The notes under the pieces are model-generated. The model was not told where the DNA came from. It made no database searches and saw only the letters and a program-made list of their open reading frames with translations. Positions 1 to 50,517 of a stretch of DNA of 50,517 bases are shown here, in pieces. The stretch spans positions 4,216,651-4,267,167 of the forward strand of contig CP070651.1 of NCBI GenBank assembly GCA_020354625.1. Reading direction: 5' to 3'. Positions within the stretch are counted from its first letter, which is position 1. The number at the start of each line of letters is the position of its first letter. This DNA comes from Trueperaceae bacterium. Its GTDB lineage: Bacteria > Deinococcota > Deinococci > Deinococcales > Trueperaceae. The position numbers and the translations under genes are program-made.

Positions 1-108
1 ACCAACCCCGATACCGACGGCGACGGCCTTCTTGACGGCGTCGATCCGGACCCGACCAACCCCGATACCGACGGCGACGGCCTTCTTGACGGCGTCGATC
101 CCAATCCG
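1..108 (+). repeat. 54-bp in-frame tandem repeat encoding calcium-binding units
   Basis: Bases 1-54 and 55-108 are nearly identical (they differ near the 3' end of the unit, GGACCCG against CAATCCG). The 54-bp period encodes 18 residues with DxDxDG-type ligand spacing. The array probably continues upstream of the window. High identity at DNA level points to recent expansion or homogenisation. Confidence 0.9.
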
Positions 109-849
109 ACGGATCCCACCAATGCCCCCCTGATCGTCTCCTTCTCCGCCGATCCCGCTACGGTGACCGATCTTGCCGGTACGACCCTGTCCTGGGACGT
201 TCAGGGTGACGGTCCCATCAGCATCAGTCTCGATAACGGCATCGGAACGGTTACCGGAACCAGTCTCCAAGTCGATCTCGTCGTGACCAAGACCTATACG
301 CTCACGGCTACGAACGCCAACGGTACTTCTACTGCTGATGTCACCGTTACCGTCGACCTCACGGACATCGATCTCTCTGGCCAGGATCTGACCGATGCCA
401 AGCTAGCGGGGGCAGATCTGAGCGGTGCAAACCTCGCCGGCACCAACCTCACCAATGCCAGGTTGGCAGGTACCAACCTCAGCGGTGCCAACCTGACCAC
501 AGCGATCCTGATCGATGCTCATATGGAAGGTGCCAATCTTAGCGGTGCGACCCTGAACGGTGCCGACCTCACCAACGCCAAGTTGGAAGGCGCCGATCTG
601 ACCTGGGCCGAGGCCAACAACGCCACGTTCTTCAGCTCTCATATGAGGGATGTCGATGCGAGCAACGCCGAGTTTACCTTTGCCGACCTTAGGACGGCGC
701 TCATGACCGAAGCCAACTTCACCAACGTCGATCTGAGCGGTGCGGACCTCACGGGCACCACGCTCGACGGCGTCATCTTCGACGGTGCCACCTGGGTTAC
801 CGGCGAGACCTGCGCAGTTGGATCGGTTGGGAGTTGCGTCATCCCGTAG
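1..849 (+). CDS. Surface protein C-terminus: TSP3-like calcium repeats, Ig-like domain, pentapeptide repeats (5' partial)
   Basis: The reading frame is open from base 1, so the gene begins upstream of the window. The first 36 residues are two copies of an Asp/Gly-rich unit (DTDGDGLLDGVDP), as in thrombospondin type-3 calcium-binding repeats. About 60 residues of beta-rich sequence follow, ending in TYTLTATNANGTSTADVTVTV, which looks like a bacterial Ig/PKD-type domain. From about base 376 to 790 there is a run of pentapeptide repeats (A-D/N-L-S/T-G/N), which fold as a right-handed beta-helix. The protein ends shortly after, with two Cys in the tail and no sorting motif or transmembrane helix. 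Domains are seen directly; an extracellular location follows from the calcium repeats. The ligand is unknown. Confidence 0.85.
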   Translation, partial: TNPDTDGDGLLDGVDPDPTNPDTDGDGLLDGVDPNPTDPTNAPLIVSFSADPATVTDLAGTTLSWDVQGDGPISISLDNGIGTVTGTSLQVDLVVTKTYTLTATNANGTSTADVTVTVDLTDIDLSGQDLTDAKLAGADLSGANLAGTNLTNARLAGTNLSGANLTTAILIDAHMEGANLSGATLNGADLTNAKLEGADLTWAEANNATFFSSHMRDVDASNAEFTFADLRTALMTEANFTNVDLSGADLTGTTLDGVIFDGATWVTGETCAVGSVGSCVIP

Positions 850-887
850 CCTCATTCGACGTAGCTCTCCCTCGATAGCCTTTCTGG

Positions 888-916
888 TAGGCGGCCCCCA
901 CGGCCGCCTATCTTAT
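888..916 (+). terminator. Intrinsic terminator of the surface-protein gene
   Basis: A perfect 9-bp stem TAGGCGGCC/GGCCGCCTA (888-896 with 902-910) has a 5-nt loop and is followed by TCTTATTTTC. It lies 39 bp after the stop codon. Confidence 0.85.
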
Positions 917-974
917 TTTCTCTCGGCCTGATTCGGCTACACCGACGTATGCACAAGGCACTGTATGTTTTCTG

Positions 975-1009
975 GCAGGCAGCTTTCAAAGCTGCCTGCT
1001 CCTTTTTTT
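975..1009 (+). terminator. Second strong intrinsic terminator
   Basis: A 12-bp inverted repeat, GCAGGCAGCTTT (975-986) and AAAGCTGCCTGC (988-999), is followed by TCC and seven T. It lies 65 bp beyond the first terminator. It may back up read-through, or end a short transcript starting between the two. Confidence 0.85.
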
Positions 1010-1378
1010 GCCTATCGATTCGAATCTGGGTAGGACGATTGAGTAAGCCTATCTCAACTGGGTTGCTGTGAACTTGATCGTGGTGGGATCGCGGAAGCAG
1101 GAACGCAAGTGGTGACTGCTCCGTTCACTCGTTACTGACAATCGAAACAACCTCTTCTAGGATAGGTATCGAACCTGCACGTCTGCAGGGAACCTTAGGA
1201 AGCTTTGAACTCTGTTCCAAAGTTGGGCGCTCGGGGCAGATGGAGCGAGTAGCGCAACCGACCTGAGTGGTGGTATCGCGTAGGAGAGGTATGCTCTGAG
1301 GCAACCTCCCTAGAAAGCATCAGGTTGTTGGTCGGGGTGTGCCGGGTACGCTCCGAGCATCGCGAAGGAGAGAGAGCT
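1010..1378. other. Gene-free stretch upstream of the metalloprotease
   Basis: No ORF with a plausible start and no RNA gene is visible. The stretch must hold the promoter of the metalloprotease gene, but I see no convincing -35/-10 pair. The leftward ORF at 1195-1455 overlaps the start of the real gene and has no recognisable product. Confidence 0.5.
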
Positions 1379-2719
1379 TTGTCGACCAGGTTGTGCTTTA
1401 GCTTGATGGCCCTTAGCCTCCTATTGTTGGTGGCTTGTGGCGACCTCGTAGACAAACCTGACCCCCAAACAGCAGTCCTCGAAGATCATGAAGACAAGGG
1501 ACTCGTCTTTCATGGGCTGGCTCCGGGAGAATCCGGTTCTCTCTGCGAGGGGATGTTCGCGATCCAATCCGAGGATGAAAGACCACTCTGTTCTCACGGT
1601 CCGGATCCGGCGCCAGACGGGGTCGACATCACCAGGCCGTTGTCGCTGAGCGAGCTACAGGGCGAGTTGAGCGTCACGGCTTCCAGCGACATTCCCTGTA
1701 TCGGTGATGGGGTCAGCGGCAACCGGGTTCAGGCCGTGTACGTGGTCGCTTCGGATAAGGCCGACCGCTTCAGTGAAGTCGAACCGCTGATCGAAGGTTG
1801 GGCCGCCCAGGTATCGCAGATGTTCCAAGACAGCGCCGCGCAGGTCGGCGGCGAGAGCGACGTGCGTTGGGTCACCGACTCTGCTTGCGACCTCGACGTG
1901 CTGCACGTCGTAGTGTCTCCAGGTGGCGACGATGACTTCGCGAGTACGGTGAGCGAGATGAAAGAGCTCGGCCACAGTAGTCCAGAAAGAAAATATCTCA
2001 TGTGGGTCGATGCGCGCGTCTACTGCGGCATCGCTCAGATCTACGGCGACGATCGCCCTGGCCAGGACAACTACAATAACGGTCGCACGGCGATGTTCGC
2101 TCGGGTCGACGAGGGCTGCTGGAACCAGACCCATAGTGTGGCTGCTCATGAACTGGTGCACAGCCTCGGCGGAGTACAGCTTTCGGCGCCACACGCAACC
2201 GGCGGCTACCACTGCACCGACGAGTACGACCGGCTCTGCGTTCGTGACGGCTCCGATGTAGTGCTCACCTACGATTGCCCGTCAGGTAACGAAGGCATGC
2301 TCGACTGCAACAACGACGACTACTTCCATCCGAATCCGCCGGCGAACTCGTACCTCGACACCCACTGGAACGTCGCCCACAGTAGTTTCCTGACATCGGG
2401 GTCTTCTGCCTATTCCTCGACGTCCACCGCCACGGTGGAGTTCGGCTCGAGCCTCAACGAACAGAACGGCTCGCGCAGCTTCACCATCACCCCGGGGGCC
2501 GGCACCGTGGATGCCGAACTCACCTTCAAATGGCGGCGTGGTGTGGACGCTCCGATCCTGACCCTGGAGATTCTCGAGGGGGAGACCGTGATCGCCGGCG
2601 CCACCGGTGGTACCCCTGTCAGCCTCTCACAAGAGGTGGCCGGCGGTCGAATCACCCTCAGGGTGAGTGGTGCTGATCGAACAGCGTTTACGTTGACAGT
2701 CGGTTACCCGACGCCGTAG
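1379..2719 (+). CDS. Secreted lipoprotein zinc metalloprotease (HELVHSLG family)
   Basis: The 446-residue product starts at TTG 1379, 8 bp after AAGGAG; an upstream TTG at 1325 is in frame but lacks a ribosome site and would bury the signal peptide. Residues 1-20 form a lipoprotein signal ending LLVAC, so the mature protein is probably lipid-anchored. Zinc motif HELVH lies at residues 257-261, followed by SLGGVQ, APHATGGYHC and TDEYD. As I recall, that layout is shared with a family of mostly actinobacterial secreted proteins carrying HELxHxLGAVQ...GHCTDE. Several Cys in this segment may form disulfides. The last ~90 residues are a beta-sandwich-like domain resembling pre-peptidase C-terminal modules. 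Likely role: extracellular proteolysis. The substrate is unknown. The gene stands alone. Confidence 0.85.
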   Translation: MSTRLCFSLMALSLLLLVACGDLVDKPDPQTAVLEDHEDKGLVFHGLAPGESGSLCEGMFAIQSEDERPLCSHGPDPAPDGVDITRPLSLSELQGELSVTASSDIPCIGDGVSGNRVQAVYVVASDKADRFSEVEPLIEGWAAQVSQMFQDSAAQVGGESDVRWVTDSACDLDVLHVVVSPGGDDDFASTVSEMKELGHSSPERKYLMWVDARVYCGIAQIYGDDRPGQDNYNNGRTAMFARVDEGCWNQTHSVAAHELVHSLGGVQLSAPHATGGYHCTDEYDRLCVRDGSDVVLTYDCPSGNEGMLDCNNDDYFHPNPPANSYLDTHWNVAHSSFLTSGSSAYSSTSTATVEFGSSLNEQNGSRSFTITPGAGTVDAELTFKWRRGVDAPILTLEILEGETVIAGATGGTPVSLSQEVAGGRITLRVSGADRTAFTLTVGYPTP

Positions 2720-2900
2720 GTGAAGAGCTACGCTCTCTTTTTACGCCGAACTCGGTACGAACCTTCCGGTTGGCCGGGCGACCGCGTTCACCGGCTCTGT
2801 TGAGTTTCCCATTCGATGACAAAGGCCTCGAACAGCGCTTCGGTCGCTTCCAAGATCGCTCGCTCGAGCCGGTTCTTAGCCGGTGTGGAGATGCCTGGTG

Positions 2901-3176
2901 CTACGGGGCCATCTGCCTGAGGATCTCGAGCCCTTCTTCGGCGGTCACGGCGGGGTGCACCGAAATCTCGAAGTGATCGTCCCAGGCTGCTGTCATCGCC
3001 ATCATGGGTGCGACGCTATCGGTCTCGGTGATCAGGACCACCTGGGGGTTGGGAGACTGGAGCCAGTATTCGCCAATGACTTCGACCCCGGGAGGGAACT
3101 CCCACTCCAGCCGTCTCGGTGAACGCTCTGTTGCGGTGCTGCCCGGTTTCGATTTGAGCAAGGTTACAAACAACAT
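2901..3176 (-). CDS. DUF3303-like small protein
   Basis: This 91-residue protein starts at ATG 3176 behind AAAGGGG. The layout matches DUF3303-type ferredoxin-like proteins: a first strand MLFVTLL, a central PPGVEVIGEYW segment, a strand QVVLITETDS, the AAWDDHFEISVHP region and a short final helix EEGLEILRQM. The family has no established function. It is monocistronic, with the metalloprotease convergent on its 3' side. Family assignment rests on pattern and length, not on a search. Confidence 0.65.
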   Translation of the reverse strand: MLFVTLLKSKPGSTATERSPRRLEWEFPPGVEVIGEYWLQSPNPQVVLITETDSVAPMMAMTAAWDDHFEISVHPAVTAEEGLEILRQMAP

Positions 3177-3519
3177 TGGATTCCCCTTTCTTGGCCACTA
3201 TGCGTAGCCACGACCGATGGCGCTGCACCTCGACAAACTAGGTCAGAAGTTGCGCGTGCAGTTACTTATCAGTATCCCGCAGGGGGACTCCATTTGGCAA
3301 GGGAGTTAGGGATCATCCACCCACCATGTGCTGGTTTTCTACAAAGTGTGAGGTGAAGACTCGTGCCAGGGGAGGGCTGCGGTCTTGCCTCGGGTTTGTA
3401 CTCGGAGACGCTGGTGATCAAGCCTGAAGAGCGTATAGGCAAACGCTGGGGCACTGAGCTTGATGAGTTCCCCCAAACCCTATCGTGCTCACTTGTCACG
3501 TCCCTGACTTTGTGTTTGT
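3177..3519. other. Gene-free stretch between the DUF3303-like gene and tRNA-Lys
   Basis: I see no credible gene. Short ORFs here either run into the tRNA or have no recognisable product. The part next to 3177 should carry the promoter of the DUF3303-like gene. No poly-T terminator is evident downstream of the tRNA. Confidence 0.45.
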
Positions 3520-3595
<76 letters not shown>

Positions 3596-3697
3596 GTGCG
3601 ATCTCGCTCCCGTTAGTTTATCATCTCGATAGTAGGCGTGCACAGAAGGTCTGTCGCCTGTAGCGTACGTTTACCTCAATCCGATGTGGGGGTCGAG

Positions 3698-4036
3698 ATG
3701 GCATTCGATGAGGGCTTGGCCGAGCGGATTCGTGAGATTGTGGAAGACTGGGCAAACGTTTCCGAGAGGAAGATGTTCGGCGGCTTGGCCTTTATGCAAG
3801 AGGGTCACATGTTCGTGGGCATCATCGACGACGCCTTGATGGCACGCGTCGGCGCGGAGCAGTACCGAGAAGCGCTGTTGAGGCCGCATGTTCGCGAGAT
3901 GGACTTCACGGGTCGGCCCATGAAAGGGTATGTGTACGTCGACCCTGAAGGTGTCGATTCCGACGAGGAGCTCACGAGCTGGGTAGAGCTGGCCTCACAA
4001 TTTGTGTCGACCTTGCCGCCCAAAAAGCCTACCTGA
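3698..4036 (+). CDS. TfoX N-terminal domain protein
   Basis: The 112-residue product starts at ATG 3698 (MAFDEGLAERI). A start at 3638 is in frame, but its first 20 residues do not look like protein. The segment RKMFGGLAFM...HMFVGI followed by LMARVG is the hallmark of the TfoX N-terminal domain. KGYVYVDPEG and a C-terminal helix complete the fold. In gamma-proteobacteria TfoX/Sxy controls competence, but stand-alone TfoX_N proteins elsewhere have no proven role, so the name should not be read as a competence function. The gene sits between tRNA-Lys and a diguanylate cyclase, 141 bp before the latter. Confidence 0.85.
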   Translation: MAFDEGLAERIREIVEDWANVSERKMFGGLAFMQEGHMFVGIIDDALMARVGAEQYREALLRPHVREMDFTGRPMKGYVYVDPEGVDSDEELTSWVELASQFVSTLPPKKPT

Positions 4037-4177
4037 GTACGGCCCGTACGGAGTTCGAGACCCGGGTGTGCTGATGCATGGCTCCTCGGAACGGGTGGAT
4101 GCATGGTAGAGCGAGCAGCATCGGTGTTCGGCTCTGCCGATAGGGTACACTGCCGCCAGGATGGAGATCCATTGACG

Positions 4178-5242
4178 ATGCGCCGGAGCCCGTCTCCTTC
4201 GGTTGAGGCCGCTAAGCGGAAGGCATATATCGCGGTGTTGCCTGTGGGTGGTGCCGTGGCACTTTTGATGTGGCAGTTGGCACGCCGTGAAGGGGGAGCC
4301 GCTGTAGTAGATCTCATCGGGCTCCCGCTCTTGGCCCTGTTAGCGGCTGGATTGACGGTGGGGTTCTTGGTGAAGCGGAGCGGATTCCGCTCTCTCGAGT
4401 ACCCTCTGGTGATCGGTCCTGCCATCTATTTTTTTCTGAATCTTTTGACCAAACGGGGAGCCGAAGCCGATGGGATTGCGACCTTGGCGGGGATCGGGTA
4501 CTGGTTACCGGCGCTCTTTACCTTGTCGTTTATGGTCTTCGGGGTGCGGTTTGGTGCGGCCTTTTCGCTGGTGTTGTTCGCTTTGACCGTGTTGGCCGGT
4601 ACCGGTGCATTGCTGAAGACGTCCGAGGCTTCGACCGGCGACCTCATCACTCTGTTGCAAACCTATAGTGGCAACGGGCTTTTGATCTTGTTGCTGATCA
4701 CGCTGGCGATCATCATAAGGTTGCAGGCTCAGTATGTGGTGGAGATGGAGACTGTCGCCAACACCGACGCCTTGACCGAACTCAGTAACCGCCGGCACCT
4801 GGAGCATCTCATCGAGGAGGAGCGTGCCCGGGCCAGCCGCTACGATCGTAGCTTCAGCGTCATCCTCTTCGATCTCGACCACTTCAAACGCATCAACGAC
4901 CTCCACGGGCACCAGGTCGGTGATGAGGTGCTAAAGGGTGTACGCACCCTTTTGGTTGAACACATTCGTCAGGTCGATACCTTGGGACGCTGGGGGGGGG
5001 AAGAGTTTCTCTTGGTGGTTCCGGAGATGCCACTCGATCCGTCGAGGTTGCTGGCGGAGCGCTTGAGGATGGTGATCGAGCGCCACGTCTTCGAGAGAGC
5101 GGAGCGGTTGACGGCGAGTTTTGGAGTGGCGGAGTATCAGCCGGGCGATACGGTGGAGACGCTCACCAAACGGGCGGACGAAGCGCTCTACCGTGCCAAG
5201 GCGCAAGGGCGAAACCTGGTGGTGGTAGAGGCTCGAATGTAG
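4178..5242 (+). CDS. Membrane-anchored diguanylate cyclase (GGDEF)
   Basis: The 354-residue enzyme makes c-di-GMP from two GTP. The start at ATG 4178 follows GGAG at 4163-4166; TTG 4172 is an alternative. The N-terminal ~190 residues hold about six hydrophobic segments forming a membrane sensor module of unknown ligand. The C-terminal ~165 residues are a GGDEF domain with DALTELSNRRH, the metal-binding region LFDLDHFKRIND and the signature GGEEF. The product-inhibition site RxxD (RQVD) lies exactly five residues before the signature. The enzyme is therefore predicted to be active and feedback-inhibited. A hairpin with terminator character follows the gene. Confidence 0.93.
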   Translation: MRRSPSPSVEAAKRKAYIAVLPVGGAVALLMWQLARREGGAAVVDLIGLPLLALLAAGLTVGFLVKRSGFRSLEYPLVIGPAIYFFLNLLTKRGAEADGIATLAGIGYWLPALFTLSFMVFGVRFGAAFSLVLFALTVLAGTGALLKTSEASTGDLITLLQTYSGNGLLILLLITLAIIIRLQAQYVVEMETVANTDALTELSNRRHLEHLIEEERARASRYDRSFSVILFDLDHFKRINDLHGHQVGDEVLKGVRTLLVEHIRQVDTLGRWGGEEFLLVVPEMPLDPSRLLAERLRMVIERHVFERAERLTASFGVAEYQPGDTVETLTKRADEALYRAKAQGRNLVVVEARM

Positions 5243-5330
5243 CGTGTAAGAATTTTGTAAGAGTTGGCTGGATATATATACTGTCGAGGAAACGAGGAAG
5301 ACCTCCCAATTCCTCATCCCATTCTCTTCT

Positions 5331-5367
5331 GAAAAAGGTTTCGTGCCTCCCTCGCGAAGCCTTTTTC
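5331..5367 (+). terminator. Hairpin terminator after the diguanylate cyclase
   Basis: GAAAAAGGTTTCG (5331-5343) pairs with CGAAGCCTTTTTC (5355-5367) over 13 bp with one G-T wobble and an 11-nt loop. The A-run and T-run are inside the stem, as in bidirectional terminators. Confidence 0.7.
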
Positions 5368-5382
5368 ATTTGATACCTCATA

Positions 5383-5582
5383 TGACATGAAATCCTGTTG
5401 ATCGATCGGATTTTCAGCCACTGTTTCCTTCGTGTACTGCGTTTTTGCTTGGCTCGGCCGTACTAGGCCAAACCACAGGGAGCCATATGAAACCCTGCTG
5501 ATCAACCTGTCTCCGAACCTTGCGTCTTTCGTATGCCACGCGGTCTGTTCGGTTTGGTAGGGCCGGGCCAAACCGTAGGAGT
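5383..5582. repeat. Imperfect 100-bp tandem duplication, intergenic
   Basis: Two diverged copies lie at about 5383-5482 and 5483-5582, with a period of exactly 100 bp. Landmarks recur at the same offset: TGAAAYCCTGYTGATC at 5388 and 5488, and GGCCAAACC at 5466 and 5566. In copy 2, GGTTTGG and CCAAACC form a 7-bp stem; in copy 1 this stem is degraded. There is no convincing ORF. It could be an untranslated leader or small structured RNA upstream of the gene at 5679, or a relic duplication. Confidence 0.7.
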
Positions 5583-5678
5583 CCATAGGCATCGTCTCGT
5601 CATGTTTCCCCGCGATGCGTAGAAATGCATACGTTTGCTGTCGCCTGCTTGCTACGATGGAAGTTGCGAAAGGATACC

Positions 5679-5984
5679 ATGAGCGATTTTCGAATCAGAG
5701 CCAAAATAACTGGGGGGGGAGACAAGGATCTGCCAGACTATTTGAGGCAGAAGATTCGATCGAGCGTGTCGTTCGTTCGCTCCAAGGCGCGTCAGAAGGG
5801 GCTCGAAACAGCGCTCGAGTACGAACTCTTCGAGCTCGATCAGCGGGTCAATGATGCGATCAATCAGGCGTCGCCAAACCTTGCCAGAGATGTGCTCGAC
5901 TACGAACGTCTACTCGTCAGGCGGATTGAGAACCTGGCAGCCAGAGAGTCTAGAGAGAAACCCTCTTCGAAGAAGAAAAGCTGA
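5679..5984 (+). CDS. Hypothetical protein, 101 residues
   Basis: The start at ATG 5679 is chosen because AAAGGA lies 5 bp upstream. I do not recognise the family. The product is highly charged and mainly alpha-helical. A short basic strand FRIRAKITGGG is followed by a long helical region rich in Arg, Glu and Leu (residues ~20-90) and a Lys-rich tail. There is no signal peptide, membrane segment or Cys, so it is cytoplasmic. Its size and charge would suit an RNA- or DNA-associated or coiled-coil accessory protein, but nothing in the sequence decides this. It is monocistronic, with the SDR gene convergent downstream. Confidence 0.6.
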   Translation: MSDFRIRAKITGGGDKDLPDYLRQKIRSSVSFVRSKARQKGLETALEYELFELDQRVNDAINQASPNLARDVLDYERLLVRRIENLAARESREKPSSKKKS

Positions 5985-6096
5985 AGTCGGGGCAGTTACT
6001 GCACAAAACAGTTGTTGGGTCGATGTCGGTGCCGACGGCCTCTATCTGCGGAAAGTGCTTGGCTGACCTTGCAGGTGAGCACAGCGTCGATTAGGC

Positions 6097-6870
6097 TCAA
6101 GCCGGGTTGACGACCATGAGGCCACCGTCGACCACCAAGGTTTGACCGGTGATCATAGCCGCGCCTTGCGAACAGAAGAAACCGATCACTTTGGCGATAT
6201 CTTCGGGTGTGGCGATGCGGCGTAAGGGGGTCTGCTCGGCGTACCGGTCGTGCAAGGTCTGCCAGCCGATCCCCATGACATCTGCGTAGAAGGTACCGGA
6301 ATCCGAAGCGATGAGGCCGGGGCAGACCCCGTTGACGGTGATGCCCTGGGGACCGAGCTCGCAGGCCCAGTAGCCCACCAGGGTTTCCAAGGCGGATTTG
6401 GCGGCGCCGAGCACGCCGTGTTTGGGGAGGTAGCGATGTGCATCGAGGCCAGAGACAGCGACGATCCGCCCCCGGTCCATGAGACTGGCCGCCCGTTGCA
6501 CTCCCTGTACAAAGGCGTCGAGGGTGATGGCGAAGGTCCGGTGCAGGTGGTGCGGTTTCACGTCGATAAGATCTTTGAAGGCGGTGGAAGCGGCATTGGC
6601 GACAAAGATATCGAGTTTGCCGAAGTGCTCATGGATCTGGTCGAACATCGCATCGATCTGATCGGGGTCTTCGAGATCGGCTCGGATAACCAGCGCCTCG
6701 GTACCTAAGTCACCGATCTCCTCCGCGAGGGAGCGGGCCTGTTCGGGGGTGTTGCGGTAGTTGATGACGACCTTGGCACCCCGCTGTGCCAGGTAGCGTG
6801 CGGTGGCACGTCCCACGCCGCGCGAGGATCCCGTGATGAGGGCGACAGAATCGGTGAACTCCGTTTGCAT
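6097..6870 (-). CDS. FabL-like short-chain dehydrogenase with His in place of the catalytic Tyr
   Basis: The 257-residue protein starts at ATG 6870 behind GAGGAGG; the longer frame to 7152 has no ribosome site. The cofactor motif TGSSRGVG (13-20) and the ANAAS motif (91-95) show an NAD(P)-binding SDR. The region around residues 140-161 (SGLDAHRYLPKH...AAKSALE) aligns without gaps to enoyl-ACP reductase III (FabL), as I remember it. FabL uses Tyr151 and Lys158 (Y-x6-K). Here Lys158 is kept but residue 151 is His, and no classical YxxxK is present. Likely role: an enoyl-ACP reductase-like or other NAD(P)H oxidoreductase with altered catalysis, or a non-catalytic paralogue. The gene diverges from a PfkB kinase. 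Confidence 0.85.
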   Translation of the reverse strand: MQTEFTDSVALITGSSRGVGRATARYLAQRGAKVVINYRNTPEQARSLAEEIGDLGTEALVIRADLEDPDQIDAMFDQIHEHFGKLDIFVANAASTAFKDLIDVKPHHLHRTFAITLDAFVQGVQRAASLMDRGRIVAVSGLDAHRYLPKHGVLGAAKSALETLVGYWACELGPQGITVNGVCPGLIASDSGTFYADVMGIGWQTLHDRYAEQTPLRRIATPEDIAKVIGFFCSQGAAMITGQTLVVDGGLMVVNPA

Positions 6871-7057
6871 GTTGCCTCCTCGACATGCTGAGCTGCGAAC
6901 AGTTTTGCATACGGCGCTGGGCTGTATGTTGATCAAACGGGTTGGATCGATGGGGTGGCCTGTCGTGGCAATAAAACGGCTATAGCGCGCAGTCACAAGC
7001 TGGAAGATGCCGTAGTGAGGGCTTGCTAGCGCGGGAGAAATTGGTATAAGAGAGTGG

Positions 7058-8218
7058 ATGAAGCACGTTGAAGTCGTGGTGGCCGGGCACTTGTGTCTCG
7101 ATGTGATTCCGGATATTCCGTATCGGCTGTCTTTGGAACCGGGTAAGCTCAACTCGGTAGGAAAGGCGGGATTTGCTCCGGGTGGCGGCCTGGCAAACGT
7201 CGGCCTCAGTCTGGCGAGGCTCGGGGTAAATGTGGGGCTTATGGGGAAGCTCGGGCGCGACGGCTTTGGACAGGTGTTGATGGGGCTCCTGACAGAGATC
7301 GTTCCGGGGGCGGCGGAGACCCTGAAGATTTCCGATGATCAGGGCACGTCCTATACCTTGGTGATCAGTTCGCCCGGCGTGGACCGTATCTTCTTGCACC
7401 ATCCGGGGTGCAACGACGCCTTCGAAGTAAAAGATATCGATCTCGAGCTGGCCGGCCAGGGCTCGATCTTCTACTTCGGATACCCACCGCTCATGAGGGC
7501 CTTTTATCTCGATGGAGGTATAGGGTTGGCAGAACGTTTCGAGGCGCTCAGGGCACGTGGGGTCACTACCGTGTTGGATATGGCGCTGCCGGACCCGGAG
7601 AGCCCGGCAGGGAAGGTCGATTGGCGTGCTTTTCTGGCACGGGTCCTCCCCCACGTAGACCTCTTTACGCCGAGCCTCGAGGAGATGCTTTTCATGCTCG
7701 AGCGTGAGGTGTTCGATGCCGGGCTGTGGCGTGAACATGTGGCTCCTGGAGCGTTGGAGGCAGGACTCGCGACGGAACTTTTGTCGATGGGTCCGGCGGC
7801 GGTGGTGCTCACGCTGGGAGAGCGGGGCCTCTACCTCCGAACCGCCGGTCACGAGCGTCTGGTTGAGACGGCGCTCGCCTCTCAGCACTGGGCTCGCAGG
7901 GAGCTGTGGGCGCCGATCTTCGTCGTCGATGTCGAGGGGACGACCGGGGCCGGAGACGCGGCGACCGCGGGGTTGATCACGGGCCTTCTCAACGACTACC
8001 CACCGGAGCGTGCGCTTACCTTGGCGGCAGCGGTGGGTGCTTGTTGCGTTGAGGCGGCGGACGCGACGAGCGGTATCCGTTCGCTGGCCGATACGTTACA
8101 TAGGGTCGAAGCCGGCTGGGTTCGCGCTTTCGACCGATCGGAAGTCGACAACTGGCGCCGGTTGCCGTCTGGGGCCTACCGCGGCCCCGGCGATTCTGGG
8201 CAGCCACCGGTCCGGTGA
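7058..8218 (+). CDS. PfkB-family carbohydrate/nucleoside kinase
   Basis: The 386-residue protein is an ATP-dependent small-molecule kinase of the ribokinase/PfkB superfamily. The N-terminus VAGHLCLDVIPDIP and the PGGGLANVGLSLARLG motif (about residues 45-60) form the substrate pocket seen in ribokinases. The signature TTGAGDAATAGL near residue 295 supplies the anion hole and the catalytic Asp. At 386 residues it is longer than typical ribokinases (~310), with the extra length between the two motifs and at the C-terminus. The substrate cannot be told from sequence. It is divergent from the FabL-like SDR across a 187-bp gap that must hold both promoters. Confidence 0.88.
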   Translation: MKHVEVVVAGHLCLDVIPDIPYRLSLEPGKLNSVGKAGFAPGGGLANVGLSLARLGVNVGLMGKLGRDGFGQVLMGLLTEIVPGAAETLKISDDQGTSYTLVISSPGVDRIFLHHPGCNDAFEVKDIDLELAGQGSIFYFGYPPLMRAFYLDGGIGLAERFEALRARGVTTVLDMALPDPESPAGKVDWRAFLARVLPHVDLFTPSLEEMLFMLEREVFDAGLWREHVAPGALEAGLATELLSMGPAAVVLTLGERGLYLRTAGHERLVETALASQHWARRELWAPIFVVDVEGTTGAGDAATAGLITGLLNDYPPERALTLAAAVGACCVEAADATSGIRSLADTLHRVEAGWVRAFDRSEVDNWRRLPSGAYRGPGDSGQPPVR

Positions 8219-8365
8219 GGTTTGTGTTTCGGCGCCGGCCGGAGGGTCAAATGTGGGTGAAGGGGTACGATTTTCCCACCACCCGATGCCCCCACCTCGA
8301 GTACGATAGGGGGCGGAGGGATACGTGAGGGAAAAACAGGTGCAGGGCTCTGGAGGGTGGTGCTG

Positions 8366-9526
8366 ATGGTTAGAGATCACGTGGTGGAGTTGATGAGCCC
8401 CGTCGATCACGATGTATTCCCCTCAGCGACGGTTCAGGTGGCGCTCGAGCTCGGAATTCCTGTAGAAAAGTTGGCTCAACTCCTGAAAAAGGGCCCTGGG
8501 ATCGTGACGAAACCGACCCGCAAAGAGAAGGCCGAGAAGGTTGCTCAGGTGATGCGGGAGGCGGGGTTGGATGTCCAGGCCGTCAGCGTTCAGTTGGGTA
8601 GTCTGCTTTTGGTGTCGGAGCCTGTGGTTGGGGAGATGATGGCCCAGGCCGAGCCGATTCGGTTGAAAGATACGATGGATCAATCGCTGCCAGGGGGGCA
8701 GCCGCTGAATGTGTACGCGCAGAGTGGGGCCTCCGCGAGCTACGGTGATGAGCCGAGCACATCTGGTCCAGAGGGAGAGCCATCGATCCAAGCGGATCTC
8801 GGCGTGTCGGCGTCGACCGCAGAGGTCCGAGCACCGGAATACGGGCGGTCGTCACGGCGTGTGGAGCAACGTGTGCGAGCGCTCCATGAGATGACGTCTC
8901 CTAGGCGCCAGGCGGAGCCGGTGCGTAGGCGCTGGTTGCTCCCTGCCTTGATGGGCACCTTGTTGGTTGCGGTCGTGCTCTCGGTTCCCCTGCTCGTACC
9001 AGGTGTGTGGCAGGATTTGAGAACCTCCCGTGAGCCACTACCGAGTTTCGACGAGGGCGTAGCGGCCTTTCTGCAAGAGGACTACCGAGCGGCTGCCGAG
9101 GTGTGGCGGAGTTTAGCAGAAGCGGGTCACCAACAGGCCCAGTTCCGTCTGGCTGAGCTGCACCGCCAGCAACTGATCGACCCGGCCGAGGCGGCCGAGG
9201 CTACTCGCTGGTACCGTGCAGCCGCCGAGCAGGGTCACGCCGATAGCCAGTTCATGCTCGGCGTGGCCTATTTCGATGGGGAGGGTGTCGGGCAGGACTA
9301 TCTCAACGCGGCCAAGTGGTTTCGTCAGGCGGCCGAGCAGGATCATGCGGAAGCCCAGTTCAACTACGGCATCATGCTCATCTACGGTCAAGGGGTTCCT
9401 CAGGATTATATCGAGGCGACCGAGTGGCTCGAGAGCTCTGCTCAGTTGGGCGTGGTGGAGGCGCAGGCGTTCCTCGATTCGTTGCGAGATATCGAGGGGG
9501 AGCCTGCTCCTGGTGCTGCGGAGTGA
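8366..9526 (+). CDS. Membrane-anchored Sel1-repeat protein
   Basis: The start at ATG 8366 lies 9 bp after GGAGG; an in-frame GTG at 8357 touches that ribosome site. The 386-residue protein has three parts. Residues ~15-75 are a small alpha/beta domain (PTRKEKAEKVAQVMREAGLD) that looks like the L7/L12 C-terminal or ClpS-like fold. A low-complexity linker and one transmembrane helix (WLLPALMGTLLVAVVLSVP) follow. The C-terminus carries at least three Sel1-like repeats (AAEQGHADSQFMLGVAYFDG and relatives), alpha-alpha hairpins used for protein-protein contacts. The N-terminal domain would be cytoplasmic and the repeats extracytoplasmic. Probably a scaffold or adaptor; partners are unknown. Confidence 0.85.
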   Translation: MVRDHVVELMSPVDHDVFPSATVQVALELGIPVEKLAQLLKKGPGIVTKPTRKEKAEKVAQVMREAGLDVQAVSVQLGSLLLVSEPVVGEMMAQAEPIRLKDTMDQSLPGGQPLNVYAQSGASASYGDEPSTSGPEGEPSIQADLGVSASTAEVRAPEYGRSSRRVEQRVRALHEMTSPRRQAEPVRRRWLLPALMGTLLVAVVLSVPLLVPGVWQDLRTSREPLPSFDEGVAAFLQEDYRAAAEVWRSLAEAGHQQAQFRLAELHRQQLIDPAEAAEATRWYRAAAEQGHADSQFMLGVAYFDGEGVGQDYLNAAKWFRQAAEQDHAEAQFNYGIMLIYGQGVPQDYIEATEWLESSAQLGVVEAQAFLDSLRDIEGEPAPGAAE

Positions 9527-9632
9527 GGCAAGCGCCTTTTTTCTCCTTGCCCATATACTCCGGGGTTGCACGAAGGCTTCTCTGGGATAGGGTCTGGGCC
9601 AGCGGTCACGAGGCCGCGGGTATGGGGTGAGC

Positions 9633-11507
9633 TTACACGTTCAGGTAGGTGCTCGACAGTTGAGAGGCAGAGAGGGGTGGGCTGAAGTAGAAGCCCTGTA
9701 GCCAGCGAGCACCTTCCCAGTAAAGAAAATGAGCCTGGGCATCGGTTTCGATGCCTTCTGCGACCACCGAGAGCTCGAGCACCTGCGCCATGGCGAGGAT
9801 GGTCTTGACCAGAGTGGTGTTGCGCCGGTTTTCGGGGACGTCCCGGAGAAAGCTACGGTCGATTTTGACGATATCGAAGGGGAGATCTTTGAGGGCGCCG
9901 AGGTTGGAGTATCCGGTGCCGAAATCGTCGATAGCGAGGTTCAAGCCGAGCTCCGACAGGGCGTTTGCGAGGCGTATGTTATCGCTGCTGCGCTTCATGG
10001 CAAAGCTTTCAGAGACGTCGAGAACCACATTTTCCGGGACCGCTGATGACGCGACCAAGGCCTCTTCGAATAGCGTGAGAAACCCGGGTTGTTCGAGCTG
10101 TTTGCATGATAGGTTGATCGATAGTTGCAGCTCGGGGTGCTCCTCGTTCCAGATCGAGAGTTGTTTCATCGCGGTCTTGAGCAACCAGATCTCCATCTCG
10201 ACGATCAGACCGGTCTTCTCGGCCACGGGGAGGAATTCGGCTGGGCGGATGGTTCCGTGTTCGGGATGCTGCCAGCGCATGAGCGCTTCGATTCCGGCCA
10301 AACGGCGACCTCGGGCGTCGAAGAGCGGCTGGTAGTAGACCTCGAGTTGGGCCTTTGGCAGGGCGTGTTTGAGGTCGGTTTCGATCTGTGAGTGGACAGC
10401 TCGATGATGGCTGAGGTGTTGGTCGAAGACCGCATAGCGGTTTTTCCCCGTTCGTTTGACATGTTGTAGGGCGTAATCGGCGTTGACGATGGTCTTGTCG
10501 GGCTCGTCTCCTCGGGTGCCGAAGGCGATGCCGATGCTGGTGCTGATGGTGACGGCTCCGCCGCTAAGGTGGAACGCTTGTCGGAGCTTGGCGAGGACCC
10601 GCTTTGCAACCGTTACGGCATCTTTTGAGGAACCAACCTGGTGGAGCAAGATGGCGAATTCGTCTCCGGCAAGCCGGGCGGCAACATCGTGCGGCCTGAT
10701 GCACCTCTGCAACCTCTTGGCCGCTGCGGTGAGAAGTTGGTCGCCCACCGCATGTCCGTAGGTGTCGTTGACGTTTTTGAAGCCGTCCAAGTCGAGATAC
10801 ATCACCGCGTAATTCATACTCTTCCCGGCGACCATCGTCAATTCCTCGAAGAAGGCGTGCCGGTTGGGGAGCTTGGTGAGGGTGTCGTGCTGGATCTGGT
10901 AGTCGAGCTCTTGTTGCCGCCTCTTGAATTCACTGACGTTGGAAAGAGAGCTGAGGACGGCGTAAGGGCGGGTTTCGCCTGCTCGTAGGAGAGGCTTACT
11001 GGTTACCTCGATCCAATTCAGTTGGCCGGCCGGTCCGTATACGCCCATCACCTTGCCATCTTGTACCGTGCCCGTTCTAAGTGCCAGCACAGGGGGGAGC
11101 TCATCGGGGGGTATCGGTGTGCCGGTTTCGTCGATGATGTGAAGGGTTGTTGGCGCTAGCTCTGTCCCGGAGAACCAGAGCAGCTCCTTGGTGCTGCGGT
11201 TGGTTGCCAGGACTTTCAGGTCTCGGTCTTGCAACAAGATACCGATATCGAGACTTTCGAAGACGGTGTGGAAGGTGTTGATGACAGTGTGGGGGTGAAC
11301 ATCCGCTGCGATCGAGTTGCTGTGATCTTTAAAGGGATTGCCCGGGTCTCCGCCCTCGAAATTCAAGGGCTGGAGCGAGGGGTCGGCAGCGGTGATCAGG
11401 CTGTCAGCTCCTGCATGGGGGTGGAGTTCTGTGTCTGGTGCCTTGTGGTTTTTCATAGCGATGCAAGGTGGAAAGAACACCGACTCTTGGGGTGCCTCTA
11501 GTTGCAC
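9633..11507 (-). CDS. PAS-GGDEF-EAL c-di-GMP signalling protein
   Basis: This soluble protein of 624 residues (GTG start; ATG 11456 is equally possible because neither has a clear ribosome site) has a PAS-like domain at ~75-195. The GGDEF domain (205-365) has signature AGDEF at 280-284 and an RxxD inhibition site (RPHD) five residues before it. The first Gly of the signature is Ala, which often lowers but need not abolish activity. The EAL domain (375-624) has EAL at 407-409, NLS, DDFGTG at 527-532, KIDRSF and AEGIET, so phosphodiesterase activity is likely. The usual LExTES stretch reads LDVSES, a conservative change at a metal-ligand position. Net output cannot be predicted. It is convergent with the Sel1 gene. 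Confidence 0.93.
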   Translation of the reverse strand: MQLEAPQESVFFPPCIAMKNHKAPDTELHPHAGADSLITAADPSLQPLNFEGGDPGNPFKDHSNSIAADVHPHTVINTFHTVFESLDIGILLQDRDLKVLATNRSTKELLWFSGTELAPTTLHIIDETGTPIPPDELPPVLALRTGTVQDGKVMGVYGPAGQLNWIEVTSKPLLRAGETRPYAVLSSLSNVSEFKRRQQELDYQIQHDTLTKLPNRHAFFEELTMVAGKSMNYAVMYLDLDGFKNVNDTYGHAVGDQLLTAAAKRLQRCIRPHDVAARLAGDEFAILLHQVGSSKDAVTVAKRVLAKLRQAFHLSGGAVTISTSIGIAFGTRGDEPDKTIVNADYALQHVKRTGKNRYAVFDQHLSHHRAVHSQIETDLKHALPKAQLEVYYQPLFDARGRRLAGIEALMRWQHPEHGTIRPAEFLPVAEKTGLIVEMEIWLLKTAMKQLSIWNEEHPELQLSINLSCKQLEQPGFLTLFEEALVASSAVPENVVLDVSESFAMKRSSDNIRLANALSELGLNLAIDDFGTGYSNLGALKDLPFDIVKIDRSFLRDVPENRRNTTLVKTILAMAQVLELSVVAEGIETDAQAHFLYWEGARWLQGFYFSPPLSASQLSSTYLNV

Positions 11508-11607
11508 TCTGAGGTTACACCGCTTCTTCTTACGCGGTTATGACAGATGGGGTAGATGATGGACGGTCTTGGGTGAGCGTGGGCGGGCGCCGCGACGTGC
11601 TAAGGCG

Positions 11608-12936
11608 TCATCGGCGGAGCGGATCTCGGGGTGCAGGGAGATCGCTGGGTCGGCGGCTGAGTTGCTTGGCAGCTTCCAGGTAGCGTGCGCGGGCTGCTGC
11701 TATGTCGATCAGCGGAGAGACGGGTTCGGGGTTGCCCCCGGACTCGGGGTGCCAGCGTCGTAACCAAGACCCCTCGGGATCGTGTTTTGTGGCTTGTGTG
11801 ACGAGATTGAACACCCTGAAGTAAGGGGCTGCATCGACCCCGAGCCCGCCGGCCCAGTGCCAACCGCCAAGGTTGTTGGCCGTGTCGCCGTCGAGAAGCC
11901 ACTCTTTGAAGATCTTCTCACCCCACTGCCAAGGCAAGAGCAGGTGTTTGACGAGGAACTGGGCCACGATCATGCGGGGACGGTTGCTTATCCAGCCGGT
12001 CGTTTTGAGTTCCCGCATGGCCGCGTCGATGACCGGGATGCCGGTTTTCGCCCGGCACCAGGCCTCGAACAGCTCAGGGTCGTTTTGCCAGGGGAGGTCG
12101 TTCCAGCGACGATCGAATGCCTCGGTGCGCATGTGGGGATAGTGGTAGAGCAGATCGGCCATGAAGTCGCGCCACAGGAGCTCACGTATCCAGCTCTCGG
12201 CCCCTGGACCACCCCTCTTTGCTGCTAAAGAAGCGGCTAGGCGCGGTGATAAAACGCCGAGGGTGAGGTAGACAGACAACCTGGAGACCCCACTACCGTC
12301 GAGGCCATCTCGTTCGAGGTGATAGTGAGCCAAGCCGCCGTTGAGAAAGCGTTCCAGCAGCTCGAGCGCCTTGCTCTCGCCGGCATCTGGAAGGGGGATA
12401 TCGCTCGCTTCTTCAGGAATCGTGCCGAGTTCCGCGGTTGTAGGGCTTTCGATCTTCGTGGGCGAGGGGAGGGGCTCGGGTAGTGGACTCTTTTGGGCGC
12501 GTTTGCGAAAAGGTGTATAGACCGTATAGGGAGTACCGTCGTCTTTGGAGACGGTACCCGGCTCATACAGATAACAGCCCGGATGCCAGTAGAGGGGTCT
12601 ATGGAGCGACGCCTCTGTCTTCTGGTCACGGAGTAAGCCGTAGGGGGTGTAACTGGCCAGCGCGTGCACGGCCTCCGCTCCGGTTGATGCCACCAGCTCG
12701 GGGAGTACGTTCCAAGGGGTGCCTTTTCTCACCAGGAGCGTGCCTCCCCGCTGTCGATAGCTTTCCCGGAGCGCCTGAACATTGGCGTAAAACCAGGCTC
12801 GCCGGCGAGCAGAGGTGCCACTCAAGATAGACTCGTCGAGGACGACAATCCCCAGGACGGGGCCACGTGAGAGGGCGGTGGTGAGCGCGGGGTGGTCGTG
12901 TATCCGGAGGTCGCCACGGTGCCATACGAGATGCAT
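11608..12936 (-). CDS. phr: Deoxyribodipyrimidine photolyase
   Basis: The 442-residue flavoprotein repairs UV-induced pyrimidine dimers using light. The N-terminal alpha/beta antenna domain begins MHLVWHRGDLRIHDHPAL, where VWHRGDLR is the family's opening strand and turn. The C-terminal FAD-binding domain has the expected series: TGWISNRPRMIVAQFL, LPWQWGEK, DGDTANNLGGWHWA (containing the Asn near flavin N5) and DAAPYFRVFN. Length and motifs fit class I CPD photolyases and related cryptochromes. A Pro replaces the usual Leu in the NRLRM stretch. Repair rather than signalling is inferred. It diverges from the PhyH gene. Confidence 0.93.
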   Translation of the reverse strand: MHLVWHRGDLRIHDHPALTTALSRGPVLGIVVLDESILSGTSARRRAWFYANVQALRESYRQRGGTLLVRKGTPWNVLPELVASTGAEAVHALASYTPYGLLRDQKTEASLHRPLYWHPGCYLYEPGTVSKDDGTPYTVYTPFRKRAQKSPLPEPLPSPTKIESPTTAELGTIPEEASDIPLPDAGESKALELLERFLNGGLAHYHLERDGLDGSGVSRLSVYLTLGVLSPRLAASLAAKRGGPGAESWIRELLWRDFMADLLYHYPHMRTEAFDRRWNDLPWQNDPELFEAWCRAKTGIPVIDAAMRELKTTGWISNRPRMIVAQFLVKHLLLPWQWGEKIFKEWLLDGDTANNLGGWHWAGGLGVDAAPYFRVFNLVTQATKHDPEGSWLRRWHPESGGNPEPVSPLIDIAAARARYLEAAKQLSRRPSDLPAPRDPLRR

Positions 12937-13137
12937 GTTTCACGCTACCGCCGTGGCATCTTTGCAACTGTAGCGTGGCCCTCAACGCGAGTGCAGAGGC
13001 TACCGAATCGGTTACCGGCGAGTCTCGGGTTCACCGAACGTCGCAAGGTCTGGTTCGAGGTATGGTAAGGCGACGGTTGGGTGAATCGGGAGCGGATTCG
13101 TCCGATCGAAGTTGGGAAGGTGTTGGAGGCACCACGT

Positions 13138-14019
13138 ATGACCAGAGCCCGATACTCTACACTCAGCGAAGAACAAGCCCAGCACTTTCTCGATAAGGGG
13201 TATGTCGTTATCAAAGGGTGCCTGAGCCGCGACGTGGCGGCCAAATGGTCGTCGTACGCTTTCGAGCGTTTGGGGTGTGATCCCGAAGACCCCGCCACCT
13301 GGCGTGAAGAGATCGTGTGGATGAACCGCGAGCACGTTGCTCGGGTTGAATCCTTAGCGCCCAGAGCGTGGGGTGCGATTTGTGACGTAGTAGGCGGAGA
13401 AGACCGCATCGACGACAGGGTGATGCAGATCGAGTCGAAGCATTTCACGACCATCAATTCGTTCGAATGGTCCGATGCCTTCATCGTGAACTTCCGGCGT
13501 GGAGCTGACGAAGTTTGGGTACCCCCATCGGCTGCTGCTGGGGGTTGGCACAAGGATGGATCCTTCTTTCGGCACTTTCTCGACAGCCGTGAACAAGCCC
13601 TCCTAACCGTGGTCTACTGGTCCGATGTGGCGCATAAGGGTGGGGGCACGTTCATCGCGCCGGATTCCATCAAACATGTGGCCCGCTTCCTTCGCGACCA
13701 CCCAGAAGGGGTAGAACCCGGCGGATTCGGGCACCTGATCGAGTCGTGCAGTGAGTTCGTCGAGTTGACCGGAGAGGCGGGTGACTTCATCATCTTGCAC
13801 CCATTCATGCTACACGCCTCATCCAACAACCATTCCGGTAGAGTGCGTGTGATGAGCAACCCTCCGATCGTTTTGAAGGAGCCGCTCAACCTAAACCGGA
13901 GCGATCCCGAAACCTTTTCGCTCCTCGAGCGAGCCACCCTTCAGGCACTCGGGTTGAAACGATTCGACTTCAAACCGGCTGCGCCACGGGACGAACGTTG
14001 GACCGTGTTTGGTGGGTAG
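13138..14019 (+). CDS. Phytanoyl-CoA dioxygenase (PhyH) family protein
   Basis: The start at ATG 13138 is fixed by GGAGG 8 bp upstream, giving 293 residues; the longer frame from 13081 has no such site. The Fe(II)/2-oxoglutarate site is readable: GWHKDG gives the HxD pair, HPFMLHASS gives the distal His, and SGRVRVMSN gives the Arg that binds the 2-oxoglutarate carboxylate. YVVIKGCLSRD near the N-terminus is the usual PhyH opening. It therefore probably hydroxylates or oxidatively modifies a small molecule. PhyH proteins act on very diverse substrates and no neighbour identifies this one. Confidence 0.88.
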   Translation: MTRARYSTLSEEQAQHFLDKGYVVIKGCLSRDVAAKWSSYAFERLGCDPEDPATWREEIVWMNREHVARVESLAPRAWGAICDVVGGEDRIDDRVMQIESKHFTTINSFEWSDAFIVNFRRGADEVWVPPSAAAGGWHKDGSFFRHFLDSREQALLTVVYWSDVAHKGGGTFIAPDSIKHVARFLRDHPEGVEPGGFGHLIESCSEFVELTGEAGDFIILHPFMLHASSNNHSGRVRVMSNPPIVLKEPLNLNRSDPETFSLLERATLQALGLKRFDFKPAAPRDERWTVFGG

Positions 14020-14093
14020 CTTGTATGCAAGGGGTGAAGCGAGTCAAGGACTCGACGGCTGTCCTCTTCTCGATGTGTTAGCCTCTCTGTTGC

Positions 14094-15122
14094 ATGGCTG
14101 AGCTGCTTCACCTTTCGTCGCTCTCCAGCTTGGAGAAGATCCCAGCTACGGCGTTGCCAGAGTTCTCGCCCCCACCGCGGTTTCATGAGACACATTTTGA
14201 GAGCTATCGGCCTCAGCACCCTTCGCAGGGGCTGGCCCGGCAGTTCACCGAGACCTTCATCGGCCAAATGAGGGTCGCGGAGCGTTTTAGATGGCCTTGG
14301 CAAAAGTCGCGCCAGGGGAAGGGTCTTTACCTCGATGGAGGTTTCGGGGTCGGCAAAACCCACTTGCTGGCGTCTGCCTACCACGCCTCTCCGGAAGCTG
14401 CCAAGGCCTATCTATCGTTTCAGGAGTTGGTGTACCTCATCGGGGTACTCGGCATGGCGACTGCCAAGGAGGAGTTGGGTCACACCGCTCTCCTCTGTAT
14501 CGACGAGTTCGAGTTGGACGATCCCGGTAACACCCTGATCGTCAAAACCTTTTTGGCCTACGTATTCGAACAGGGTGGAAGCGTCATCACCACATCCAAT
14601 ACGCCGCCGGAAGCCTTGGGGAGAGGCCGCTTCAACGCTTCAGATTTTGCTCGCGAGATCCAGAGCATCGCCCAACACTTCGAGGTCGTGCCGATCGATG
14701 GACCAGATTATCGTCACAGGGATCATCTGGCAGGTCTTTTCGGGGAACGGGAGCTCGAGGATCTGATCGAGCGTGAGGAGAGTTTCTGGCCCAAGCTCGA
14801 GGCCGGTTGGGGAGAGCTTTTCGCCTTCCTGGAGTCGGTTCATCCGATCCGTTATCGCGATCTCCTCAGCCGAGTCGGGATCCTCTACCTCAGGGGAGTC
14901 GATACGATACCCGATCAGAATAGCGCTCTGCGTTTCGTTCACTTTATCGATAAACTCTACGATCTGAACGTCGGCCTGCGGGCTTCGGGCGAGATCCCCT
15001 TGGCGGAGCTATATCACCCGAGTTATCGCAACAGCGCCTACACAAAAAAACATTTCCGTTCGTTGTCGCGACTATCGGAGCTGCTCGAGGAGCCGCACCG
15101 TTTGCAGCCGGATGTGATATGA
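14094..15122 (+). CDS. zapE: ZapE/AFG1-type ATPase
   Basis: The 342-residue AAA+-like ATPase has Walker A GGFGVGKTHLL, Walker B LLCIDEFELDD and the sensor region ITTSNTPPEALGRGRF, which is characteristic of the AFG1/ZapE family. In E. coli ZapE modulates the FtsZ ring; mitochondrial AFG1 assists membrane-protein turnover. The downstream segment with HFIDKLYDLNVGLRASGEIP is also typical of the family. Length fits (E. coli ZapE about 375). It lies 74 bp after the PhyH gene on the same strand and could be co-transcribed. A pair of hairpins follows. Confidence 0.9.
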   Translation: MAELLHLSSLSSLEKIPATALPEFSPPPRFHETHFESYRPQHPSQGLARQFTETFIGQMRVAERFRWPWQKSRQGKGLYLDGGFGVGKTHLLASAYHASPEAAKAYLSFQELVYLIGVLGMATAKEELGHTALLCIDEFELDDPGNTLIVKTFLAYVFEQGGSVITTSNTPPEALGRGRFNASDFAREIQSIAQHFEVVPIDGPDYRHRDHLAGLFGERELEDLIEREESFWPKLEAGWGELFAFLESVHPIRYRDLLSRVGILYLRGVDTIPDQNSALRFVHFIDKLYDLNVGLRASGEIPLAELYHPSYRNSAYTKKHFRSLSRLSELLEEPHRLQPDVI

Positions 15123-15128
15123 CGTTTT

Positions 15129-15208
15129 GCTATCTGGCCTGGGTGTGAAAGACCAGATAGCACCAATGAGAGGCAACGAGTGCTGGAGCGTAAGAGCTGC
15201 AGCACTCG
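15129..15208. other. Two perfect 9-bp hairpins between convergent genes
   Basis: GCTATCTGG/CCAGATAGC (15129-15137 with 15153-15161) and CGAGTGCTG/CAGCACTCG (15177-15185 with 15200-15208) lie side by side between zapE (+) and the spondin-domain gene (-). Neither is followed by a T-run on either strand, so they are not classical intrinsic terminators. They may protect 3' ends or separate the convergent transcripts. Confidence 0.7.
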
Positions 15209-15222
15209 TCGTTGGGGTGAGA

Positions 15223-15900
15223 TTAAAGGACTTCGACGTTGACGGTGGCAACCGGAGCGCTCCAACCGGTGCTCTCGACGTCGAGATCGCCGGTACCGAG
15301 GATGCCCGGATGTTCGCTGACGATGCCTTCTGCCATGTCGGTGGCTCTTTGATGGGCGTTGCCGCAGGGTGGGCCGGGGATGTGGGCGCACGACTCGGTA
15401 TTCGCTTCTGAGCCTGCATCGAGAACGAGAACCTCACCACGGTAGAGCGCCTGTGGATCTCGCATCATATTTTTACCGAGATCGTCCCCGTAGAAGAAGA
15501 CACCGTCGTTGGTAGTGACGAGCATACCGAACACCGAAAGGTACGGGTAGCTCGCGTCGGTTTGGAGCTCGAGGGTGACGCTCTCGCCCGGTGGGAGGGG
15601 ACCGTCGGCGACTGCGAAGTGGAAGATATCTTCCTTAAGAACCGTAGCAACGGTGACGAGTTCGCTGGTGTCTCCATCTTCCGCTAGGGGGATGAGTTCG
15701 CTTGCCACCGATGCACCGAGTTCGAAGGGGTTGTAGCTCGGTTTGTGATTGAGAACTACCGGTGGGCTGAAGACTTGGTTTTGGCTGGTGTTGGTGATGG
15801 TAATGCGGAGCGTCTGGGTCGAATCTTTCATCATGGTGTCTTGGGCCTGGGCGCTGAGAATAAGCCCTGCGCCGACGATAATAGTGAGAAGCGTTTTCAT
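15223..15900 (-). CDS. Exported spondin-domain protein
   Basis: The start at ATG 15900 follows GGGAG, and the 225-residue product opens with a clean Sec signal MKTLLTIIVGAGLILSAQA cut before QD. The rest reads as one Spondin_N domain. Landmarks are the early strand RITITNTSQNQVFSPPVV, NPFELGASVASELIPLAEDG, SVTLELQ, a DAGSEANTESC stretch and IPGPPC. The paired Cys probably form a disulfide. Bacterial spondin-domain proteins are periplasmic or surface proteins of unknown role. The gene lies directly downstream of the histidine kinase gene on the same strand, and TATCAC-type repeats lie before its start, so it may be a target of that system. Confidence 0.85.
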   Translation of the reverse strand: MKTLLTIIVGAGLILSAQAQDTMMKDSTQTLRITITNTSQNQVFSPPVVLNHKPSYNPFELGASVASELIPLAEDGDTSELVTVATVLKEDIFHFAVADGPLPPGESVTLELQTDASYPYLSVFGMLVTTNDGVFFYGDDLGKNMMRDPQALYRGEVLVLDAGSEANTESCAHIPGPPCGNAHQRATDMAEGIVSEHPGILGTGDLDVESTGWSAPVATVNVEVL

Positions 15901-15945
15901 GTTTCTCCCTTCGCTTCTCAAGCTACGAAACGACTCTCATAGCGG

Positions 15946-15972
15946 TATCACGAATTGTCACCAAAGGTTCAC
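15946..15972. promoter_or_regulatory. TATCAC-type repeats upstream of the spondin-domain gene
   Basis: TCAC occurs at 15948-15951, 15958-15961 and 15969-15972, spaced 10 and 11 bp; the first is in GGTATCACG. The same GGTATCAC word occurs upstream of the response-regulator gene. PhoB/OmpR-type regulators bind direct repeats with about 11-bp period, so this is a candidate response-regulator box. The last repeat overlaps the kinase stop codon. Confidence 0.45.
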
Positions 15973-17414
15973 GAGAAGGGGAGCTCAAACCAGAAACGTG
16001 TCCCTTCGGACGGACGGCTTGCCACGTGTAGCGGCTGGCCGTGCAGCTCGAGAATACGTTTGCTGATCGCCAATCCCAATCCTGTACCCGCCTTGTCAGA
16101 CCCTTGGCGTTTGGCCTGAAAGAAGCGGTCGAAGATATGTGGTAGCGCCTCCTCCGCAATGCCCTCGCCCGAATCACACACGCGGATTTCGACCGTATCT
16201 TTCAAACGGCTGAGCCCTAATGTGATACGGCCTGCGGGAGGGGTGTGACGGATGGCGTTGTCGAGAAGATTTGTGATGACCCGTTCGATCAGACCGATAT
16301 CTGCTCGGATGAAGGGGAGGTCGCGATCGCCTTCGACGACGAGCTCCAGTTCTTTTTTTCGAGCTTCGATCTGGTAGGTCATGGCGATGTCTTGTACCAG
16401 TTCAGTGAGGGGGAAGACCTCGATGTTGGGTTGTTCCCGGCCTGACTCGAGCGTGGTGAGCTCGAAGAGATCGCTGATCAGTTTGTTGAGACGTGTACCG
16501 TGTCGCCGAGCAGCCGCTAGGAAGGTCTGCTGTTCCGCAAGTGGGAGCGCTTCGCCTTTCAACGCGAGTGTCTCCAAATAGCCCTGTAGGGCGGCCAGAG
16601 GCGTCCTGAGATCGTGAGAGAGGTTGGTCAGCAGTTCGCGTCTCTGTTCATCTGCTCTCTTGAGCGCTTCGATCTGCTCGCTGATCTTGCCTGCCATGTC
16701 GATGAAAACCGCTTGGACATCATCGATCTCATCCCTGATCGGGGGTGGTTGCCAGAAGTCGATCCCCGAGGCGCTGAAGTCGTTGGCCCGAAAGTCGGTC
16801 ATGGCCATCCTGAGCCGCCGTAGCCGCCTTGTGAGCAGGGTGAAGCCGAGCGCGGCCCCGAGCAAGAGAATCACCAGCGTGATCAGGCTCCCCCACAGGC
16901 CGAGGCGCAGTACCGTGCTGGTCTGGGCGCTCTGTACGATCGAGTTCTGCAAGTCGTTGTTGAGAACGACGTAGAGGAATCCTTCTCCCCCGGGTAGAGG
17001 GGCGGCCGAGAAGATGGCGGGTCTGCGCCGCCGCGGGTCGGTTCCTCGTAGTGGATAGTTGCGGACACCCTCTACGAAACGCTCGACCGGGCCGAGCTCG
17101 ACGGTTTCGGTGGTAAGACTCGCACTGCTGCTGATGATGTTTCCCAGTCTATTGAGCACATAGATCTCCACCCCGGGGTTCGTCATGGCCAGCATCGACG
17201 TGAGGTTGTCGAGTTTGTTCTGGTCGAGGGTGTCCCCTCGCATGATGTCGCTCTGCTTGACCAGCATCTCGGCGAGCTTGACGTGTTGCTCTTGGGTGAT
17301 CTCTTGGTAGTAGCCGTGAGCACTGGTGAGGGTGATGGCGACAAAGAGGATGCTCGCAGGGAGGAGGAGGCCGGCGAAAACGAGTGTCAGACGGCCGTGA
17401 AGCGTACGCAGCAT
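15969..17414 (-). CDS. Sensor histidine kinase
   Basis: The start at ATG 17414 is chosen because it overlaps the regulator's stop codon by one base (TGATG), implying translational coupling; the protein is 481 residues. A first membrane helix lies at ~8-32, an extracytoplasmic sensor of ~135 residues follows, then a second helix (~LGLWGSLITLVILLLGAALGFTLL). A HAMP-like linker comes next. The HisKA box NLSHDLRTPLAALQGYL holds the phosphoacceptor His. The ATPase domain has the N box NLLDNAIRHTP, G1 CDSGEGI and G2 GTGLGLAI. It phosphorylates the regulator encoded immediately before it. The sensed signal is unknown; an envelope signal is plausible. Confidence 0.95.
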   Translation of the reverse strand: MLRTLHGRLTLVFAGLLLPASILFVAITLTSAHGYYQEITQEQHVKLAEMLVKQSDIMRGDTLDQNKLDNLTSMLAMTNPGVEIYVLNRLGNIISSSASLTTETVELGPVERFVEGVRNYPLRGTDPRRRRPAIFSAAPLPGGEGFLYVVLNNDLQNSIVQSAQTSTVLRLGLWGSLITLVILLLGAALGFTLLTRRLRRLRMAMTDFRANDFSASGIDFWQPPPIRDEIDDVQAVFIDMAGKISEQIEALKRADEQRRELLTNLSHDLRTPLAALQGYLETLALKGEALPLAEQQTFLAAARRHGTRLNKLISDLFELTTLESGREQPNIEVFPLTELVQDIAMTYQIEARKKELELVVEGDRDLPFIRADIGLIERVITNLLDNAIRHTPPAGRITLGLSRLKDTVEIRVCDSGEGIAEEALPHIFDRFFQAKRQGSDKAGTGLGLAISKRILELHGQPLHVASRPSEGTRFWFELPFS

Positions 17415-18130
17415 CACTGTTGGGTTACCTGGGCCGCGAACCTGTATCCTACCCCCCATACGGTCTGAATGAAATGGGGGTGGGCGGGGTCCATTTCAAT
17501 CTTGGCTCGGAGCCGGTTGATATGGGAGTTTACGGTGTGTTCAAAGCCGTCGTAGCCGTGTCCCCATACGAAATCCAGAAGCTGGGTTCTGGTGAAGACT
17601 CGGTTGGGGAAGCGAGCGAACTGCACCAATAGGTCGAACTCGCGAGTAGTCAAGCGGATGGGTCTTCCTGCCAAGGTGACTTCACGCGCCTCGAGTTGTA
17701 TGACCAACTCTCCTGCAACCAAGACTTTCGGACCGGTCTCTTCCGTTTTCATTTCGAGCGCAGTCTTTCTGCGCAGGAGCGCTTTGACGCGCGCTTCGAC
17801 TTCACGGAGGCTAAAGGGCTTGGGTAGATAATCGTCTGCACCGAGCTCGAGCCCGAGTACCCGATCGAGCTCACTCGACTTCGCTGTCAACATCAGGATC
17901 ATGACGTAGGGATCGTGGGCTCTCACGCGGCGACAGATCTCGAGTCCATCGAGTCCGGGGAGCATCAGGTCTAAAATCAAAAGATCGTAATTGCCGCTTA
18001 GGGCGTGATCGAGCCCGTCCACACCATCGTGCACGACATCGACTTCCAAGCCGTCATCGCGGAGATTCAAGGCCGTCAGGTTGGCGATCTCGCGGTCGTC
18101 TTCGATCACGAGAACCTTATGTTTGCTCAT
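17414..18130 (-). CDS. OmpR/PhoB-family response regulator
   Basis: ATG 18130 (MSKHKVLVIEDD) is preferred to ATG 18136 because the GAGAG ribosome site is then correctly spaced; the product is 238 residues. The receiver domain has the acidic pair ED-D, the phosphorylatable Asp in LLILDLMLPG, Thr in MLTAKS and Lys in YLPKPFS. The winged-helix domain has the family's TTREFDLLVQFARFPNRVFTRTQLLDFVWG and HINRLRAKIE. It is a DNA-binding transcription factor controlled by the downstream kinase. Two TATCAC repeats 11 bp apart lie just upstream of its start, suggesting autoregulation. Confidence 0.95.
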   Translation of the reverse strand: MSKHKVLVIEDDREIANLTALNLRDDGLEVDVVHDGVDGLDHALSGNYDLLILDLMLPGLDGLEICRRVRAHDPYVMILMLTAKSSELDRVLGLELGADDYLPKPFSLREVEARVKALLRRKTALEMKTEETGPKVLVAGELVIQLEAREVTLAGRPIRLTTREFDLLVQFARFPNRVFTRTQLLDFVWGHGYDGFEHTVNSHINRLRAKIEMDPAHPHFIQTVWGVGYRFAAQVTQQ

Positions 18131-18150
18131 GCCCATAGTCTCTCATGTGG

Positions 18151-18171
18151 TTATCACGCGGGTATCACGGT
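18151..18171. promoter_or_regulatory. Putative autoregulatory direct repeat before the response regulator
   Basis: GTTATCACG (from 18151) and GGTATCACG (from 18162) carry TCAC at 18155-18158 and 18166-18169, an 11-bp period typical of OmpR/PhoB-type binding sites. They lie 20-40 bp upstream of the regulator start. Confidence 0.5.
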
Positions 18172-18305
18172 TTCCCTGTGACGAACGTGGTGGTAACACG
18201 TTCCGTTATACCGCGGTCTTCTCGGCATGTGTGAGCGAGACGACACGAACCTGTCTGGGTTACCGACTCGGTGTGAGTTGTAGGTCGGTAAGGTATGTTA
18301 AGGCC

Positions 18306-18403
18306 GTTGCCAAAATTATGTAAGCAGGTATCATCCAAGAAACGGGTTACAGGACAGGTTTTCACCCACTGACTTTGTCTATGACCAGATGATACCTGCT
18401 TTA
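18306..18403. repeat. R1 interspersed element, copy 1
   Basis: This 98-bp sequence is repeated at 49879-49976 with only four mismatches. Its ends contain perfect 14-bp inverted repeats, AAGCAGGTATCATC (18322-18335) and GATGATACCTGCTT (18388-18401). There is no ORF. It lies 6 bp beyond the 3' end of the UspA gene. Size, inverted ends and dispersal suggest a MITE- or REPIN-like non-autonomous element. Confidence 0.88.
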
Positions 18404-18408
18404 GAGAC

Positions 18409-19248
18409 TCAGCGAACGATCAGGACCGGTACCTCGAGTTGCACAAGGAGCGCCTCGAGACCTGTATCCCCGTGCAAAAGACTCGGGCTGGGCAGGATGA
18501 GGACGCCCGCTCCCTCGTCGGCGCACGCCTGCGAGAGGTTGGATGCGTCGATAGGGGAGACGATGCGGAACCGAGGTTCTTTTCCACCGGCTTCGGCAAG
18601 GTGTTCACGAACCGTCTTCTTCAGCTGCTGAATCTCATCTGGCGAGGTTGCGGTGAGTAGCACGACCAGGCTGTCGGGCTTTTCAGCGCTCAGGCGGAAT
18701 CCCAAAGCGAGGGCGGTCTTTGCCGCGTTGCTGTCGTCGAAGAGGACCAAGGCGGGCAGGGCCAGGTGGAGCTGTCTGCCCAGAAGGAGTACGGGCAGTG
18801 TCGCCTCTGCTAAGACAGCGCGTGCGGTGCGGCCGAGACCACGCTTCACAAGCGGCGATCCCCCTAAGCGGGCGATGGTGATAAGGTCCATCTCCGGTGT
18901 TGCGGCGATTAGTTCGGCAGCGATCTGCCCGCGACTCACCCGGAACGACCACCGCAGGTGAGAGCGGTTGGCAACGCGGGCCAAGGCACTTTTGGCTCGG
19001 TCTGCCTGCGCTCTAAATTGGGCTTCGACCTCTCCCGGTTTGACGGGGCGTACATCGCCTGCGAAGGTAACCTGACGGGCGAACGGGAGCTCTGCAACCC
19101 GCAACACGTTGATGTCTTCGACGTACAGACCGACCAGTTCGGCCTGGAGATGCCGGGCAAGCTTTGCTGCCGCTTCGAGAGCAGCCAGGCTGTCGGGTGA
19201 GGCGTCTAGAGCTACCAGGATTCGTCGAATCTCAGGCTTGCCTCTCAT
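18409..19248 (-). CDS. Tandem universal stress protein (UspA family)
   Basis: The 279-residue protein probably starts at ATG 19248, with GAGGA upstream; ATG 19251 is adjacent. It overlaps the 3' end of the Lon-like protease gene by 17 bp, so the two are likely one operon. Residues ~5-155 form a complete Usp domain (RRILVALDASPDSLAALEAA...VEDINVL...LAEATLPVLLLG). Residues ~165-279 form a second, weaker one (ALVLFDDSNAAKTALALGF...LEVPVLIVR). The usual ATP-loop G-2x-G-9x-G-S/T is not clean in either half, so nucleotide binding is doubtful. The role is presumably cytoplasmic stress survival. An R1 element sits directly behind the stop. Confidence 0.88.
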   Translation of the reverse strand: MRGKPEIRRILVALDASPDSLAALEAAAKLARHLQAELVGLYVEDINVLRVAELPFARQVTFAGDVRPVKPGEVEAQFRAQADRAKSALARVANRSHLRWSFRVSRGQIAAELIAATPEMDLITIARLGGSPLVKRGLGRTARAVLAEATLPVLLLGRQLHLALPALVLFDDSNAAKTALALGFRLSAEKPDSLVVLLTATSPDEIQQLKKTVREHLAEAGGKEPRFRIVSPIDASNLSQACADEGAGVLILPSPSLLHGDTGLEALLVQLEVPVLIVR

Positions 19249-21667
19249 CATTATCCTCTTGTCTGGCGGCCCGGGCCCAACTGAGTTGCGTCGCGGTCAT
19301 CGCTCTGAGTCGTTGATCGACCCTCTGATTGAAACTGCTTTCCGGGTAGTTCCCTTCGGCATCTCGTTTACCTGCTGGCAGGTCGGAGAGGAGTTCGAGG
19401 CACTGTTCGATCGTATCCACCGGATAGATGTGGAACTCGCCTTGTGAGGCGGCTTCGACGACATCGTGTCGTAACATGAGGTGCTGAACGTTGGGCTTGG
19501 GGATGAGCACGCCTTGCTCACCCGTGAGCCCCCGGGCCTTGCAGAGGTCGAAAAACCCTTCGATCTTTTCGTTTACGCCGCCGATAGGTTGAATCTTGCC
19601 GTGCTGGTTGATGCTACCGGTGATCGCCAGCGATTGCTTCAGCGGGGTCTCGCCGATGGCGGAGAGGAGAGCACAGAGTTCAGCCGCCGAGGCGCTGTCT
19701 CCCTCGATGCCGCCGTAAGACTGCTCGAAAACCAGGCTGGCCGAAAGCGACAGCGGTTGCTCCGGTGCGTAGTGGGCACCGAGGAAGCTCGACAGGATCA
19801 GCACCCCTTTGGAATGGATGGGACCGCCCAGATCGACCTCGCGTTCGATGTCGATCACGTCCCCCTTGCCGATGCGCACCCGGGCGCTTATCCGGTTGGG
19901 GCGGCCAAAGGTAAAGCTGCCCAGCTTCAGTACCGACAAGCCGTTGACCTGGCCGATGCTATCCCCATCGGTATCGATGTAGATGCTGCCACGCAGGACT
20001 TCGTCGAGCAGGCGTTGACGGACGCGGTCAGACCGAAATACCTGGGCCTCGATCGCACGCGCGACATCGTTTTCGTTTACCACATCGTGCTCGTTCGTTC
20101 CTGCCCAGTGATCGGCTTCGCGTAGGAGATCGACGATCGAGGCGGTGCGGGCGGTGAGTTTTTCTGCGTCTCCCACGAGTCGGGAGCTCTGTTCGATGAT
20201 TTTTGCGACCGCGCTGCGGTCGAAGGGGCGGAGCTCCTCTCTGTTGACCAGGGCGGCGATTAGTTGCACGAAGCTCTGCTGGTTTTGGGGATCGCGGTCG
20301 ATCACGTCGTCGAAGTCGGCAGCAACCTTGAAAAGCTCCTCGAACTCCGGGTCGAGCGCGCACAAGAGGTAGTAGATGAAGCGGTCACCGAGTAGTACGA
20401 CCTTGACTTCGAGCGGAGCGGGTTCTGGCTCGAGAGAGACGGTACTGGTGAGGCTCAGCGCCTGACCGAGCGACTCGATACGAATCTCCTTGGCTTTCAG
20501 AGCGCGCTTGAGCCCTTCCCAAGCGAAGGCGTTTTGTAAGACTTTACGGACCTCGAGAATCAAGTATCCGCCGTTGGCACGGTGGAGTGCTCCGGGCCTG
20601 ATCAGGTTGAAGTCGGTTACGAGCGTCCCCATCTGAGAGATATGGTCGATGCGTCCGATCAGGTTATGGAAGGTGGGGTTGTGTTCGAACACTACCGGTG
20701 CGCCCATACTTTCGCTGTGATCGACGAGGGCGTTGACACCGTAGCGGCGCAGCAGGAGCGAGGTGCGGAGCGTACCGGCAGCCGAGGATTGGGCTCCGTT
20801 ACCTGCCTTCTCCTCTGCGTGTAGCAGATCGCGCCCGTGCTCGGTAAAGTCTTGTTGTACGGCCTCGAGAAAGGAGACGATTTCGGGGAGCGCTTCGTAC
20901 TTGAGGCGGAGCTCCTCGAGCAGATGGCCGATGGCGGCCTCGGTCGTTTCGTGATCGAGTTGCCGTACCTGATGACGGCGTTTTCGTTGCCAACGGGGGA
21001 GTTCTTGGAGGGCTCGTTGCAGCGCTTTTTGTAGGTCCTCAACGTCTGCCTGCAGCTTCTGTTTCTCGTCTTCGGGCAGGTCTGCCAACGCTTCTGATGA
21101 CATCGTCTGGCCGTCTTTGATCGGGGCGAACATCACGCCGACCGGCGTCTTGAGCATGGTGAACCCGCGTGCTTCTGCCTCCTGTTGGATTTTGGCGAAG
21201 CGCGTCTCGGAGCGTTGCTCGAACTCCTCTTCGATAGCGTTTCGTCTCGCTTGATACTCGTCGCTTTCAAACGCAGCGGGGAGGGCGGTGCTGATCTCTT
21301 CGAGCAGCTGTTCAACATCTCGCTTCAGTGTTACCCCCGTGCCGGCCTGAAGCGAAAGTCGTTTCGGGTGCGTGGCGTCGTCGAAGTTGTTGACGTAGCA
21401 GAGGTCTTGGGGGGTGGAGCGCCTACTGGCCTGGGCTTGGAGGGCGTGTTCTACCAAGAACTGCTTGCCCGTACCGGTCGGCCCTAGGGCGTAGATGTTG
21501 TACCCGTCGTGTTCGATGCTGATACCGAACTGGACCGCCTCTACAGCCCTGGCTTGTCCGATGATCTCGGGACCGTGGTGGAGTTCGGCCGTCGTCTCGA
21601 ATGTAAGCTGTTTGGGATCACAGCGTCTGGAGAGCTTCTCCGGTGGTAGGCATTTTACGCTTGGCAT
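19232..21667 (-). CDS. Lon-like ATP-dependent protease (AAA_32 type)
   Basis: The 811-residue protein starts at ATG 21667 behind GGAGGAG. Residues ~15-110 carry the P-loop ALGPTGTGKQ of the AAA_32 type, with Gln after the Lys where Thr/Ser is usual. A long charged, coiled-coil-like insertion follows (about 130-290). The C-terminal Lon protease domain has the catalytic Ser in GGIEGDSAS and the Lys in GGVNEKIEG, the Ser/Lys dyad of Lon. It resembles the Lon-related proteins that lack the LonA N-domain, such as E. coli YcbZ. Likely job: ATP-driven degradation of damaged or regulatory proteins. It is coupled to the overlapping UspA gene. Confidence 0.92.
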   Translation of the reverse strand: MPSVKCLPPEKLSRRCDPKQLTFETTAELHHGPEIIGQARAVEAVQFGISIEHDGYNIYALGPTGTGKQFLVEHALQAQASRRSTPQDLCYVNNFDDATHPKRLSLQAGTGVTLKRDVEQLLEEISTALPAAFESDEYQARRNAIEEEFEQRSETRFAKIQQEAEARGFTMLKTPVGVMFAPIKDGQTMSSEALADLPEDEKQKLQADVEDLQKALQRALQELPRWQRKRRHQVRQLDHETTEAAIGHLLEELRLKYEALPEIVSFLEAVQQDFTEHGRDLLHAEEKAGNGAQSSAAGTLRTSLLLRRYGVNALVDHSESMGAPVVFEHNPTFHNLIGRIDHISQMGTLVTDFNLIRPGALHRANGGYLILEVRKVLQNAFAWEGLKRALKAKEIRIESLGQALSLTSTVSLEPEPAPLEVKVVLLGDRFIYYLLCALDPEFEELFKVAADFDDVIDRDPQNQQSFVQLIAALVNREELRPFDRSAVAKIIEQSSRLVGDAEKLTARTASIVDLLREADHWAGTNEHDVVNENDVARAIEAQVFRSDRVRQRLLDEVLRGSIYIDTDGDSIGQVNGLSVLKLGSFTFGRPNRISARVRIGKGDVIDIEREVDLGGPIHSKGVLILSSFLGAHYAPEQPLSLSASLVFEQSYGGIEGDSASAAELCALLSAIGETPLKQSLAITGSINQHGKIQPIGGVNEKIEGFFDLCKARGLTGEQGVLIPKPNVQHLMLRHDVVEAASQGEFHIYPVDTIEQCLELLSDLPAGKRDAEGNYPESSFNQRVDQRLRAMTATQLSWARAARQEDNDERQA

Positions 21668-21699
21668 GCAGCTCCTCCATCAGGTCGGTGATGCGTAAA

Positions 21700-21860
21700 C
21701 AGTGATGAGATATGAGTAGCTCACAGCAGAAGGGGAATGGGTTATGGGGAATGGCTCATACGTGGGTGACTGGCAAAAGATAGGCTAGACCCGTACCCTT
21801 TGCGGTGCCCATCCCCCACTACCCATCACGATCACTCATTACCCATTACCCCACGTAGTA
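21700..21860. repeat. Heptamer-based repeat (family R3), copy 1
   Basis: The right part (about 21808-21855) is made of words such as CACTACC, CATCACG, ATCACTC, ATTACCC. The left part (about 21700-21752) has the complementary flavour (AGTGATGAG, GAATGGGTTATGG). The two arms face each other across ~60 bp. The same vocabulary recurs at 35775-36016. No ORF is visible. Confidence 0.6.
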
Positions 21861-21875
21861 AGATGCTCCGTTCTT

Positions 21876-21896
21876 TGGTCTGGCGTAGCCAGACCA
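21876..21896. other. Perfect 9-bp hairpin with GTA loop
   Basis: TGGTCTGGC (21876-21884) and GCCAGACCA (21888-21896) flank a 3-nt loop. There is no T-run on either side. It lies in the 433-bp gene-free region (21668-22100) between the protease gene and pspA. The remainder of that region, apart from the R3 repeat and the hairpin at 22046, shows nothing recognisable. Confidence 0.6.
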
Positions 21897-22045
21897 GACA
21901 GGAAGTGTTATCACCCATCATCCTACTTATAAACCGTTTCGGTCCTCTGAAGGTCCAGAAAACTCTGACAGGTGGTGTAGAACTTTGACCTACCCCTATG
22001 CCGCCCGCGTAGCACGCCGGCACCGGCTTGGTGGGGTGCACCAAT

Positions 22046-22099
22046 CTCCCGAAGCCAACGGTTCAGACCGTGGCCGAGAAGGCGTTGAACCGGTGGGAG
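22046..22099. other. Long two-part stem-loop directly after pspA
   Basis: CTCCC (22046-22050) pairs with GGGAG (22095-22099), and CGGTTCA (22059-22065) pairs with TGAACCG (22086-22092), forming a compound stem that ends one base before the pspA stop codon. No T-run follows on the minus strand. A 3'-end stabilising structure is plausible. Confidence 0.5.
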
Positions 22100-22100
22100 A

Positions 22101-22805
22101 CTAGCTTTCGATCCCCATCTTCTTCTTCAGTGCAGCCAGGGCGTCCGACTGGTCGCTCGGGGGTGGAGCGAGCGCTTTGTCGATCTCCTGTTCGACGCTG
22201 AGGCTTACCTCGGTCAACTCACCGTAGGCCTGTGCCAACGACTCTTCTTCGAGGACCTTGTCGCGCATCTTCTCGAGCATAGCGATGGTCTCGCTGGCAT
22301 CGGCGCCGGCTAGTTGCTGGTTCACCTTCTTCATCGAAGAAGCGGTCTTGGCCCTGGCCCGCAAGGTAATGAGTTCGTTTTCGTAGCGGTCGATCTCGCG
22401 GCGGAGTTTCTCCACTTTGGTCTGGAGTCGGTTGACCATCTGGTCTTGTCTCTCCTGATCGTTGGCGAGCGAAAGTGCCCGGCCATCCGCTTCGGATTTA
22501 CGGCTCAGCGCTTCGCCGGCGAGCCGCTCCGCTTCAGCGCTATCGAGCTCACCGGCCTGCATCTTTTGTAAGAGACCCATGGCTTTTCGCTCGTAGTCGG
22601 ATGCCAAGAGCTGTTGTTGTTCGGTGTCCTTGCGCATACGGATCGCTACGGCCTTGACTTGGGCCAGGTTGGTCATGGCCTCGTGCAAGTTGCCCTTGAG
22701 GTCGCGGATTCCTTGTTCGGTCATCTTGATGGGATCCTCGAAACGGTCGATGGCAGAATGGGCTTGCGATTGGGCGACTTTGAACATGCGTTTGAAAATG
22801 CTCAC
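22101..22805 (-). CDS. pspA: PspA/IM30-family membrane-stress protein
   Basis: The 234-residue protein starts at GTG 22805 behind GGAGG. It begins MSIFKRMFKVAQSQAHSAIDRFEDPIKM, the amphipathic helix and first turn of PspA/Vipp1, followed by a nearly continuous coiled coil (residues ~25-190) rich in Glu, Gln, Arg and Leu. A short C-terminal segment ends in LAALKKKMG. PspA proteins form ESCRT-III-like assemblies on the inner membrane and protect it under envelope stress. It is the last gene of a three-gene unit with a YbjN-like protein 12 bp upstream and a J-domain protein before that. Confidence 0.93.
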   Translation of the reverse strand: MSIFKRMFKVAQSQAHSAIDRFEDPIKMTEQGIRDLKGNLHEAMTNLAQVKAVAIRMRKDTEQQQLLASDYERKAMGLLQKMQAGELDSAEAERLAGEALSRKSEADGRALSLANDQERQDQMVNRLQTKVEKLRREIDRYENELITLRARAKTASSMKKVNQQLAGADASETIAMLEKMRDKVLEEESLAQAYGELTEVSLSVEQEIDKALAPPPSDQSDALAALKKKMGIES

Positions 22806-22817
22806 CGGTGTCCTCCG

Positions 22818-23366
22818 TTACTGCTTGGCAAACTCGAGCAGCTCGGCGCTGTTTTCCGCCAACGCCAACTCGAGTGCGTAGATCGATCCTTCGAGTTCGT
22901 TGCGGTCTAGATTTGCTAGCTGCAACGTATCCCGGAAAAAGAGCCTGGTACCGCTTTCGTCCAGCACGAAGGCGCCGTGCACCAGGGTACGGTTGATCTG
23001 CAGCAGGCGTTTGAAGAGTTCCCCTGGATGAACAGGGATGGGCATGATGAGTTGCTCTAGGATCAAAATGGGGTCTTCGCAGTCGATGATAAGGTTCTTG
23101 ATACCCGACTCCTCGTCGTCGATGATAAACAGCTGGTCGGCCGGATTTTCGTGGAGGACGTCGAACTCCAGCTCCAATAGGTAGGATTTGACCTTCTCGT
23201 AGAACTCTGACACGGGTACACCTTCTTTCGAGGAATGACCGGGCTCGACAACACCCGTGATGGCAGGGCGGTCGCTCGCTGGTAACACGTGGTCGTGGTG
23301 CGTCCCGGCCACGACCTCGCGAGGGCTGTCCATGACCGGCAGGGTACCGAGCGGATCGTTCGTCAT
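22818..23366 (-). CDS. YbjN-domain protein (CesT/Tir-chaperone-like fold)
   Basis: The start at ATG 23366 overlaps the J-domain stop by 4 bp (ATGA), so the two are coupled. The first ~50 of 182 residues are low-complexity; a GTG at 23213 with an AAGAAGGTG site could give a shorter form. The core has YEKVKSYLLELEFDVLHENP, a strand with DEESGIKNLIIDCEDP, MPIPVHPGELFKRLLQINR and a C-terminal helix. This matches the YbjN/CesT-like fold, a type-III-chaperone-like dimer. Such proteins are often found beside PspA, as here. A partner or adaptor role for PspA is inferred from context only. Confidence 0.72.
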   Translation of the reverse strand: MTNDPLGTLPVMDSPREVVAGTHHDHVLPASDRPAITGVVEPGHSSKEGVPVSEFYEKVKSYLLELEFDVLHENPADQLFIIDDEESGIKNLIIDCEDPILILEQLIMPIPVHPGELFKRLLQINRTLVHGAFVLDESGTRLFFRDTLQLANLDRNELEGSIYALELALAENSAELLEFAKQ

Positions 23367-23755
23367 GGGTGGTGTTGGGGAGGCTCTTGGGGGCGCGCCT
23401 CGAGGTGTTTGACGAGCTCTTCATAGGCGAAGTTGAGTCGCTTGACGATTTCGGTGGCGGTGGCTTTTTTCTCGGCGCTTTGGTGACGGTCGGGGTGGTA
23501 GCGTTTCACGAGCTCTTTATAGGCGCGTCTGACGCCGGTGAGGTCGGTGCCGTAAGGGATTTCCAGCGCGGCGTAGTGTTCGGCCAGAGTCGGGTTTGGC
23601 GACTGCGTTTCGGTGTGGTGACGGGCGTGCGTGTAATCGCCCTGTCCACGCTCTTCTCCGCGGGAGGGAAAAGGGTTGGGCTCAACAGTTGGGCGACCGA
23701 GTAAGCTGTTGAATTCAGCGCGCAGGAGCCGCATCAGTCGCGATGGGATATCCAT
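23363..23755 (-). CDS. J-domain protein (DnaJ-like co-chaperone)
   Basis: I place the start at ATG 23755 (MDIPSRLMRLLRAEF), giving 130 residues; the frame is open much further but overlaps the neighbouring gene and looks non-coding. The C-terminal half is a J domain: LAEHYAALEIPYGTD, then GVRRAYKELVKRYHPDRHQ with the essential HPD, then IVKRLNFAYEELVKH. There is no Gly/Phe region or zinc finger, so it is a small class III J-protein. It would stimulate DnaK and probably direct it to a specific client. It opens the J/YbjN/PspA unit, which points to membrane-stress protein handling. Confidence 0.85.
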   Translation of the reverse strand: MDIPSRLMRLLRAEFNSLLGRPTVEPNPFPSRGEERGQGDYTHARHHTETQSPNPTLAEHYAALEIPYGTDLTGVRRAYKELVKRYHPDRHQSAEKKATATEIVKRLNFAYEELVKHLEARPQEPPQHHP

Positions 23756-23840
23756 GCCGCTTTTGATCATACCGTACCCGTGGCCGACGCGAGGGTAGTA
23801 GGGTGACGGCTTGCTCGAAGCTGTTACTCCAGGTATGAAG

Positions 23841-26093
23841 TCACATTGGCCTGTCGGGCGCTGCCAGGCCGACCCGCGCTTCACCCTGCTTCCAGAACCC
23901 GTAGGCTGCTGCCAGACCGTAGCTGATAAGGGCGGCGACAAGCACCGCGTCGAAACCCAAGCTGAGCGCGAGGACGGTGGCGAGTAGGCTGCCGGCGACG
24001 CTCATCACGCCGTTTACGGCCCAGGCGAGCGCAACCAGGCCCTGATCGCTCTGGCCGACATGGGTGAGCGCGAGCGGGAACGGCATGCCCAGACAGAGGG
24101 CGAGCGGAATCGTGCCGGCGACGACAGCTGCGATGCGGACGCTATCTGCAGCTCCGGTCAAGGCGTCTGTCATCGCTGGCCAGACCAAAGCCCACAGCAC
24201 AAACAGAGCACACACCAAAAGAGGGGTCAGGCCGAGCAGGGATCGCTTCGTCCATTTGCTGAGCCGGGTACTTAGCGCACTCCCCGCTCCGCCGGCTATG
24301 AGCAACGTGCCCAAGACGACAGAGAGTGCCAGGGTCGGATGACCGAGGAACAATCGGGTCTCGTGAAGCAGTGCGATCTCACCGGTCATGAACCCGATGC
24401 CGAGACCGCTGAAGTACAGCGGTGACCAGCGGAGTTTGGGATGTTCGTAAGACCGGGGTGTGAGGGCCCATAAAGCGGAGGCGAGCACGATAAAGAGGGT
24501 GAGGCCGATGAGGAAGACGCGAAGCTGTCGGGGCAACCCCAGCTCGAAGAGGTAGAAAAAAGGTCTGCTATCGGTTGTGGGGCTGATGTCGACGCCTCCG
24601 GCGTTGTCGATGATCTCGCTGAGGCTCACCGTACCGGCCAGCAGTCCGTCGAGTGGCGCTCGGGCTACAGCGCCCGGGACGAACAGGGGCACGAAGCCGA
24701 GCACCTGTGCAGTGTCGGTGAGCATCGGCGCACGGTCTGGGGTGATCGCCTCCTGGTGGATGATGAGGAGCGGGACCGGTGAGTTCTGGCGCGGGTCCAA
24801 GAAGGCGGCGGTGTGCCGGGCAGCAGCGGCTTCGGAGAGCCCTCGATCGGTCAGGGCTCGGATGGCAGTGATGAGCGCCCTGGTGAGGGTCAGTTCGTCG
24901 TAGAGTTTGACCGCAATCTGGCCGCCGGGTGTGAGGTGGTCGAGGTAATCGTGGAACGCCTCGACCGTGTAGAGATCGTTTTCACTGAGCGCGTAGCCGC
25001 TCCGTTCCGCCGCCTGGCTGATGACGTGGGACAGAAAGATCAGATCGAAGCGTTTTTCCAGCCGGCGTAGGGCGCTTCGACCTTCGTCGATGAGCACCTC
25101 GACGTCGTCGTGCGCGTACACGTTCCCGGTATACTCCTCCAGCTCACGTACCAGCTTTACACTTTGTGGGTTGATCTCTACGGCGGTGATCTGACCGGTC
25201 TGACCTGCCAGGGCCAACGCGATGTCGAGCCCTCCACCTGGACCGATGATCAGCGCATTTTCGGGACGCCTTAGGGCAAACGGGAGGCTACCGATGTCCC
25301 CTTGCCAAAGGGCGCGCTGTGAGGCGTCCGGCACGAGCGAGGCCGCTCCCCCGTCGATGTAGAGGTAGCGCGCCCGAGAGGCGGGATCTCGGATCAGATC
25401 GGTGCGTGCAAATGCGTCCCAGCGGCTCGCTTCGAGTCTGTGACCGGTTTCGAGCCGCGATGTGATCGGTTTGGGCACCGCCAGGTTGCCAAGGTCGAGT
25501 TGCAGCCATCCAAAGATCAGGTTTCCCGCCGCGAAGAGGCCGACGGTGAGGGGTAGGACCAGCACCGGCCACGGGTGGCGGCGGGTGAAAAGGAGGCTTG
25601 CGGCCGCCAACAGTACGGCCGATCCCAAGACCCCGTCGAGTCCTCCCAAGGCGTTCAGCCACGGCACGGCCAGTAGGGCCCCGGTCCCGGCCCCGATGAG
25701 GTCGGCGGCGTAGAGGCTCGAGCTTCGCTTCGGAGCGTTGGAAAAGAGCGTGGTGAGACAGAGGCCGAGAAAGAAATAAGGGATGCTCAAGGCGAGGAGC
25801 AATAGGGCACGCTGGCTTGAGCTCGTGACGAGGACCACCACCAATACCAGACCGGTCACGCTGAGGCCCGCGAGGCCGGCGTAGCGCGTCAGGTGTGGAG
25901 GGGTTCTCCAGGAAGGCCGCCACACGGCGAGAGCGGCTCCGAGCCCGATACCTAGGACTGCGAGCGAAAGTACGGTGTACACGTAGTGGTAGAAGTAAAG
26001 AGCCGATAAGAGCCGGGTGAGGCTGATCTCGAGCACCAGGCCGCCACAGGAAAGGAGCGCAACGCCGAGGTGGTGCCGAATCGAGAGCCTCAT
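23841..26093 (-). CDS. Membrane protein with a spermidine-synthase-like SAM-binding domain
   Basis: The 750-residue protein has three parts. Residues ~1-200 contain about six or seven hydrophobic helices. Residues ~230-440 are a Rossmann domain with NALIIGPGGGLDIALALAG, an acidic strand end (AVEIN) and FDLIFLSH, matching the polyamine aminopropyltransferase/methyltransferase superfamily. Residues ~515-740 return to about six helices. Membrane-embedded spermidine-synthase-like proteins of this type are widespread, but most have no proven substrate. The gene starts 24 bp after the permease gene dppC, so it is probably in the transporter operon. No ribosome site is obvious. Aminopropyl transfer is inferred from fold only. 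Confidence 0.82.
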   Translation of the reverse strand: MRLSIRHHLGVALLSCGGLVLEISLTRLLSALYFYHYVYTVLSLAVLGIGLGAALAVWRPSWRTPPHLTRYAGLAGLSVTGLVLVVVLVTSSSQRALLLLALSIPYFFLGLCLTTLFSNAPKRSSSLYAADLIGAGTGALLAVPWLNALGGLDGVLGSAVLLAAASLLFTRRHPWPVLVLPLTVGLFAAGNLIFGWLQLDLGNLAVPKPITSRLETGHRLEASRWDAFARTDLIRDPASRARYLYIDGGAASLVPDASQRALWQGDIGSLPFALRRPENALIIGPGGGLDIALALAGQTGQITAVEINPQSVKLVRELEEYTGNVYAHDDVEVLIDEGRSALRRLEKRFDLIFLSHVISQAAERSGYALSENDLYTVEAFHDYLDHLTPGGQIAVKLYDELTLTRALITAIRALTDRGLSEAAAARHTAAFLDPRQNSPVPLLIIHQEAITPDRAPMLTDTAQVLGFVPLFVPGAVARAPLDGLLAGTVSLSEIIDNAGGVDISPTTDSRPFFYLFELGLPRQLRVFLIGLTLFIVLASALWALTPRSYEHPKLRWSPLYFSGLGIGFMTGEIALLHETRLFLGHPTLALSVVLGTLLIAGGAGSALSTRLSKWTKRSLLGLTPLLVCALFVLWALVWPAMTDALTGAADSVRIAAVVAGTIPLALCLGMPFPLALTHVGQSDQGLVALAWAVNGVMSVAGSLLATVLALSLGFDAVLVAALISYGLAAAYGFWKQGEARVGLAAPDRPM

Positions 26094-26117
26094 CGGCCGG
26101 CCGGTACGATATCGGGT

Positions 26118-27002
26118 CTAGCGGTTCGCACTCAGCACCTGCTTCAGGCGTGGATCGAGCAGGTCTCGCAGGCCGTCACCGAGAAAGTTGAAGCCCATGA
26201 CAGACATCATGATGGCGAGGCCGGGAAAGATGCCCATCCAGGGGGCTTGCTGTAAAAAACCGCGCCCCTCGGCGAGCATCCGGCCCCAACTCGGGTCGGG
26301 GGGTTGGGTGCCGAGCCCAAAAAAGCTTAAGGCCGCTTCCGCCAAGATGGCGAAGGCCAAGCTGAGCGAGGTCTGTACGATGATGGGCCCGATGGCGTTG
26401 GGCAGCACATGCCGCCAGATGATGAAGCCGTCTTGTTGCCCCAGCGCTCTAGCGGCGGTGACGTACTCGAGCCCACGCACTGATATGACCGCACCGCGGG
26501 TAACCCGGGCGAAGATCGGTGCGTAGACGATGGCGATAGCGATCATGGCGTTGCCCACACCGCGTCCGAGGATGGCCATCACCGTGATGGCTAGCAACAC
26601 GGCCGGGAAGGCGAAGAGGATATCCATAAAGCGCATGATGACCTCATCGAGCCAGCGGCCGAAGAAGCCCGCGACCGCGCCGAGGAAGACCCCTGCGGTT
26701 CCGGAGATGGCCACGGCGATGAATGCCACCTTAAATGATACTGCTGCCCCGTAGAGGACGCGTGAGAAGACGTCTCGGCCGAACTCATCGGTGCCGAACG
26801 GATGTCTCAGGCTCGGCGTGGCGAAGCGTTCTGCGAAGTTCATCGCCACCGGATCATACGGGGCGAGCTTCGAACCGAAGAGGGCGATGACGGCGAGGCT
26901 CAAGATGATGATGCTCCCCAATATGATCAGGCGGTGGCGCAAAAAGCGTCGCAGGAAGTCCTTCAGGGGAGACCGATACAGAGTCGGCTCTGGAGAGGTC
27001 AT
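26118..27002 (-). CDS. dppC: Peptide/nickel-type ABC transporter permease (DppC-like)
   Basis: The 294-residue inner-membrane subunit starts at ATG 27002 behind GGAGAG. A cytoplasmic N-terminus and first helix (LIILGSIIILSLAVIALFG) precede the HPFGTDEFGRDVFSRVLYG signature that defines OppC/DppC permeases. Five further helices follow. The ATPase-contact loop EYVTAARALGQ...IIWRHVLPNAIGPI matches the family's EAA loop. It pairs with the DppB-like subunit encoded upstream. The imported substrate (oligopeptide, dipeptide or another small solute) cannot be read from permease sequence. Confidence 0.94.
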   Translation of the reverse strand: MTSPEPTLYRSPLKDFLRRFLRHRLIILGSIIILSLAVIALFGSKLAPYDPVAMNFAERFATPSLRHPFGTDEFGRDVFSRVLYGAAVSFKVAFIAVAISGTAGVFLGAVAGFFGRWLDEVIMRFMDILFAFPAVLLAITVMAILGRGVGNAMIAIAIVYAPIFARVTRGAVISVRGLEYVTAARALGQQDGFIIWRHVLPNAIGPIIVQTSLSLAFAILAEAALSFFGLGTQPPDPSWGRMLAEGRGFLQQAPWMGIFPGLAIMMSVMGFNFLGDGLRDLLDPRLKQVLSANR

Positions 27003-27089
27003 GTGTTGCTCTCTCCTGATTGGATGGTTGCATAGTGGTGGTCGTCCGCTTTCGAGGGCACTGTTTTCTTTCGTAGCTCTCTGTTCATG

Positions 27090-28040
27090 TCAAGCGTAGT
27101 CGATGCTGGGGTCGAGCAGCACGTAGGAGAGATCGGTCAACAGATTGATCACTGCGAAGGCCATGGCGCTCATCAGGACGGCAGCCTGCAGCACCGGATA
27201 GTCGCGTTGCAGGGTCGATTGCAATGCCAACGAACCCAGACCCGGCCAGGAAAAGATGATCTCAACCACCACCACGGCGCTAAAAAGTGTCGCTAGCTGC
27301 AAGCCGATGATGGTGGCGATCGAGATCGCAGCGTTGCGAAGCACGTGCTTGACCACCACCACCCGTTCGGTGAGCCCTTTGGCCCGGGCGGTGCGGACGT
27401 AGTCGCGATGCAAGACTTCGAGCAGGGCGCTGCGCGTGAACCTGGTCATGATCGAGCCGCTGATGATCCCCGCGGTGACGGCCGGCAGGATCAGGTGCCT
27501 GAGCCAATCTGCAGGATCTTCGTTGAGGGATGTGAAGCCGCTCGAGGGGAGCCACTGGAGGTTTTCGGCGAAGACCAGGATGAGCAAGATGCCCATCCAG
27601 AAGTCGGGGATCGATACCCCGATCTGGCTGAGGACCGATACCCCCAGGTCGAGCTTGCCGCCGGGCCTGAGCGCCGAGGCGATGCCGGCCGGTAGCGCGA
27701 TCAAGAGCCCCACCAGCAGCGCAGCCACTGCAAGCACCAGCGTTGCCGGAAGGCGACGGGCGATCTCGGCAGAAATCGGCTTGTCGTTGATCAGGCTCCG
27801 GCCGAAGTCGCCCCGGAACACGATCCCTTGGAGCCAGTCCACATATTGGGTCGTCAACGGGCGATCGAGACCGAGCTGTTTCTCAACGGCGGCTACGGTT
27901 TCATCGGTGGCCTGAACTCCGAGCCTGACGCGCGCCGGGCTGCCGGGGATCAACGGGATGATGGCGAAGGTCAAGATCGATACCCCGAAGAGAACCAGCA
28001 GCAGGCTGCCGAGGCGCTGGAGCAGATAGCGGGAACTCAA
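27090..28040 (-). CDS. dppB: Peptide/nickel-type ABC transporter permease (DppB-like)
   Basis: The 316-residue permease has the family's opening RYLLQRLGSLLLVLFGVSILTF, the PGSPARVRLG motif, QLGLDRPLTTQYVDWL and the cytoplasmic coupling loop DYVRTARAKGL...VVKHVLRNA. Six hydrophobic helices are visible. It forms the channel with DppC. It follows the binding-protein gene by 65 bp that contain strong hairpins, an arrangement often used to keep binding-protein message in excess of permease message. No ATPase gene lies in this operon. Confidence 0.94.
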   Translation of the reverse strand: MSSRYLLQRLGSLLLVLFGVSILTFAIIPLIPGSPARVRLGVQATDETVAAVEKQLGLDRPLTTQYVDWLQGIVFRGDFGRSLINDKPISAEIARRLPATLVLAVAALLVGLLIALPAGIASALRPGGKLDLGVSVLSQIGVSIPDFWMGILLILVFAENLQWLPSSGFTSLNEDPADWLRHLILPAVTAGIISGSIMTRFTRSALLEVLHRDYVRTARAKGLTERVVVVKHVLRNAAISIATIIGLQLATLFSAVVVVEIIFSWPGLGSLALQSTLQRDYPVLQAAVLMSAMAFAVINLLTDLSYVLLDPSIDYA

Positions 28041-28096
28041 GAGGTGGCTTCTTGAGATCCCTCAAGATTGCTCTTGTAACAGAGCAACCTTGAGGG
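28036..28096 (-). other. Intercistronic hairpins between the binding-protein and permease genes
   Basis: CCCTCAAGATTGCTCT (28059-28074) faces AGAGCAACCTTGAGGG (28081-28096): a 16-bp stem with one mismatch (a G-U wobble in the leftward RNA) and a 6-nt loop. A second stem, CTCAAGA/TCTTGAG (28036-28042 with 28050-28056), lies beside it and shares the CTCAAG word, so alternative pairings are possible. It probably acts as a 3' stabiliser and partial terminator for the binding-protein message. Confidence 0.75.
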
Positions 28097-28105
28097 GCGG
28101 GTGGC

Positions 28106-29662
28106 TTACCGGTCCAGCCAAGTCTCGACGAAGCGGATCGCCTGGTCGGCGCGGGTCTGGTAGCCCCGCACATCAGGCCGGTAGGCGTTGATCTCGAGCG
28201 GGTTGTAGATGTAGATGTAGGGCGCTTCGTCGACGATCGTCTGGTTCACCTGGGCGTAGATTTCCCGGCGTTCCTCGAAGTCGGCGGTCTGTCGCCCCTG
28301 TTCGAGCAAGGTATCAACCGTTGAGTTGCTGTAGCCCGTGAAGTTGAAGACCTCTCCGGTCTTGTGCTGGGCATAGAAGAAGTCGTCTGGGTCGACCAGC
28401 ACGTTCCAGCTGCACACGTAGGTGTCGTAGTTACCGGCACCTTCCTCCTCGAGCCATTCGGCCCACTCGAGCGAGCGGATCGAGGTGGTGATGCCCAAGG
28501 GCGCCAGCTGCGCTTGGAGCACTTGGGCGATGCGGACCGATTCTTCGTACTGAGAAGTCGGCATGATCTCGAACTCGAAGCCGTCGCCGACCCCGGCTTC
28601 TGCCATCAGCGCACGGGCCTTGTCGAGATCTTGTTCATAGGGTGCGTAGCCGAAGTCCCACACGTTCGATGACGGGATGGGATCCTGGGTGGGCTCGGCG
28701 TTCCCGAAGGCACCGGCGAGCGCCAGCTCGTCGCGGTTGATGGCGTTGGCGATGGCCTGCCGCACACGCACGTCGTTGAGCGGCTCCCGGTTGAGGTTGA
28801 CGCCGATATACCAGTAGGCGCCGGCAGGGACTTCGTCGATGACGACATCGTCGCGCGCTTTGAGCTCTTCGACACTCTGCGCCGGTACCGCGAAGGCCCA
28901 GTCGATATCGCCGCTGATGAGCGCGCTACGCCGCACCGCATCGTCGGAGATGATCCGGATCTCGACGGCATCGAGGTAGGGGAGCCCTTCGCGCCAGTAG
29001 TTCTCGTTGCGCTCCAGTACGAGCTTGGAGCCGGGTTGGAACTCGGTGATCTTGAAGGGGCCGGTGCCGATCGGCTCGGTGTTGATGGTGCCATCTTCGA
29101 CACTTTCACGGGCGATGATACCTACCGTTTTATCGGTGGCGAGCCTGCCGAGCAAACCCGGATTGGGCGCACCGAGCGTCATCACCACGGTGCGGTCGTC
29201 GGGGGCTGCTACCTCGGTTACGCCGCCGAGCTTGTAGGCGTTGCCCGAGCCGGTTGCGGGGTCGAGCATGCGCTGGTAGGTGAACACCACATCGTCGGCC
29301 ACCAGGGGACGGCCGTTGCTGAACCGCACTCCTTCACGTAGGGTAAAGGTCCACTGCAGGCCGTCATCCGAAACCCCCCAACTCTCTGCCAGCGAGGGCT
29401 GTACGTTCAGCTCTTCGTCGAGCGTGAGGAGCGTGTCGAGCACGTTCTCGAGCACCTGGAAGCTCGAGCGGGCACTGGTGATGTGTGGATCCAAACCGAC
29501 GGGATCTTGTTGCCAGGCGGCGATGAGGGTGCCGCCGCGCTCTACGCCGGCGTCTTGCGTGAGCCCGCTGACGGCGAGGCCGAGCAGCAGGAGCGAGACG
29601 AGGATTCGGGTCACATAGCTTCGGGTCCTATTCTGCATAATCTCCATCTTTCTTGTGAGCAT
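28106..29662 (-). CDS. dppA: Family 5 extracellular solute-binding protein (DppA/OppA-like)
   Basis: The product is up to 518 residues; ATG 29638 (MQNRTRSYV, with GGAG just upstream) is an alternative start to 29662. A Sec signal (ILVSLLLLGLAVSGLTQ) lacks a lipobox Cys. The mature protein has the family 5 framework: GGTLIAAWQQDPVGLDPH, TLDEELNVQPSLAESW, WTFTLREGVRFSNGRPL, GTGPFKITEFQPGSKLVLERN and ADQAIRFVE near the end. It captures the substrate outside the inner membrane and delivers it to DppB/DppC. A 14-bp palindromic site lies ~180 bp upstream and strong hairpins lie after the stop. Confidence 0.94.
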   Translation of the reverse strand: MLTRKMEIMQNRTRSYVTRILVSLLLLGLAVSGLTQDAGVERGGTLIAAWQQDPVGLDPHITSARSSFQVLENVLDTLLTLDEELNVQPSLAESWGVSDDGLQWTFTLREGVRFSNGRPLVADDVVFTYQRMLDPATGSGNAYKLGGVTEVAAPDDRTVVMTLGAPNPGLLGRLATDKTVGIIARESVEDGTINTEPIGTGPFKITEFQPGSKLVLERNENYWREGLPYLDAVEIRIISDDAVRRSALISGDIDWAFAVPAQSVEELKARDDVVIDEVPAGAYWYIGVNLNREPLNDVRVRQAIANAINRDELALAGAFGNAEPTQDPIPSSNVWDFGYAPYEQDLDKARALMAEAGVGDGFEFEIMPTSQYEESVRIAQVLQAQLAPLGITTSIRSLEWAEWLEEEGAGNYDTYVCSWNVLVDPDDFFYAQHKTGEVFNFTGYSNSTVDTLLEQGRQTADFEERREIYAQVNQTIVDEAPYIYIYNPLEINAYRPDVRGYQTRADQAIRFVETWLDR

Positions 29663-29837
29663 TTTTCACCATCATCACGATGAGGTCTTCAATTGCCGAC
29701 TCCCATCAACCGCTCTGGGGCTGCCCAATGTGTTTGGCAAGATGTGACGGGCTTCCTCGGCAGGCATCCAGTAGCTTCTTAGGGATATCTCCTCCCTTCC
29801 CGGAGTTGCTTATTCAAACACGGCTGCTACAACACAC

Positions 29838-29858
29838 TCAAGCTAGCACTGAGCTTGA
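29838..29858. other. Palindromic site upstream of the transporter operon
   Basis: TCAAGCT (29838-29844) and AGCTTGA (29852-29858) flank 7 bp. The position, ~180 bp before the binding-protein start, fits an operator or leader hairpin. The sequence between 29663 and 29837 shows nothing else recognisable. Confidence 0.4.
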
Positions 29859-29904
29859 AGTATCACCATAACATTAAGGCCTATTTTGGCTGACCGAGTG
29901 AGCA

Positions 29905-29930
29905 TAAAAAGAGCCGCCCGAAGGCGGCTT
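29905..29930 (-). terminator. Intrinsic terminator of the vWA gene
   Basis: Read on the minus strand, AGCCGCC and GGCGGCT close a UUCG tetraloop and are followed by CTTTTTAT. It lies about 22 bp beyond the vWA stop codon. Confidence 0.92.
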
Positions 29931-29951
29931 ATAGCGTTTTTGTTTTGCTGG

Positions 29952-30557
29952 TCAGCTTGTCAAGACAGTGGCCTGTTCGGTGCGCAAGTCCATGACCGTA
30001 CGGCTCATCTGCTCATAGGCGGCGACGGTACCTTCTCGGGTGGCGGTGTAATCGAAGGTCGTCTGTGCGGGGATGTTCAGGCGGCTGCCCACTTCGAAGG
30101 CGTCCTGGTCGGCCGCCAGGAAGACAAACTCCCACTTGTAGACCTCGTGCTGATGCTTGATCATTTCAGCTACTTGGTTCCGGCTGTAGATGTCGCTGGC
30201 GTTTTCGATGCCGTCGGTGAGGATGCAGACGATTACTTTACCCGGACGGTCTGACTCCGCCATAGCGGCGAACCGCTGGCCCGCCTGATCTACCGCGAGG
30301 CCGATCGCATCGAGCAGCGCCGTCGTTCCCCTGGGAATGTAGTTCTGCTCGTTCAGCCTGGGGGCGTCGTCGAGGCCCCTCGCTTGGTAGGCGAGCGCCG
30401 ACTCGTGGTCGAAGAGCACCAGAGTGAGTGCTGCTTCGCCCGGTACTTGCATCTGCGCGTCGACGAAGGCGTTGAAGCCGCCGATGGCCTCTTCCTTGAT
30501 GGTCCGCATCGATCCGCTTCTGTCGATGATAGCGATGATCTCGGTGTAATCTCCCAT
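29952..30557 (-). CDS. von Willebrand factor A domain protein
   Basis: The start at ATG 30557 follows GAGAGGAG; the longer frame to 30644 has no ribosome site. The 201-residue product is essentially one vWA domain. The metal-ion-dependent adhesion site is complete: DRSGSM (DxSxS), Thr in PRGTTALLDA and Asp in ILTDGIENASD. There is no signal peptide or membrane helix, so it is cytoplasmic. Stand-alone vWA proteins of this size often partner with MoxR ATPases or act in stress and tellurium-type systems, but no such partner is in view. It ends at a strong terminator and is monocistronic. Confidence 0.9.
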   Translation of the reverse strand: MGDYTEIIAIIDRSGSMRTIKEEAIGGFNAFVDAQMQVPGEAALTLVLFDHESALAYQARGLDDAPRLNEQNYIPRGTTALLDAIGLAVDQAGQRFAAMAESDRPGKVIVCILTDGIENASDIYSRNQVAEMIKHQHEVYKWEFVFLAADQDAFEVGSRLNIPAQTTFDYTATREGTVAAYEQMSRTVMDLRTEQATVLTS

Positions 30558-30715
30558 GATCTCCTCTCTCCCTGGTCTAGCTCGCCGCTGGGGCTGGGCG
30601 AAAGCGCTCATACCCCCGCTGTTGGAGTCGGAGAATATCACCATGGACCGCCCTTTTCCGTGCGATGTTTCATTAGTGGCGACAGATGCAAGAGCCTTGC
30701 ATCTCGGTGAGAGAG

Positions 30716-31702
30716 CTAGAGGAGCCTCTTTTCATAGATCGTACGAATCGTCGTCTCGATATCCGGCTCCTCGATCGAGAGATCGCGTATGGCGTATCGT
30801 TCAGAAACGGCCTGGATCAATGCCGGGGCGGTGATCTTGCGGCGATCGAAGCGGTAGATGGCGCGTTGGTCTGAGTAGGAGAGCAATTCGGCACCGATCA
30901 CCGCGACTTCGGCGTAGCTCTCGGCAAAGTCGACGATCAGCCGGTGATGACCACCGAAGCGTTCTAGCAGCCGAGCGAGCTCGCCATCGAAGATGAGCTT
31001 ACCTCGGTCGATGATCATGACCCGGCGGCACAAGCGTTGCACATCGGCGATGTCGTGGGTGGTGAGGAGAACGGTGGTTTCTCGCTCTTCGTTGATGTGA
31101 CGGATGAAGTTACGGATGCGCTCTTTCGCCACCACGTCGAGGCCGATCGTGGGTTCATCAAAGAAGAGCAGTTCGGGATCGTGCAACAGGGCCGCACAGA
31201 TATCGGCCCGCATACGCTGACCGAGCGAGAGAGATCGCACCGGAACGTCGAGAAAGGGAGCGAGCTCCAAGAGGTCGTTGAACTCAGCGAGGTTGCGCTT
31301 GAAGCGCCCGGTGGGGATCTGGTACAGATGCCGGTGAAGCTCAAACGATTCGATGACCGGCAGGTCCCACCAGAGTGTGGTGCGCTGACCGAAGACCGCG
31401 CCGATACGTGCTACATAATGTCTCCGATCTTTCCAAGGGACAAAACCGTTCACGATCAGTCTCCCACTCGAGGGCACCAGCAAGCCGGTCAGCATCTTGA
31501 TGGTGGTCGATTTACCGGCGCCGTTCGGCCCGAGATACCCGACCAGCTCACCCGCTTCGATCGTGAAGTCGATCCCGTCCACCGCCCGGATGAGGCGGGA
31601 ACGGCGCGTCACGAGGTTTTGAAGCGATGCCCAGCGACCCTGATGATACCTACGGACGTGAAACGTCTTTTCGAGCTTGGAAACGTGGACGATGCTCAAC
31701 AC
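30716..31702 (-). CDS. ABC-2 exporter ATP-binding protein
   Basis: The 328-residue ATPase has Walker A GPNGAGKST, Q-loop region GAVFGQRTTLWWDLPV, signature LSLGQRMR, Walker B LLFFDEPT and the switch His in TTHD. The ~90-residue C-terminal extension is typical of daunorubicin/Nod-type ABC-2 exporters. Its start abuts the stop of the adjoining permease gene (31702/31703), and the three genes 33316-30716 form one transcription unit in the order permease, permease, ATPase. It energises export by the two DUF990 permeases. The WWDLPV Q-loop variant is the form I associate with DUF990 exporters. Confidence 0.95.
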   Translation of the reverse strand: MLSIVHVSKLEKTFHVRRYHQGRWASLQNLVTRRSRLIRAVDGIDFTIEAGELVGYLGPNGAGKSTTIKMLTGLLVPSSGRLIVNGFVPWKDRRHYVARIGAVFGQRTTLWWDLPVIESFELHRHLYQIPTGRFKRNLAEFNDLLELAPFLDVPVRSLSLGQRMRADICAALLHDPELLFFDEPTIGLDVVAKERIRNFIRHINEERETTVLLTTHDIADVQRLCRRVMIIDRGKLIFDGELARLLERFGGHHRLIVDFAESYAEVAVIGAELLSYSDQRAIYRFDRRKITAPALIQAVSERYAIRDLSIEEPDIETTIRTIYEKRLL

Positions 31703-32512
31703 TCAGCTCCCGGTACTCTGATAATGCTTGACGCCAAAGCGCCAAAACGCAAGGGCGGCGACGAAACTCGCCACACCGACGAGCGGCGACAGAAACGGGG
31801 CGAAGGCCGGGAAACCGAAGGGGTCTGGCTTGTCTAGAAAGTAGAGTACCGGGTAGTAGTTGAGGAAGATCGCGGGAACGAGATAGGTGAATATGCGGCG
31901 CAGCCAGTTCTGGTAGATGTGCATGGGATAGGAGATGAGGTAGCTGCCCCCGTAGGTCAGGATGTTGATCGCCTCGATCGATTCGACGGTCCAGAAGGTG
32001 ATGGTCGAGCCGACGATGTAGAGCCCGCCGAAAAAGAGCACCATGCCGGTGACGACCAGGGGGAGGTAGAGGACCTTGGCCAGTGTCCAGTCGAGCTGGG
32101 TCACGGTCACGGCAAAAAGCAGGACGCCGGCCCCGAAAACGATCCGTCCGAGCCTCCGCAAGGCGAACTGCGAGCCTAACACCTGGGTCAAAAGGTGTGC
32201 GGGCCGCAGCATGATTTGGTCGAAGCTGCCGTGGCGGACGGACGCGCCGAAGTCTTGTGGGTCGAAGCCGCCGAACACCATGTCCATGATACCGAACGAG
32301 ATCTCCAGCAACCCAAAGAGGAATGCGACTTCGCCGAGCGTCCAACCACCGATCTGCTCGAAGCGCTCAAAAACCAGCGCCAGCGCGGCGAACTCCGTAG
32401 CGGTCACGAGTATGGCGCTGAACAGGTCGAAGGAGAAGGATACACGATACTGGAGTTGGCTTCGGATCTGGACCCCGAGGAGTCGACGGTAGATGTCGAA
32501 GGCTTGCCGCAC
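31703..32512 (-). CDS. ABC-2 family permease (DUF990), subunit 2
   Basis: The 269-residue integral membrane protein (GTG start at 32512, directly abutting the previous stop) has six hydrophobic segments. Motifs typical of the DUF990 family are present: GEVAFLFGLLEISFGIMDM, a charged loop FGASVRHGSFDQIMLRPAHLL, then TFWTVES and a late YYPVLYFLDKPDP. It forms a heterodimeric channel with the next permease. The exported substrate is unknown; the family is broadly distributed and poorly characterised. Confidence 0.9.
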   Translation of the reverse strand: MRQAFDIYRRLLGVQIRSQLQYRVSFSFDLFSAILVTATEFAALALVFERFEQIGGWTLGEVAFLFGLLEISFGIMDMVFGGFDPQDFGASVRHGSFDQIMLRPAHLLTQVLGSQFALRRLGRIVFGAGVLLFAVTVTQLDWTLAKVLYLPLVVTGMVLFFGGLYIVGSTITFWTVESIEAINILTYGGSYLISYPMHIYQNWLRRIFTYLVPAIFLNYYPVLYFLDKPDPFGFPAFAPFLSPLVGVASFVAALAFWRFGVKHYQSTGS

Positions 32513-33316
32513 CTATCCCCCCAGAATCACCAGTCGCCGCAGTCCGAAACGGAGCACGGCCTGGACGAGCACGATGAGACCGAGAGCCCAGGCCGCTTGG
32601 AGCAGCAAGGCTTCAACAAGCGCAGGACCGCTCACGATGCCCAAGTAGATTTCCACCACGGTATTGAGCAGGTAGGGGAAAGGTGTGAAGCTCGCCAGCT
32701 TCTGCACCCACGCCGGGAAGAAGGCGAGCGGCATCAGAAAACCGGAGAAGAAGAGGACCGAAAGGAAAGCGAAGCGCCCAAATCCCCGGGCATTGGGTGA
32801 CCAGAACGCAGCGGTGTTGACGAGAAAGCGCCAGGCGAAGCTTACCAGCCAGCTCAGCAGCAGTGACGTCGCCAAGGCGAGCCACGCCCAGATGGTGGTG
32901 GGATAGGTCAAGTCGAAAAAGATCTCGTAGATCAGCATAAAGGTCACGCCGCGCAGAAGGAGACTCGCCACAGCGCGCCCCAGGTCCTGAGCCAACCAGA
33001 AAGAGAAGAGGTTCATCGGTTTGAGCAGATCGGCCGCTACGTCGCCCCTGTGCACTGCGTACATGAAGTCGTACCAGCCGAACAGGCTCAGGTAGGCGAT
33101 CACCGCTTGGCTCAAGCCCGTATAAGTGATCACGCCCGCTACGGTATAGCCTTCGACGACTTGCCGGTCGCCGTAGAGCGCCAGTAGAATGGCGACGCGC
33201 AGAAGGCCGAAAAAGATGTTGGTGGCAAGGCCCGCAACCGCGGCGGCGCGGTAGGTAAGGGTTCGCTGGAACGATCTCTTGGCTACTTCGAAATAGAGCT
33301 TCAACACCTCAATCAA
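32513..33316 (-). CDS. ABC-2 family permease (DUF990), subunit 1
   Basis: This 267-residue protein is first in the exporter operon. About six hydrophobic helices are visible. YFEVAKRSFQRTLTYRAA is the usual cytoplasmic lead-in, and GDVAADLLKPMNLFSFWLAQ corresponds to the GSFDQIMLRPAHLL loop of the partner subunit, showing that the two permeases are distant paralogues. It works with the adjoining permease and ATPase. An 18-bp perfect tandem repeat lies just upstream of its start. Confidence 0.9.
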   Translation of the reverse strand: MIEVLKLYFEVAKRSFQRTLTYRAAAVAGLATNIFFGLLRVAILLALYGDRQVVEGYTVAGVITYTGLSQAVIAYLSLFGWYDFMYAVHRGDVAADLLKPMNLFSFWLAQDLGRAVASLLLRGVTFMLIYEIFFDLTYPTTIWAWLALATSLLLSWLVSFAWRFLVNTAAFWSPNARGFGRFAFLSVLFFSGFLMPLAFFPAWVQKLASFTPFPYLLNTVVEIYLGIVSGPALVEALLLQAAWALGLIVLVQAVLRFGLRRLVILGG

Positions 33317-33325
33317 ACTTTCAAA

Positions 33326-33361
33326 AAGCCGAACGTACCCTTGAAGCCGAACGTACCCTTG
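33326..33361. repeat. 18-bp perfect tandem direct repeat upstream of the ABC-2 operon
   Basis: AAGCCGAACGTACCCTTG occurs at 33326-33343 and again at 33344-33361 with no gap. It lies between the start of the exporter operon (33316) and the stop of the SelA/DgaE-like gene (33409). It may be an iterated binding site or a slippage duplication. Confidence 0.85.
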
Positions 33362-33408
33362 TGCGATGCACCTTTGAGAATACCGTATGCGAGTCGGGAA
33401 CGGTTCGG

Positions 33409-34536
33409 CTACCTGGGAACCACTTTCGAGCTGAGGATCTCGAGCAAGCGGTCGCGTACCGTCTCTGCCTCGCCCGGCTCGAGTGTCATGGGGTTCAGGT
33501 AGAGTCCCCCCGGTCCCGCGGGTGCCACCGAGATGGCCGGCTCTCCGTGTGCAAGTTCGTCGATGATGCGGTCGTGCGTGATACCTGCCGTTTCCGAATC
33601 GACCAGCACGAGGCTTCGTGGCAGGGGTTGGCCCGCTTCGTTGGGGAAGTCGCGCTTGGCGACCACGCCATCGATATCACTGAGGGTCTCGTTCCACATG
33701 GTGACGATGCGCTCGCACTCGTTGGCTCGAGCCTGATGATCGAGTTTCACGTAACGCTCCACCGCGGCCAAGAGGCCGAACATCTCCTCTTTGCCGACCT
33801 TCATGGGGCGTCCGATGGCGTGGTTGGGGTTGCCGTGGACCCGGCAGCATTCGATGAGGGTGCGGCGTCCCAAGATCAGCCCGGTGGCTTGTGGGCCGCG
33901 CAGGTCCTTGCCGCCGCTGAACAGGGCCAGATCCGCCCCCATATGGGTGAAACCCCAGAGATTGCTGACCGGGGGAAGCTGGGCTGCCGCGTCGACCACC
34001 ACGGGGATGCCGTGCGCCTTGGCGACTTCGATGACCTCCTCGAGCGGCAACTCTCCGGGGCGGTTCATCGCCCCTTGGAACCAGAAGATGCCGGCCGTCT
34101 TTTCGCTGAGGGCTGTCAAGAGATCGCTGCGGGTCGTAGCAGTGGAGTTGCCGATCTCGATGAGATCGACCCCGACTTGGCGCACGGCGTGATCGTAGCC
34201 GTTGCGGTGGAGCTTTTGGACGATGATTTCGCATTTCAGGCCATCCAGACTGGGGAGTTGGTGTACCGCGTCGGGATCGGTGCCCGCCACACAAGCTGCG
34301 GTGGCCAGGACCAGACCCGCAGCAGCTCCCGAGCTGACATAGGCCGCTTCGTTGCGAGTCAGCTCGGCGATGCGCTCGCCCACCTTGCGTTGCAGTTCGT
34401 CCAGGTCGACAAAAGAGCGGGCGGCTTCCGCCATCGCTGCCACGACTTCGGGCGGCATCAGAGAACCTCCTAGCCGGGTCAGCGTCGCGTTGGCGTTGAT
34501 GACGGGCCGGATTCCCAGGGCCTGGTAGCTCGTCAC
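33409..34536 (-). CDS. SelA/DgaE-like PLP-dependent enzyme
   Basis: GTG 34536 is chosen because it overlaps the amidohydrolase stop by 4 bp (GTGA), giving 375 residues. The fold is that of SelA-type aminotransferases: LGIRPVINANATLTRLGGSLMPP at the N-terminus, SSGAAAGLVLA for phosphate binding, VVDAAAQLPP for the PLP-ring Asp, and the PLP Lys in FSGGKDLRGPQ. Proteins of this subgroup include D-glucosaminate-6-phosphate ammonia-lyase (DgaE); they are not selenocysteine synthases. The coupled amidohydrolase points to catabolism of an amino-sugar-derived or similar compound. No selenocysteine genes are nearby. Confidence 0.88.
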   Translation of the reverse strand: MTSYQALGIRPVINANATLTRLGGSLMPPEVVAAMAEAARSFVDLDELQRKVGERIAELTRNEAAYVSSGAAAGLVLATAACVAGTDPDAVHQLPSLDGLKCEIIVQKLHRNGYDHAVRQVGVDLIEIGNSTATTRSDLLTALSEKTAGIFWFQGAMNRPGELPLEEVIEVAKAHGIPVVVDAAAQLPPVSNLWGFTHMGADLALFSGGKDLRGPQATGLILGRRTLIECCRVHGNPNHAIGRPMKVGKEEMFGLLAAVERYVKLDHQARANECERIVTMWNETLSDIDGVVAKRDFPNEAGQPLPRSLVLVDSETAGITHDRIIDELAHGEPAISVAPAGPGGLYLNPMTLEPGEAETVRDRLLEILSSKVVPR

Positions 34537-35744
34537 CGGCGCAACTCCCAGTAGCTCGGCGGGGCCTCGGTCCATGTCGGCATGCTCAAGCCATCCGAAT
34601 CGAAGACGATCTCGCCGGCCCGCAGCGTCATCAGGCATCTGAGCCGTTTGTCACCCACCAGCTTGGCCGCCCCACAGTCTGTGAAGCCGAAACGGCCGCG
34701 CTCGAGCTGCAGCACCGTCACATCCGCCTCCGCCCCTTCGCTCAACGTGCCGAGCTCACTCCGGCCGATTTCACGGGCCGGAGTCACCGTCGAGCGGTAG
34801 ATGACGTCTTCGAGGCTCAGACCGATGTTCAGACACTTCGACATGGTGGTCTGCATGTCGATGACGGGTCCGTTGACGTTGCCGATATGCAAATCGGTGC
34901 TGATCGAATCCGGACCGAAGCCCCCTTCGATGGCGGGCACGGCCTTGCGGAACCAGAAGCTGCCGGCACCGTGCCCGACGTCGAAGATGATGCCCTTCTC
35001 CCTGGCTTCAAAGAGGAAGGCTTGGGGACGGCTCTCTTCGTCCAAGATGGGGAACTGTTGGGCGTATACGTGGGTGTGGATATCCCCTGGCCGCATCTTC
35101 TCGAGCAGCAGCTCGCGGTAGGGACGCTCCGGGCGGGGCCAGAAATCGAACATGACGTGTTTTTGGCAGAGCTCTGCTGCTTCGATGGCCCGGTCGACCG
35201 CTATCCAAGGCTGGTGGACGTCGTCCCACGGTTCACGGGTCCAGTAGTGGGCGGTCTTGATCCCCACGCAGAGTTCAGGGTAGGCGAGTACCGTCGCCGC
35301 GGCGAGTTCGGGGTCCATCTCGTCGGGATCCTGTTCGAAGTCGCCGAGCATGCCCGACTTGACGATGTTGACATACGCCAGAATGCGCGTCTTGGCCAGA
35401 TCGATGACGGTGCGTTTGAAGTGGAGGAAGTGCTTGGCTCCTGCCGTGCCGGTGTCGACCACGGTGGTGACGCCCGAGCGGAACGAGTGATGATCGGCAA
35501 TCACGCTCAACCCTTCGGGTTCACGGGTGTGGTGGACGTGAACGTGGATGTCGATCAGTCCCGGGACGACGTAGAGACCCTCGAGCTCGACGACCCTGAT
35601 TGCCTGCGTGGGGTCCAGCTCTGGTGCCACCTTCGCGACACGACCGTCTCTGATGGCTACGTCCATGACCCCGTTGCGGTGGTTGGCGGGGTCGATCACG
35701 TGGCCGCCCCGTAGGAGCAGGTCGACGTTAGCTTTCTCTGCCAT
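34533..35744 (-). CDS. Amidohydrolase/deacetylase-family metallohydrolase
   Basis: The 403-residue enzyme starts at ATG 35744 behind AAGGAGG. The binuclear-type metal site is visible: HVHVH after GLID (HxH), a probable carboxylated Lys in VGIKTAHY, His in IHTHVYAQ and in FDVGHGAG, and Asp in STDLH. The overall pattern matches the EF_0837/AHA_3915-like amidohydrolases, annotated variously as dihydroorotase-like or deacetylase. It is translationally coupled to a SelA/DgaE-like enzyme, a pairing I recall from other genomes. The substrate is not proven; pyrimidine biosynthesis is unlikely given the neighbour. Confidence 0.9.
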   Translation of the reverse strand: MAEKANVDLLLRGGHVIDPANHRNGVMDVAIRDGRVAKVAPELDPTQAIRVVELEGLYVVPGLIDIHVHVHHTREPEGLSVIADHHSFRSGVTTVVDTGTAGAKHFLHFKRTVIDLAKTRILAYVNIVKSGMLGDFEQDPDEMDPELAAATVLAYPELCVGIKTAHYWTREPWDDVHQPWIAVDRAIEAAELCQKHVMFDFWPRPERPYRELLLEKMRPGDIHTHVYAQQFPILDEESRPQAFLFEAREKGIIFDVGHGAGSFWFRKAVPAIEGGFGPDSISTDLHIGNVNGPVIDMQTTMSKCLNIGLSLEDVIYRSTVTPAREIGRSELGTLSEGAEADVTVLQLERGRFGFTDCGAAKLVGDKRLRCLMTLRAGEIVFDSDGLSMPTWTEAPPSYWELRR

Positions 35745-35774
35745 AAGTCCTCCTTATCGAGCGAGCATTGTTTG

Positions 35775-36016
35775 GTGATGAGTGCTGCGAACGTTCGTGT
35801 CTGGGCCGGTCTACATCCGATTATGTGTCTGGAAGAGAGGTGATGGGTGATGAGTAATGGGTGATGAGTGCTGCGAAGTTCGCGGCTGGGGTCCGTCTAC
35901 TCTGACGGTTGCGTCTTCGAAGCCAGGTGCTCCAAAACCGTTTTCGTTCGCGGGTGCCTCACGCATTACCCATGACCCTCTTGCCCTTGCCCCACTCATC
36001 ACCGTTCACTCATCAC
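35775..36016. repeat. Heptamer-based inverted repeat (family R3), copy 2
   Basis: From 35840 the DNA reads as back-to-back heptamers GTGATGG, GTGATGA, GTAATGG, GTGATGA, GTGCTGC. The last two also occur at 35775-35788, so there are two direct copies about 86 bp apart. From about 35964 to 36016 the complementary words appear (ATTACCC, CACTCAT, CACCGTT, CACTCAT, CACTGTC). The element thus has opposed arms around ~90 bp of unrelated sequence. It fills the intergenic gap between the amidohydrolase promoter and the epimerase 3' end. Confidence 0.8.
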
Positions 36017-36018
36017 TG

Positions 36019-36744
36019 TCAATCGGCTTTGGGCCTAGCCAGCGGTTCCCAGCCGAGAAGGCGCTCAGCCTTCGACATGTTCATGAGCCTGTATTCGTAG
36101 TCGCCGCTGATGGTAAACGCCTGAAATCCCCCTCGAAATTCGAGGGCAGACAGAACGGCCCGGGCGACGTCCTCTCCCGTCGTGTTGATCGTCGGCACGC
36201 CGGGCTCGGTCTCTGCCAGCCACCTTTGGGTCGGTGTCGGATGGCAAAGGCGTAAGGCGTTAACGTCCATGTTCCAAGTCCGGCTCGCGTTTAAACAGAC
36301 CTCTTCGCCGAGACGCTTGGTGAACCCGTAGAGGTCGGTGGCGTCGGGGGGGAGGGCTTCATCCGAGAAATATCTATCTTTGTCCGGATTCTGACCGACG
36401 CCGCTGTAGACCGACATGGTGCTGGTGTATACGGCCAGGGTGATGCCGGCCGCCGCCGCTGCCCTGAGGGCAAAGTAGAGACCTTTGACGTTGACGTCGA
36501 AGGCCGACTCCAAGCCGGGAATCTCGTCCCAGTCGATACTTCCCATGGCCATGTAGACGAGGGCGTCCATCCCTTCGACCGCTTTGGTGAGCGTCTTGTA
36601 GTCCGTGACATCACCAGCTAGAAACTCGAGCGAGGTGTCTTCGGGAGGTCTCAGGTCGAAGAGTCTAAGGGTGTGTGACGCGGCCAGCGCCGGCACGGTG
36701 AGCGTGCCGACCAAACCGCTTGCCCCGATCACGAGAACGCGCAT
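36019..36744 (-). CDS. NAD-dependent epimerase/dehydratase (extended SDR)
   Basis: The start at ATG 36744 lies behind GGAGGAGG; product 241 residues. It begins MRVLVIGASGLVGTLTVPAL with the GxxGxxG dinucleotide motif. FLAGDVTDY follows at the adenine-ribose strand, then LVYMAM. Ser/Thr in STMSVYSG and the catalytic pair YGFTK complete the site. At 241 residues it is shorter than typical sugar-nucleotide epimerases (~310), with a reduced substrate domain. A nucleoside-diphosphate sugar is the usual substrate, but this one is not identifiable. It is last in its direction before an R3 repeat. Confidence 0.88.
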   Translation of the reverse strand: MRVLVIGASGLVGTLTVPALAASHTLRLFDLRPPEDTSLEFLAGDVTDYKTLTKAVEGMDALVYMAMGSIDWDEIPGLESAFDVNVKGLYFALRAAAAAGITLAVYTSTMSVYSGVGQNPDKDRYFSDEALPPDATDLYGFTKRLGEEVCLNASRTWNMDVNALRLCHPTPTQRWLAETEPGVPTINTTGEDVARAVLSALEFRGGFQAFTISGDYEYRLMNMSKAERLLGWEPLARPKAD

Positions 36745-36868
36745 GTTTGCCTCCTCCACCATCACTGTAAACCGAGAAGGCCAGCGTACGGTGAACAGAC
36801 TGCTTGTCTCTGGAGCAAACCGAGATGGTAGTGGGGGACTTCCGGTATGCTGCTTGGGAGGATTTAGT

Positions 36869-36897
36869 GTATAGCCGGCGGGAACCGTCGGCTATAC
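36869..36897. other. 9-bp hairpin upstream of the DUF4399 gene
   Basis: GTATAGCCG (36869-36877) pairs with CGGCTATAC (36889-36897) around an 11-nt loop, 40 bp before the GTG start at 36938. No T-run follows. It may be an operator or a 5' leader hairpin. Confidence 0.55.
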
Positions 36898-36937
36898 GCT
36901 CGTAACCGAGCGCGGAGTCCTCAGCGAGGAGGATGAT

Positions 36938-37960
36938 GTGAGACAGGTCTTGGTTGTTCTGATTGCCGGTGTGGTTCTTCAGGTCATCTTTGGCCAAGCT
37001 CAAAGCCCTATGGTGGAAGCTGAACAGGGCTTAGCCGAGATCAGCACCGCAGAGGTGCTCACGTTCGCCCACGAAACGGCGGTGCGAGGAGCCTGGTCCC
37101 AGCTCATCAGAACCGACAACGGCGTCGCCATGAGCCTCCGCACCTTCGATCTCGACCCGGGCGGCGCCTACACCGTCTGGTGGGTGATCTTCAACACGCC
37201 GCAGGGCTGCAGCCCTGCGGATGATGGGATGCCCGTTTGCGGTGAGGACGACATCTTCGACGCACGGGGTAGGGTATCACCCAACCCGGATGCGACCATT
37301 TCCGTCACCTGGGCCGCAAGCAACGTGATCAGTGACGACGGCTTCGGCAACTTCTGCGGCTGGCTGCAAAAGGGACAAGCGATGGGCGAGGTGCTGTTTG
37401 GCCCCGGGCTGGTCGATCCCCGCGGTGCCGAAGTGCATCTGGTGGTCCGCAGTCACGGCCGGGCCAGTACCTATCGGAACGCCCTCTATACACAGCTGAA
37501 CTCGTCTGAGTCGCGTTGCCGGGCCTGTGTGGACCAGCAGTTTTCCATCCATATGCCTGCTGAGCATATGGCTGATCCTATGGGGCCCGAAGGAGCCCGC
37601 TCACCTTCACCGGCAGATGCCAGGGCCTATTTCGTCGATCTCGCCGACGGCGACGCCGTCACGAGCCCTCTGATCGTTCAGTTCGGACTCGAGGGGATGG
37701 AGGTTGTTCCCGCCGGTACCGAGGCGCCCGACTCGGGCCATCACCACCTGCTCATCGATACCGATGTTGCGATGCTCGACCTGAACGCGCCACTGCCGTC
37801 GACCGAGACCGTCAGGCATTTCGGTCAAGGGCAGACGGAAGCCACGCTCGAGCTCGAGCCGGGGACCTACACCTTACAGCTGCTGTTGGGCAACCATAGC
37901 CACATCCCCCACGATCCTCCGGTGATGTCCGAAAAGATCACGGTGATCGTTGGGGAGTGA
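36938..37960 (+). CDS. Exported protein with C-terminal DUF4399 domain
   Basis: The 340-residue protein starts at GTG 36938 behind GAGGAGG. A Sec signal MRQVLVVLIAGVVLQVIFGQAQ is followed by a ~200-residue beta-rich domain with four Cys-containing patches (QGCSPADDGMPVCG, FCGWLQ, RCRACVDQQ). The last ~95 residues match DUF4399: AYFVDLADGDAVTSPLIVQF, then GHHHLLID, HFGQGQTEATLEL, and TYTLQLLLGNHSHIPHDPPV. The clustered His suggest metal binding, but this is not shown. The protein is periplasmic or extracellular. It is convergent with the sulfide:quinone oxidoreductase gene. Confidence 0.85.
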   Translation: MRQVLVVLIAGVVLQVIFGQAQSPMVEAEQGLAEISTAEVLTFAHETAVRGAWSQLIRTDNGVAMSLRTFDLDPGGAYTVWWVIFNTPQGCSPADDGMPVCGEDDIFDARGRVSPNPDATISVTWAASNVISDDGFGNFCGWLQKGQAMGEVLFGPGLVDPRGAEVHLVVRSHGRASTYRNALYTQLNSSESRCRACVDQQFSIHMPAEHMADPMGPEGARSPSPADARAYFVDLADGDAVTSPLIVQFGLEGMEVVPAGTEAPDSGHHHLLIDTDVAMLDLNAPLPSTETVRHFGQGQTEATLELEPGTYTLQLLLGNHSHIPHDPPVMSEKITVIVGE

Positions 37961-38002
37961 CCTTTAGCCCGGTCCTGTACACGTTCATGCCCCCTTGGCT
38001 CT

Positions 38003-39220
38003 TCAGGCGCGGCCTCGCATCATGCCGTGCCAGTAGAGTTGGGGGAGGACGTAGCGTTTCAACAGATACATGTCCAGGCGCTCTTTGGTCTGATCGACCG
38101 GGAAGGTCGGCTTGTAGGCGTTGCCGTAGGTGAACTCGGCCAAGACCAGCTTGCCATAGCCTGTTAATAGCGGGCAGGAAGAGTAGCCGTCGTAGGTGGC
38201 TTCGAGCGTCTTTTCTGCCATGACCGCCAGCAGATTTTTGACCAAGACCGGTGCCTGCTTCCTTACGGCTGCCCCGGTTTTGGCGGTCGGTAGGGCGGCT
38301 ACGTCGCCCAAGGTGAAGACGTTGGGGTAGTCGGGGTGTTGCAGGGTGTGCTTGTCGACCTTGACCCAGCCCTCGTCGGGACCGTCTCGGTAGGCCAGCT
38401 TGCTGCGCCTGATGAAATCCGGAGCGCTTTGGGGTGGGGTCACGTGGATCATGTCGAAGGGGATCACGGCCTGACGGAGCACCTCACCCGAGGTGGGATC
38501 GCGTACGTCGAAGACGGCCTCTTTGCGCTCGGCACGGATTTCTACGAGGTTGTGGTGAAAGCGCATGTCGATGCCGCGTTCCAGTACGATTCGCTCGAGC
38601 GTCTCGTTGATTTCGGGTACGCCCAACAGCTTCGTGCCTGCAAACGCGCCGATCACCTTGGCTCGATCGCGCAGGCCGTGACGTCGAAAGTAATCTTCTG
38701 CCAGATACATGATCTTCTGCGGCGCACCACCGCACTTGACCTGGCCGAGCGCGTTGGTAAAAACGGCGTTACCCCCCTTGAATTGACGGAGGGTTTCCCA
38801 GGTATATTCGGCGGTCTCGAAGGCGTAATTGCTGCAGATGCCGTTGGTGCCTAGGTTCTCTTTGAGACCCTTGACCGCACTCCAGTTGAGTTGGATGCCT
38901 GGGGCCACCACCAGATAGTCGTACGTGAGCTCTTGGCCACTCTTGGTGGTGACCGTGTTTTCGTCGGGATCGATCTCTTCGGCACGGTCTTTGATCCAAT
39001 GGACCCCCTTGGGGATATAGTTCGCTTCGTTGCGAACGGTGGCTTCCTTTTTCACCACGCCGGCGCCGACCAGGGTCCATAAGGGTTGGTAGAAGTGCTT
39101 GTCAGAAGGCTCGATCAGAGCGATATCCGGTCGATCGAGGGCGCGTGTCAAGCGGGCGGCCACGGTGATGCCGGCTGAGCCTCCGCCGATGATGAGGATG
39201 TGGTGATGTGTGTGTTTCAT
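38003..39220 (-). CDS. sqr: Sulfide:quinone oxidoreductase
   Basis: ATG 39220 lies 9 bp after AAAGGGG and gives 405 residues; the long upstream extension of the frame is not protein-like. The FAD motif HILIIGGGSAGITVAARL opens the protein. Two redox Cys sit in VKCGGAPQKIMYL and GYSSCPLLTGYGKLVLAEF, the pattern of the mitochondrial SQOR-like type. VFTLGDVAALP binds the flavin ribityl. It oxidises sulfide to sulfane sulfur and reduces quinone at the membrane, for energy or detoxification. The only candidate control site is an ATACC-N7-GGTAT palindrome 61 bp upstream of the start, overlapping a possible -10. Confidence 0.93.
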   Translation of the reverse strand: MKHTHHHILIIGGGSAGITVAARLTRALDRPDIALIEPSDKHFYQPLWTLVGAGVVKKEATVRNEANYIPKGVHWIKDRAEEIDPDENTVTTKSGQELTYDYLVVAPGIQLNWSAVKGLKENLGTNGICSNYAFETAEYTWETLRQFKGGNAVFTNALGQVKCGGAPQKIMYLAEDYFRRHGLRDRAKVIGAFAGTKLLGVPEINETLERIVLERGIDMRFHHNLVEIRAERKEAVFDVRDPTSGEVLRQAVIPFDMIHVTPPQSAPDFIRRSKLAYRDGPDEGWVKVDKHTLQHPDYPNVFTLGDVAALPTAKTGAAVRKQAPVLVKNLLAVMAEKTLEATYDGYSSCPLLTGYGKLVLAEFTYGNAYKPTFPVDQTKERLDMYLLKRYVLPQLYWHGMMRGRA

Positions 39221-39240
39221 CCATGACCCCTTTGCTACGA

Positions 39241-39297
39241 GAAGTGGGTATGATGGTTCCCCACTTCGACAGTACACCAAATACCACCCTAGGGTAT
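39241..39297. promoter_or_regulatory. Candidate CsoR/CstR-type operator and leader hairpin of sqr
   Basis: ATACC-N7-GGTAT occupies 39281-39297 and contains the perfect palindrome ACCCTAGGGT. On the minus strand TTCAAT-N17-TATACC could be the promoter, with the site over the -10. GAAGTGGG (39241-39248) and CCCACTTC (39260-39267) form a further hairpin in the leader. The same 17-bp arrangement recurs at 49765. The remaining 39298-39645 shows no gene. Confidence 0.5.
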
Positions 39298-39645
39298 AGG
39301 GACATTTGTCCATAGATTGAAGCTGTTTCGACCTGCTGAGAGCGGAGTTCAGCGGGCAAGTTACCAAAGCATGTTTGGAGGGGAGAGGTGGGTATGACGT
39401 AGGAGCGCTGCAAGGGCTAGGTCGAGAACAAAACATCTTTGTGTAGTTGCACAACCCATCACGGCCCACCCTTTATTCCCCTGAACCCTTGTTCGATCTG
39501 TGAGGGACGACTTCTTGCAACCCTCACCTGCGAGTTTCTTTGGCGCTTCTACGGCGATCGATCATCGAACGTCACCCAAAAGTAGGACCCACGAATCCTT
39601 CTTTCTGAGGAGGCAGACCATCGATTGAGTCGCTAAGGTAGGAAT

Positions 39646-39855
39646 ATGACGACACCTTGGTATCTATTCCCATTCGTAGGTCTTTGGTTGCTTATGGCGG
39701 CCATCTTGACCTTGACGGGCCGATTGATCGGGATCGTGGTGGGCTTGACGGTTATTGCGATCGGGTTGGCGTTTTCCCTAACGATGATTGGGGCAGTGGT
39801 GGGTGTGCCCGTGGCCCTGCTGGGCTTGCTGCTTATTACGCGCAGCCTTTTCTAA
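39646..39855 (+). CDS. Small two-helix membrane protein
   Basis: The 69-residue protein starts at ATG 39646 (MTTPWYLFPF) behind AAGGTAGG. It is almost wholly hydrophobic, with two helices (~6-30 and ~32-65) separated by a GRL turn. No family is recognised. Its TAA stop (39853-39855) lies inside the inverted end of an R2 element that begins at 39850, so the last Phe and the stop are both encoded by the element's TTCTAA. The next gene downstream on this strand is another small membrane protein. It diverges from sqr. Confidence 0.6.
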   Translation: MTTPWYLFPFVGLWLLMAAILTLTGRLIGIVVGLTVIAIGLAFSLTMIGAVVGVPVALLGLLLITRSLF

Positions 39856-39959
39856 ACCGTCTTTCGGTGATCTTGGCACTGCCAAGATCACCCGAGCAGA
39901 GCGAGGTTAAGCAAATGCGTTCAGTTTGCGTGACAAGTGCACTGAAAGCCGGTTTAGAA
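39850..39959. repeat. R2 element, copy A (complete)
   Basis: This 110-bp element has inverted ends TTCTAAACCGTCTTTCGGTG (left) and, complemented, TTCTAAACCGGCTTTCAGTG (right). An internal hairpin with arms TGATCTTGGCA and TGCCAAGATCA (39869-39891) adjoins the left end. It is ~90% identical by eye to the copy at 46303-46408. It supplies the stop codon of the upstream gene. Confidence 0.9.
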
Positions 39960-40072
39960 CGAGTTTCCGTGGCCTGAGGCCATTTCAAGAATCGCCTCGA
40001 GTTTGGCTCCGAAGCGATTCTACCGAGCGAAACGAGCTTGGCAGACGGTCGGGATGTCGGAGAGGAGAGAAT

Positions 40073-40441
40073 ATGCAATCTACGAGTGTCTTACCCGCAA
40101 GGGTCGGTAGGACGACCGGTTCTACGCAAAAAAGTTGGATCTGGGTAGCGGTTGCGGGAAGCTCTGTCTCTTTACTAGGTCTTTTTTTGCTGTTCGATCA
40201 GGGTTTCAACACCGGTGTAGGCAATGCCTGGGCACTCGTCACCCTGCTCTTCGCCGTGGGTCTGTTGGTCGAGGCCTTTCAAGCTCATGACAAAGGGGCC
40301 TGGGAAAGCATCACCTCGATCCCGTTCGCCATCGGCACGTTCATGCTCACTACACTGGTGTGCACCTTCTTCCCTTTCGATGCCGGCCTCCTGTGGCCCG
40401 CTTTCATCATCGCGGCCGCTCTACCTACCCTACGCACCTGA
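40073..40441 (+). CDS. Four-helix membrane protein, paralogue of the gene at 49314-49682
   Basis: The start at ATG 40073 follows GAGAGGAGAG; product 122 residues. Four hydrophobic segments are visible (~22-43, 50-66, 77-95, 100-116). The last strand of sequence, LLWPAFIIAAALPTLRT, and the motif VGLLVEAFQ are shared with the protein encoded at 49314-49682; the two are clear paralogues that begin MQ and end PTLRT. The layout is reminiscent of LiaF/DUF5668-type membrane domains, but I do not claim membership. Function unknown. Confidence 0.75.
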   Translation: MQSTSVLPARVGRTTGSTQKSWIWVAVAGSSVSLLGLFLLFDQGFNTGVGNAWALVTLLFAVGLLVEAFQAHDKGAWESITSIPFAIGTFMLTTLVCTFFPFDAGLLWPAFIIAAALPTLRT

Positions 40442-40480
40442 GATCTTCGCCCACCACCACATGGGTTGGGCCAACCTGGA

Positions 40481-41701
40481 TCAGGGGCTGGTCCAATCAT
40501 CTACCAGATTCCCCCTACATTCGTCCACCGGTAGAAATGGCAAGGCATTGGTGGGGAACTTGCTGAGATCGAGGGCGACATTGAAGCTGACCGAGCTGGG
40601 ACCGCCGATGTGGGTGCTTTCAAGCGAATCGAAGCCAGCGATGACTTCGAGCTCCTCGTTGTGACGAATGAAGAAACTCCCCCCCACCAACTTCAGGGCT
40701 TTGAATCCGGGGATGCTGTTCAGGTGGTCGTTGTTGCTGATGTATACGTCACCGTCTACGCTCTCGAGTACGCCGAAGCCTCCGAGGCTCGCTACCTGGT
40801 CGTTATTCTCGATAAACAGGCTACCGCCGACCGAATAGAGGGCCGCAAACGAGTCGAGGCGTTCGAGGGTGTTGTTGACGCCGATGGCGAAGTTTCCCCC
40901 CACCGATCGCAACGAGGCAAAGGGATCGAGATCAGAAAGGACCTCGTTGGTGGCGATCGTAAAGTGACCTCCGACAGATTGCAAGGAGCTGAAGTGACCG
41001 GCATGCTGCAGGGAAGTGTTTTTGAGGAGTCCGAGATCTCGACCGATGTGCTTGAGCGCTGCAAAGCCGTCGATGGTCGTGAGCCGGCTGTTTTCCAAGA
41101 TCGCAAAGTCGTTGCCGACGCGCTGCAGTGCCTCAAAGCCCGTGACCGCTTGTAAATGGGGATTTCTCAGGATGTAGAAATCCCCGCCGACGCTCTCGAG
41201 GGTCGGGAAGGGTGGGATACGTTGAAGCGACACGTTTCTGCCGATTCCGAAGCATCCGCGGATACGCTTCAATGAAGAGAAACCGTCGATTTGCTCCAAC
41301 CGGGTGGTTTCGTCGATCAGGAAATCTCCACCGATGTTTTTGAGATGCTCGAACCCCTTGAGCACCTGCTGCGCGTAGAGATTTTGGATGCGGAGATTTC
41401 CGGTGACTTCCTCGAGCGCATCTAGCGGGCTGAGATCGAGCACCGCGTCCCCGGTAACGGTGAGCGTCCCTTCGATGGTGATGATTCCTGCCAAGGTGTC
41501 GATCTCGTCTTGCGAGCTGACGGTGACGTCGCCGCCTCGGATGGTCACGTGTGCCGGTGGGGTGGGAAGATCGGTCTGAGGTAGCAGTTCCCTGGCGTGG
41601 CTTGCCGCGCAGGCAAAGGAAGACACCCACACCATCAGCACGACAAGTAAAGGAGTACCCGTTTCAAGAAGGGGGCTAGTGAACACTCGTTGGCAGGTCA
41701 T
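40481..41701 (-). CDS. Exported receptor-L-like (leucine-rich) repeat protein
   Basis: ATG 41701 lies 8 bp after AGGAGG; GTG 41710 overlaps that site. The 406-residue product has a signal-like N-terminus ending near FACAASHA. From about residue 75 on there are about eleven 22-24-residue repeats of the form L-x-x-V/I-G-G-x-F-x-I-x-x-N-x-x-L-x-x-I-x-G-F. This is the pattern of receptor L-domain or BspA-like leucine-rich repeats, a beta-solenoid with a binding face. A short C-terminal cap has one Cys (DECRGNLVDDW). It is probably on the cell surface or in the periplasm, binding another macromolecule. Ligand unknown. Confidence 0.82.
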   Translation of the reverse strand: MTCQRVFTSPLLETGTPLLVVLMVWVSSFACAASHARELLPQTDLPTPPAHVTIRGGDVTVSSQDEIDTLAGIITIEGTLTVTGDAVLDLSPLDALEEVTGNLRIQNLYAQQVLKGFEHLKNIGGDFLIDETTRLEQIDGFSSLKRIRGCFGIGRNVSLQRIPPFPTLESVGGDFYILRNPHLQAVTGFEALQRVGNDFAILENSRLTTIDGFAALKHIGRDLGLLKNTSLQHAGHFSSLQSVGGHFTIATNEVLSDLDPFASLRSVGGNFAIGVNNTLERLDSFAALYSVGGSLFIENNDQVASLGGFGVLESVDGDVYISNNDHLNSIPGFKALKLVGGSFFIRHNEELEVIAGFDSLESTHIGGPSSVSFNVALDLSKFPTNALPFLPVDECRGNLVDDWTSP

Positions 41702-41849
41702 GTCACGCACCTCCTAGCCGTGCAGACCAGACCGGATTGACGTTCGCTACATCATCATGCGCACTTCATCACCGGCGTGACAAGAGGCAAATGTCCCCCA
41801 TGCCACCCTGGGTGATCAGGTGCCGGGTACCCTGGGAAGTAATGAAACG

Positions 41850-42194
41850 CTACCTGTTTGGTGCCGGCCCAGCAGCCTCGACACCTTCAGGAGCTGAAGG
41901 CGCGAAACGCTCGAAGTTCTGTTTGAACATTTCGGCGACCTTGCGTGCCTGGCTGCCATAGGCCGCAGGATCGTTCCACGTCTGTTTAGGATCCAAGATG
42001 TTCGACCGCACGCCTGGGCACGAATTTGGGATGCTGAGTTGGAATAGGTTGTCAACGGTTCTGTATAGCTCACTTTAATCAGGCGGCTTTCGAGTGCGGC
42101 ATTGATCATGGCCCTGGTCAATCCGATCGGCATGCGCTTGCCGATCCCGTAAGGCCCTCCGGTCCAGCCGCTGTTGAGGTAAGCTGACGCCACC
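41850..42194 (-). pseudogene. pckA: 3' remnant of phosphoenolpyruvate carboxykinase (ATP), frameshifted
   Basis: Leftward from 42194 the frame reads [32 protein letters not shown] and VSYTE, the conserved C-terminal region of ATP-type PEPCK. After VSYTE a one-base deletion shifts the frame. Reading then continues in a second frame as [46 protein letters not shown], ending at TAG 41850-41852, which is the normal C-terminus. Everything upstream of the GWTGG region (about 400 residues) is missing: the next bases belong to a gene on the other strand. It is a dead fragment left by a rearrangement. Confidence 0.9.
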
Positions 42195-43112
42195 ATGGTT
42201 TTGGGCGAACCCCTGAGCTTCTTCCTCTTTGAAGTAATGGTCTTGTTTCTGCTCGTTGTCTGCCTCTATTTCGGCGTGCGTAAGAAGCGTCTTCCGGCGA
42301 CTTCAGTTGTACTCGAATTGACGGTCTTTATCATCTACGGTCTCTCTCTCGAGAGCATAGCCGTTGCCGCCGGGTTTTACGAGTACGCTCCTTTCACGGT
42401 CGAAGTTTGGCTCGTACCCTTGGTGATCGGTGTGGGTTGGGGCGTGATCGGGTTTTCAGCCATGTGGTTTAGCGACAGCCTCAATATGCCTCAATGGTCT
42501 AAGCCCTTTCTAGATGCCTTGCTCGCCTTGCTGATCGATCTCGGTATGGATACGGTCGCCATTCGTGACAGCTACCCGTTCGATGGTCAGAACATGGGCA
42601 TGTGGAGTTGGGGTCTGGAACTTGATGCCCAGTGGTTTGGGGTGCCCTACGGTAACTTTCTAACCTGGTGGGTGGTCGTCTTCATCATGTCGAACTCGTT
42701 ACGGGGCGGTCGGTACCTCGCCCTCTGGTTTGAGAAGCGGTGGTTGACGTGGATCTATCCCGTCATCGCGTTGACAGTGGCCTTGCCGGTCTTTCTACTG
42801 TTACTCTTAACCTTCGCCGGAGCCTTTGACTACAGAACCCTTCTTCTCCTGGTCGGCGTTTCCATTGCCATCTGCTTTGTCAATGTACAAGGTATCCAAG
42901 AGAGGCTCACGTGGCTTCGGGACGCCCCCGTCTTTCTGGTTCCTTTGGCATTTCACCTCTTCTTTCTCACCCTGATGCTTTGGCGCAGGCTCCACCTCGA
43001 CTCGCCGGGAATTCTGCTCAGTGCGCTCTTTGCCTTTGCTCTTCACCATTTGATTCTATTTGTTGCCGGACGACGAGCCCACCGAGTCTTGTCAGAAATT
43101 GAAGCCGCATAA
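42195..43112 (+). CDS. Carotenoid-biosynthesis-like (CruF/DUF422-type) membrane protein
   Basis: The 305-residue protein has seven or eight hydrophobic helices. The stretch [15 protein letters not shown]...GMWSW...[13 protein letters not shown] resembles the D-x3-D-P...G-x-W-x-W...GVP-x-x-NF-x-GW signature of CruF/DUF422 proteins, which include bacterioruberin and gamma-carotene hydratases. The N-terminus [16 protein letters not shown] also fits. The usual Pro after the second Asp is missing and no other carotenoid gene is in view, so the function is tentative. The start codon sits at the junction with the pckA remnant, and no good ribosome site is visible, so the gene was probably brought here by the rearrangement. 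Confidence 0.6.
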
Positions 43113-43135
43113 AACACACGGCCTCAGGCAGAGAA

Positions 43136-43224
43136 TATGACTTTGTCTACGACCAGATGATCCCTGCTAGATTGGCTCTGATCAATCGATCTTGGCAGCG
43201 CCAAGATCACCGAAAGCTGGGTTA
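43136..43224. repeat. Composite of a half R1 and a half R2 element (R2 copy D)
   Basis: Bases 43138-43169 match the right half of R1 (GACTTTGTCTACGACCAGAT, then TCCCTGCT). Immediately after, 43178-43224 match, in reverse, the left half of R2: TAACCCAGCTTTCGGTGATC followed by the TTGGCGCTGCCAAGATC hairpin. The TAA of the R2 end is the stop codon of the VOC gene. It lies between two convergent genes. Confidence 0.82.
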
Positions 43225-44004
43225 GGGCTGGTTGGTAGAAATCACCGCGAAGGTTCCCCCATGAGGATCGCTGAGGACGCTGAAGCGCCCAACGGGGATA
43301 TCTTGTGGCTCCACAGTCACCTTACCACCCAGCGCTTGTACCTTCTGGGCAACAGCATCGACGTCATCCACCGAGAAGTATGTCAACCAATGTGGGGGTA
43401 GGTTCTCCGGCCAGGTCTCGTCCATCTCGACCATGCCGCCGTTCGGGTGGTCGCCATCGAGAAAGATTCCGGTGTAGAGGGTGCCATCACCGACGTCACC
43501 GGCCTGAACCTTCCAGCCGAGCAACTGTTCGAAAAAGCCTTTGGCGGAGGTCACATTACGGGTGGCGAGTTCGTTCCAGGTCATCGCCCCAGGTTCGTTG
43601 AAGATCTCGGCACCGTCGTGATTCCCTGTTTGCCACAGAGCTACCGCTGCACCGGTCGGATCTTGAATGAGCGCCATGCGTCCGGCATCCATGACGTCCA
43701 TCGGCTGCACGGCAACGGTTCCGCCCAGCTCTCGGACCCGAGCCGTGATGTTGTCGACGTCGCCGACCGTGATATACGAGGTCCACATCGCCGGTAACCC
43801 TTTCATGGATTCGGGTTGTGGGCCCAGCCCGGCAACGGTCTTGCCGTCCTTTTGGAACATGGTGTAGGTGTTTTGCCCTCCTGCCTCGACATCGATCGCA
43901 TTCCAGCTGAACAATTCACAGTAAAACGCCTTGGCGTCGGCCTGATTGGGACTGTTGACATCGGCCCAGGTGAACATACCTTCGCATTTTTGGACTTCCG
44001 GCAT
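43222..44004 (-). CDS. Two-domain VOC (glyoxalase/bleomycin-resistance) family protein
   Basis: The 260-residue protein contains two VOC modules, residues ~5-125 (FTWADVNSPNQADAKAFYCELFSW...DPTGAAVALWQ) and ~138-258 (MTWNELATRNVTSAKGFFEQLLGW...DPHGGTFAVIS). Each has the typical first strand, the AKxFY/F helix and the final DPxG hairpin. Enzymes of this superfamily bind a metal between paired modules; the ligands are not clear enough here to predict glyoxalase I activity. Many such tandem proteins are annotated only as hydroxylase- or glyoxalase-like. The stop codon TAA (43222-43224) is part of an R2 half element. Confidence 0.9.
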   Translation of the reverse strand: MPEVQKCEGMFTWADVNSPNQADAKAFYCELFSWNAIDVEAGGQNTYTMFQKDGKTVAGLGPQPESMKGLPAMWTSYITVGDVDNITARVRELGGTVAVQPMDVMDAGRMALIQDPTGAAVALWQTGNHDGAEIFNEPGAMTWNELATRNVTSAKGFFEQLLGWKVQAGDVGDGTLYTGIFLDGDHPNGGMVEMDETWPENLPPHWLTYFSVDDVDAVAQKVQALGGKVTVEPQDIPVGRFSVLSDPHGGTFAVISTNQP

Positions 44005-44211
44005 CTCTCAACGCTCCAATCTGTTGGCTGCGGGAGATCTGTTGCAAGCAATCTTCATCCCGCTCATACCTTAATAATTAAGGTAGATAAATCATATCGC
44101 TGATGCACCACCGTGTCAACCGTTCCGGGTGCTCTCCGGTAGCGCTATAGGGTGTGATCGAAGAGGGTCTATCCTGGGTCGAGTGGAGACGAATTCGTGC
44201 TCTGGGCGCGG

Positions 44212-44310
44212 TCGATCAAACCGGCTTTCGGCGATATCGGCAACCCGAGAAGAGAGGGCAAAAAAGAGACCTTCAGTCGGCGCGATACGTGGGGTGAAGG
44301 CTGGTTTAGA
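44212..44310. repeat. R2 element, copy C (diverged)
   Basis: The ends TCAAACCGGCTTTCGGCGAT (left) and, complemented, TTCTAAACCAGCCTTCACC (right) match the R2 termini, but the middle differs and the internal hairpin is lost (GCGATATCGGCAACC remains). The right end supplies the TAA stop and last Phe codon of the beta-barrel gene. On the minus strand a CTCTTTTTTG run lies within it. The flanking 44005-44211 shows no gene. Confidence 0.7.
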
Positions 44311-45532
44311 ACGCGAAGCCGAGCGACGTCCGTAGCTGCGAATTGCTCCTGAAAGACCCCAGCCTACTCTCTTCTGGGCCGAAAAAGAAGCTTCCAGACA
44401 GCTCTCCCGTGACGCCGTCGGCAAAGGTATAAGATGCTCTTGGCGCGATCAACCCGCCCCCATCGAAGCCTTGGAACCAGGCGCCCTCGAGACTGAGTCT
44501 TGCGCTCGCGGAATACGTGGCGGTAGCGAGCACGCTAAAGGCCAGGTCTGCCTGTTCCCCGTCGTCACCGCGGGCGTAGTCGAAGTTGCCCTGGAAGATG
44601 GTGGTGACGTCTCCGAAACGGTACTCGGTTCCCAGCACCGCATTGAACGACGGGTTGCCGACAGCAGGATCGGTTCCGCCCGGATCCTTGGTGAAGGTGT
44701 AACCGGCCTCGCCCCGCAGTACGGTGTCGCCGATACCGACCGAGAAATCGACCGCGATCAGTTGGTAGTGGTCGTAGTTCAGGATCGGTTGGACCGTGAT
44801 CTCTTGCTCACCTATGAATTCTGCGGTCACGGTCGGTGTGGTCTCGATCCCGCTGAAGTAGACGATGCTCGCATCTGCGCCCTTGAGTAGATTCAGGCGG
44901 TAGGTTGCCCGCGCGCCGAACTGCACGTTGGCAAACTCTGCGGCCGGCAGGTTGTCCCGTGGCGGGTTCTGCCCTACGATGGTCGTCCCTTCCGGTGGGA
45001 TGATCGGCGGCGTGTCGATCTGCCAGATGCTCGCCGGCTGGGTCGAGGCGCGAAAGGCGGGGATCACCACCGCGTCTACTTTGAGACCGCCAGGCCCATT
45101 GTAGATGGCGCGCAAAAGGGGGAGCGGAAGCTTCTCGCCCGCGAAGGGGTTGCGCAGATCGTCGGGGTTCACCACGTCCACGATGTTCAGTGCGTCCGCA
45201 GATCCCCAAGACACGGTCTGCTGTCCGATCAGGAGGTCGAAGTCACCGACGAACAGGGTCGCAAACGCGTCACGTAGCTCGACAGCCATCTCTCCACGGA
45301 CCGCATCGAAGCGGGCGCGCAAGGTGGCGTCGAAAGCGGCGTCGGGGAAGAAGCCCGAGCCCACCTCTCCGCTCAACGTGAGATCGAAGATGGTGAGGGA
45401 GTCCACCGGCGCGTGATCGCGAAAGACGACGCCGAAATCGGTGCGGATCTCGCCCCCTAGATCGAGATCGACTTGGGCATAGGCCGCACCTAGGATCAGG
45501 GCGAAGAGGATGAGAGCAAGGCGCATCGTCAC
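44306..45532 (-). CDS. DUF1302-like outer-membrane beta-barrel protein
   Basis: The 408-residue protein starts at GTG 45532, overlapping the previous stop (GTGA); ATG 45526 is possible. A signal peptide (MRLALILFALILGAAYAQ) precedes a beta-rich protein of alternating strands ending in Phe, the usual beta-barrel assembly signal. LLIGQQTVSWGSADALNIVDVVNPDDLRN is characteristic of DUF1302-type proteins. It is the last gene of the operon MMPL exporter / LolA-like / barrel, an arrangement proposed elsewhere for lipid or hydrophobic-compound export to the outer membrane. The final Phe and TAA stop are encoded within an R2 element end. Confidence 0.85.
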   Translation of the reverse strand: MTMRLALILFALILGAAYAQVDLDLGGEIRTDFGVVFRDHAPVDSLTIFDLTLSGEVGSGFFPDAAFDATLRARFDAVRGEMAVELRDAFATLFVGDFDLLIGQQTVSWGSADALNIVDVVNPDDLRNPFAGEKLPLPLLRAIYNGPGGLKVDAVVIPAFRASTQPASIWQIDTPPIIPPEGTTIVGQNPPRDNLPAAEFANVQFGARATYRLNLLKGADASIVYFSGIETTPTVTAEFIGEQEITVQPILNYDHYQLIAVDFSVGIGDTVLRGEAGYTFTKDPGGTDPAVGNPSFNAVLGTEYRFGDVTTIFQGNFDYARGDDGEQADLAFSVLATATYSASARLSLEGAWFQGFDGGGLIAPRASYTFADGVTGELSGSFFFGPEESRLGSFRSNSQLRTSLGFAF

Positions 45533-46275
45533 CGCCGCAGGAAGCGTTCGCTAAAGACCTCATCCGGGATCGGCTCGTCCACGGTGTAGCCGCTCTGTTG
45601 GATTTCGGTGAAGGACCCTGTACCGACGGTCTCCATCTTCATCGCTGCTGGGATACGGTAGCCACCCACCTCTGCGATCTCTGAGATGGTCATGATTTTG
45701 AAGAGTTCACCCGCTTTGTAGAACTCAGAACGCGTTGGGATCAGTTCGGCTTCGGGGATCTCGTAGACGATCCTTTCGTATTGGGTGGAGGTCGCTTCTT
45801 TGGGGGTTACCTCGACGATATAGAGGGGTCCGTCCCGGATCTCGAGCAGGACGGATTCCCACTCTTCGCGTTCGATTCCTCCGATGTCCTCATAGGTGAA
45901 ATCGGAGCCGAAAAAGGAACCATCTTGATCGTCTCCACTGGTGGCGATCCGGCGCACGCGTCCCAAGGCAGGGAGCCACAAGAGGCTCTCTTCACTGCCG
46001 TCACTCTGTTCGATGGTCAGGAAGCCCGACCCTTCGATATCGGGGGGGGCAGTGAACTTGATATTCTGTTTTTCCTCTCCGAGCGACCAGGTCTGCATCT
46101 GGCGGCTCAGCGTCTGCCCCGAACCGCTGGTGATCTTCATGGTCGTGGTGGTGATGCTGGTGTCGGGGCTCGCTTGGGCGTCCATCGCGTCCATGACCTC
46201 GTCTGCGGTGTTGTACATCTGTGCGAGTCCAAAGCTTGCGAGGAAGGTCGCGAGCACGATCGAGAGTCGTTTCAT
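45529..46275 (-). CDS. Outer-membrane lipoprotein-sorting-like protein (LolA-like fold)
   Basis: The 248-residue protein starts at ATG 46275 behind AGAAAGGA. A signal peptide (MKRLSIVLATFLASFGLAQ) is followed by a single LolA-like half-barrel: TTTTMKITSGSGQTLSRQMQ, the NIKFTAPPDIEGSGFL strand pair, SLLWLPALGRVRRIA, and the FGSDFTYEDIGG motif seen in COG2834-type proteins encoded beside MMPL exporters. It is likely a periplasmic carrier that passes a hydrophobic cargo from the MMPL protein to the outer-membrane barrel. An R2 element separates it from the MMPL gene. Confidence 0.9.
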   Translation of the reverse strand: MKRLSIVLATFLASFGLAQMYNTADEVMDAMDAQASPDTSITTTTMKITSGSGQTLSRQMQTWSLGEEKQNIKFTAPPDIEGSGFLTIEQSDGSEESLLWLPALGRVRRIATSGDDQDGSFFGSDFTYEDIGGIEREEWESVLLEIRDGPLYIVEVTPKEATSTQYERIVYEIPEAELIPTRSEFYKAGELFKIMTISEIAEVGGYRIPAAMKMETVGTGSFTEIQQSGYTVDEPIPDEVFSERFLRR

Positions 46276-46302
46276 ATGTGGATCCTTTCTAAAAAGGGGG
46301 GA

Positions 46303-46408
46303 TTAGACCGTCTTTCGGTGATCTTGGCACTGCCAAGATCAATTGATCAGAGCGAGGTTAAGCAAAAGCGTTCAGTTAGCGTGACAAGTGCACTGAAAGC
46401 CGGTTTAG
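46303..46408. repeat. R2 element, copy B, inside the MMPL operon
   Basis: It begins TTAGACCGTCTTTCGGTG and ends GTGCACTGAAAGCCGGTTTA. It has the same internal hairpin as copy A (TGATCTTGGCA/TGCCAAGATCA) and the shared GAGCGAGGTTAAGCAAA core. The right end supplies the TAA stop (46405-46407) of the MMPL gene. The element lies between the first and second genes of the operon, so it is transcribed within the message. Confidence 0.9.
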
Positions 46409-48693
46409 GCATTGGTGGTGACCTCACGGTTCACGTCCTGGGTGGTGCGGTCGAGCCGGATCCGTGGATTGCGCAAAAAGGTGAGGCAGGCGGCGGGCAA
46501 GAGCGTGAGCGAGGCGACCCCGACCGACACGACCGTGATCACCATGAGCCTGCCGAGCGCCTGGATGGGCAGCAGGCTGCCGAGCATCAAGGGGGCGAAA
46601 CCGGCGCCGAGCGTGAGCGCAGTAAAGAAGATCGCCCGTCCCGTGGAGACGAGTGTTTCGCTCATGGCCTCTTCCGGCTCGAGGCCGTTGCGGCGCTCTT
46701 CCATATAGCGCACCGTGAGGTGAATGGCGTAGTCTCCCACGCCGATGGCGAGCGCTCCCATCACCATGGTGGCGAGATCCAAGTCGATGCCGAAAAAGCC
46801 CAGGATGCCGTATTGCAGTGCGATGGTGATGAGCAGGGCGAGGATCGTGACGATGGCAGCTCGTACGGAGCGCACCATGCTGTCGATTGCGATCACGAGC
46901 AGGATGGCGAGCGTAAGGCTCACCACGAAGTCGCGTTTGATGGCATCTTCGCCCACGAGGTTCTCTAGCGCCGTGCCGGTAAAGTCGAGTTTGGCTTCTC
47001 CGGCGAACACGTCATCGGCCAGGCCTTCCAACTCGGCGAGCATTTCGCGGGTCCGATTGGTGGAGACGAACTTGGCATTGACGTTCAAGAGTCCCTGAGT
47101 GCTGTCGAGCGTCATAAGGGAGGTAAGGTCGCTCACGTCGGAAGCGCTCATCTGGTAGAGCAGCAACTCCTGGGCAACCGCTTCCCGGGTAGTCGGCATC
47201 CCGGCCTCGAGCGCCAGGACCTCATGGAGGTTGCGAACGATGGAGGCGATCGAGGTGGAGCTGCCGATCCCGTCGATCTCCTTGGCCCTCTCTTGAAACT
47301 CGATCATGTCGCTGAGCAGCTCGGGATCGGCCAGGTCGCCGGTAATACGGATCTGGAACTGGTTTGCGCCGCCGAAGACCTCATCGATGATGAGGGCGCT
47401 TTCGCGTATGGTGGTGCCCTCGGGCAAGAAGTCGATAAAGTTGGAGTTCGGCACGATGCGGGTGGCGCCGATGACAGCGATGATGGCGATCATGGCCGAT
47501 GCCAGGAGAATGGGGATACGGTGACGTGCCACTCCCTTGGCCAGCCAGCGCAAAAGGACGTCGATAGGTCCGTGCTCGCCACCCTTTGCGAGTCGCTTTG
47601 GGCTGGGCAGGAGCTTGAGCAGCGCGGGCAGGAGCATGAGCGAAGCAAACAGACCGGAAATGACACCGAGTGCGGTTTGCAGGCCGAGACCCCGAATTGC
47701 GGAGATGTCGGAGAAGAGGAAGGTGCACATGGCGGCCGAGATCGCCAACCCCGAGATCAGCACGCCCAAGCCGGTTTCGGCCACGGTGAGCCGAATCGCC
47801 TCTGTTTTTGCGACCCCTCTCACGAGCTCGTAATAGTACCGGCCCAACAAGTGGAGGGAGAACGAGCTGCCCACAGCGAGGATGGCAACGGGAGCGATCA
47901 CCGCGAAGTTGGAGATTTTAAGACCCAAGAGGCCGAGGCCACCCAAAGACCAGAGCACGCCGATCAGGACCGTGATAAGCGGTAAGACGGCACCCTGGAT
48001 GGTGCGGAAGTTGAGAAACAGAAAGATCAGGATCAGGAGGGCGGAGACGAGGGTCAACAGCGAAAAATCGCGCCGGATCATCCTTTCGAACTCGACCCCG
48101 GTGATCGTGTCTCCCGAAAGGTAATAGGTTCCCGGCCAATGTTCGTCGAAAGTGGCGTGTAGTTCGTCGGAGAGCGTGGCGTCGTCTGTGTTCACCTCGC
48201 TTAGTTCGATCAGGAGCGCCGTGTAGCGCCCATCTTTGCTAAACAGTCCCGAATCCCGGTACATGTAAGCAGAGTCGAGATAGCTGCGGATGTCTGCGAC
48301 GGTCTCTTTTGTGAGGTCGCCTGCCGGGATCAAGTCGTCGATAACCAGAAAACCGTCGTCCTCTTCCATGCGGGCAGCGTTGGCCAGGCTGGTCACGCTG
48401 TCGACGCTCTCGAGCCGCTCGAGCTGAGTTGTCAGGGTGCGCACATGCTCGAAGGCCTCGGGTGTGAAAATGTCTCCCTCGACCAGCGCGTAGGTGATTT
48501 CTGCCCCCGTGCCGAAGGTCTTTTTGATCTCCGTGTCGAGGGCTTCGTAGGGCGAGGTATCGGGGAGACCGCTCGAGGTAGAGTTGTCGAGCTCGAGGCG
48601 CGACAGGCCGAGACCAAAGAGAGCCGTCAGCAGGATGAAGAGGGCGATGACCAACCGGGGGCGGTCGGTGGTGACGTTAGCAAGCCACTGCAT
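46405..48693 (-). CDS. MMPL/RND-superfamily exporter
   Basis: ATG 48693 (MQWLANV) follows GAGGAG; an upstream ATG at 48717 is not supported. The 762-residue protein has the RND layout twice: a first helix (~18-38), an extracytoplasmic loop of ~170 residues, a cluster of five helices, then the same again. IGVGDYAIHLTVRYMEER in the second half is the characteristic helix 10 region of MMPL proteins. It is a proton-driven inner-membrane transporter, probably for lipids or other hydrophobic molecules, working with the LolA-like and barrel proteins that follow. A strong promoter with a TetR-style operator lies ~270 bp upstream. The TAA stop lies in an R2 element. Confidence 0.93.
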   Translation of the reverse strand: MQWLANVTTDRPRLVIALFILLTALFGLGLSRLELDNSTSSGLPDTSPYEALDTEIKKTFGTGAEITYALVEGDIFTPEAFEHVRTLTTQLERLESVDSVTSLANAARMEEDDGFLVIDDLIPAGDLTKETVADIRSYLDSAYMYRDSGLFSKDGRYTALLIELSEVNTDDATLSDELHATFDEHWPGTYYLSGDTITGVEFERMIRRDFSLLTLVSALLILIFLFLNFRTIQGAVLPLITVLIGVLWSLGGLGLLGLKISNFAVIAPVAILAVGSSFSLHLLGRYYYELVRGVAKTEAIRLTVAETGLGVLISGLAISAAMCTFLFSDISAIRGLGLQTALGVISGLFASLMLLPALLKLLPSPKRLAKGGEHGPIDVLLRWLAKGVARHRIPILLASAMIAIIAVIGATRIVPNSNFIDFLPEGTTIRESALIIDEVFGGANQFQIRITGDLADPELLSDMIEFQERAKEIDGIGSSTSIASIVRNLHEVLALEAGMPTTREAVAQELLLYQMSASDVSDLTSLMTLDSTQGLLNVNAKFVSTNRTREMLAELEGLADDVFAGEAKLDFTGTALENLVGEDAIKRDFVVSLTLAILLVIAIDSMVRSVRAAIVTILALLITIALQYGILGFFGIDLDLATMVMGALAIGVGDYAIHLTVRYMEERRNGLEPEEAMSETLVSTGRAIFFTALTLGAGFAPLMLGSLLPIQALGRLMVITVVSVGVASLTLLPAACLTFLRNPRIRLDRTTQDVNREVTTNA

Positions 48694-48946
48694 AGGTCTC
48701 CTCGGTCGCGGGCGCATCGGGCGTTAGGGGGGGGAGGAGCGCGGACGTCGGTTGTGGACGGTTGCCAAGAGCAGGCAGAGTTCCCCGTTCATCTGATATC
48801 TTTCCGCTCGGCCCGAGTCGTTGGAGGCCTCTCAAACCTGCAGAGGAGGTTCTTGGCTGTCTCATGGCGTCTCTCCCTTTCGTTTCCGGTGAGTAGATCT
48901 TCTTCGACTGTTCCGATTGCCGGGGGCTTTCGCTTCCGACGATGGT

Positions 48947-48993
48947 GACTGACTGTCGGTCATAATGTATGTAAGACTCGAGCAGCTGTCAAG
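48947..48993 (-). promoter_or_regulatory. Promoter of the MMPL operon with overlapping TetR-style operator
   Basis: On the minus strand TTGACA (48993-48988), a 17-bp spacer and TACATT (48970-48965) form a near-consensus sigma-70 promoter. Just downstream, over the expected transcription start, lies the 17-bp imperfect palindrome TGACCGACAGTCAGTCA (48963-48947), a form typical of TetR/AcrR operators. No intact repressor gene is adjacent. Confidence 0.75.
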
Positions 48994-49313
48994 TAAAAAA
49001 CACCGCCAACGGTTGTGATGAAGTTTCGGTGTTCGCTTCAGGCCCACGACGGATAAACTTCGTGGCCTGACGGACGCGACCTTCCGACAGAACGTCGATC
49101 ATGAACAGCAGCGAGTTTATGTACCGAGCGGCTGATGGTGCCCTCGAATCGTCTTACAACGGTCGCCGGACCGAAGTCCGGGTCGATCTTACCCTGTGTC
49201 GCTCGCAGGTGGTGTCGCGATCAACGAACGTAACCGTAACGCGCGTCGCAGGAACTCCCCCCGGCTGGTCGAGGGGAGTGAGCATCACAAGACTATGTAT
49301 GGGGTGTGTCGCT
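48994..49313. other. Gene-free stretch
   Basis: No credible gene is visible between the MMPL promoter and the small membrane protein gene. The short rightward ORF at 49101-49325 has no recognisable features. The MMPL leader on the other side (48694-48946) is also without a clear gene. Confidence 0.4.
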
Positions 49314-49682
49314 TTAGGTTCGTAAGGTGGGAAGCGTGGCTACGACAATGAAAGCGGGCCAGATCGTACCGGCGTCGAGAGGGAAGACTGTGAATGCCAG
49401 CGTCGATAGCAAGAATGCACCGAAGGCGAAGGGGATCGAGGTGACGGCTCTCCAGACCCTTCCGCTGTTTTTCTGAAAGGCTTCGACCAGAAGGCCCACG
49501 GCGAGGGGTAGGATAATGAGCCCCCAGGCATCACCTACGTCGGAGTGAAATGTCTGCTCGGCCAGCAATAGGAGTCCCAGAATCAGAGTTGAGCTCCCGG
49601 CGATCGCGAGCCAAATCTTGACCTTGGGTGGCCGGCTTGTGGTACGTGCAACCCCTTGGGGCAGAAAACGCGTCGCTTGCAT
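49314..49682 (-). CDS. Four-helix membrane protein, paralogue of the gene at 40073-40441
   Basis: ATG 49682 follows GAGAGGAG; product 122 residues, the same length as its paralogue. Shared stretches are WLAIAGSS, VGLLVEAFQ, VTSIPFAFG and a terminal WPAFIVVATLPTLRT. Four helices are predicted. The family is not recognised. An ATACC-N7-GGTAT site lies about 83 bp upstream of the start, like the one before sqr, so the two genes may answer to the same regulator. Duplication 9 kb apart on opposite strands suggests an older rearrangement. Confidence 0.75.
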   Translation of the reverse strand: MQATRFLPQGVARTTSRPPKVKIWLAIAGSSTLILGLLLLAEQTFHSDVGDAWGLIILPLAVGLLVEAFQKNSGRVWRAVTSIPFAFGAFLLSTLAFTVFPLDAGTIWPAFIVVATLPTLRT

Positions 49683-49764
49683 AGTATCTCCTCTCTGAGA
49701 CCCAAATCGTTCGCCAATCTGGGTTCAAACTAGCAAGGCGAACCAAACGGTTCCGTCAGATAAA

Positions 49765-49781
49765 ATACCCAAGGGGGGTAT
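49765..49781. promoter_or_regulatory. Candidate CsoR/CstR-type operator
   Basis: ATACCCAAGGGGGGTAT forms 6-bp arms ATACCC/GGGTAT around 5 bp. It has the same 17-bp geometry as the site before sqr (39281-39297). CsoR-family repressors (CsoR, RcnR, CstR) bind G/C-tract palindromes of this general form. Confidence 0.5.
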
Positions 49782-49878
49782 AAAAACGAAAAGGAGATCT
49801 TCGCAGCGAGGTTGCGGATGTCAATTAAATCCGATCGGTGATCTGACGAGATAAATACTCTGTCTTCTGATTAAATCG

Positions 49879-49976
49879 GTTGCCATAGTTATGTAAGCAG
49901 GTATCATCCAAGAAACGGGCTACAGGACAGGTTTTCACCCACTGACTTCGTCTATGACCAGATGATACCTGCTTTA
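49879..49976. repeat. R1 interspersed element, copy 2
   Basis: This 98-bp copy matches 18306-18403 at 94 of 98 positions by eye, including both perfect 14-bp inverted ends (AAGCAGGTATCATC, GATGATACCTGCTT). It lies between the small membrane protein gene and the 3' end of the DinB-family gene. Confidence 0.88.
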
Positions 49977-50058
49977 CATCGGTTCGGGATGGACCCCTTC
50001 GGCGCTTTGACGGGTCTTTCGACCGAGGTTGAATGCAGCTTGCGACCTTCGACGGTGT

Positions 50059-50517
50059 CTACACGTCTGGCCGGTAAGGTGGGATGGTTCCCCATCTCCC
50101 CACATAGGCATAGAGGCCGGTGTGCCCAAGCAGGCGGCGCACCACCTGTGACTCGCCGAGGTGATACCAGTAGTGGTAGATCAGCCGTTGTAAAGAGGTG
50201 CCGATATCTTCCGGAAGCGGTTTGCCCTGAACTTCGTAGTGGTCTTGCAGCTGCTCGGTCGTCAGGGTGTCCAGGTATCTGTCAGCTGCCTGTGTGACCG
50301 TGTGCCAAGCTCGCCACATCTCTTCGATGGACGGTGTACTTGCCGGTTTGCGGGTGGCGAGCTCGTTCAGCTCGGGTACCGGTGTTTGCCCCTGGGCCGT
50401 GGTGAGCCAGACCACCTGTTCGTGCCAGGCCAAGTGACCGATCATCCAACCGAGGCTGTTAACCGGTTCCAAGCGCTTGCCGCCATCTGTTTCCGAGACG
50501 CCCTCAAACGCCCGTAG
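50059..50517 (-). CDS. DinB-family protein (5' partial)
   Basis: The frame is open to the window edge, so the true start lies beyond 50517; 152 codons are visible. The four-helix bundle of DinB/YfiT proteins is recognisable. GWMIGHLAWHEQVVWL contains the first conserved His region, SIEEMWRAWHTVTQAADRYL is the third helix, and LIYHYWYHLGESQVVRRLLGH carries the later His residues that would bind a metal. DinB-like proteins are often thiol-dependent transferases or of unknown function. The C-terminus ends GRWGTIPPYRPDV. Confidence 0.85.
   Translation of the reverse strand, partial: LRAFEGVSETDGGKRLEPVNSLGWMIGHLAWHEQVVWLTTAQGQTPVPELNELATRKPASTPSIEEMWRAWHTVTQAADRYLDTLTTEQLQDHYEVQGKPLPEDIGTSLQRLIYHYWYHLGESQVVRRLLGHTGLYAYVGRWGTIPPYRPDV

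Follow-up and report, generated by a model that had tools for sequence, protein, structure and literature searches.

A FabL-like SDR of a Trueperaceae bacterium with histidine facing the catalytic tyrosine of FabL

RESULTS

The gene and its surroundings

The DNA analysed here, referred to as the window, is a stretch of 50,517 nt from the genome of a Trueperaceae bacterium. Its minus strand carries at positions 6097-6870 an intact ORF of 257 aa with an ATG start and a preceding GGAGG, and the GC content of this gene at codon positions 1, 2 and 3 (0.65, 0.45 and 0.76) resembles that of its neighbours, so that it reads as a normal coding gene. A PfkB-family kinase gene (7058-8218) is divergent from it across a common intergenic region (6871-7057), and genes for GGDEF, TfoX-N and Sel1-repeat proteins lie near by; no same-strand partner was recognized in the vicinity. 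The window also contains a photolyase/cryptochrome-type gene (11608-12936), a gene for a phytanoyl-CoA dioxygenase-like protein (13081-14019; PhyH, 41.6 bits) and, at 163-849, a gene whose product has by eye many five-residue repeats of the A(D/N)L(S/T) type and is presumably a pentapeptide-repeat protein. The genome itself consists of one 4.29 Mb contig, in which 53 SDR-like matches were found. It includes a FabI with the motif YNMMGVAK, for which the best PDB match is 1ulu (E 1.3e-95), an enoyl-ACP reductase from Thermus thermophilus.

An SDR-fold reductase closest to FabL

The product of the 6097-6870 gene is an SDR-fold reductase, and FabL is its closest relative of known structure. Bacillus subtilis FabL (3oic) is the top PDB match in phmmer searches (E 2e-46), with 40% identity across 245 residues and an alignment that is ungapped from residue 139 past 158. 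The FabL model NF005975 is also the best NCBIfam model, although the score of 242.3 bits falls below its cut-off of 328, and both adh_short_C2 (200.6 bits) and adh_short (142.9 bits) of Pfam score above their gathering thresholds. The AlphaFold2 model has a mean pLDDT of 95.9 and a pTM of 0.93; anthrol reductase CbAR and FabL lead the Foldseek matches of this model, and FabL leads those of VIA-align (3oid, Z 38.4, rmsd 1.3, 245 aligned), with many other SDRs reaching nearly the same VIA-align score. By the tests applied the protein lies outside FabL: its predicted fold is that of FabL, but its score is too low and it has neither the Tyr-x6-Lys nor the Asn113 of that enzyme.

The motifs of the SDR superfamily, namely TGxxxGxG, an NAG-like motif (with NAA for NAG) and the active-site Lys, are all present (Table 1). 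FabL Lys158 faces Lys158 of the window protein, which has His-x6-Lys where FabL has Tyr-x6-Lys. A preliminary description had stated that the two proteins align here without gaps, with His151 facing Tyr151 and the Lys kept, and the phmmer alignment to 3oic confirms each of these points. It had also been right that the classical YxxxK is missing; the full signature (Ser plus YxxxK) is absent, with Gly141 at the Ser position and Leu154 at K-4. The alignment was inspected for a different residue at the catalytic Tyr position, and no other Tyr occupies it.

Table 1. Features of the SDR gene in the window and loci of a separate HxxxK clade
Feature	Position	Strand	Evidence or conservation
SDR-fold reductase gene, FabL branch, His151 type	6097..6870	-	PDB, AlphaFold2, VIA-align
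TGSSRGVG dinucleotide-binding motif, residues 13-20	6811..6834	-	T13, G14, R17, G18 and G20 conserved in both types
NAASTAFK, residues 92-99: NAA cofactor-binding motif and TAF(K/R) segment of the group	6574..6597	-	
Thr116, facing FabL Asn113	6523..6525	-	Asn in 0/20 His type, 41/47 Tyr type
Gly141, SDR catalytic Ser position	6448..6450	-	His type Gly 19/20, Ala 1; Tyr type Ser 45/47
Asp143, codon GAT	6442..6444	-	Asp in 20/20 His type; Gly in 46/47 Tyr type
Tyr147, codon TAC	6430..6432	-	Tyr in 5/20; others W, A, V, I or M
His151, codon CAC, facing FabL Tyr151 (K-7)	6418..6420	-	His in 20/20 group members
Leu154, classical SDR Tyr position (K-4)	6409..6411	-	Leu in 20/20 (partly chosen)
Lys158, retained SDR lysine	6397..6399	-	20/20 and 47/47
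HxxxK clade loci	L040, L046-L048, L054, L055, L059, L060, L066, L069, L077, L086, L090-L092, L094, L106		

A rare but widely spread group

Among the relatives collected, and with the window included, 20 distinct proteins from 20 genomes or records carry His151. They derive from Halobacteria, Actinomycetota, Myxococcota and Chloroflexota as well as from the window genome, and two haloarchaeal plasmid proteins that share the residue are approximately 40% identical to the window SDR. In the genomes sampled, proteins of this type were found in 10 of 296 from the class of the Actinomycetota bin, two of 292 from the class of Halorientalis, two of 397 from the order of Pseudonocardia, two of 235 from the phylum of the Myxococcota bin, one of 111 from the window genome's own order, and at least one of 400 from the Chloroflexota (the phylum of locus L031), where 52 of the 400 genomes matched and 30 of the 52 matching places were typed. 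The remaining two of the 20 are from Natrinema (a plasmid record) and Pseudonocardia sp. 73-21. The His151 type is therefore rare, yet it is spread across archaea and bacteria.

The set was assembled from plasmid matches, a scan of genome contigs and profile searches of the sampled genomes in which 6 to 11 candidates were scored per genome. The first eight proteins came from the plasmid matches and from the scan with NAA[VS]TAFK and RGA[KRT]VV[VI]NY, by which the TAFK segment was partly chosen; all 20 were picked with HG.L..AK, by which Gly152, Leu154 and Ala157 were partly chosen, and Asp143, Gly141 and residue 116 were not. The comparison class consists of 47 distinct FabL-like Tyr proteins, including FabI of the window genome, and the contrast at residue 151 (His in 20/20, Tyr in 47/47) is the definition of the two classes. 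Neither class contains identical copies or classical SDRs, and rows in which a His does no more than align close to residue 151 (the Paenibacillus type, HxxxK) were excluded.

The invariance of His151 is accompanied by linked changes at residues 141, 143 and 116 (Table 1), states that are common by descent and do not represent independent events; this supports the earlier suggestion of a neofunctionalized or catalytically altered enzyme. N92, A93 and A94 are conserved in the His and Tyr types alike, Lys or Arg is found at residue 99 in 19 of the 20 His proteins, and residue 39 in the group is Arg (19/20) or Lys (1/20). Residue 118 is basic (Arg or Lys) in 42 of the 47 Tyr proteins and Asp in the window SDR. 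Tyr147, proposed earlier as the nearest substitute for the missing Tyr, was rejected on account of its poor conservation in the group, and His145 was ruled out as a partner residue, being His in only 4/20. Overall, the His151 group gives the impression of a genuine lineage within an established enzyme family and not of a broken gene.

A search of 110 further genomes of the same order or phylum gave no other match to the window SDR at E <= 1e-45, so that acquisition from outside the phylum is likely and vertical inheritance within it is disfavoured, with losses being possible. A single-sequence scan of genome contigs, a search of viral contigs and a search at family level, which covered one genome, returned nothing useful. 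Our search of the open-access literature found no description of the His151 group. The family models indicate FabL or just an SDR for these proteins, and what sets them apart is therefore easy to miss.

Phylogeny

In a tree of 80 rows the 20 His proteins form one clade (99/97) together with an Asn-type paralogue from Halorientalis and a Tyr-type protein from Sulfobacillus (L029). The sister group of this clade is a set of ten Actinomycetota Tyr proteins, of which nine come from the order of Pseudonocardia and the other is L030, and the two nest together among the FabL-like sequences of the tree. An earlier tree of 167 rows, made by a quick method and containing 10 His proteins, gave the same grouping (SH-aLRT 94).

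The Sulfobacillus protein (L029:8001-8759; 46% identity), whose gene adjoins one for a BadH-like SDR, has Tyr151 and Gly143, yet also Gly141 and NAASTAFK. It is placed within the His clade with weak support (80/84), so that either one early retention of Tyr/Gly143 or one later reversion to it could explain its residues, and it is possibly an intermediate or a reversal. The paralogue from Halorientalis marina (L035:11742-12473, also L118) has Asn at residue 151, with two residues missing near 143, and is encoded in the same plasmid cluster as the His SDR of that organism.

A separate SDR clade of 17 rows (SH-aLRT 100 in the 167-row tree) is characterized by AHG(T/S)(A/S)K, in which His takes the place of the classical Tyr (HxxxK). 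Its members belong mostly to the Paenibacillaceae and their relatives, with a haloarchaeon and a member of the Ktedonobacteraceae also represented; one of them (L040) falls below every NCBIfam cut-off shown.

Gene neighbourhoods

An acyl-CoA ligase is encoded at 11 of the 20 His loci and an acyl-CoA dehydrogenase at six, counts that include self-matches at the loci that supplied the queries and to which several loci contribute only 3 to 6 kb. A BadI-like gene directly adjoins the His SDR at three of the 20 loci, lies within 5 kb at a fourth and is represented by a weaker match at a fifth. At L031, in a Chloroflexi bin, the His SDR comes after genes with top scores to the models for BadH (323.5 bits), a cyclohexanecarboxylate-CoA ligase (552), cyclohexanecarboxyl-CoA dehydrogenase (410) and BadI (375); these neighbours best match the BadH, AliA, AliB and BadI models, all below cut-off. 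A BadI-like gene overlaps the start of the His SDR at L032 and lies directly beside it at L191, a BadI/MenB-like gene is approximately 4 kb away at L177, and at L199 there is a weak BadI match (94 bits) at 1.2 kb. The haloarchaeal loci L022 and L178 encode a BadH-like SDR, a ligase and an acyl-CoA dehydrogenase. Partial linkage to aliA, aliB, badH and badI is seen in the relatives at L031, L032, L191, L177, L022 and L178, with the proviso that weaker BadH-like matches may be any SDR. At seven Tyr-type control loci nothing matched the ligase, BadI or acyl-CoA dehydrogenase, but L029, L042 and L045 among them gave BadH-like matches. The neighbourhoods of several relatives are suggestive of alicyclic acyl-CoA catabolism.

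The window SDR lacks this linkage. When fifteen proteins from the relatives' clusters were compared with positions 1-16000 of the window, only the His SDR matched (E <= 1e-15), and the same was true of the cluster queries at L193, L194 and L198, the last two being short contigs. At E <= 1e-50 the BadI model finds nothing in the window genome and a match in each of the other nine genomes searched, although it also matches in seven of the 14 control genomes, and its matches are fitted about equally well by MenB models.

DISCUSSION

We observe a predicted FabL-like fold, intact cofactor motifs, linked conservation around residue 151 and catabolic neighbourhoods in relatives, and the reading that we favour, at somewhat better than an even chance, is that the window gene encodes a working NADPH-dependent acyl-CoA reductase of the SDR superfamily, in a FabL-like branch of its own and with an active site of Asp143, His151 and Lys158; its chemistry and substrate are what we infer. 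The branch has exchanged the Asn, Ser and Tyr of the tetrad together, with the equivalent of Asn113 lost, Ser141 changed to Gly, Gly143 to Asp and Tyr151 to His, and with Lys158 alone kept. NADPH would be bound as in FabL, an acyl-CoA thioester, probably ring-bearing and either alpha,beta-unsaturated or beta-oxo, would sit over the nicotinamide, and hydride would be delivered to the beta carbon. His151 is proposed as the donor because the cofactor residues are intact, because the tetrad has lost its Asn, Ser and Tyr, because Asp143 and His151 never vary in the group and because residue K-7 of CbAR is part of the substrate pocket; it would supply the hydrogen bond or proton that Tyr151 supplies in FabL, connected via Lys158 and the ribose, and a putative pairing with Asp143 would hold or polarize it. 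The window copy would presumably do the same job as its clustered relatives. Several observations count against the acyl-CoA reductase reading: the window SDR has no pathway neighbours, in a genome with no BadI-like match, the known bad-ali pathway can do without a further reductase, and the Tyr/Gly143 protein of Sulfobacillus falls inside the His clade with weak support (80/84). A wider proposal, for which we would not claim an even chance, is that an SDR branch common to archaea and bacteria swapped Asn-Ser-Tyr-Lys for Asp143-His151-Lys158 in the service of a reductive step, as yet unassigned, that has alicyclic acyl-CoA thioesters as its substrates.

The neighbourhoods could also be read in favour of a beta-hydroxyacyl-CoA dehydrogenase or beta-ketoacyl-CoA reductase, in which His151 (with Asp143) would serve as a base acting on a carbonyl or alcohol substrate and not on a C=C bond. 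Several relatives have neighbours that encode hydroxyacyl-CoA steps (a BadH-like SDR, a hydratase, a 3-hydroxyacyl-CoA dehydrogenase), and ketone reductases such as CbAR are among the fold neighbours. We nevertheless regard this as rather unlikely, for some of the clusters already contain a BadH-like SDR, and the BadH-like SDRs at L022, L029 and L154 keep an ordinary YxxxK; moreover, the Tyr position that has been lost (K-7) is that of the enoyl reductases, and the position used in carbonyl reduction (K-4) is Leu in 20/20, a count partly chosen through HG.L..AK. A loss of redox chemistry altogether, leaving a protein that binds NADP(H) or acyl-CoA for regulation, or one that catalyses isomerization or C-C cleavage, would account for the disappearance of Asn, Ser and Tyr from the tetrad with only Lys158 remaining. 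The preliminary description had likewise entertained a pseudo-enzyme, but this is improbable given that the cofactor-binding residues and Lys158 are retained and that Asp143 and His151 are themselves invariant across deep branches, which argues for a chemical role.

FabL is both the best family model and the best PDB match, and SDRs with His for Tyr act as enoyl-ACP reductases elsewhere (PMC5006077), so that an ordinary enoyl-ACP reductase III of fatty acid synthesis in which Tyr to His is tolerated has to be considered. It seems very unlikely, in view of a score of 242 bits against a cut-off of 328, the absence of the equivalents of Tyr151, Asn113 and Ser141, the presence of a separate FabI in the genome and the location of the relatives in catabolic clusters. 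An error in the sequence at codon 151, which had been raised at the outset, or decay of the gene is a matter of negligible probability: CAC is one transition away from TAC, but the same His is present in 19 other distinct proteins, which refutes both explanations, and the ORF is intact with normal codon-position GC.

The SDR Tyr is a highly conserved catalytic residue, and a survey of over 500 SDRs yielded only four further enzymes in which the active-site Tyr is substituted (PMC4988501). A natural branch with His and changed partners allows the residue that governs the outcome of the reaction to be probed, and the substitution can be examined by mutating Tyr to His or His to Tyr. Should the connection with the pathway be borne out, an unassigned step would be added to the breakdown of alicyclic acids.

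Comparison with known systems

The bad-ali pathway is the metabolic system with which the relatives invite comparison, as the neighbours of some of them best match the AliA, AliB, BadH and BadI models. Five genes are reported as sufficient for the bad-ali conversion of cyclohexanecarboxylate (PMC9795900), a conversion that proceeds without such a reductase, and the window genome differs further in having no BadI-like gene. Since the route needs only five genes, a role of the His SDR in it would be that of an added step, for example the saturation of a ring double bond.

Eugenol synthase is without the SDR Tyr altogether. Replacement of the catalytic Tyr has precedents among SDRs. In isopiperitenone reductase, a plant SDR, Glu238 in place of the Tyr is reported to switch the enzyme from C=O to C=C reduction (PMC4988501); the window SDR is like it in the loss of the Tyr and unlike it in being bacterial and in having His instead of Glu. 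The 7-alpha-HSDH-like SDRs of Epsilonproteobacteria have His for the catalytic Tyr and complement an Escherichia coli fabI mutant (PMC5006077). In those enoyl-ACP reductases the His is at Y159/Y161 of 7-alpha-HSDH, whereas the window SDR has His at K-7 and Leu at K-4. We assume that Y159/Y161 corresponds to the classical K-4 position.

CbAR, an SDR of solved structure (7yb1, 7yb2, 8hfj), resembles the window protein in having a His at K-7 that faces the substrate pocket; His162 takes part in ligand recognition and Lys169 is catalytic (PMC9867772). Unlike the window SDR, CbAR keeps Ser151-Tyr165-Lys169, and its His helps to recognize the substrate instead of serving as the catalytic acid. FabL (B. 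subtilis 3oic/3oid; NF005975) remains the closest system; YX6K has been described for FabI and FabL, and the conserved Asn113 has been named as a feature (PMC5006077). The window SDR shares with FabL the fold, TGSSRGVG, NAA, Lys158 and the ungapped active-site segment, and departs from it in having His for Tyr151, Thr for Asn113, Gly for Ser141 and Asp for Gly143 (141 and 143 in window numbering).

Follow-up and report, generated by a model that had tools for sequence, protein, structure and literature searches.

What is a structured 106-base repeat doing between the first two genes of an operon? The repeat occupies positions 46303-46408 of the window, by which we mean the whole 50,517-nucleotide stretch of Trueperaceae DNA analyzed here, located near one end of a genome represented by a single contig (G000) of 4,285,982 bases (~4.29 Mb). 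An earlier note had given its coordinates correctly and had proposed that it could be a processing or stability element like REP/BIME sequences or terminate part of the transcription; the repeat is 93% identical to a second copy at 39852-39957. Absent from that note were the roughly 30 additional copies that the genome contains and the position of a terminal TA within the stop codon of the upstream gene. We refer to the family as R2, to the copy at the junction as copy B, and to the second copy as copy A. The relevant features are as follows.

46405..48717, minus strand: MMPL-family transporter gene (PF03176), stop codon within the element end
46303..46408, plus strand: R2 element copy B, MITE-like repeat, in the same register as other genomic copies
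46303..46320, plus strand: left terminal inverted repeat (sequence read, pairs counted)
46304..46305, unstranded: left terminal TA, putative target duplication; YTA...TAR at nearly all full copies
46319..46341, plus strand: 11-bp perfect hairpin (sequence, folding, and compensatory changes)
46345..46359, plus strand: family core position, CGAGCAGAGCGAGTA or -GTT in most copies, GATCAGAGCGAGGTT in copy B
46391..46408, plus strand: right terminal inverted repeat (sequence read, pairs counted)
46406..46407, unstranded: right terminal TA, which with 46405 makes the TAA stop codon of the MMPL gene on the minus strand
46276..46302, minus strand: 27-bp spacer from the element to the LolA-like start codon, with the ribosome-binding sequence AGAAAGGA
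45529..46275, minus strand: LolA_like outer-membrane lipoprotein-sorting protein gene (PF17131)
44306..45532, minus strand: DUF1302 protein gene, overlapping the LolA-like gene by 4 nt
39852..39957, plus strand: R2 element copy A (repeat comparison, genome search)
43175..43225, minus strand: third R2 copy, left half, joined to a piece of the end of R1, another repeat family (about 43140-43170)

Elsewhere in the window, a c-di-GMP-II riboswitch aptamer barely above the Rfam cut-off was found at 1191-1272, and tandem 54-bp repeats (TNPDTDGDGLLDGVDPDP-like in frame 1) and pentapeptide-like coding repeats occupy 1-108 and 385-790.

The R2 element is about 105 bp long. Its consensus, CTAAACCGTCTTTCGGTGATCTTGGCAnTGCCAAGATCACCCGAGCAGAGCGAGGTTAAGCAAAnGCGTTCAGTTAGCGTGACAAGTGCACTGAAAGCCGGTTTAG, is bounded by inverted ends; immediately inward of the left one comes a 12-bp hairpin, and most of the middle is unpaired. 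The hairpin of copy B, TGATCTTGGCA-C-TGCCAAGATCA, has its arms at 46319-46329 and 46331-46341; described previously as a near-perfect 11-bp hairpin, it is in fact perfect. Inverted ends of ~20 bp had also been reported and are present, with 14 of 18 positions pairing between 46303-46320 and 46391-46408, an imperfect match.

On the minus strand, the MMPL, LolA_like, and DUF1302 protein genes follow one another in succession, and the placement of copy B between the first two as operon genes was borne out by 16 relatives in which they are adjacent. In 15 of these the two genes overlap by 4 to 14 nt (one junction, L062, was scored with a GTG start) and in one they are separated by 17 nt, whereas here they lie 129 nt apart; the extra length is therefore the element. 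Downstream, the LolA-like and DUF1302 genes share a 4-nt overlap in the window, so the operon otherwise seems undisturbed. The 3' end of the MMPL gene reads ...ACC ACC AAT GCC TAA, with the TAA supplied by the terminal TTA of the element. Removing the element and one TA on paper gives GCC TAA TCC CCC CTT TTT AGA AAG GAT CCA CAT ATG, in which the identical stop codon is kept and 27 bases lead to the LolA-like start, preceded by AGAAAGGA, a likely ribosome-binding site. The nearest relatives in the data are ~50% identical in protein, and there is no true close-strain empty site among them.

The R2 family comprises about 30 to 40 copies in the genome: a sequence search recovered about 30, at 74 to 97% identity, and a covariance model built from 29 copies found 44 places, a few of which are reverse-strand matches to the palindrome. 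The ends follow the pattern YTAAACCG...CGGTTTAR. Both end positions could be read in 25 of 28 near-full copies; in 24 of these, Y precedes the left TA and R follows the right one, with the targets distributed as TTAG (8), CTAG (7), CTAA (5), TTAA (4), and a single ATAA. This pattern is what one would expect, judging from the sequences of the ends, if the element had entered a palindromic YTAR site and duplicated its TA. A 4-base target duplication was considered and did not fit, as the A and T on the inner side do not vary, while the outer bases at one end are not those at the other. At four loci (L013, L014, L018, and L023) R1 and R2 abut with a single TA in common; this shared TA and the TA on both sides of R2 would fit the putative target duplication. 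R2 is short, non-coding, multi-copy, and dispersed, with TA-ended terminal inverted repeats, as are MITEs of the TA type. Its copies have diverged by several percent, and therefore the family is probably no longer moving. At L072:1610-1650 (G000 4163647, minus strand), a solitary R2-type left end precedes a perfect hairpin of another sequence, GGTGAAG..CTTCACC; it may be what is left of a further subfamily in this genome.

The position of R2 copies relative to genes was compared with a background drawn from 444 kb of the genome, in which genes were called by codon usage with the window as training sequence. This background is 83% coding, has 1323 YTAR sites (755 coding, 486 intergenic, and 82 on stop codons), and has 54 convergent, 51 divergent, and 237 co-directional neighboring gene pairs. 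Only one of 28 R2 copies falls in a called gene (L009, at the 3' end of a read-through ORF), compared to 57% of YTAR sites that are coding. Eight or nine of the 28 coincide with a stop codon, where non-coding YTAR sites would lead one to expect 14.4% (binomial P of 0.014 with nine, a count that includes the short ORF of L008), and at L002 there are stop codons at both sides of the element; in relatives, a long ORF likewise terminates at five or six of 29 copies. The excess is modest, about twofold with P near 0.01, and results from target choice plus selection against damage; a special targeting of stop codons beyond YTAR is not needed for an enrichment of this size. R2 was found between convergent genes in 9 of 26 cases (16% in the background, P of 0.015) and between divergent genes in two. 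Four copies, L001, L004, L007, and L026, copy B being one of them, occupy gaps of less than 200 nt between co-directional genes. Copies within co-directional pairs run with the genes in nine cases and against them in six, which does not hint at an RNA function tied to one strand.

The second family, R1, is unrelated to R2, ~106 bp long with TA at its ends, and present in at least 40 genomic copies, including 18298-18403 and 49871-49976 in the window. It lies on stop codons in 12 of 40 cases, always by its right end (the YTAR baseline being only approximate for R1), and between convergent genes in 19 of 40 (P of 2.6e-6).

A mobility partner was sought in the same genome, and neither a transposase with R2-matching ends, nor a DDE_3 / IS630 DDE domain, nor a long element flanked by R2 ends was found there; an IS630 profile matched only two weak N-terminal stretches. 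Solitary ends in the relative G012, which are of the G012 type, likewise had no long element or transposase beside them. DDE_Tnp_1 transposases were considered as partners by checking the ends of three, only one of which resembles R2. That one is a single element at L131:980-2690 (G000 about 300001-301710), with DUF4277 and DDE_Tnp_1 domains and inverted ends CCGTCTTTCCGACCCCCC resembling the start of R2, which we take to be IS1634-like. It shares 12 bp, AAACCGTCTTTC, with the R2 left end, at one end only, and its own ends lack TA; the candidate was rejected. Since a partner may have been lost and none was found, R2 is filed as MITE-like.

Together, these results make it very probable that copy B is a non-autonomous, TA-targeting, MITE-like mobile repeat that inserted in the YTAR of the MMPL stop codon, rebuilt the stop, and spaced the two genes apart. 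Moved by a DDE transposase that would since have gone missing, the element would have entered the YTAR at the MMPL end (GCC TAA on the minus strand) with duplication of the TA. Because the element begins with TAA on either strand, the stop codon would have been rebuilt, and neither the start of the LolA-like gene nor its ribosome-binding site would have been touched. The visible effect is that genes which overlap or nearly touch in relatives are here separated by 129 nt, with a structured mRNA spacer between them. RNA polymerase would most likely read through, with both proteins still made, but translational coupling at the MMPL/LolA-like junction would be lost.

Does the fold of the element give it a role in the message? 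A transcript across the junction would indeed carry the hairpin, as the earlier note had anticipated from a structured repeat inside an operon. The strong fold that it had predicted for the message applies to the plus strand of copy B (-38.9 kcal/mol, z of -4.35, matched by 0 of 200 shuffles) and considerably less to the minus strand, the strand of the mRNA (-29.2 kcal/mol, z of -2.80, 4 of 200 shuffles). Copy A, nearer to the consensus, folds well on both strands (z of about -5.5). The mRNA-strand fold of copy B is weaker because mutations in its left end give mismatches, and pairing has thus been partly lost on the strand that would be transcribed.

By analogy with other repeats, processing or stabilization of the message by R2, through RNase III or in a similar way, is possible: RNase III cuts Correia elements in mRNA (PMC3049150), and ERIC affects mRNA decay (PMC10969869). 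That copy B now serves as such an element, with RNase III-type cutting or an exonuclease block yielding unequal MMPL and LolA-like messages, nevertheless seems improbable to us. It could draw on the strong fold of copy B and on a hairpin retained via compensatory changes, but the fold is clearly poorer on the mRNA strand, both orientations are represented among the copies, most of which lie outside operons, and the same operon manages without the element in relatives. Termination or attenuation of transcription after the MMPL gene is highly improbable: a GC-containing hairpin does lie downstream of the stop codon, but no terminator-like site was detected within the element on either strand, and no U-run directly follows the hairpin on the minus strand. 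No promoter-like site was detected within the element either.

Insertion of a MITE-like repeat, the reading favored above, also has to accommodate what R2 looks like outside this genome. R2 was not found by BLAST in 60 relatives, and its exact 25-base end-plus-hairpin string was absent from genomes of other GTDB species; neither plasmids nor phages yielded R2, and the core patterns were not found in viral contigs, five matches there to an R2 17-mer being judged chance. The first covariance model identified 11 places in G012 and one in G013, and a model that included the G012 copies, run over 111 genomes of the phylum, found 23 in G012, 6 in G017, 3 in G001, and 2 in G013, with single weak matches in G010 (E of 0.006) and G049 (E of 0.002). 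The core pattern was also matched in JASBUK010000006.1, a Trueperaceae MAG. The same architecture thus recurs in other Trueperaceae. TA is retained at most ends of these copies and their hairpin remains nearly perfect, but the end and hairpin sequences are different: GGTGATCTTGGCA in the genome studied here is swapped for GGTGGTATTGACA in G012 and GGTTGGTTTGCA in G017. A 129-bp subfamily in G012 (L168-L175, 501-630) has an extra ~23 nt (TGCCGACGYAGTCGAGACTGAAT) inside an otherwise conserved core.

Several different stem sequences each pair with themselves. Across 41 aligned copies, 63 double-change cells were counted in 14 pairs, compared to at most 12 with the partners slid (because the structure guided the alignment and the G012 copies are interrelated, independent changes number fewer than 63), and the covariation score across genera was 0.244 versus at most 0.074. 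The signal within this genome alone is weak. The best-conserved part between genera is the short core CGAGYRGARCGAGTA, above the ends; identity in the MAFFT alignment (A4) falls from 76% in the 13-column core to 49% in the hairpin arms, 39% in the left end, and 28% in the right part. A MITE is expected to be most conserved at its ends. Conservation of the core above the ends is hence unusual for a MITE, with a core-binding protein and recognition of the folded strand as possible reasons.

These comparisons bear on whether the whole family is instead a mobile structured RNA, or forms an ssDNA structure for mobility, in which the hairpin and the core are recognised and the ends only pair. The covariation, the high identity of the core, and its tolerance of an insert in the G012 subfamily argue for this. 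It is nonetheless unlikely to be right, as the Rfam 15 covariance models gave no match to R2, TA-ended inverted repeats and YTAR targets are typical of DDE-type MITEs, and the copies show no strand bias relative to genes. A broader proposal, which we offer tentatively and as an outside chance, is that R2 belongs to a mobile repeat class centered on Trueperaceae and defined by a ~15-nt core that stays fixed and by having a perfect hairpin rather than by its end sequences; ends and hairpins would have been replaced between genera with pairing kept, which would point to recognition of folded RNA or ssDNA during mobility.

If copy B is a MITE-like insertion, it illustrates a harmless way into an operon, in which a YTAR-targeting element that starts with TAA can occupy and rebuild a stop codon. 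The R2 family, found in several genera with their own ends and a common core, offers a test case for MITE recognition without a transposase in the genome.

Among known systems, kinship with REP/BIME, suggested previously, is not upheld. Those are likewise dispersed extragenic hairpins, possible within operons, but they are short palindromes associated with Y1 (RAYT) transposases, and R2 is longer (~105 bp), with TA-ended inverted repeats, in a genome where a PF01797 search that matched its controls found no Y1 transposase. The Chunjie MITE of Geobacter uraniireducens is 178-235 bp long, as opposed to ~105 bp for R2. RUP of pneumococcus resembles R2 in its length of ~107 bp, its TA-bearing terminal inverted repeats, and its intergenic location (PMC3049150, PMC2229807, PMC10969869), as well as in being over-represented between convergent genes (PMC3049150) and clustering with other repeats. 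RUP differs in having ends in common with IS630-Spn1, whereas no partner IS was found for R2, and the likeness considered here is one of architecture; the cited descriptions of RUP mention no conserved core with an exchanged hairpin, unlike in the R2 family. Correia elements (NEMIS) of Neisseria share with R2 a short form of ~107 bp, TA ends, a stable RNA with paired ends, and possible location in transcribed regions (PMC2229807, PMC10969869); they differ in their 24-bp ends and in that RNase III cutting has been shown for them. Without claiming its membership in either family, we regard R2 as working like RUP or Correia elements.
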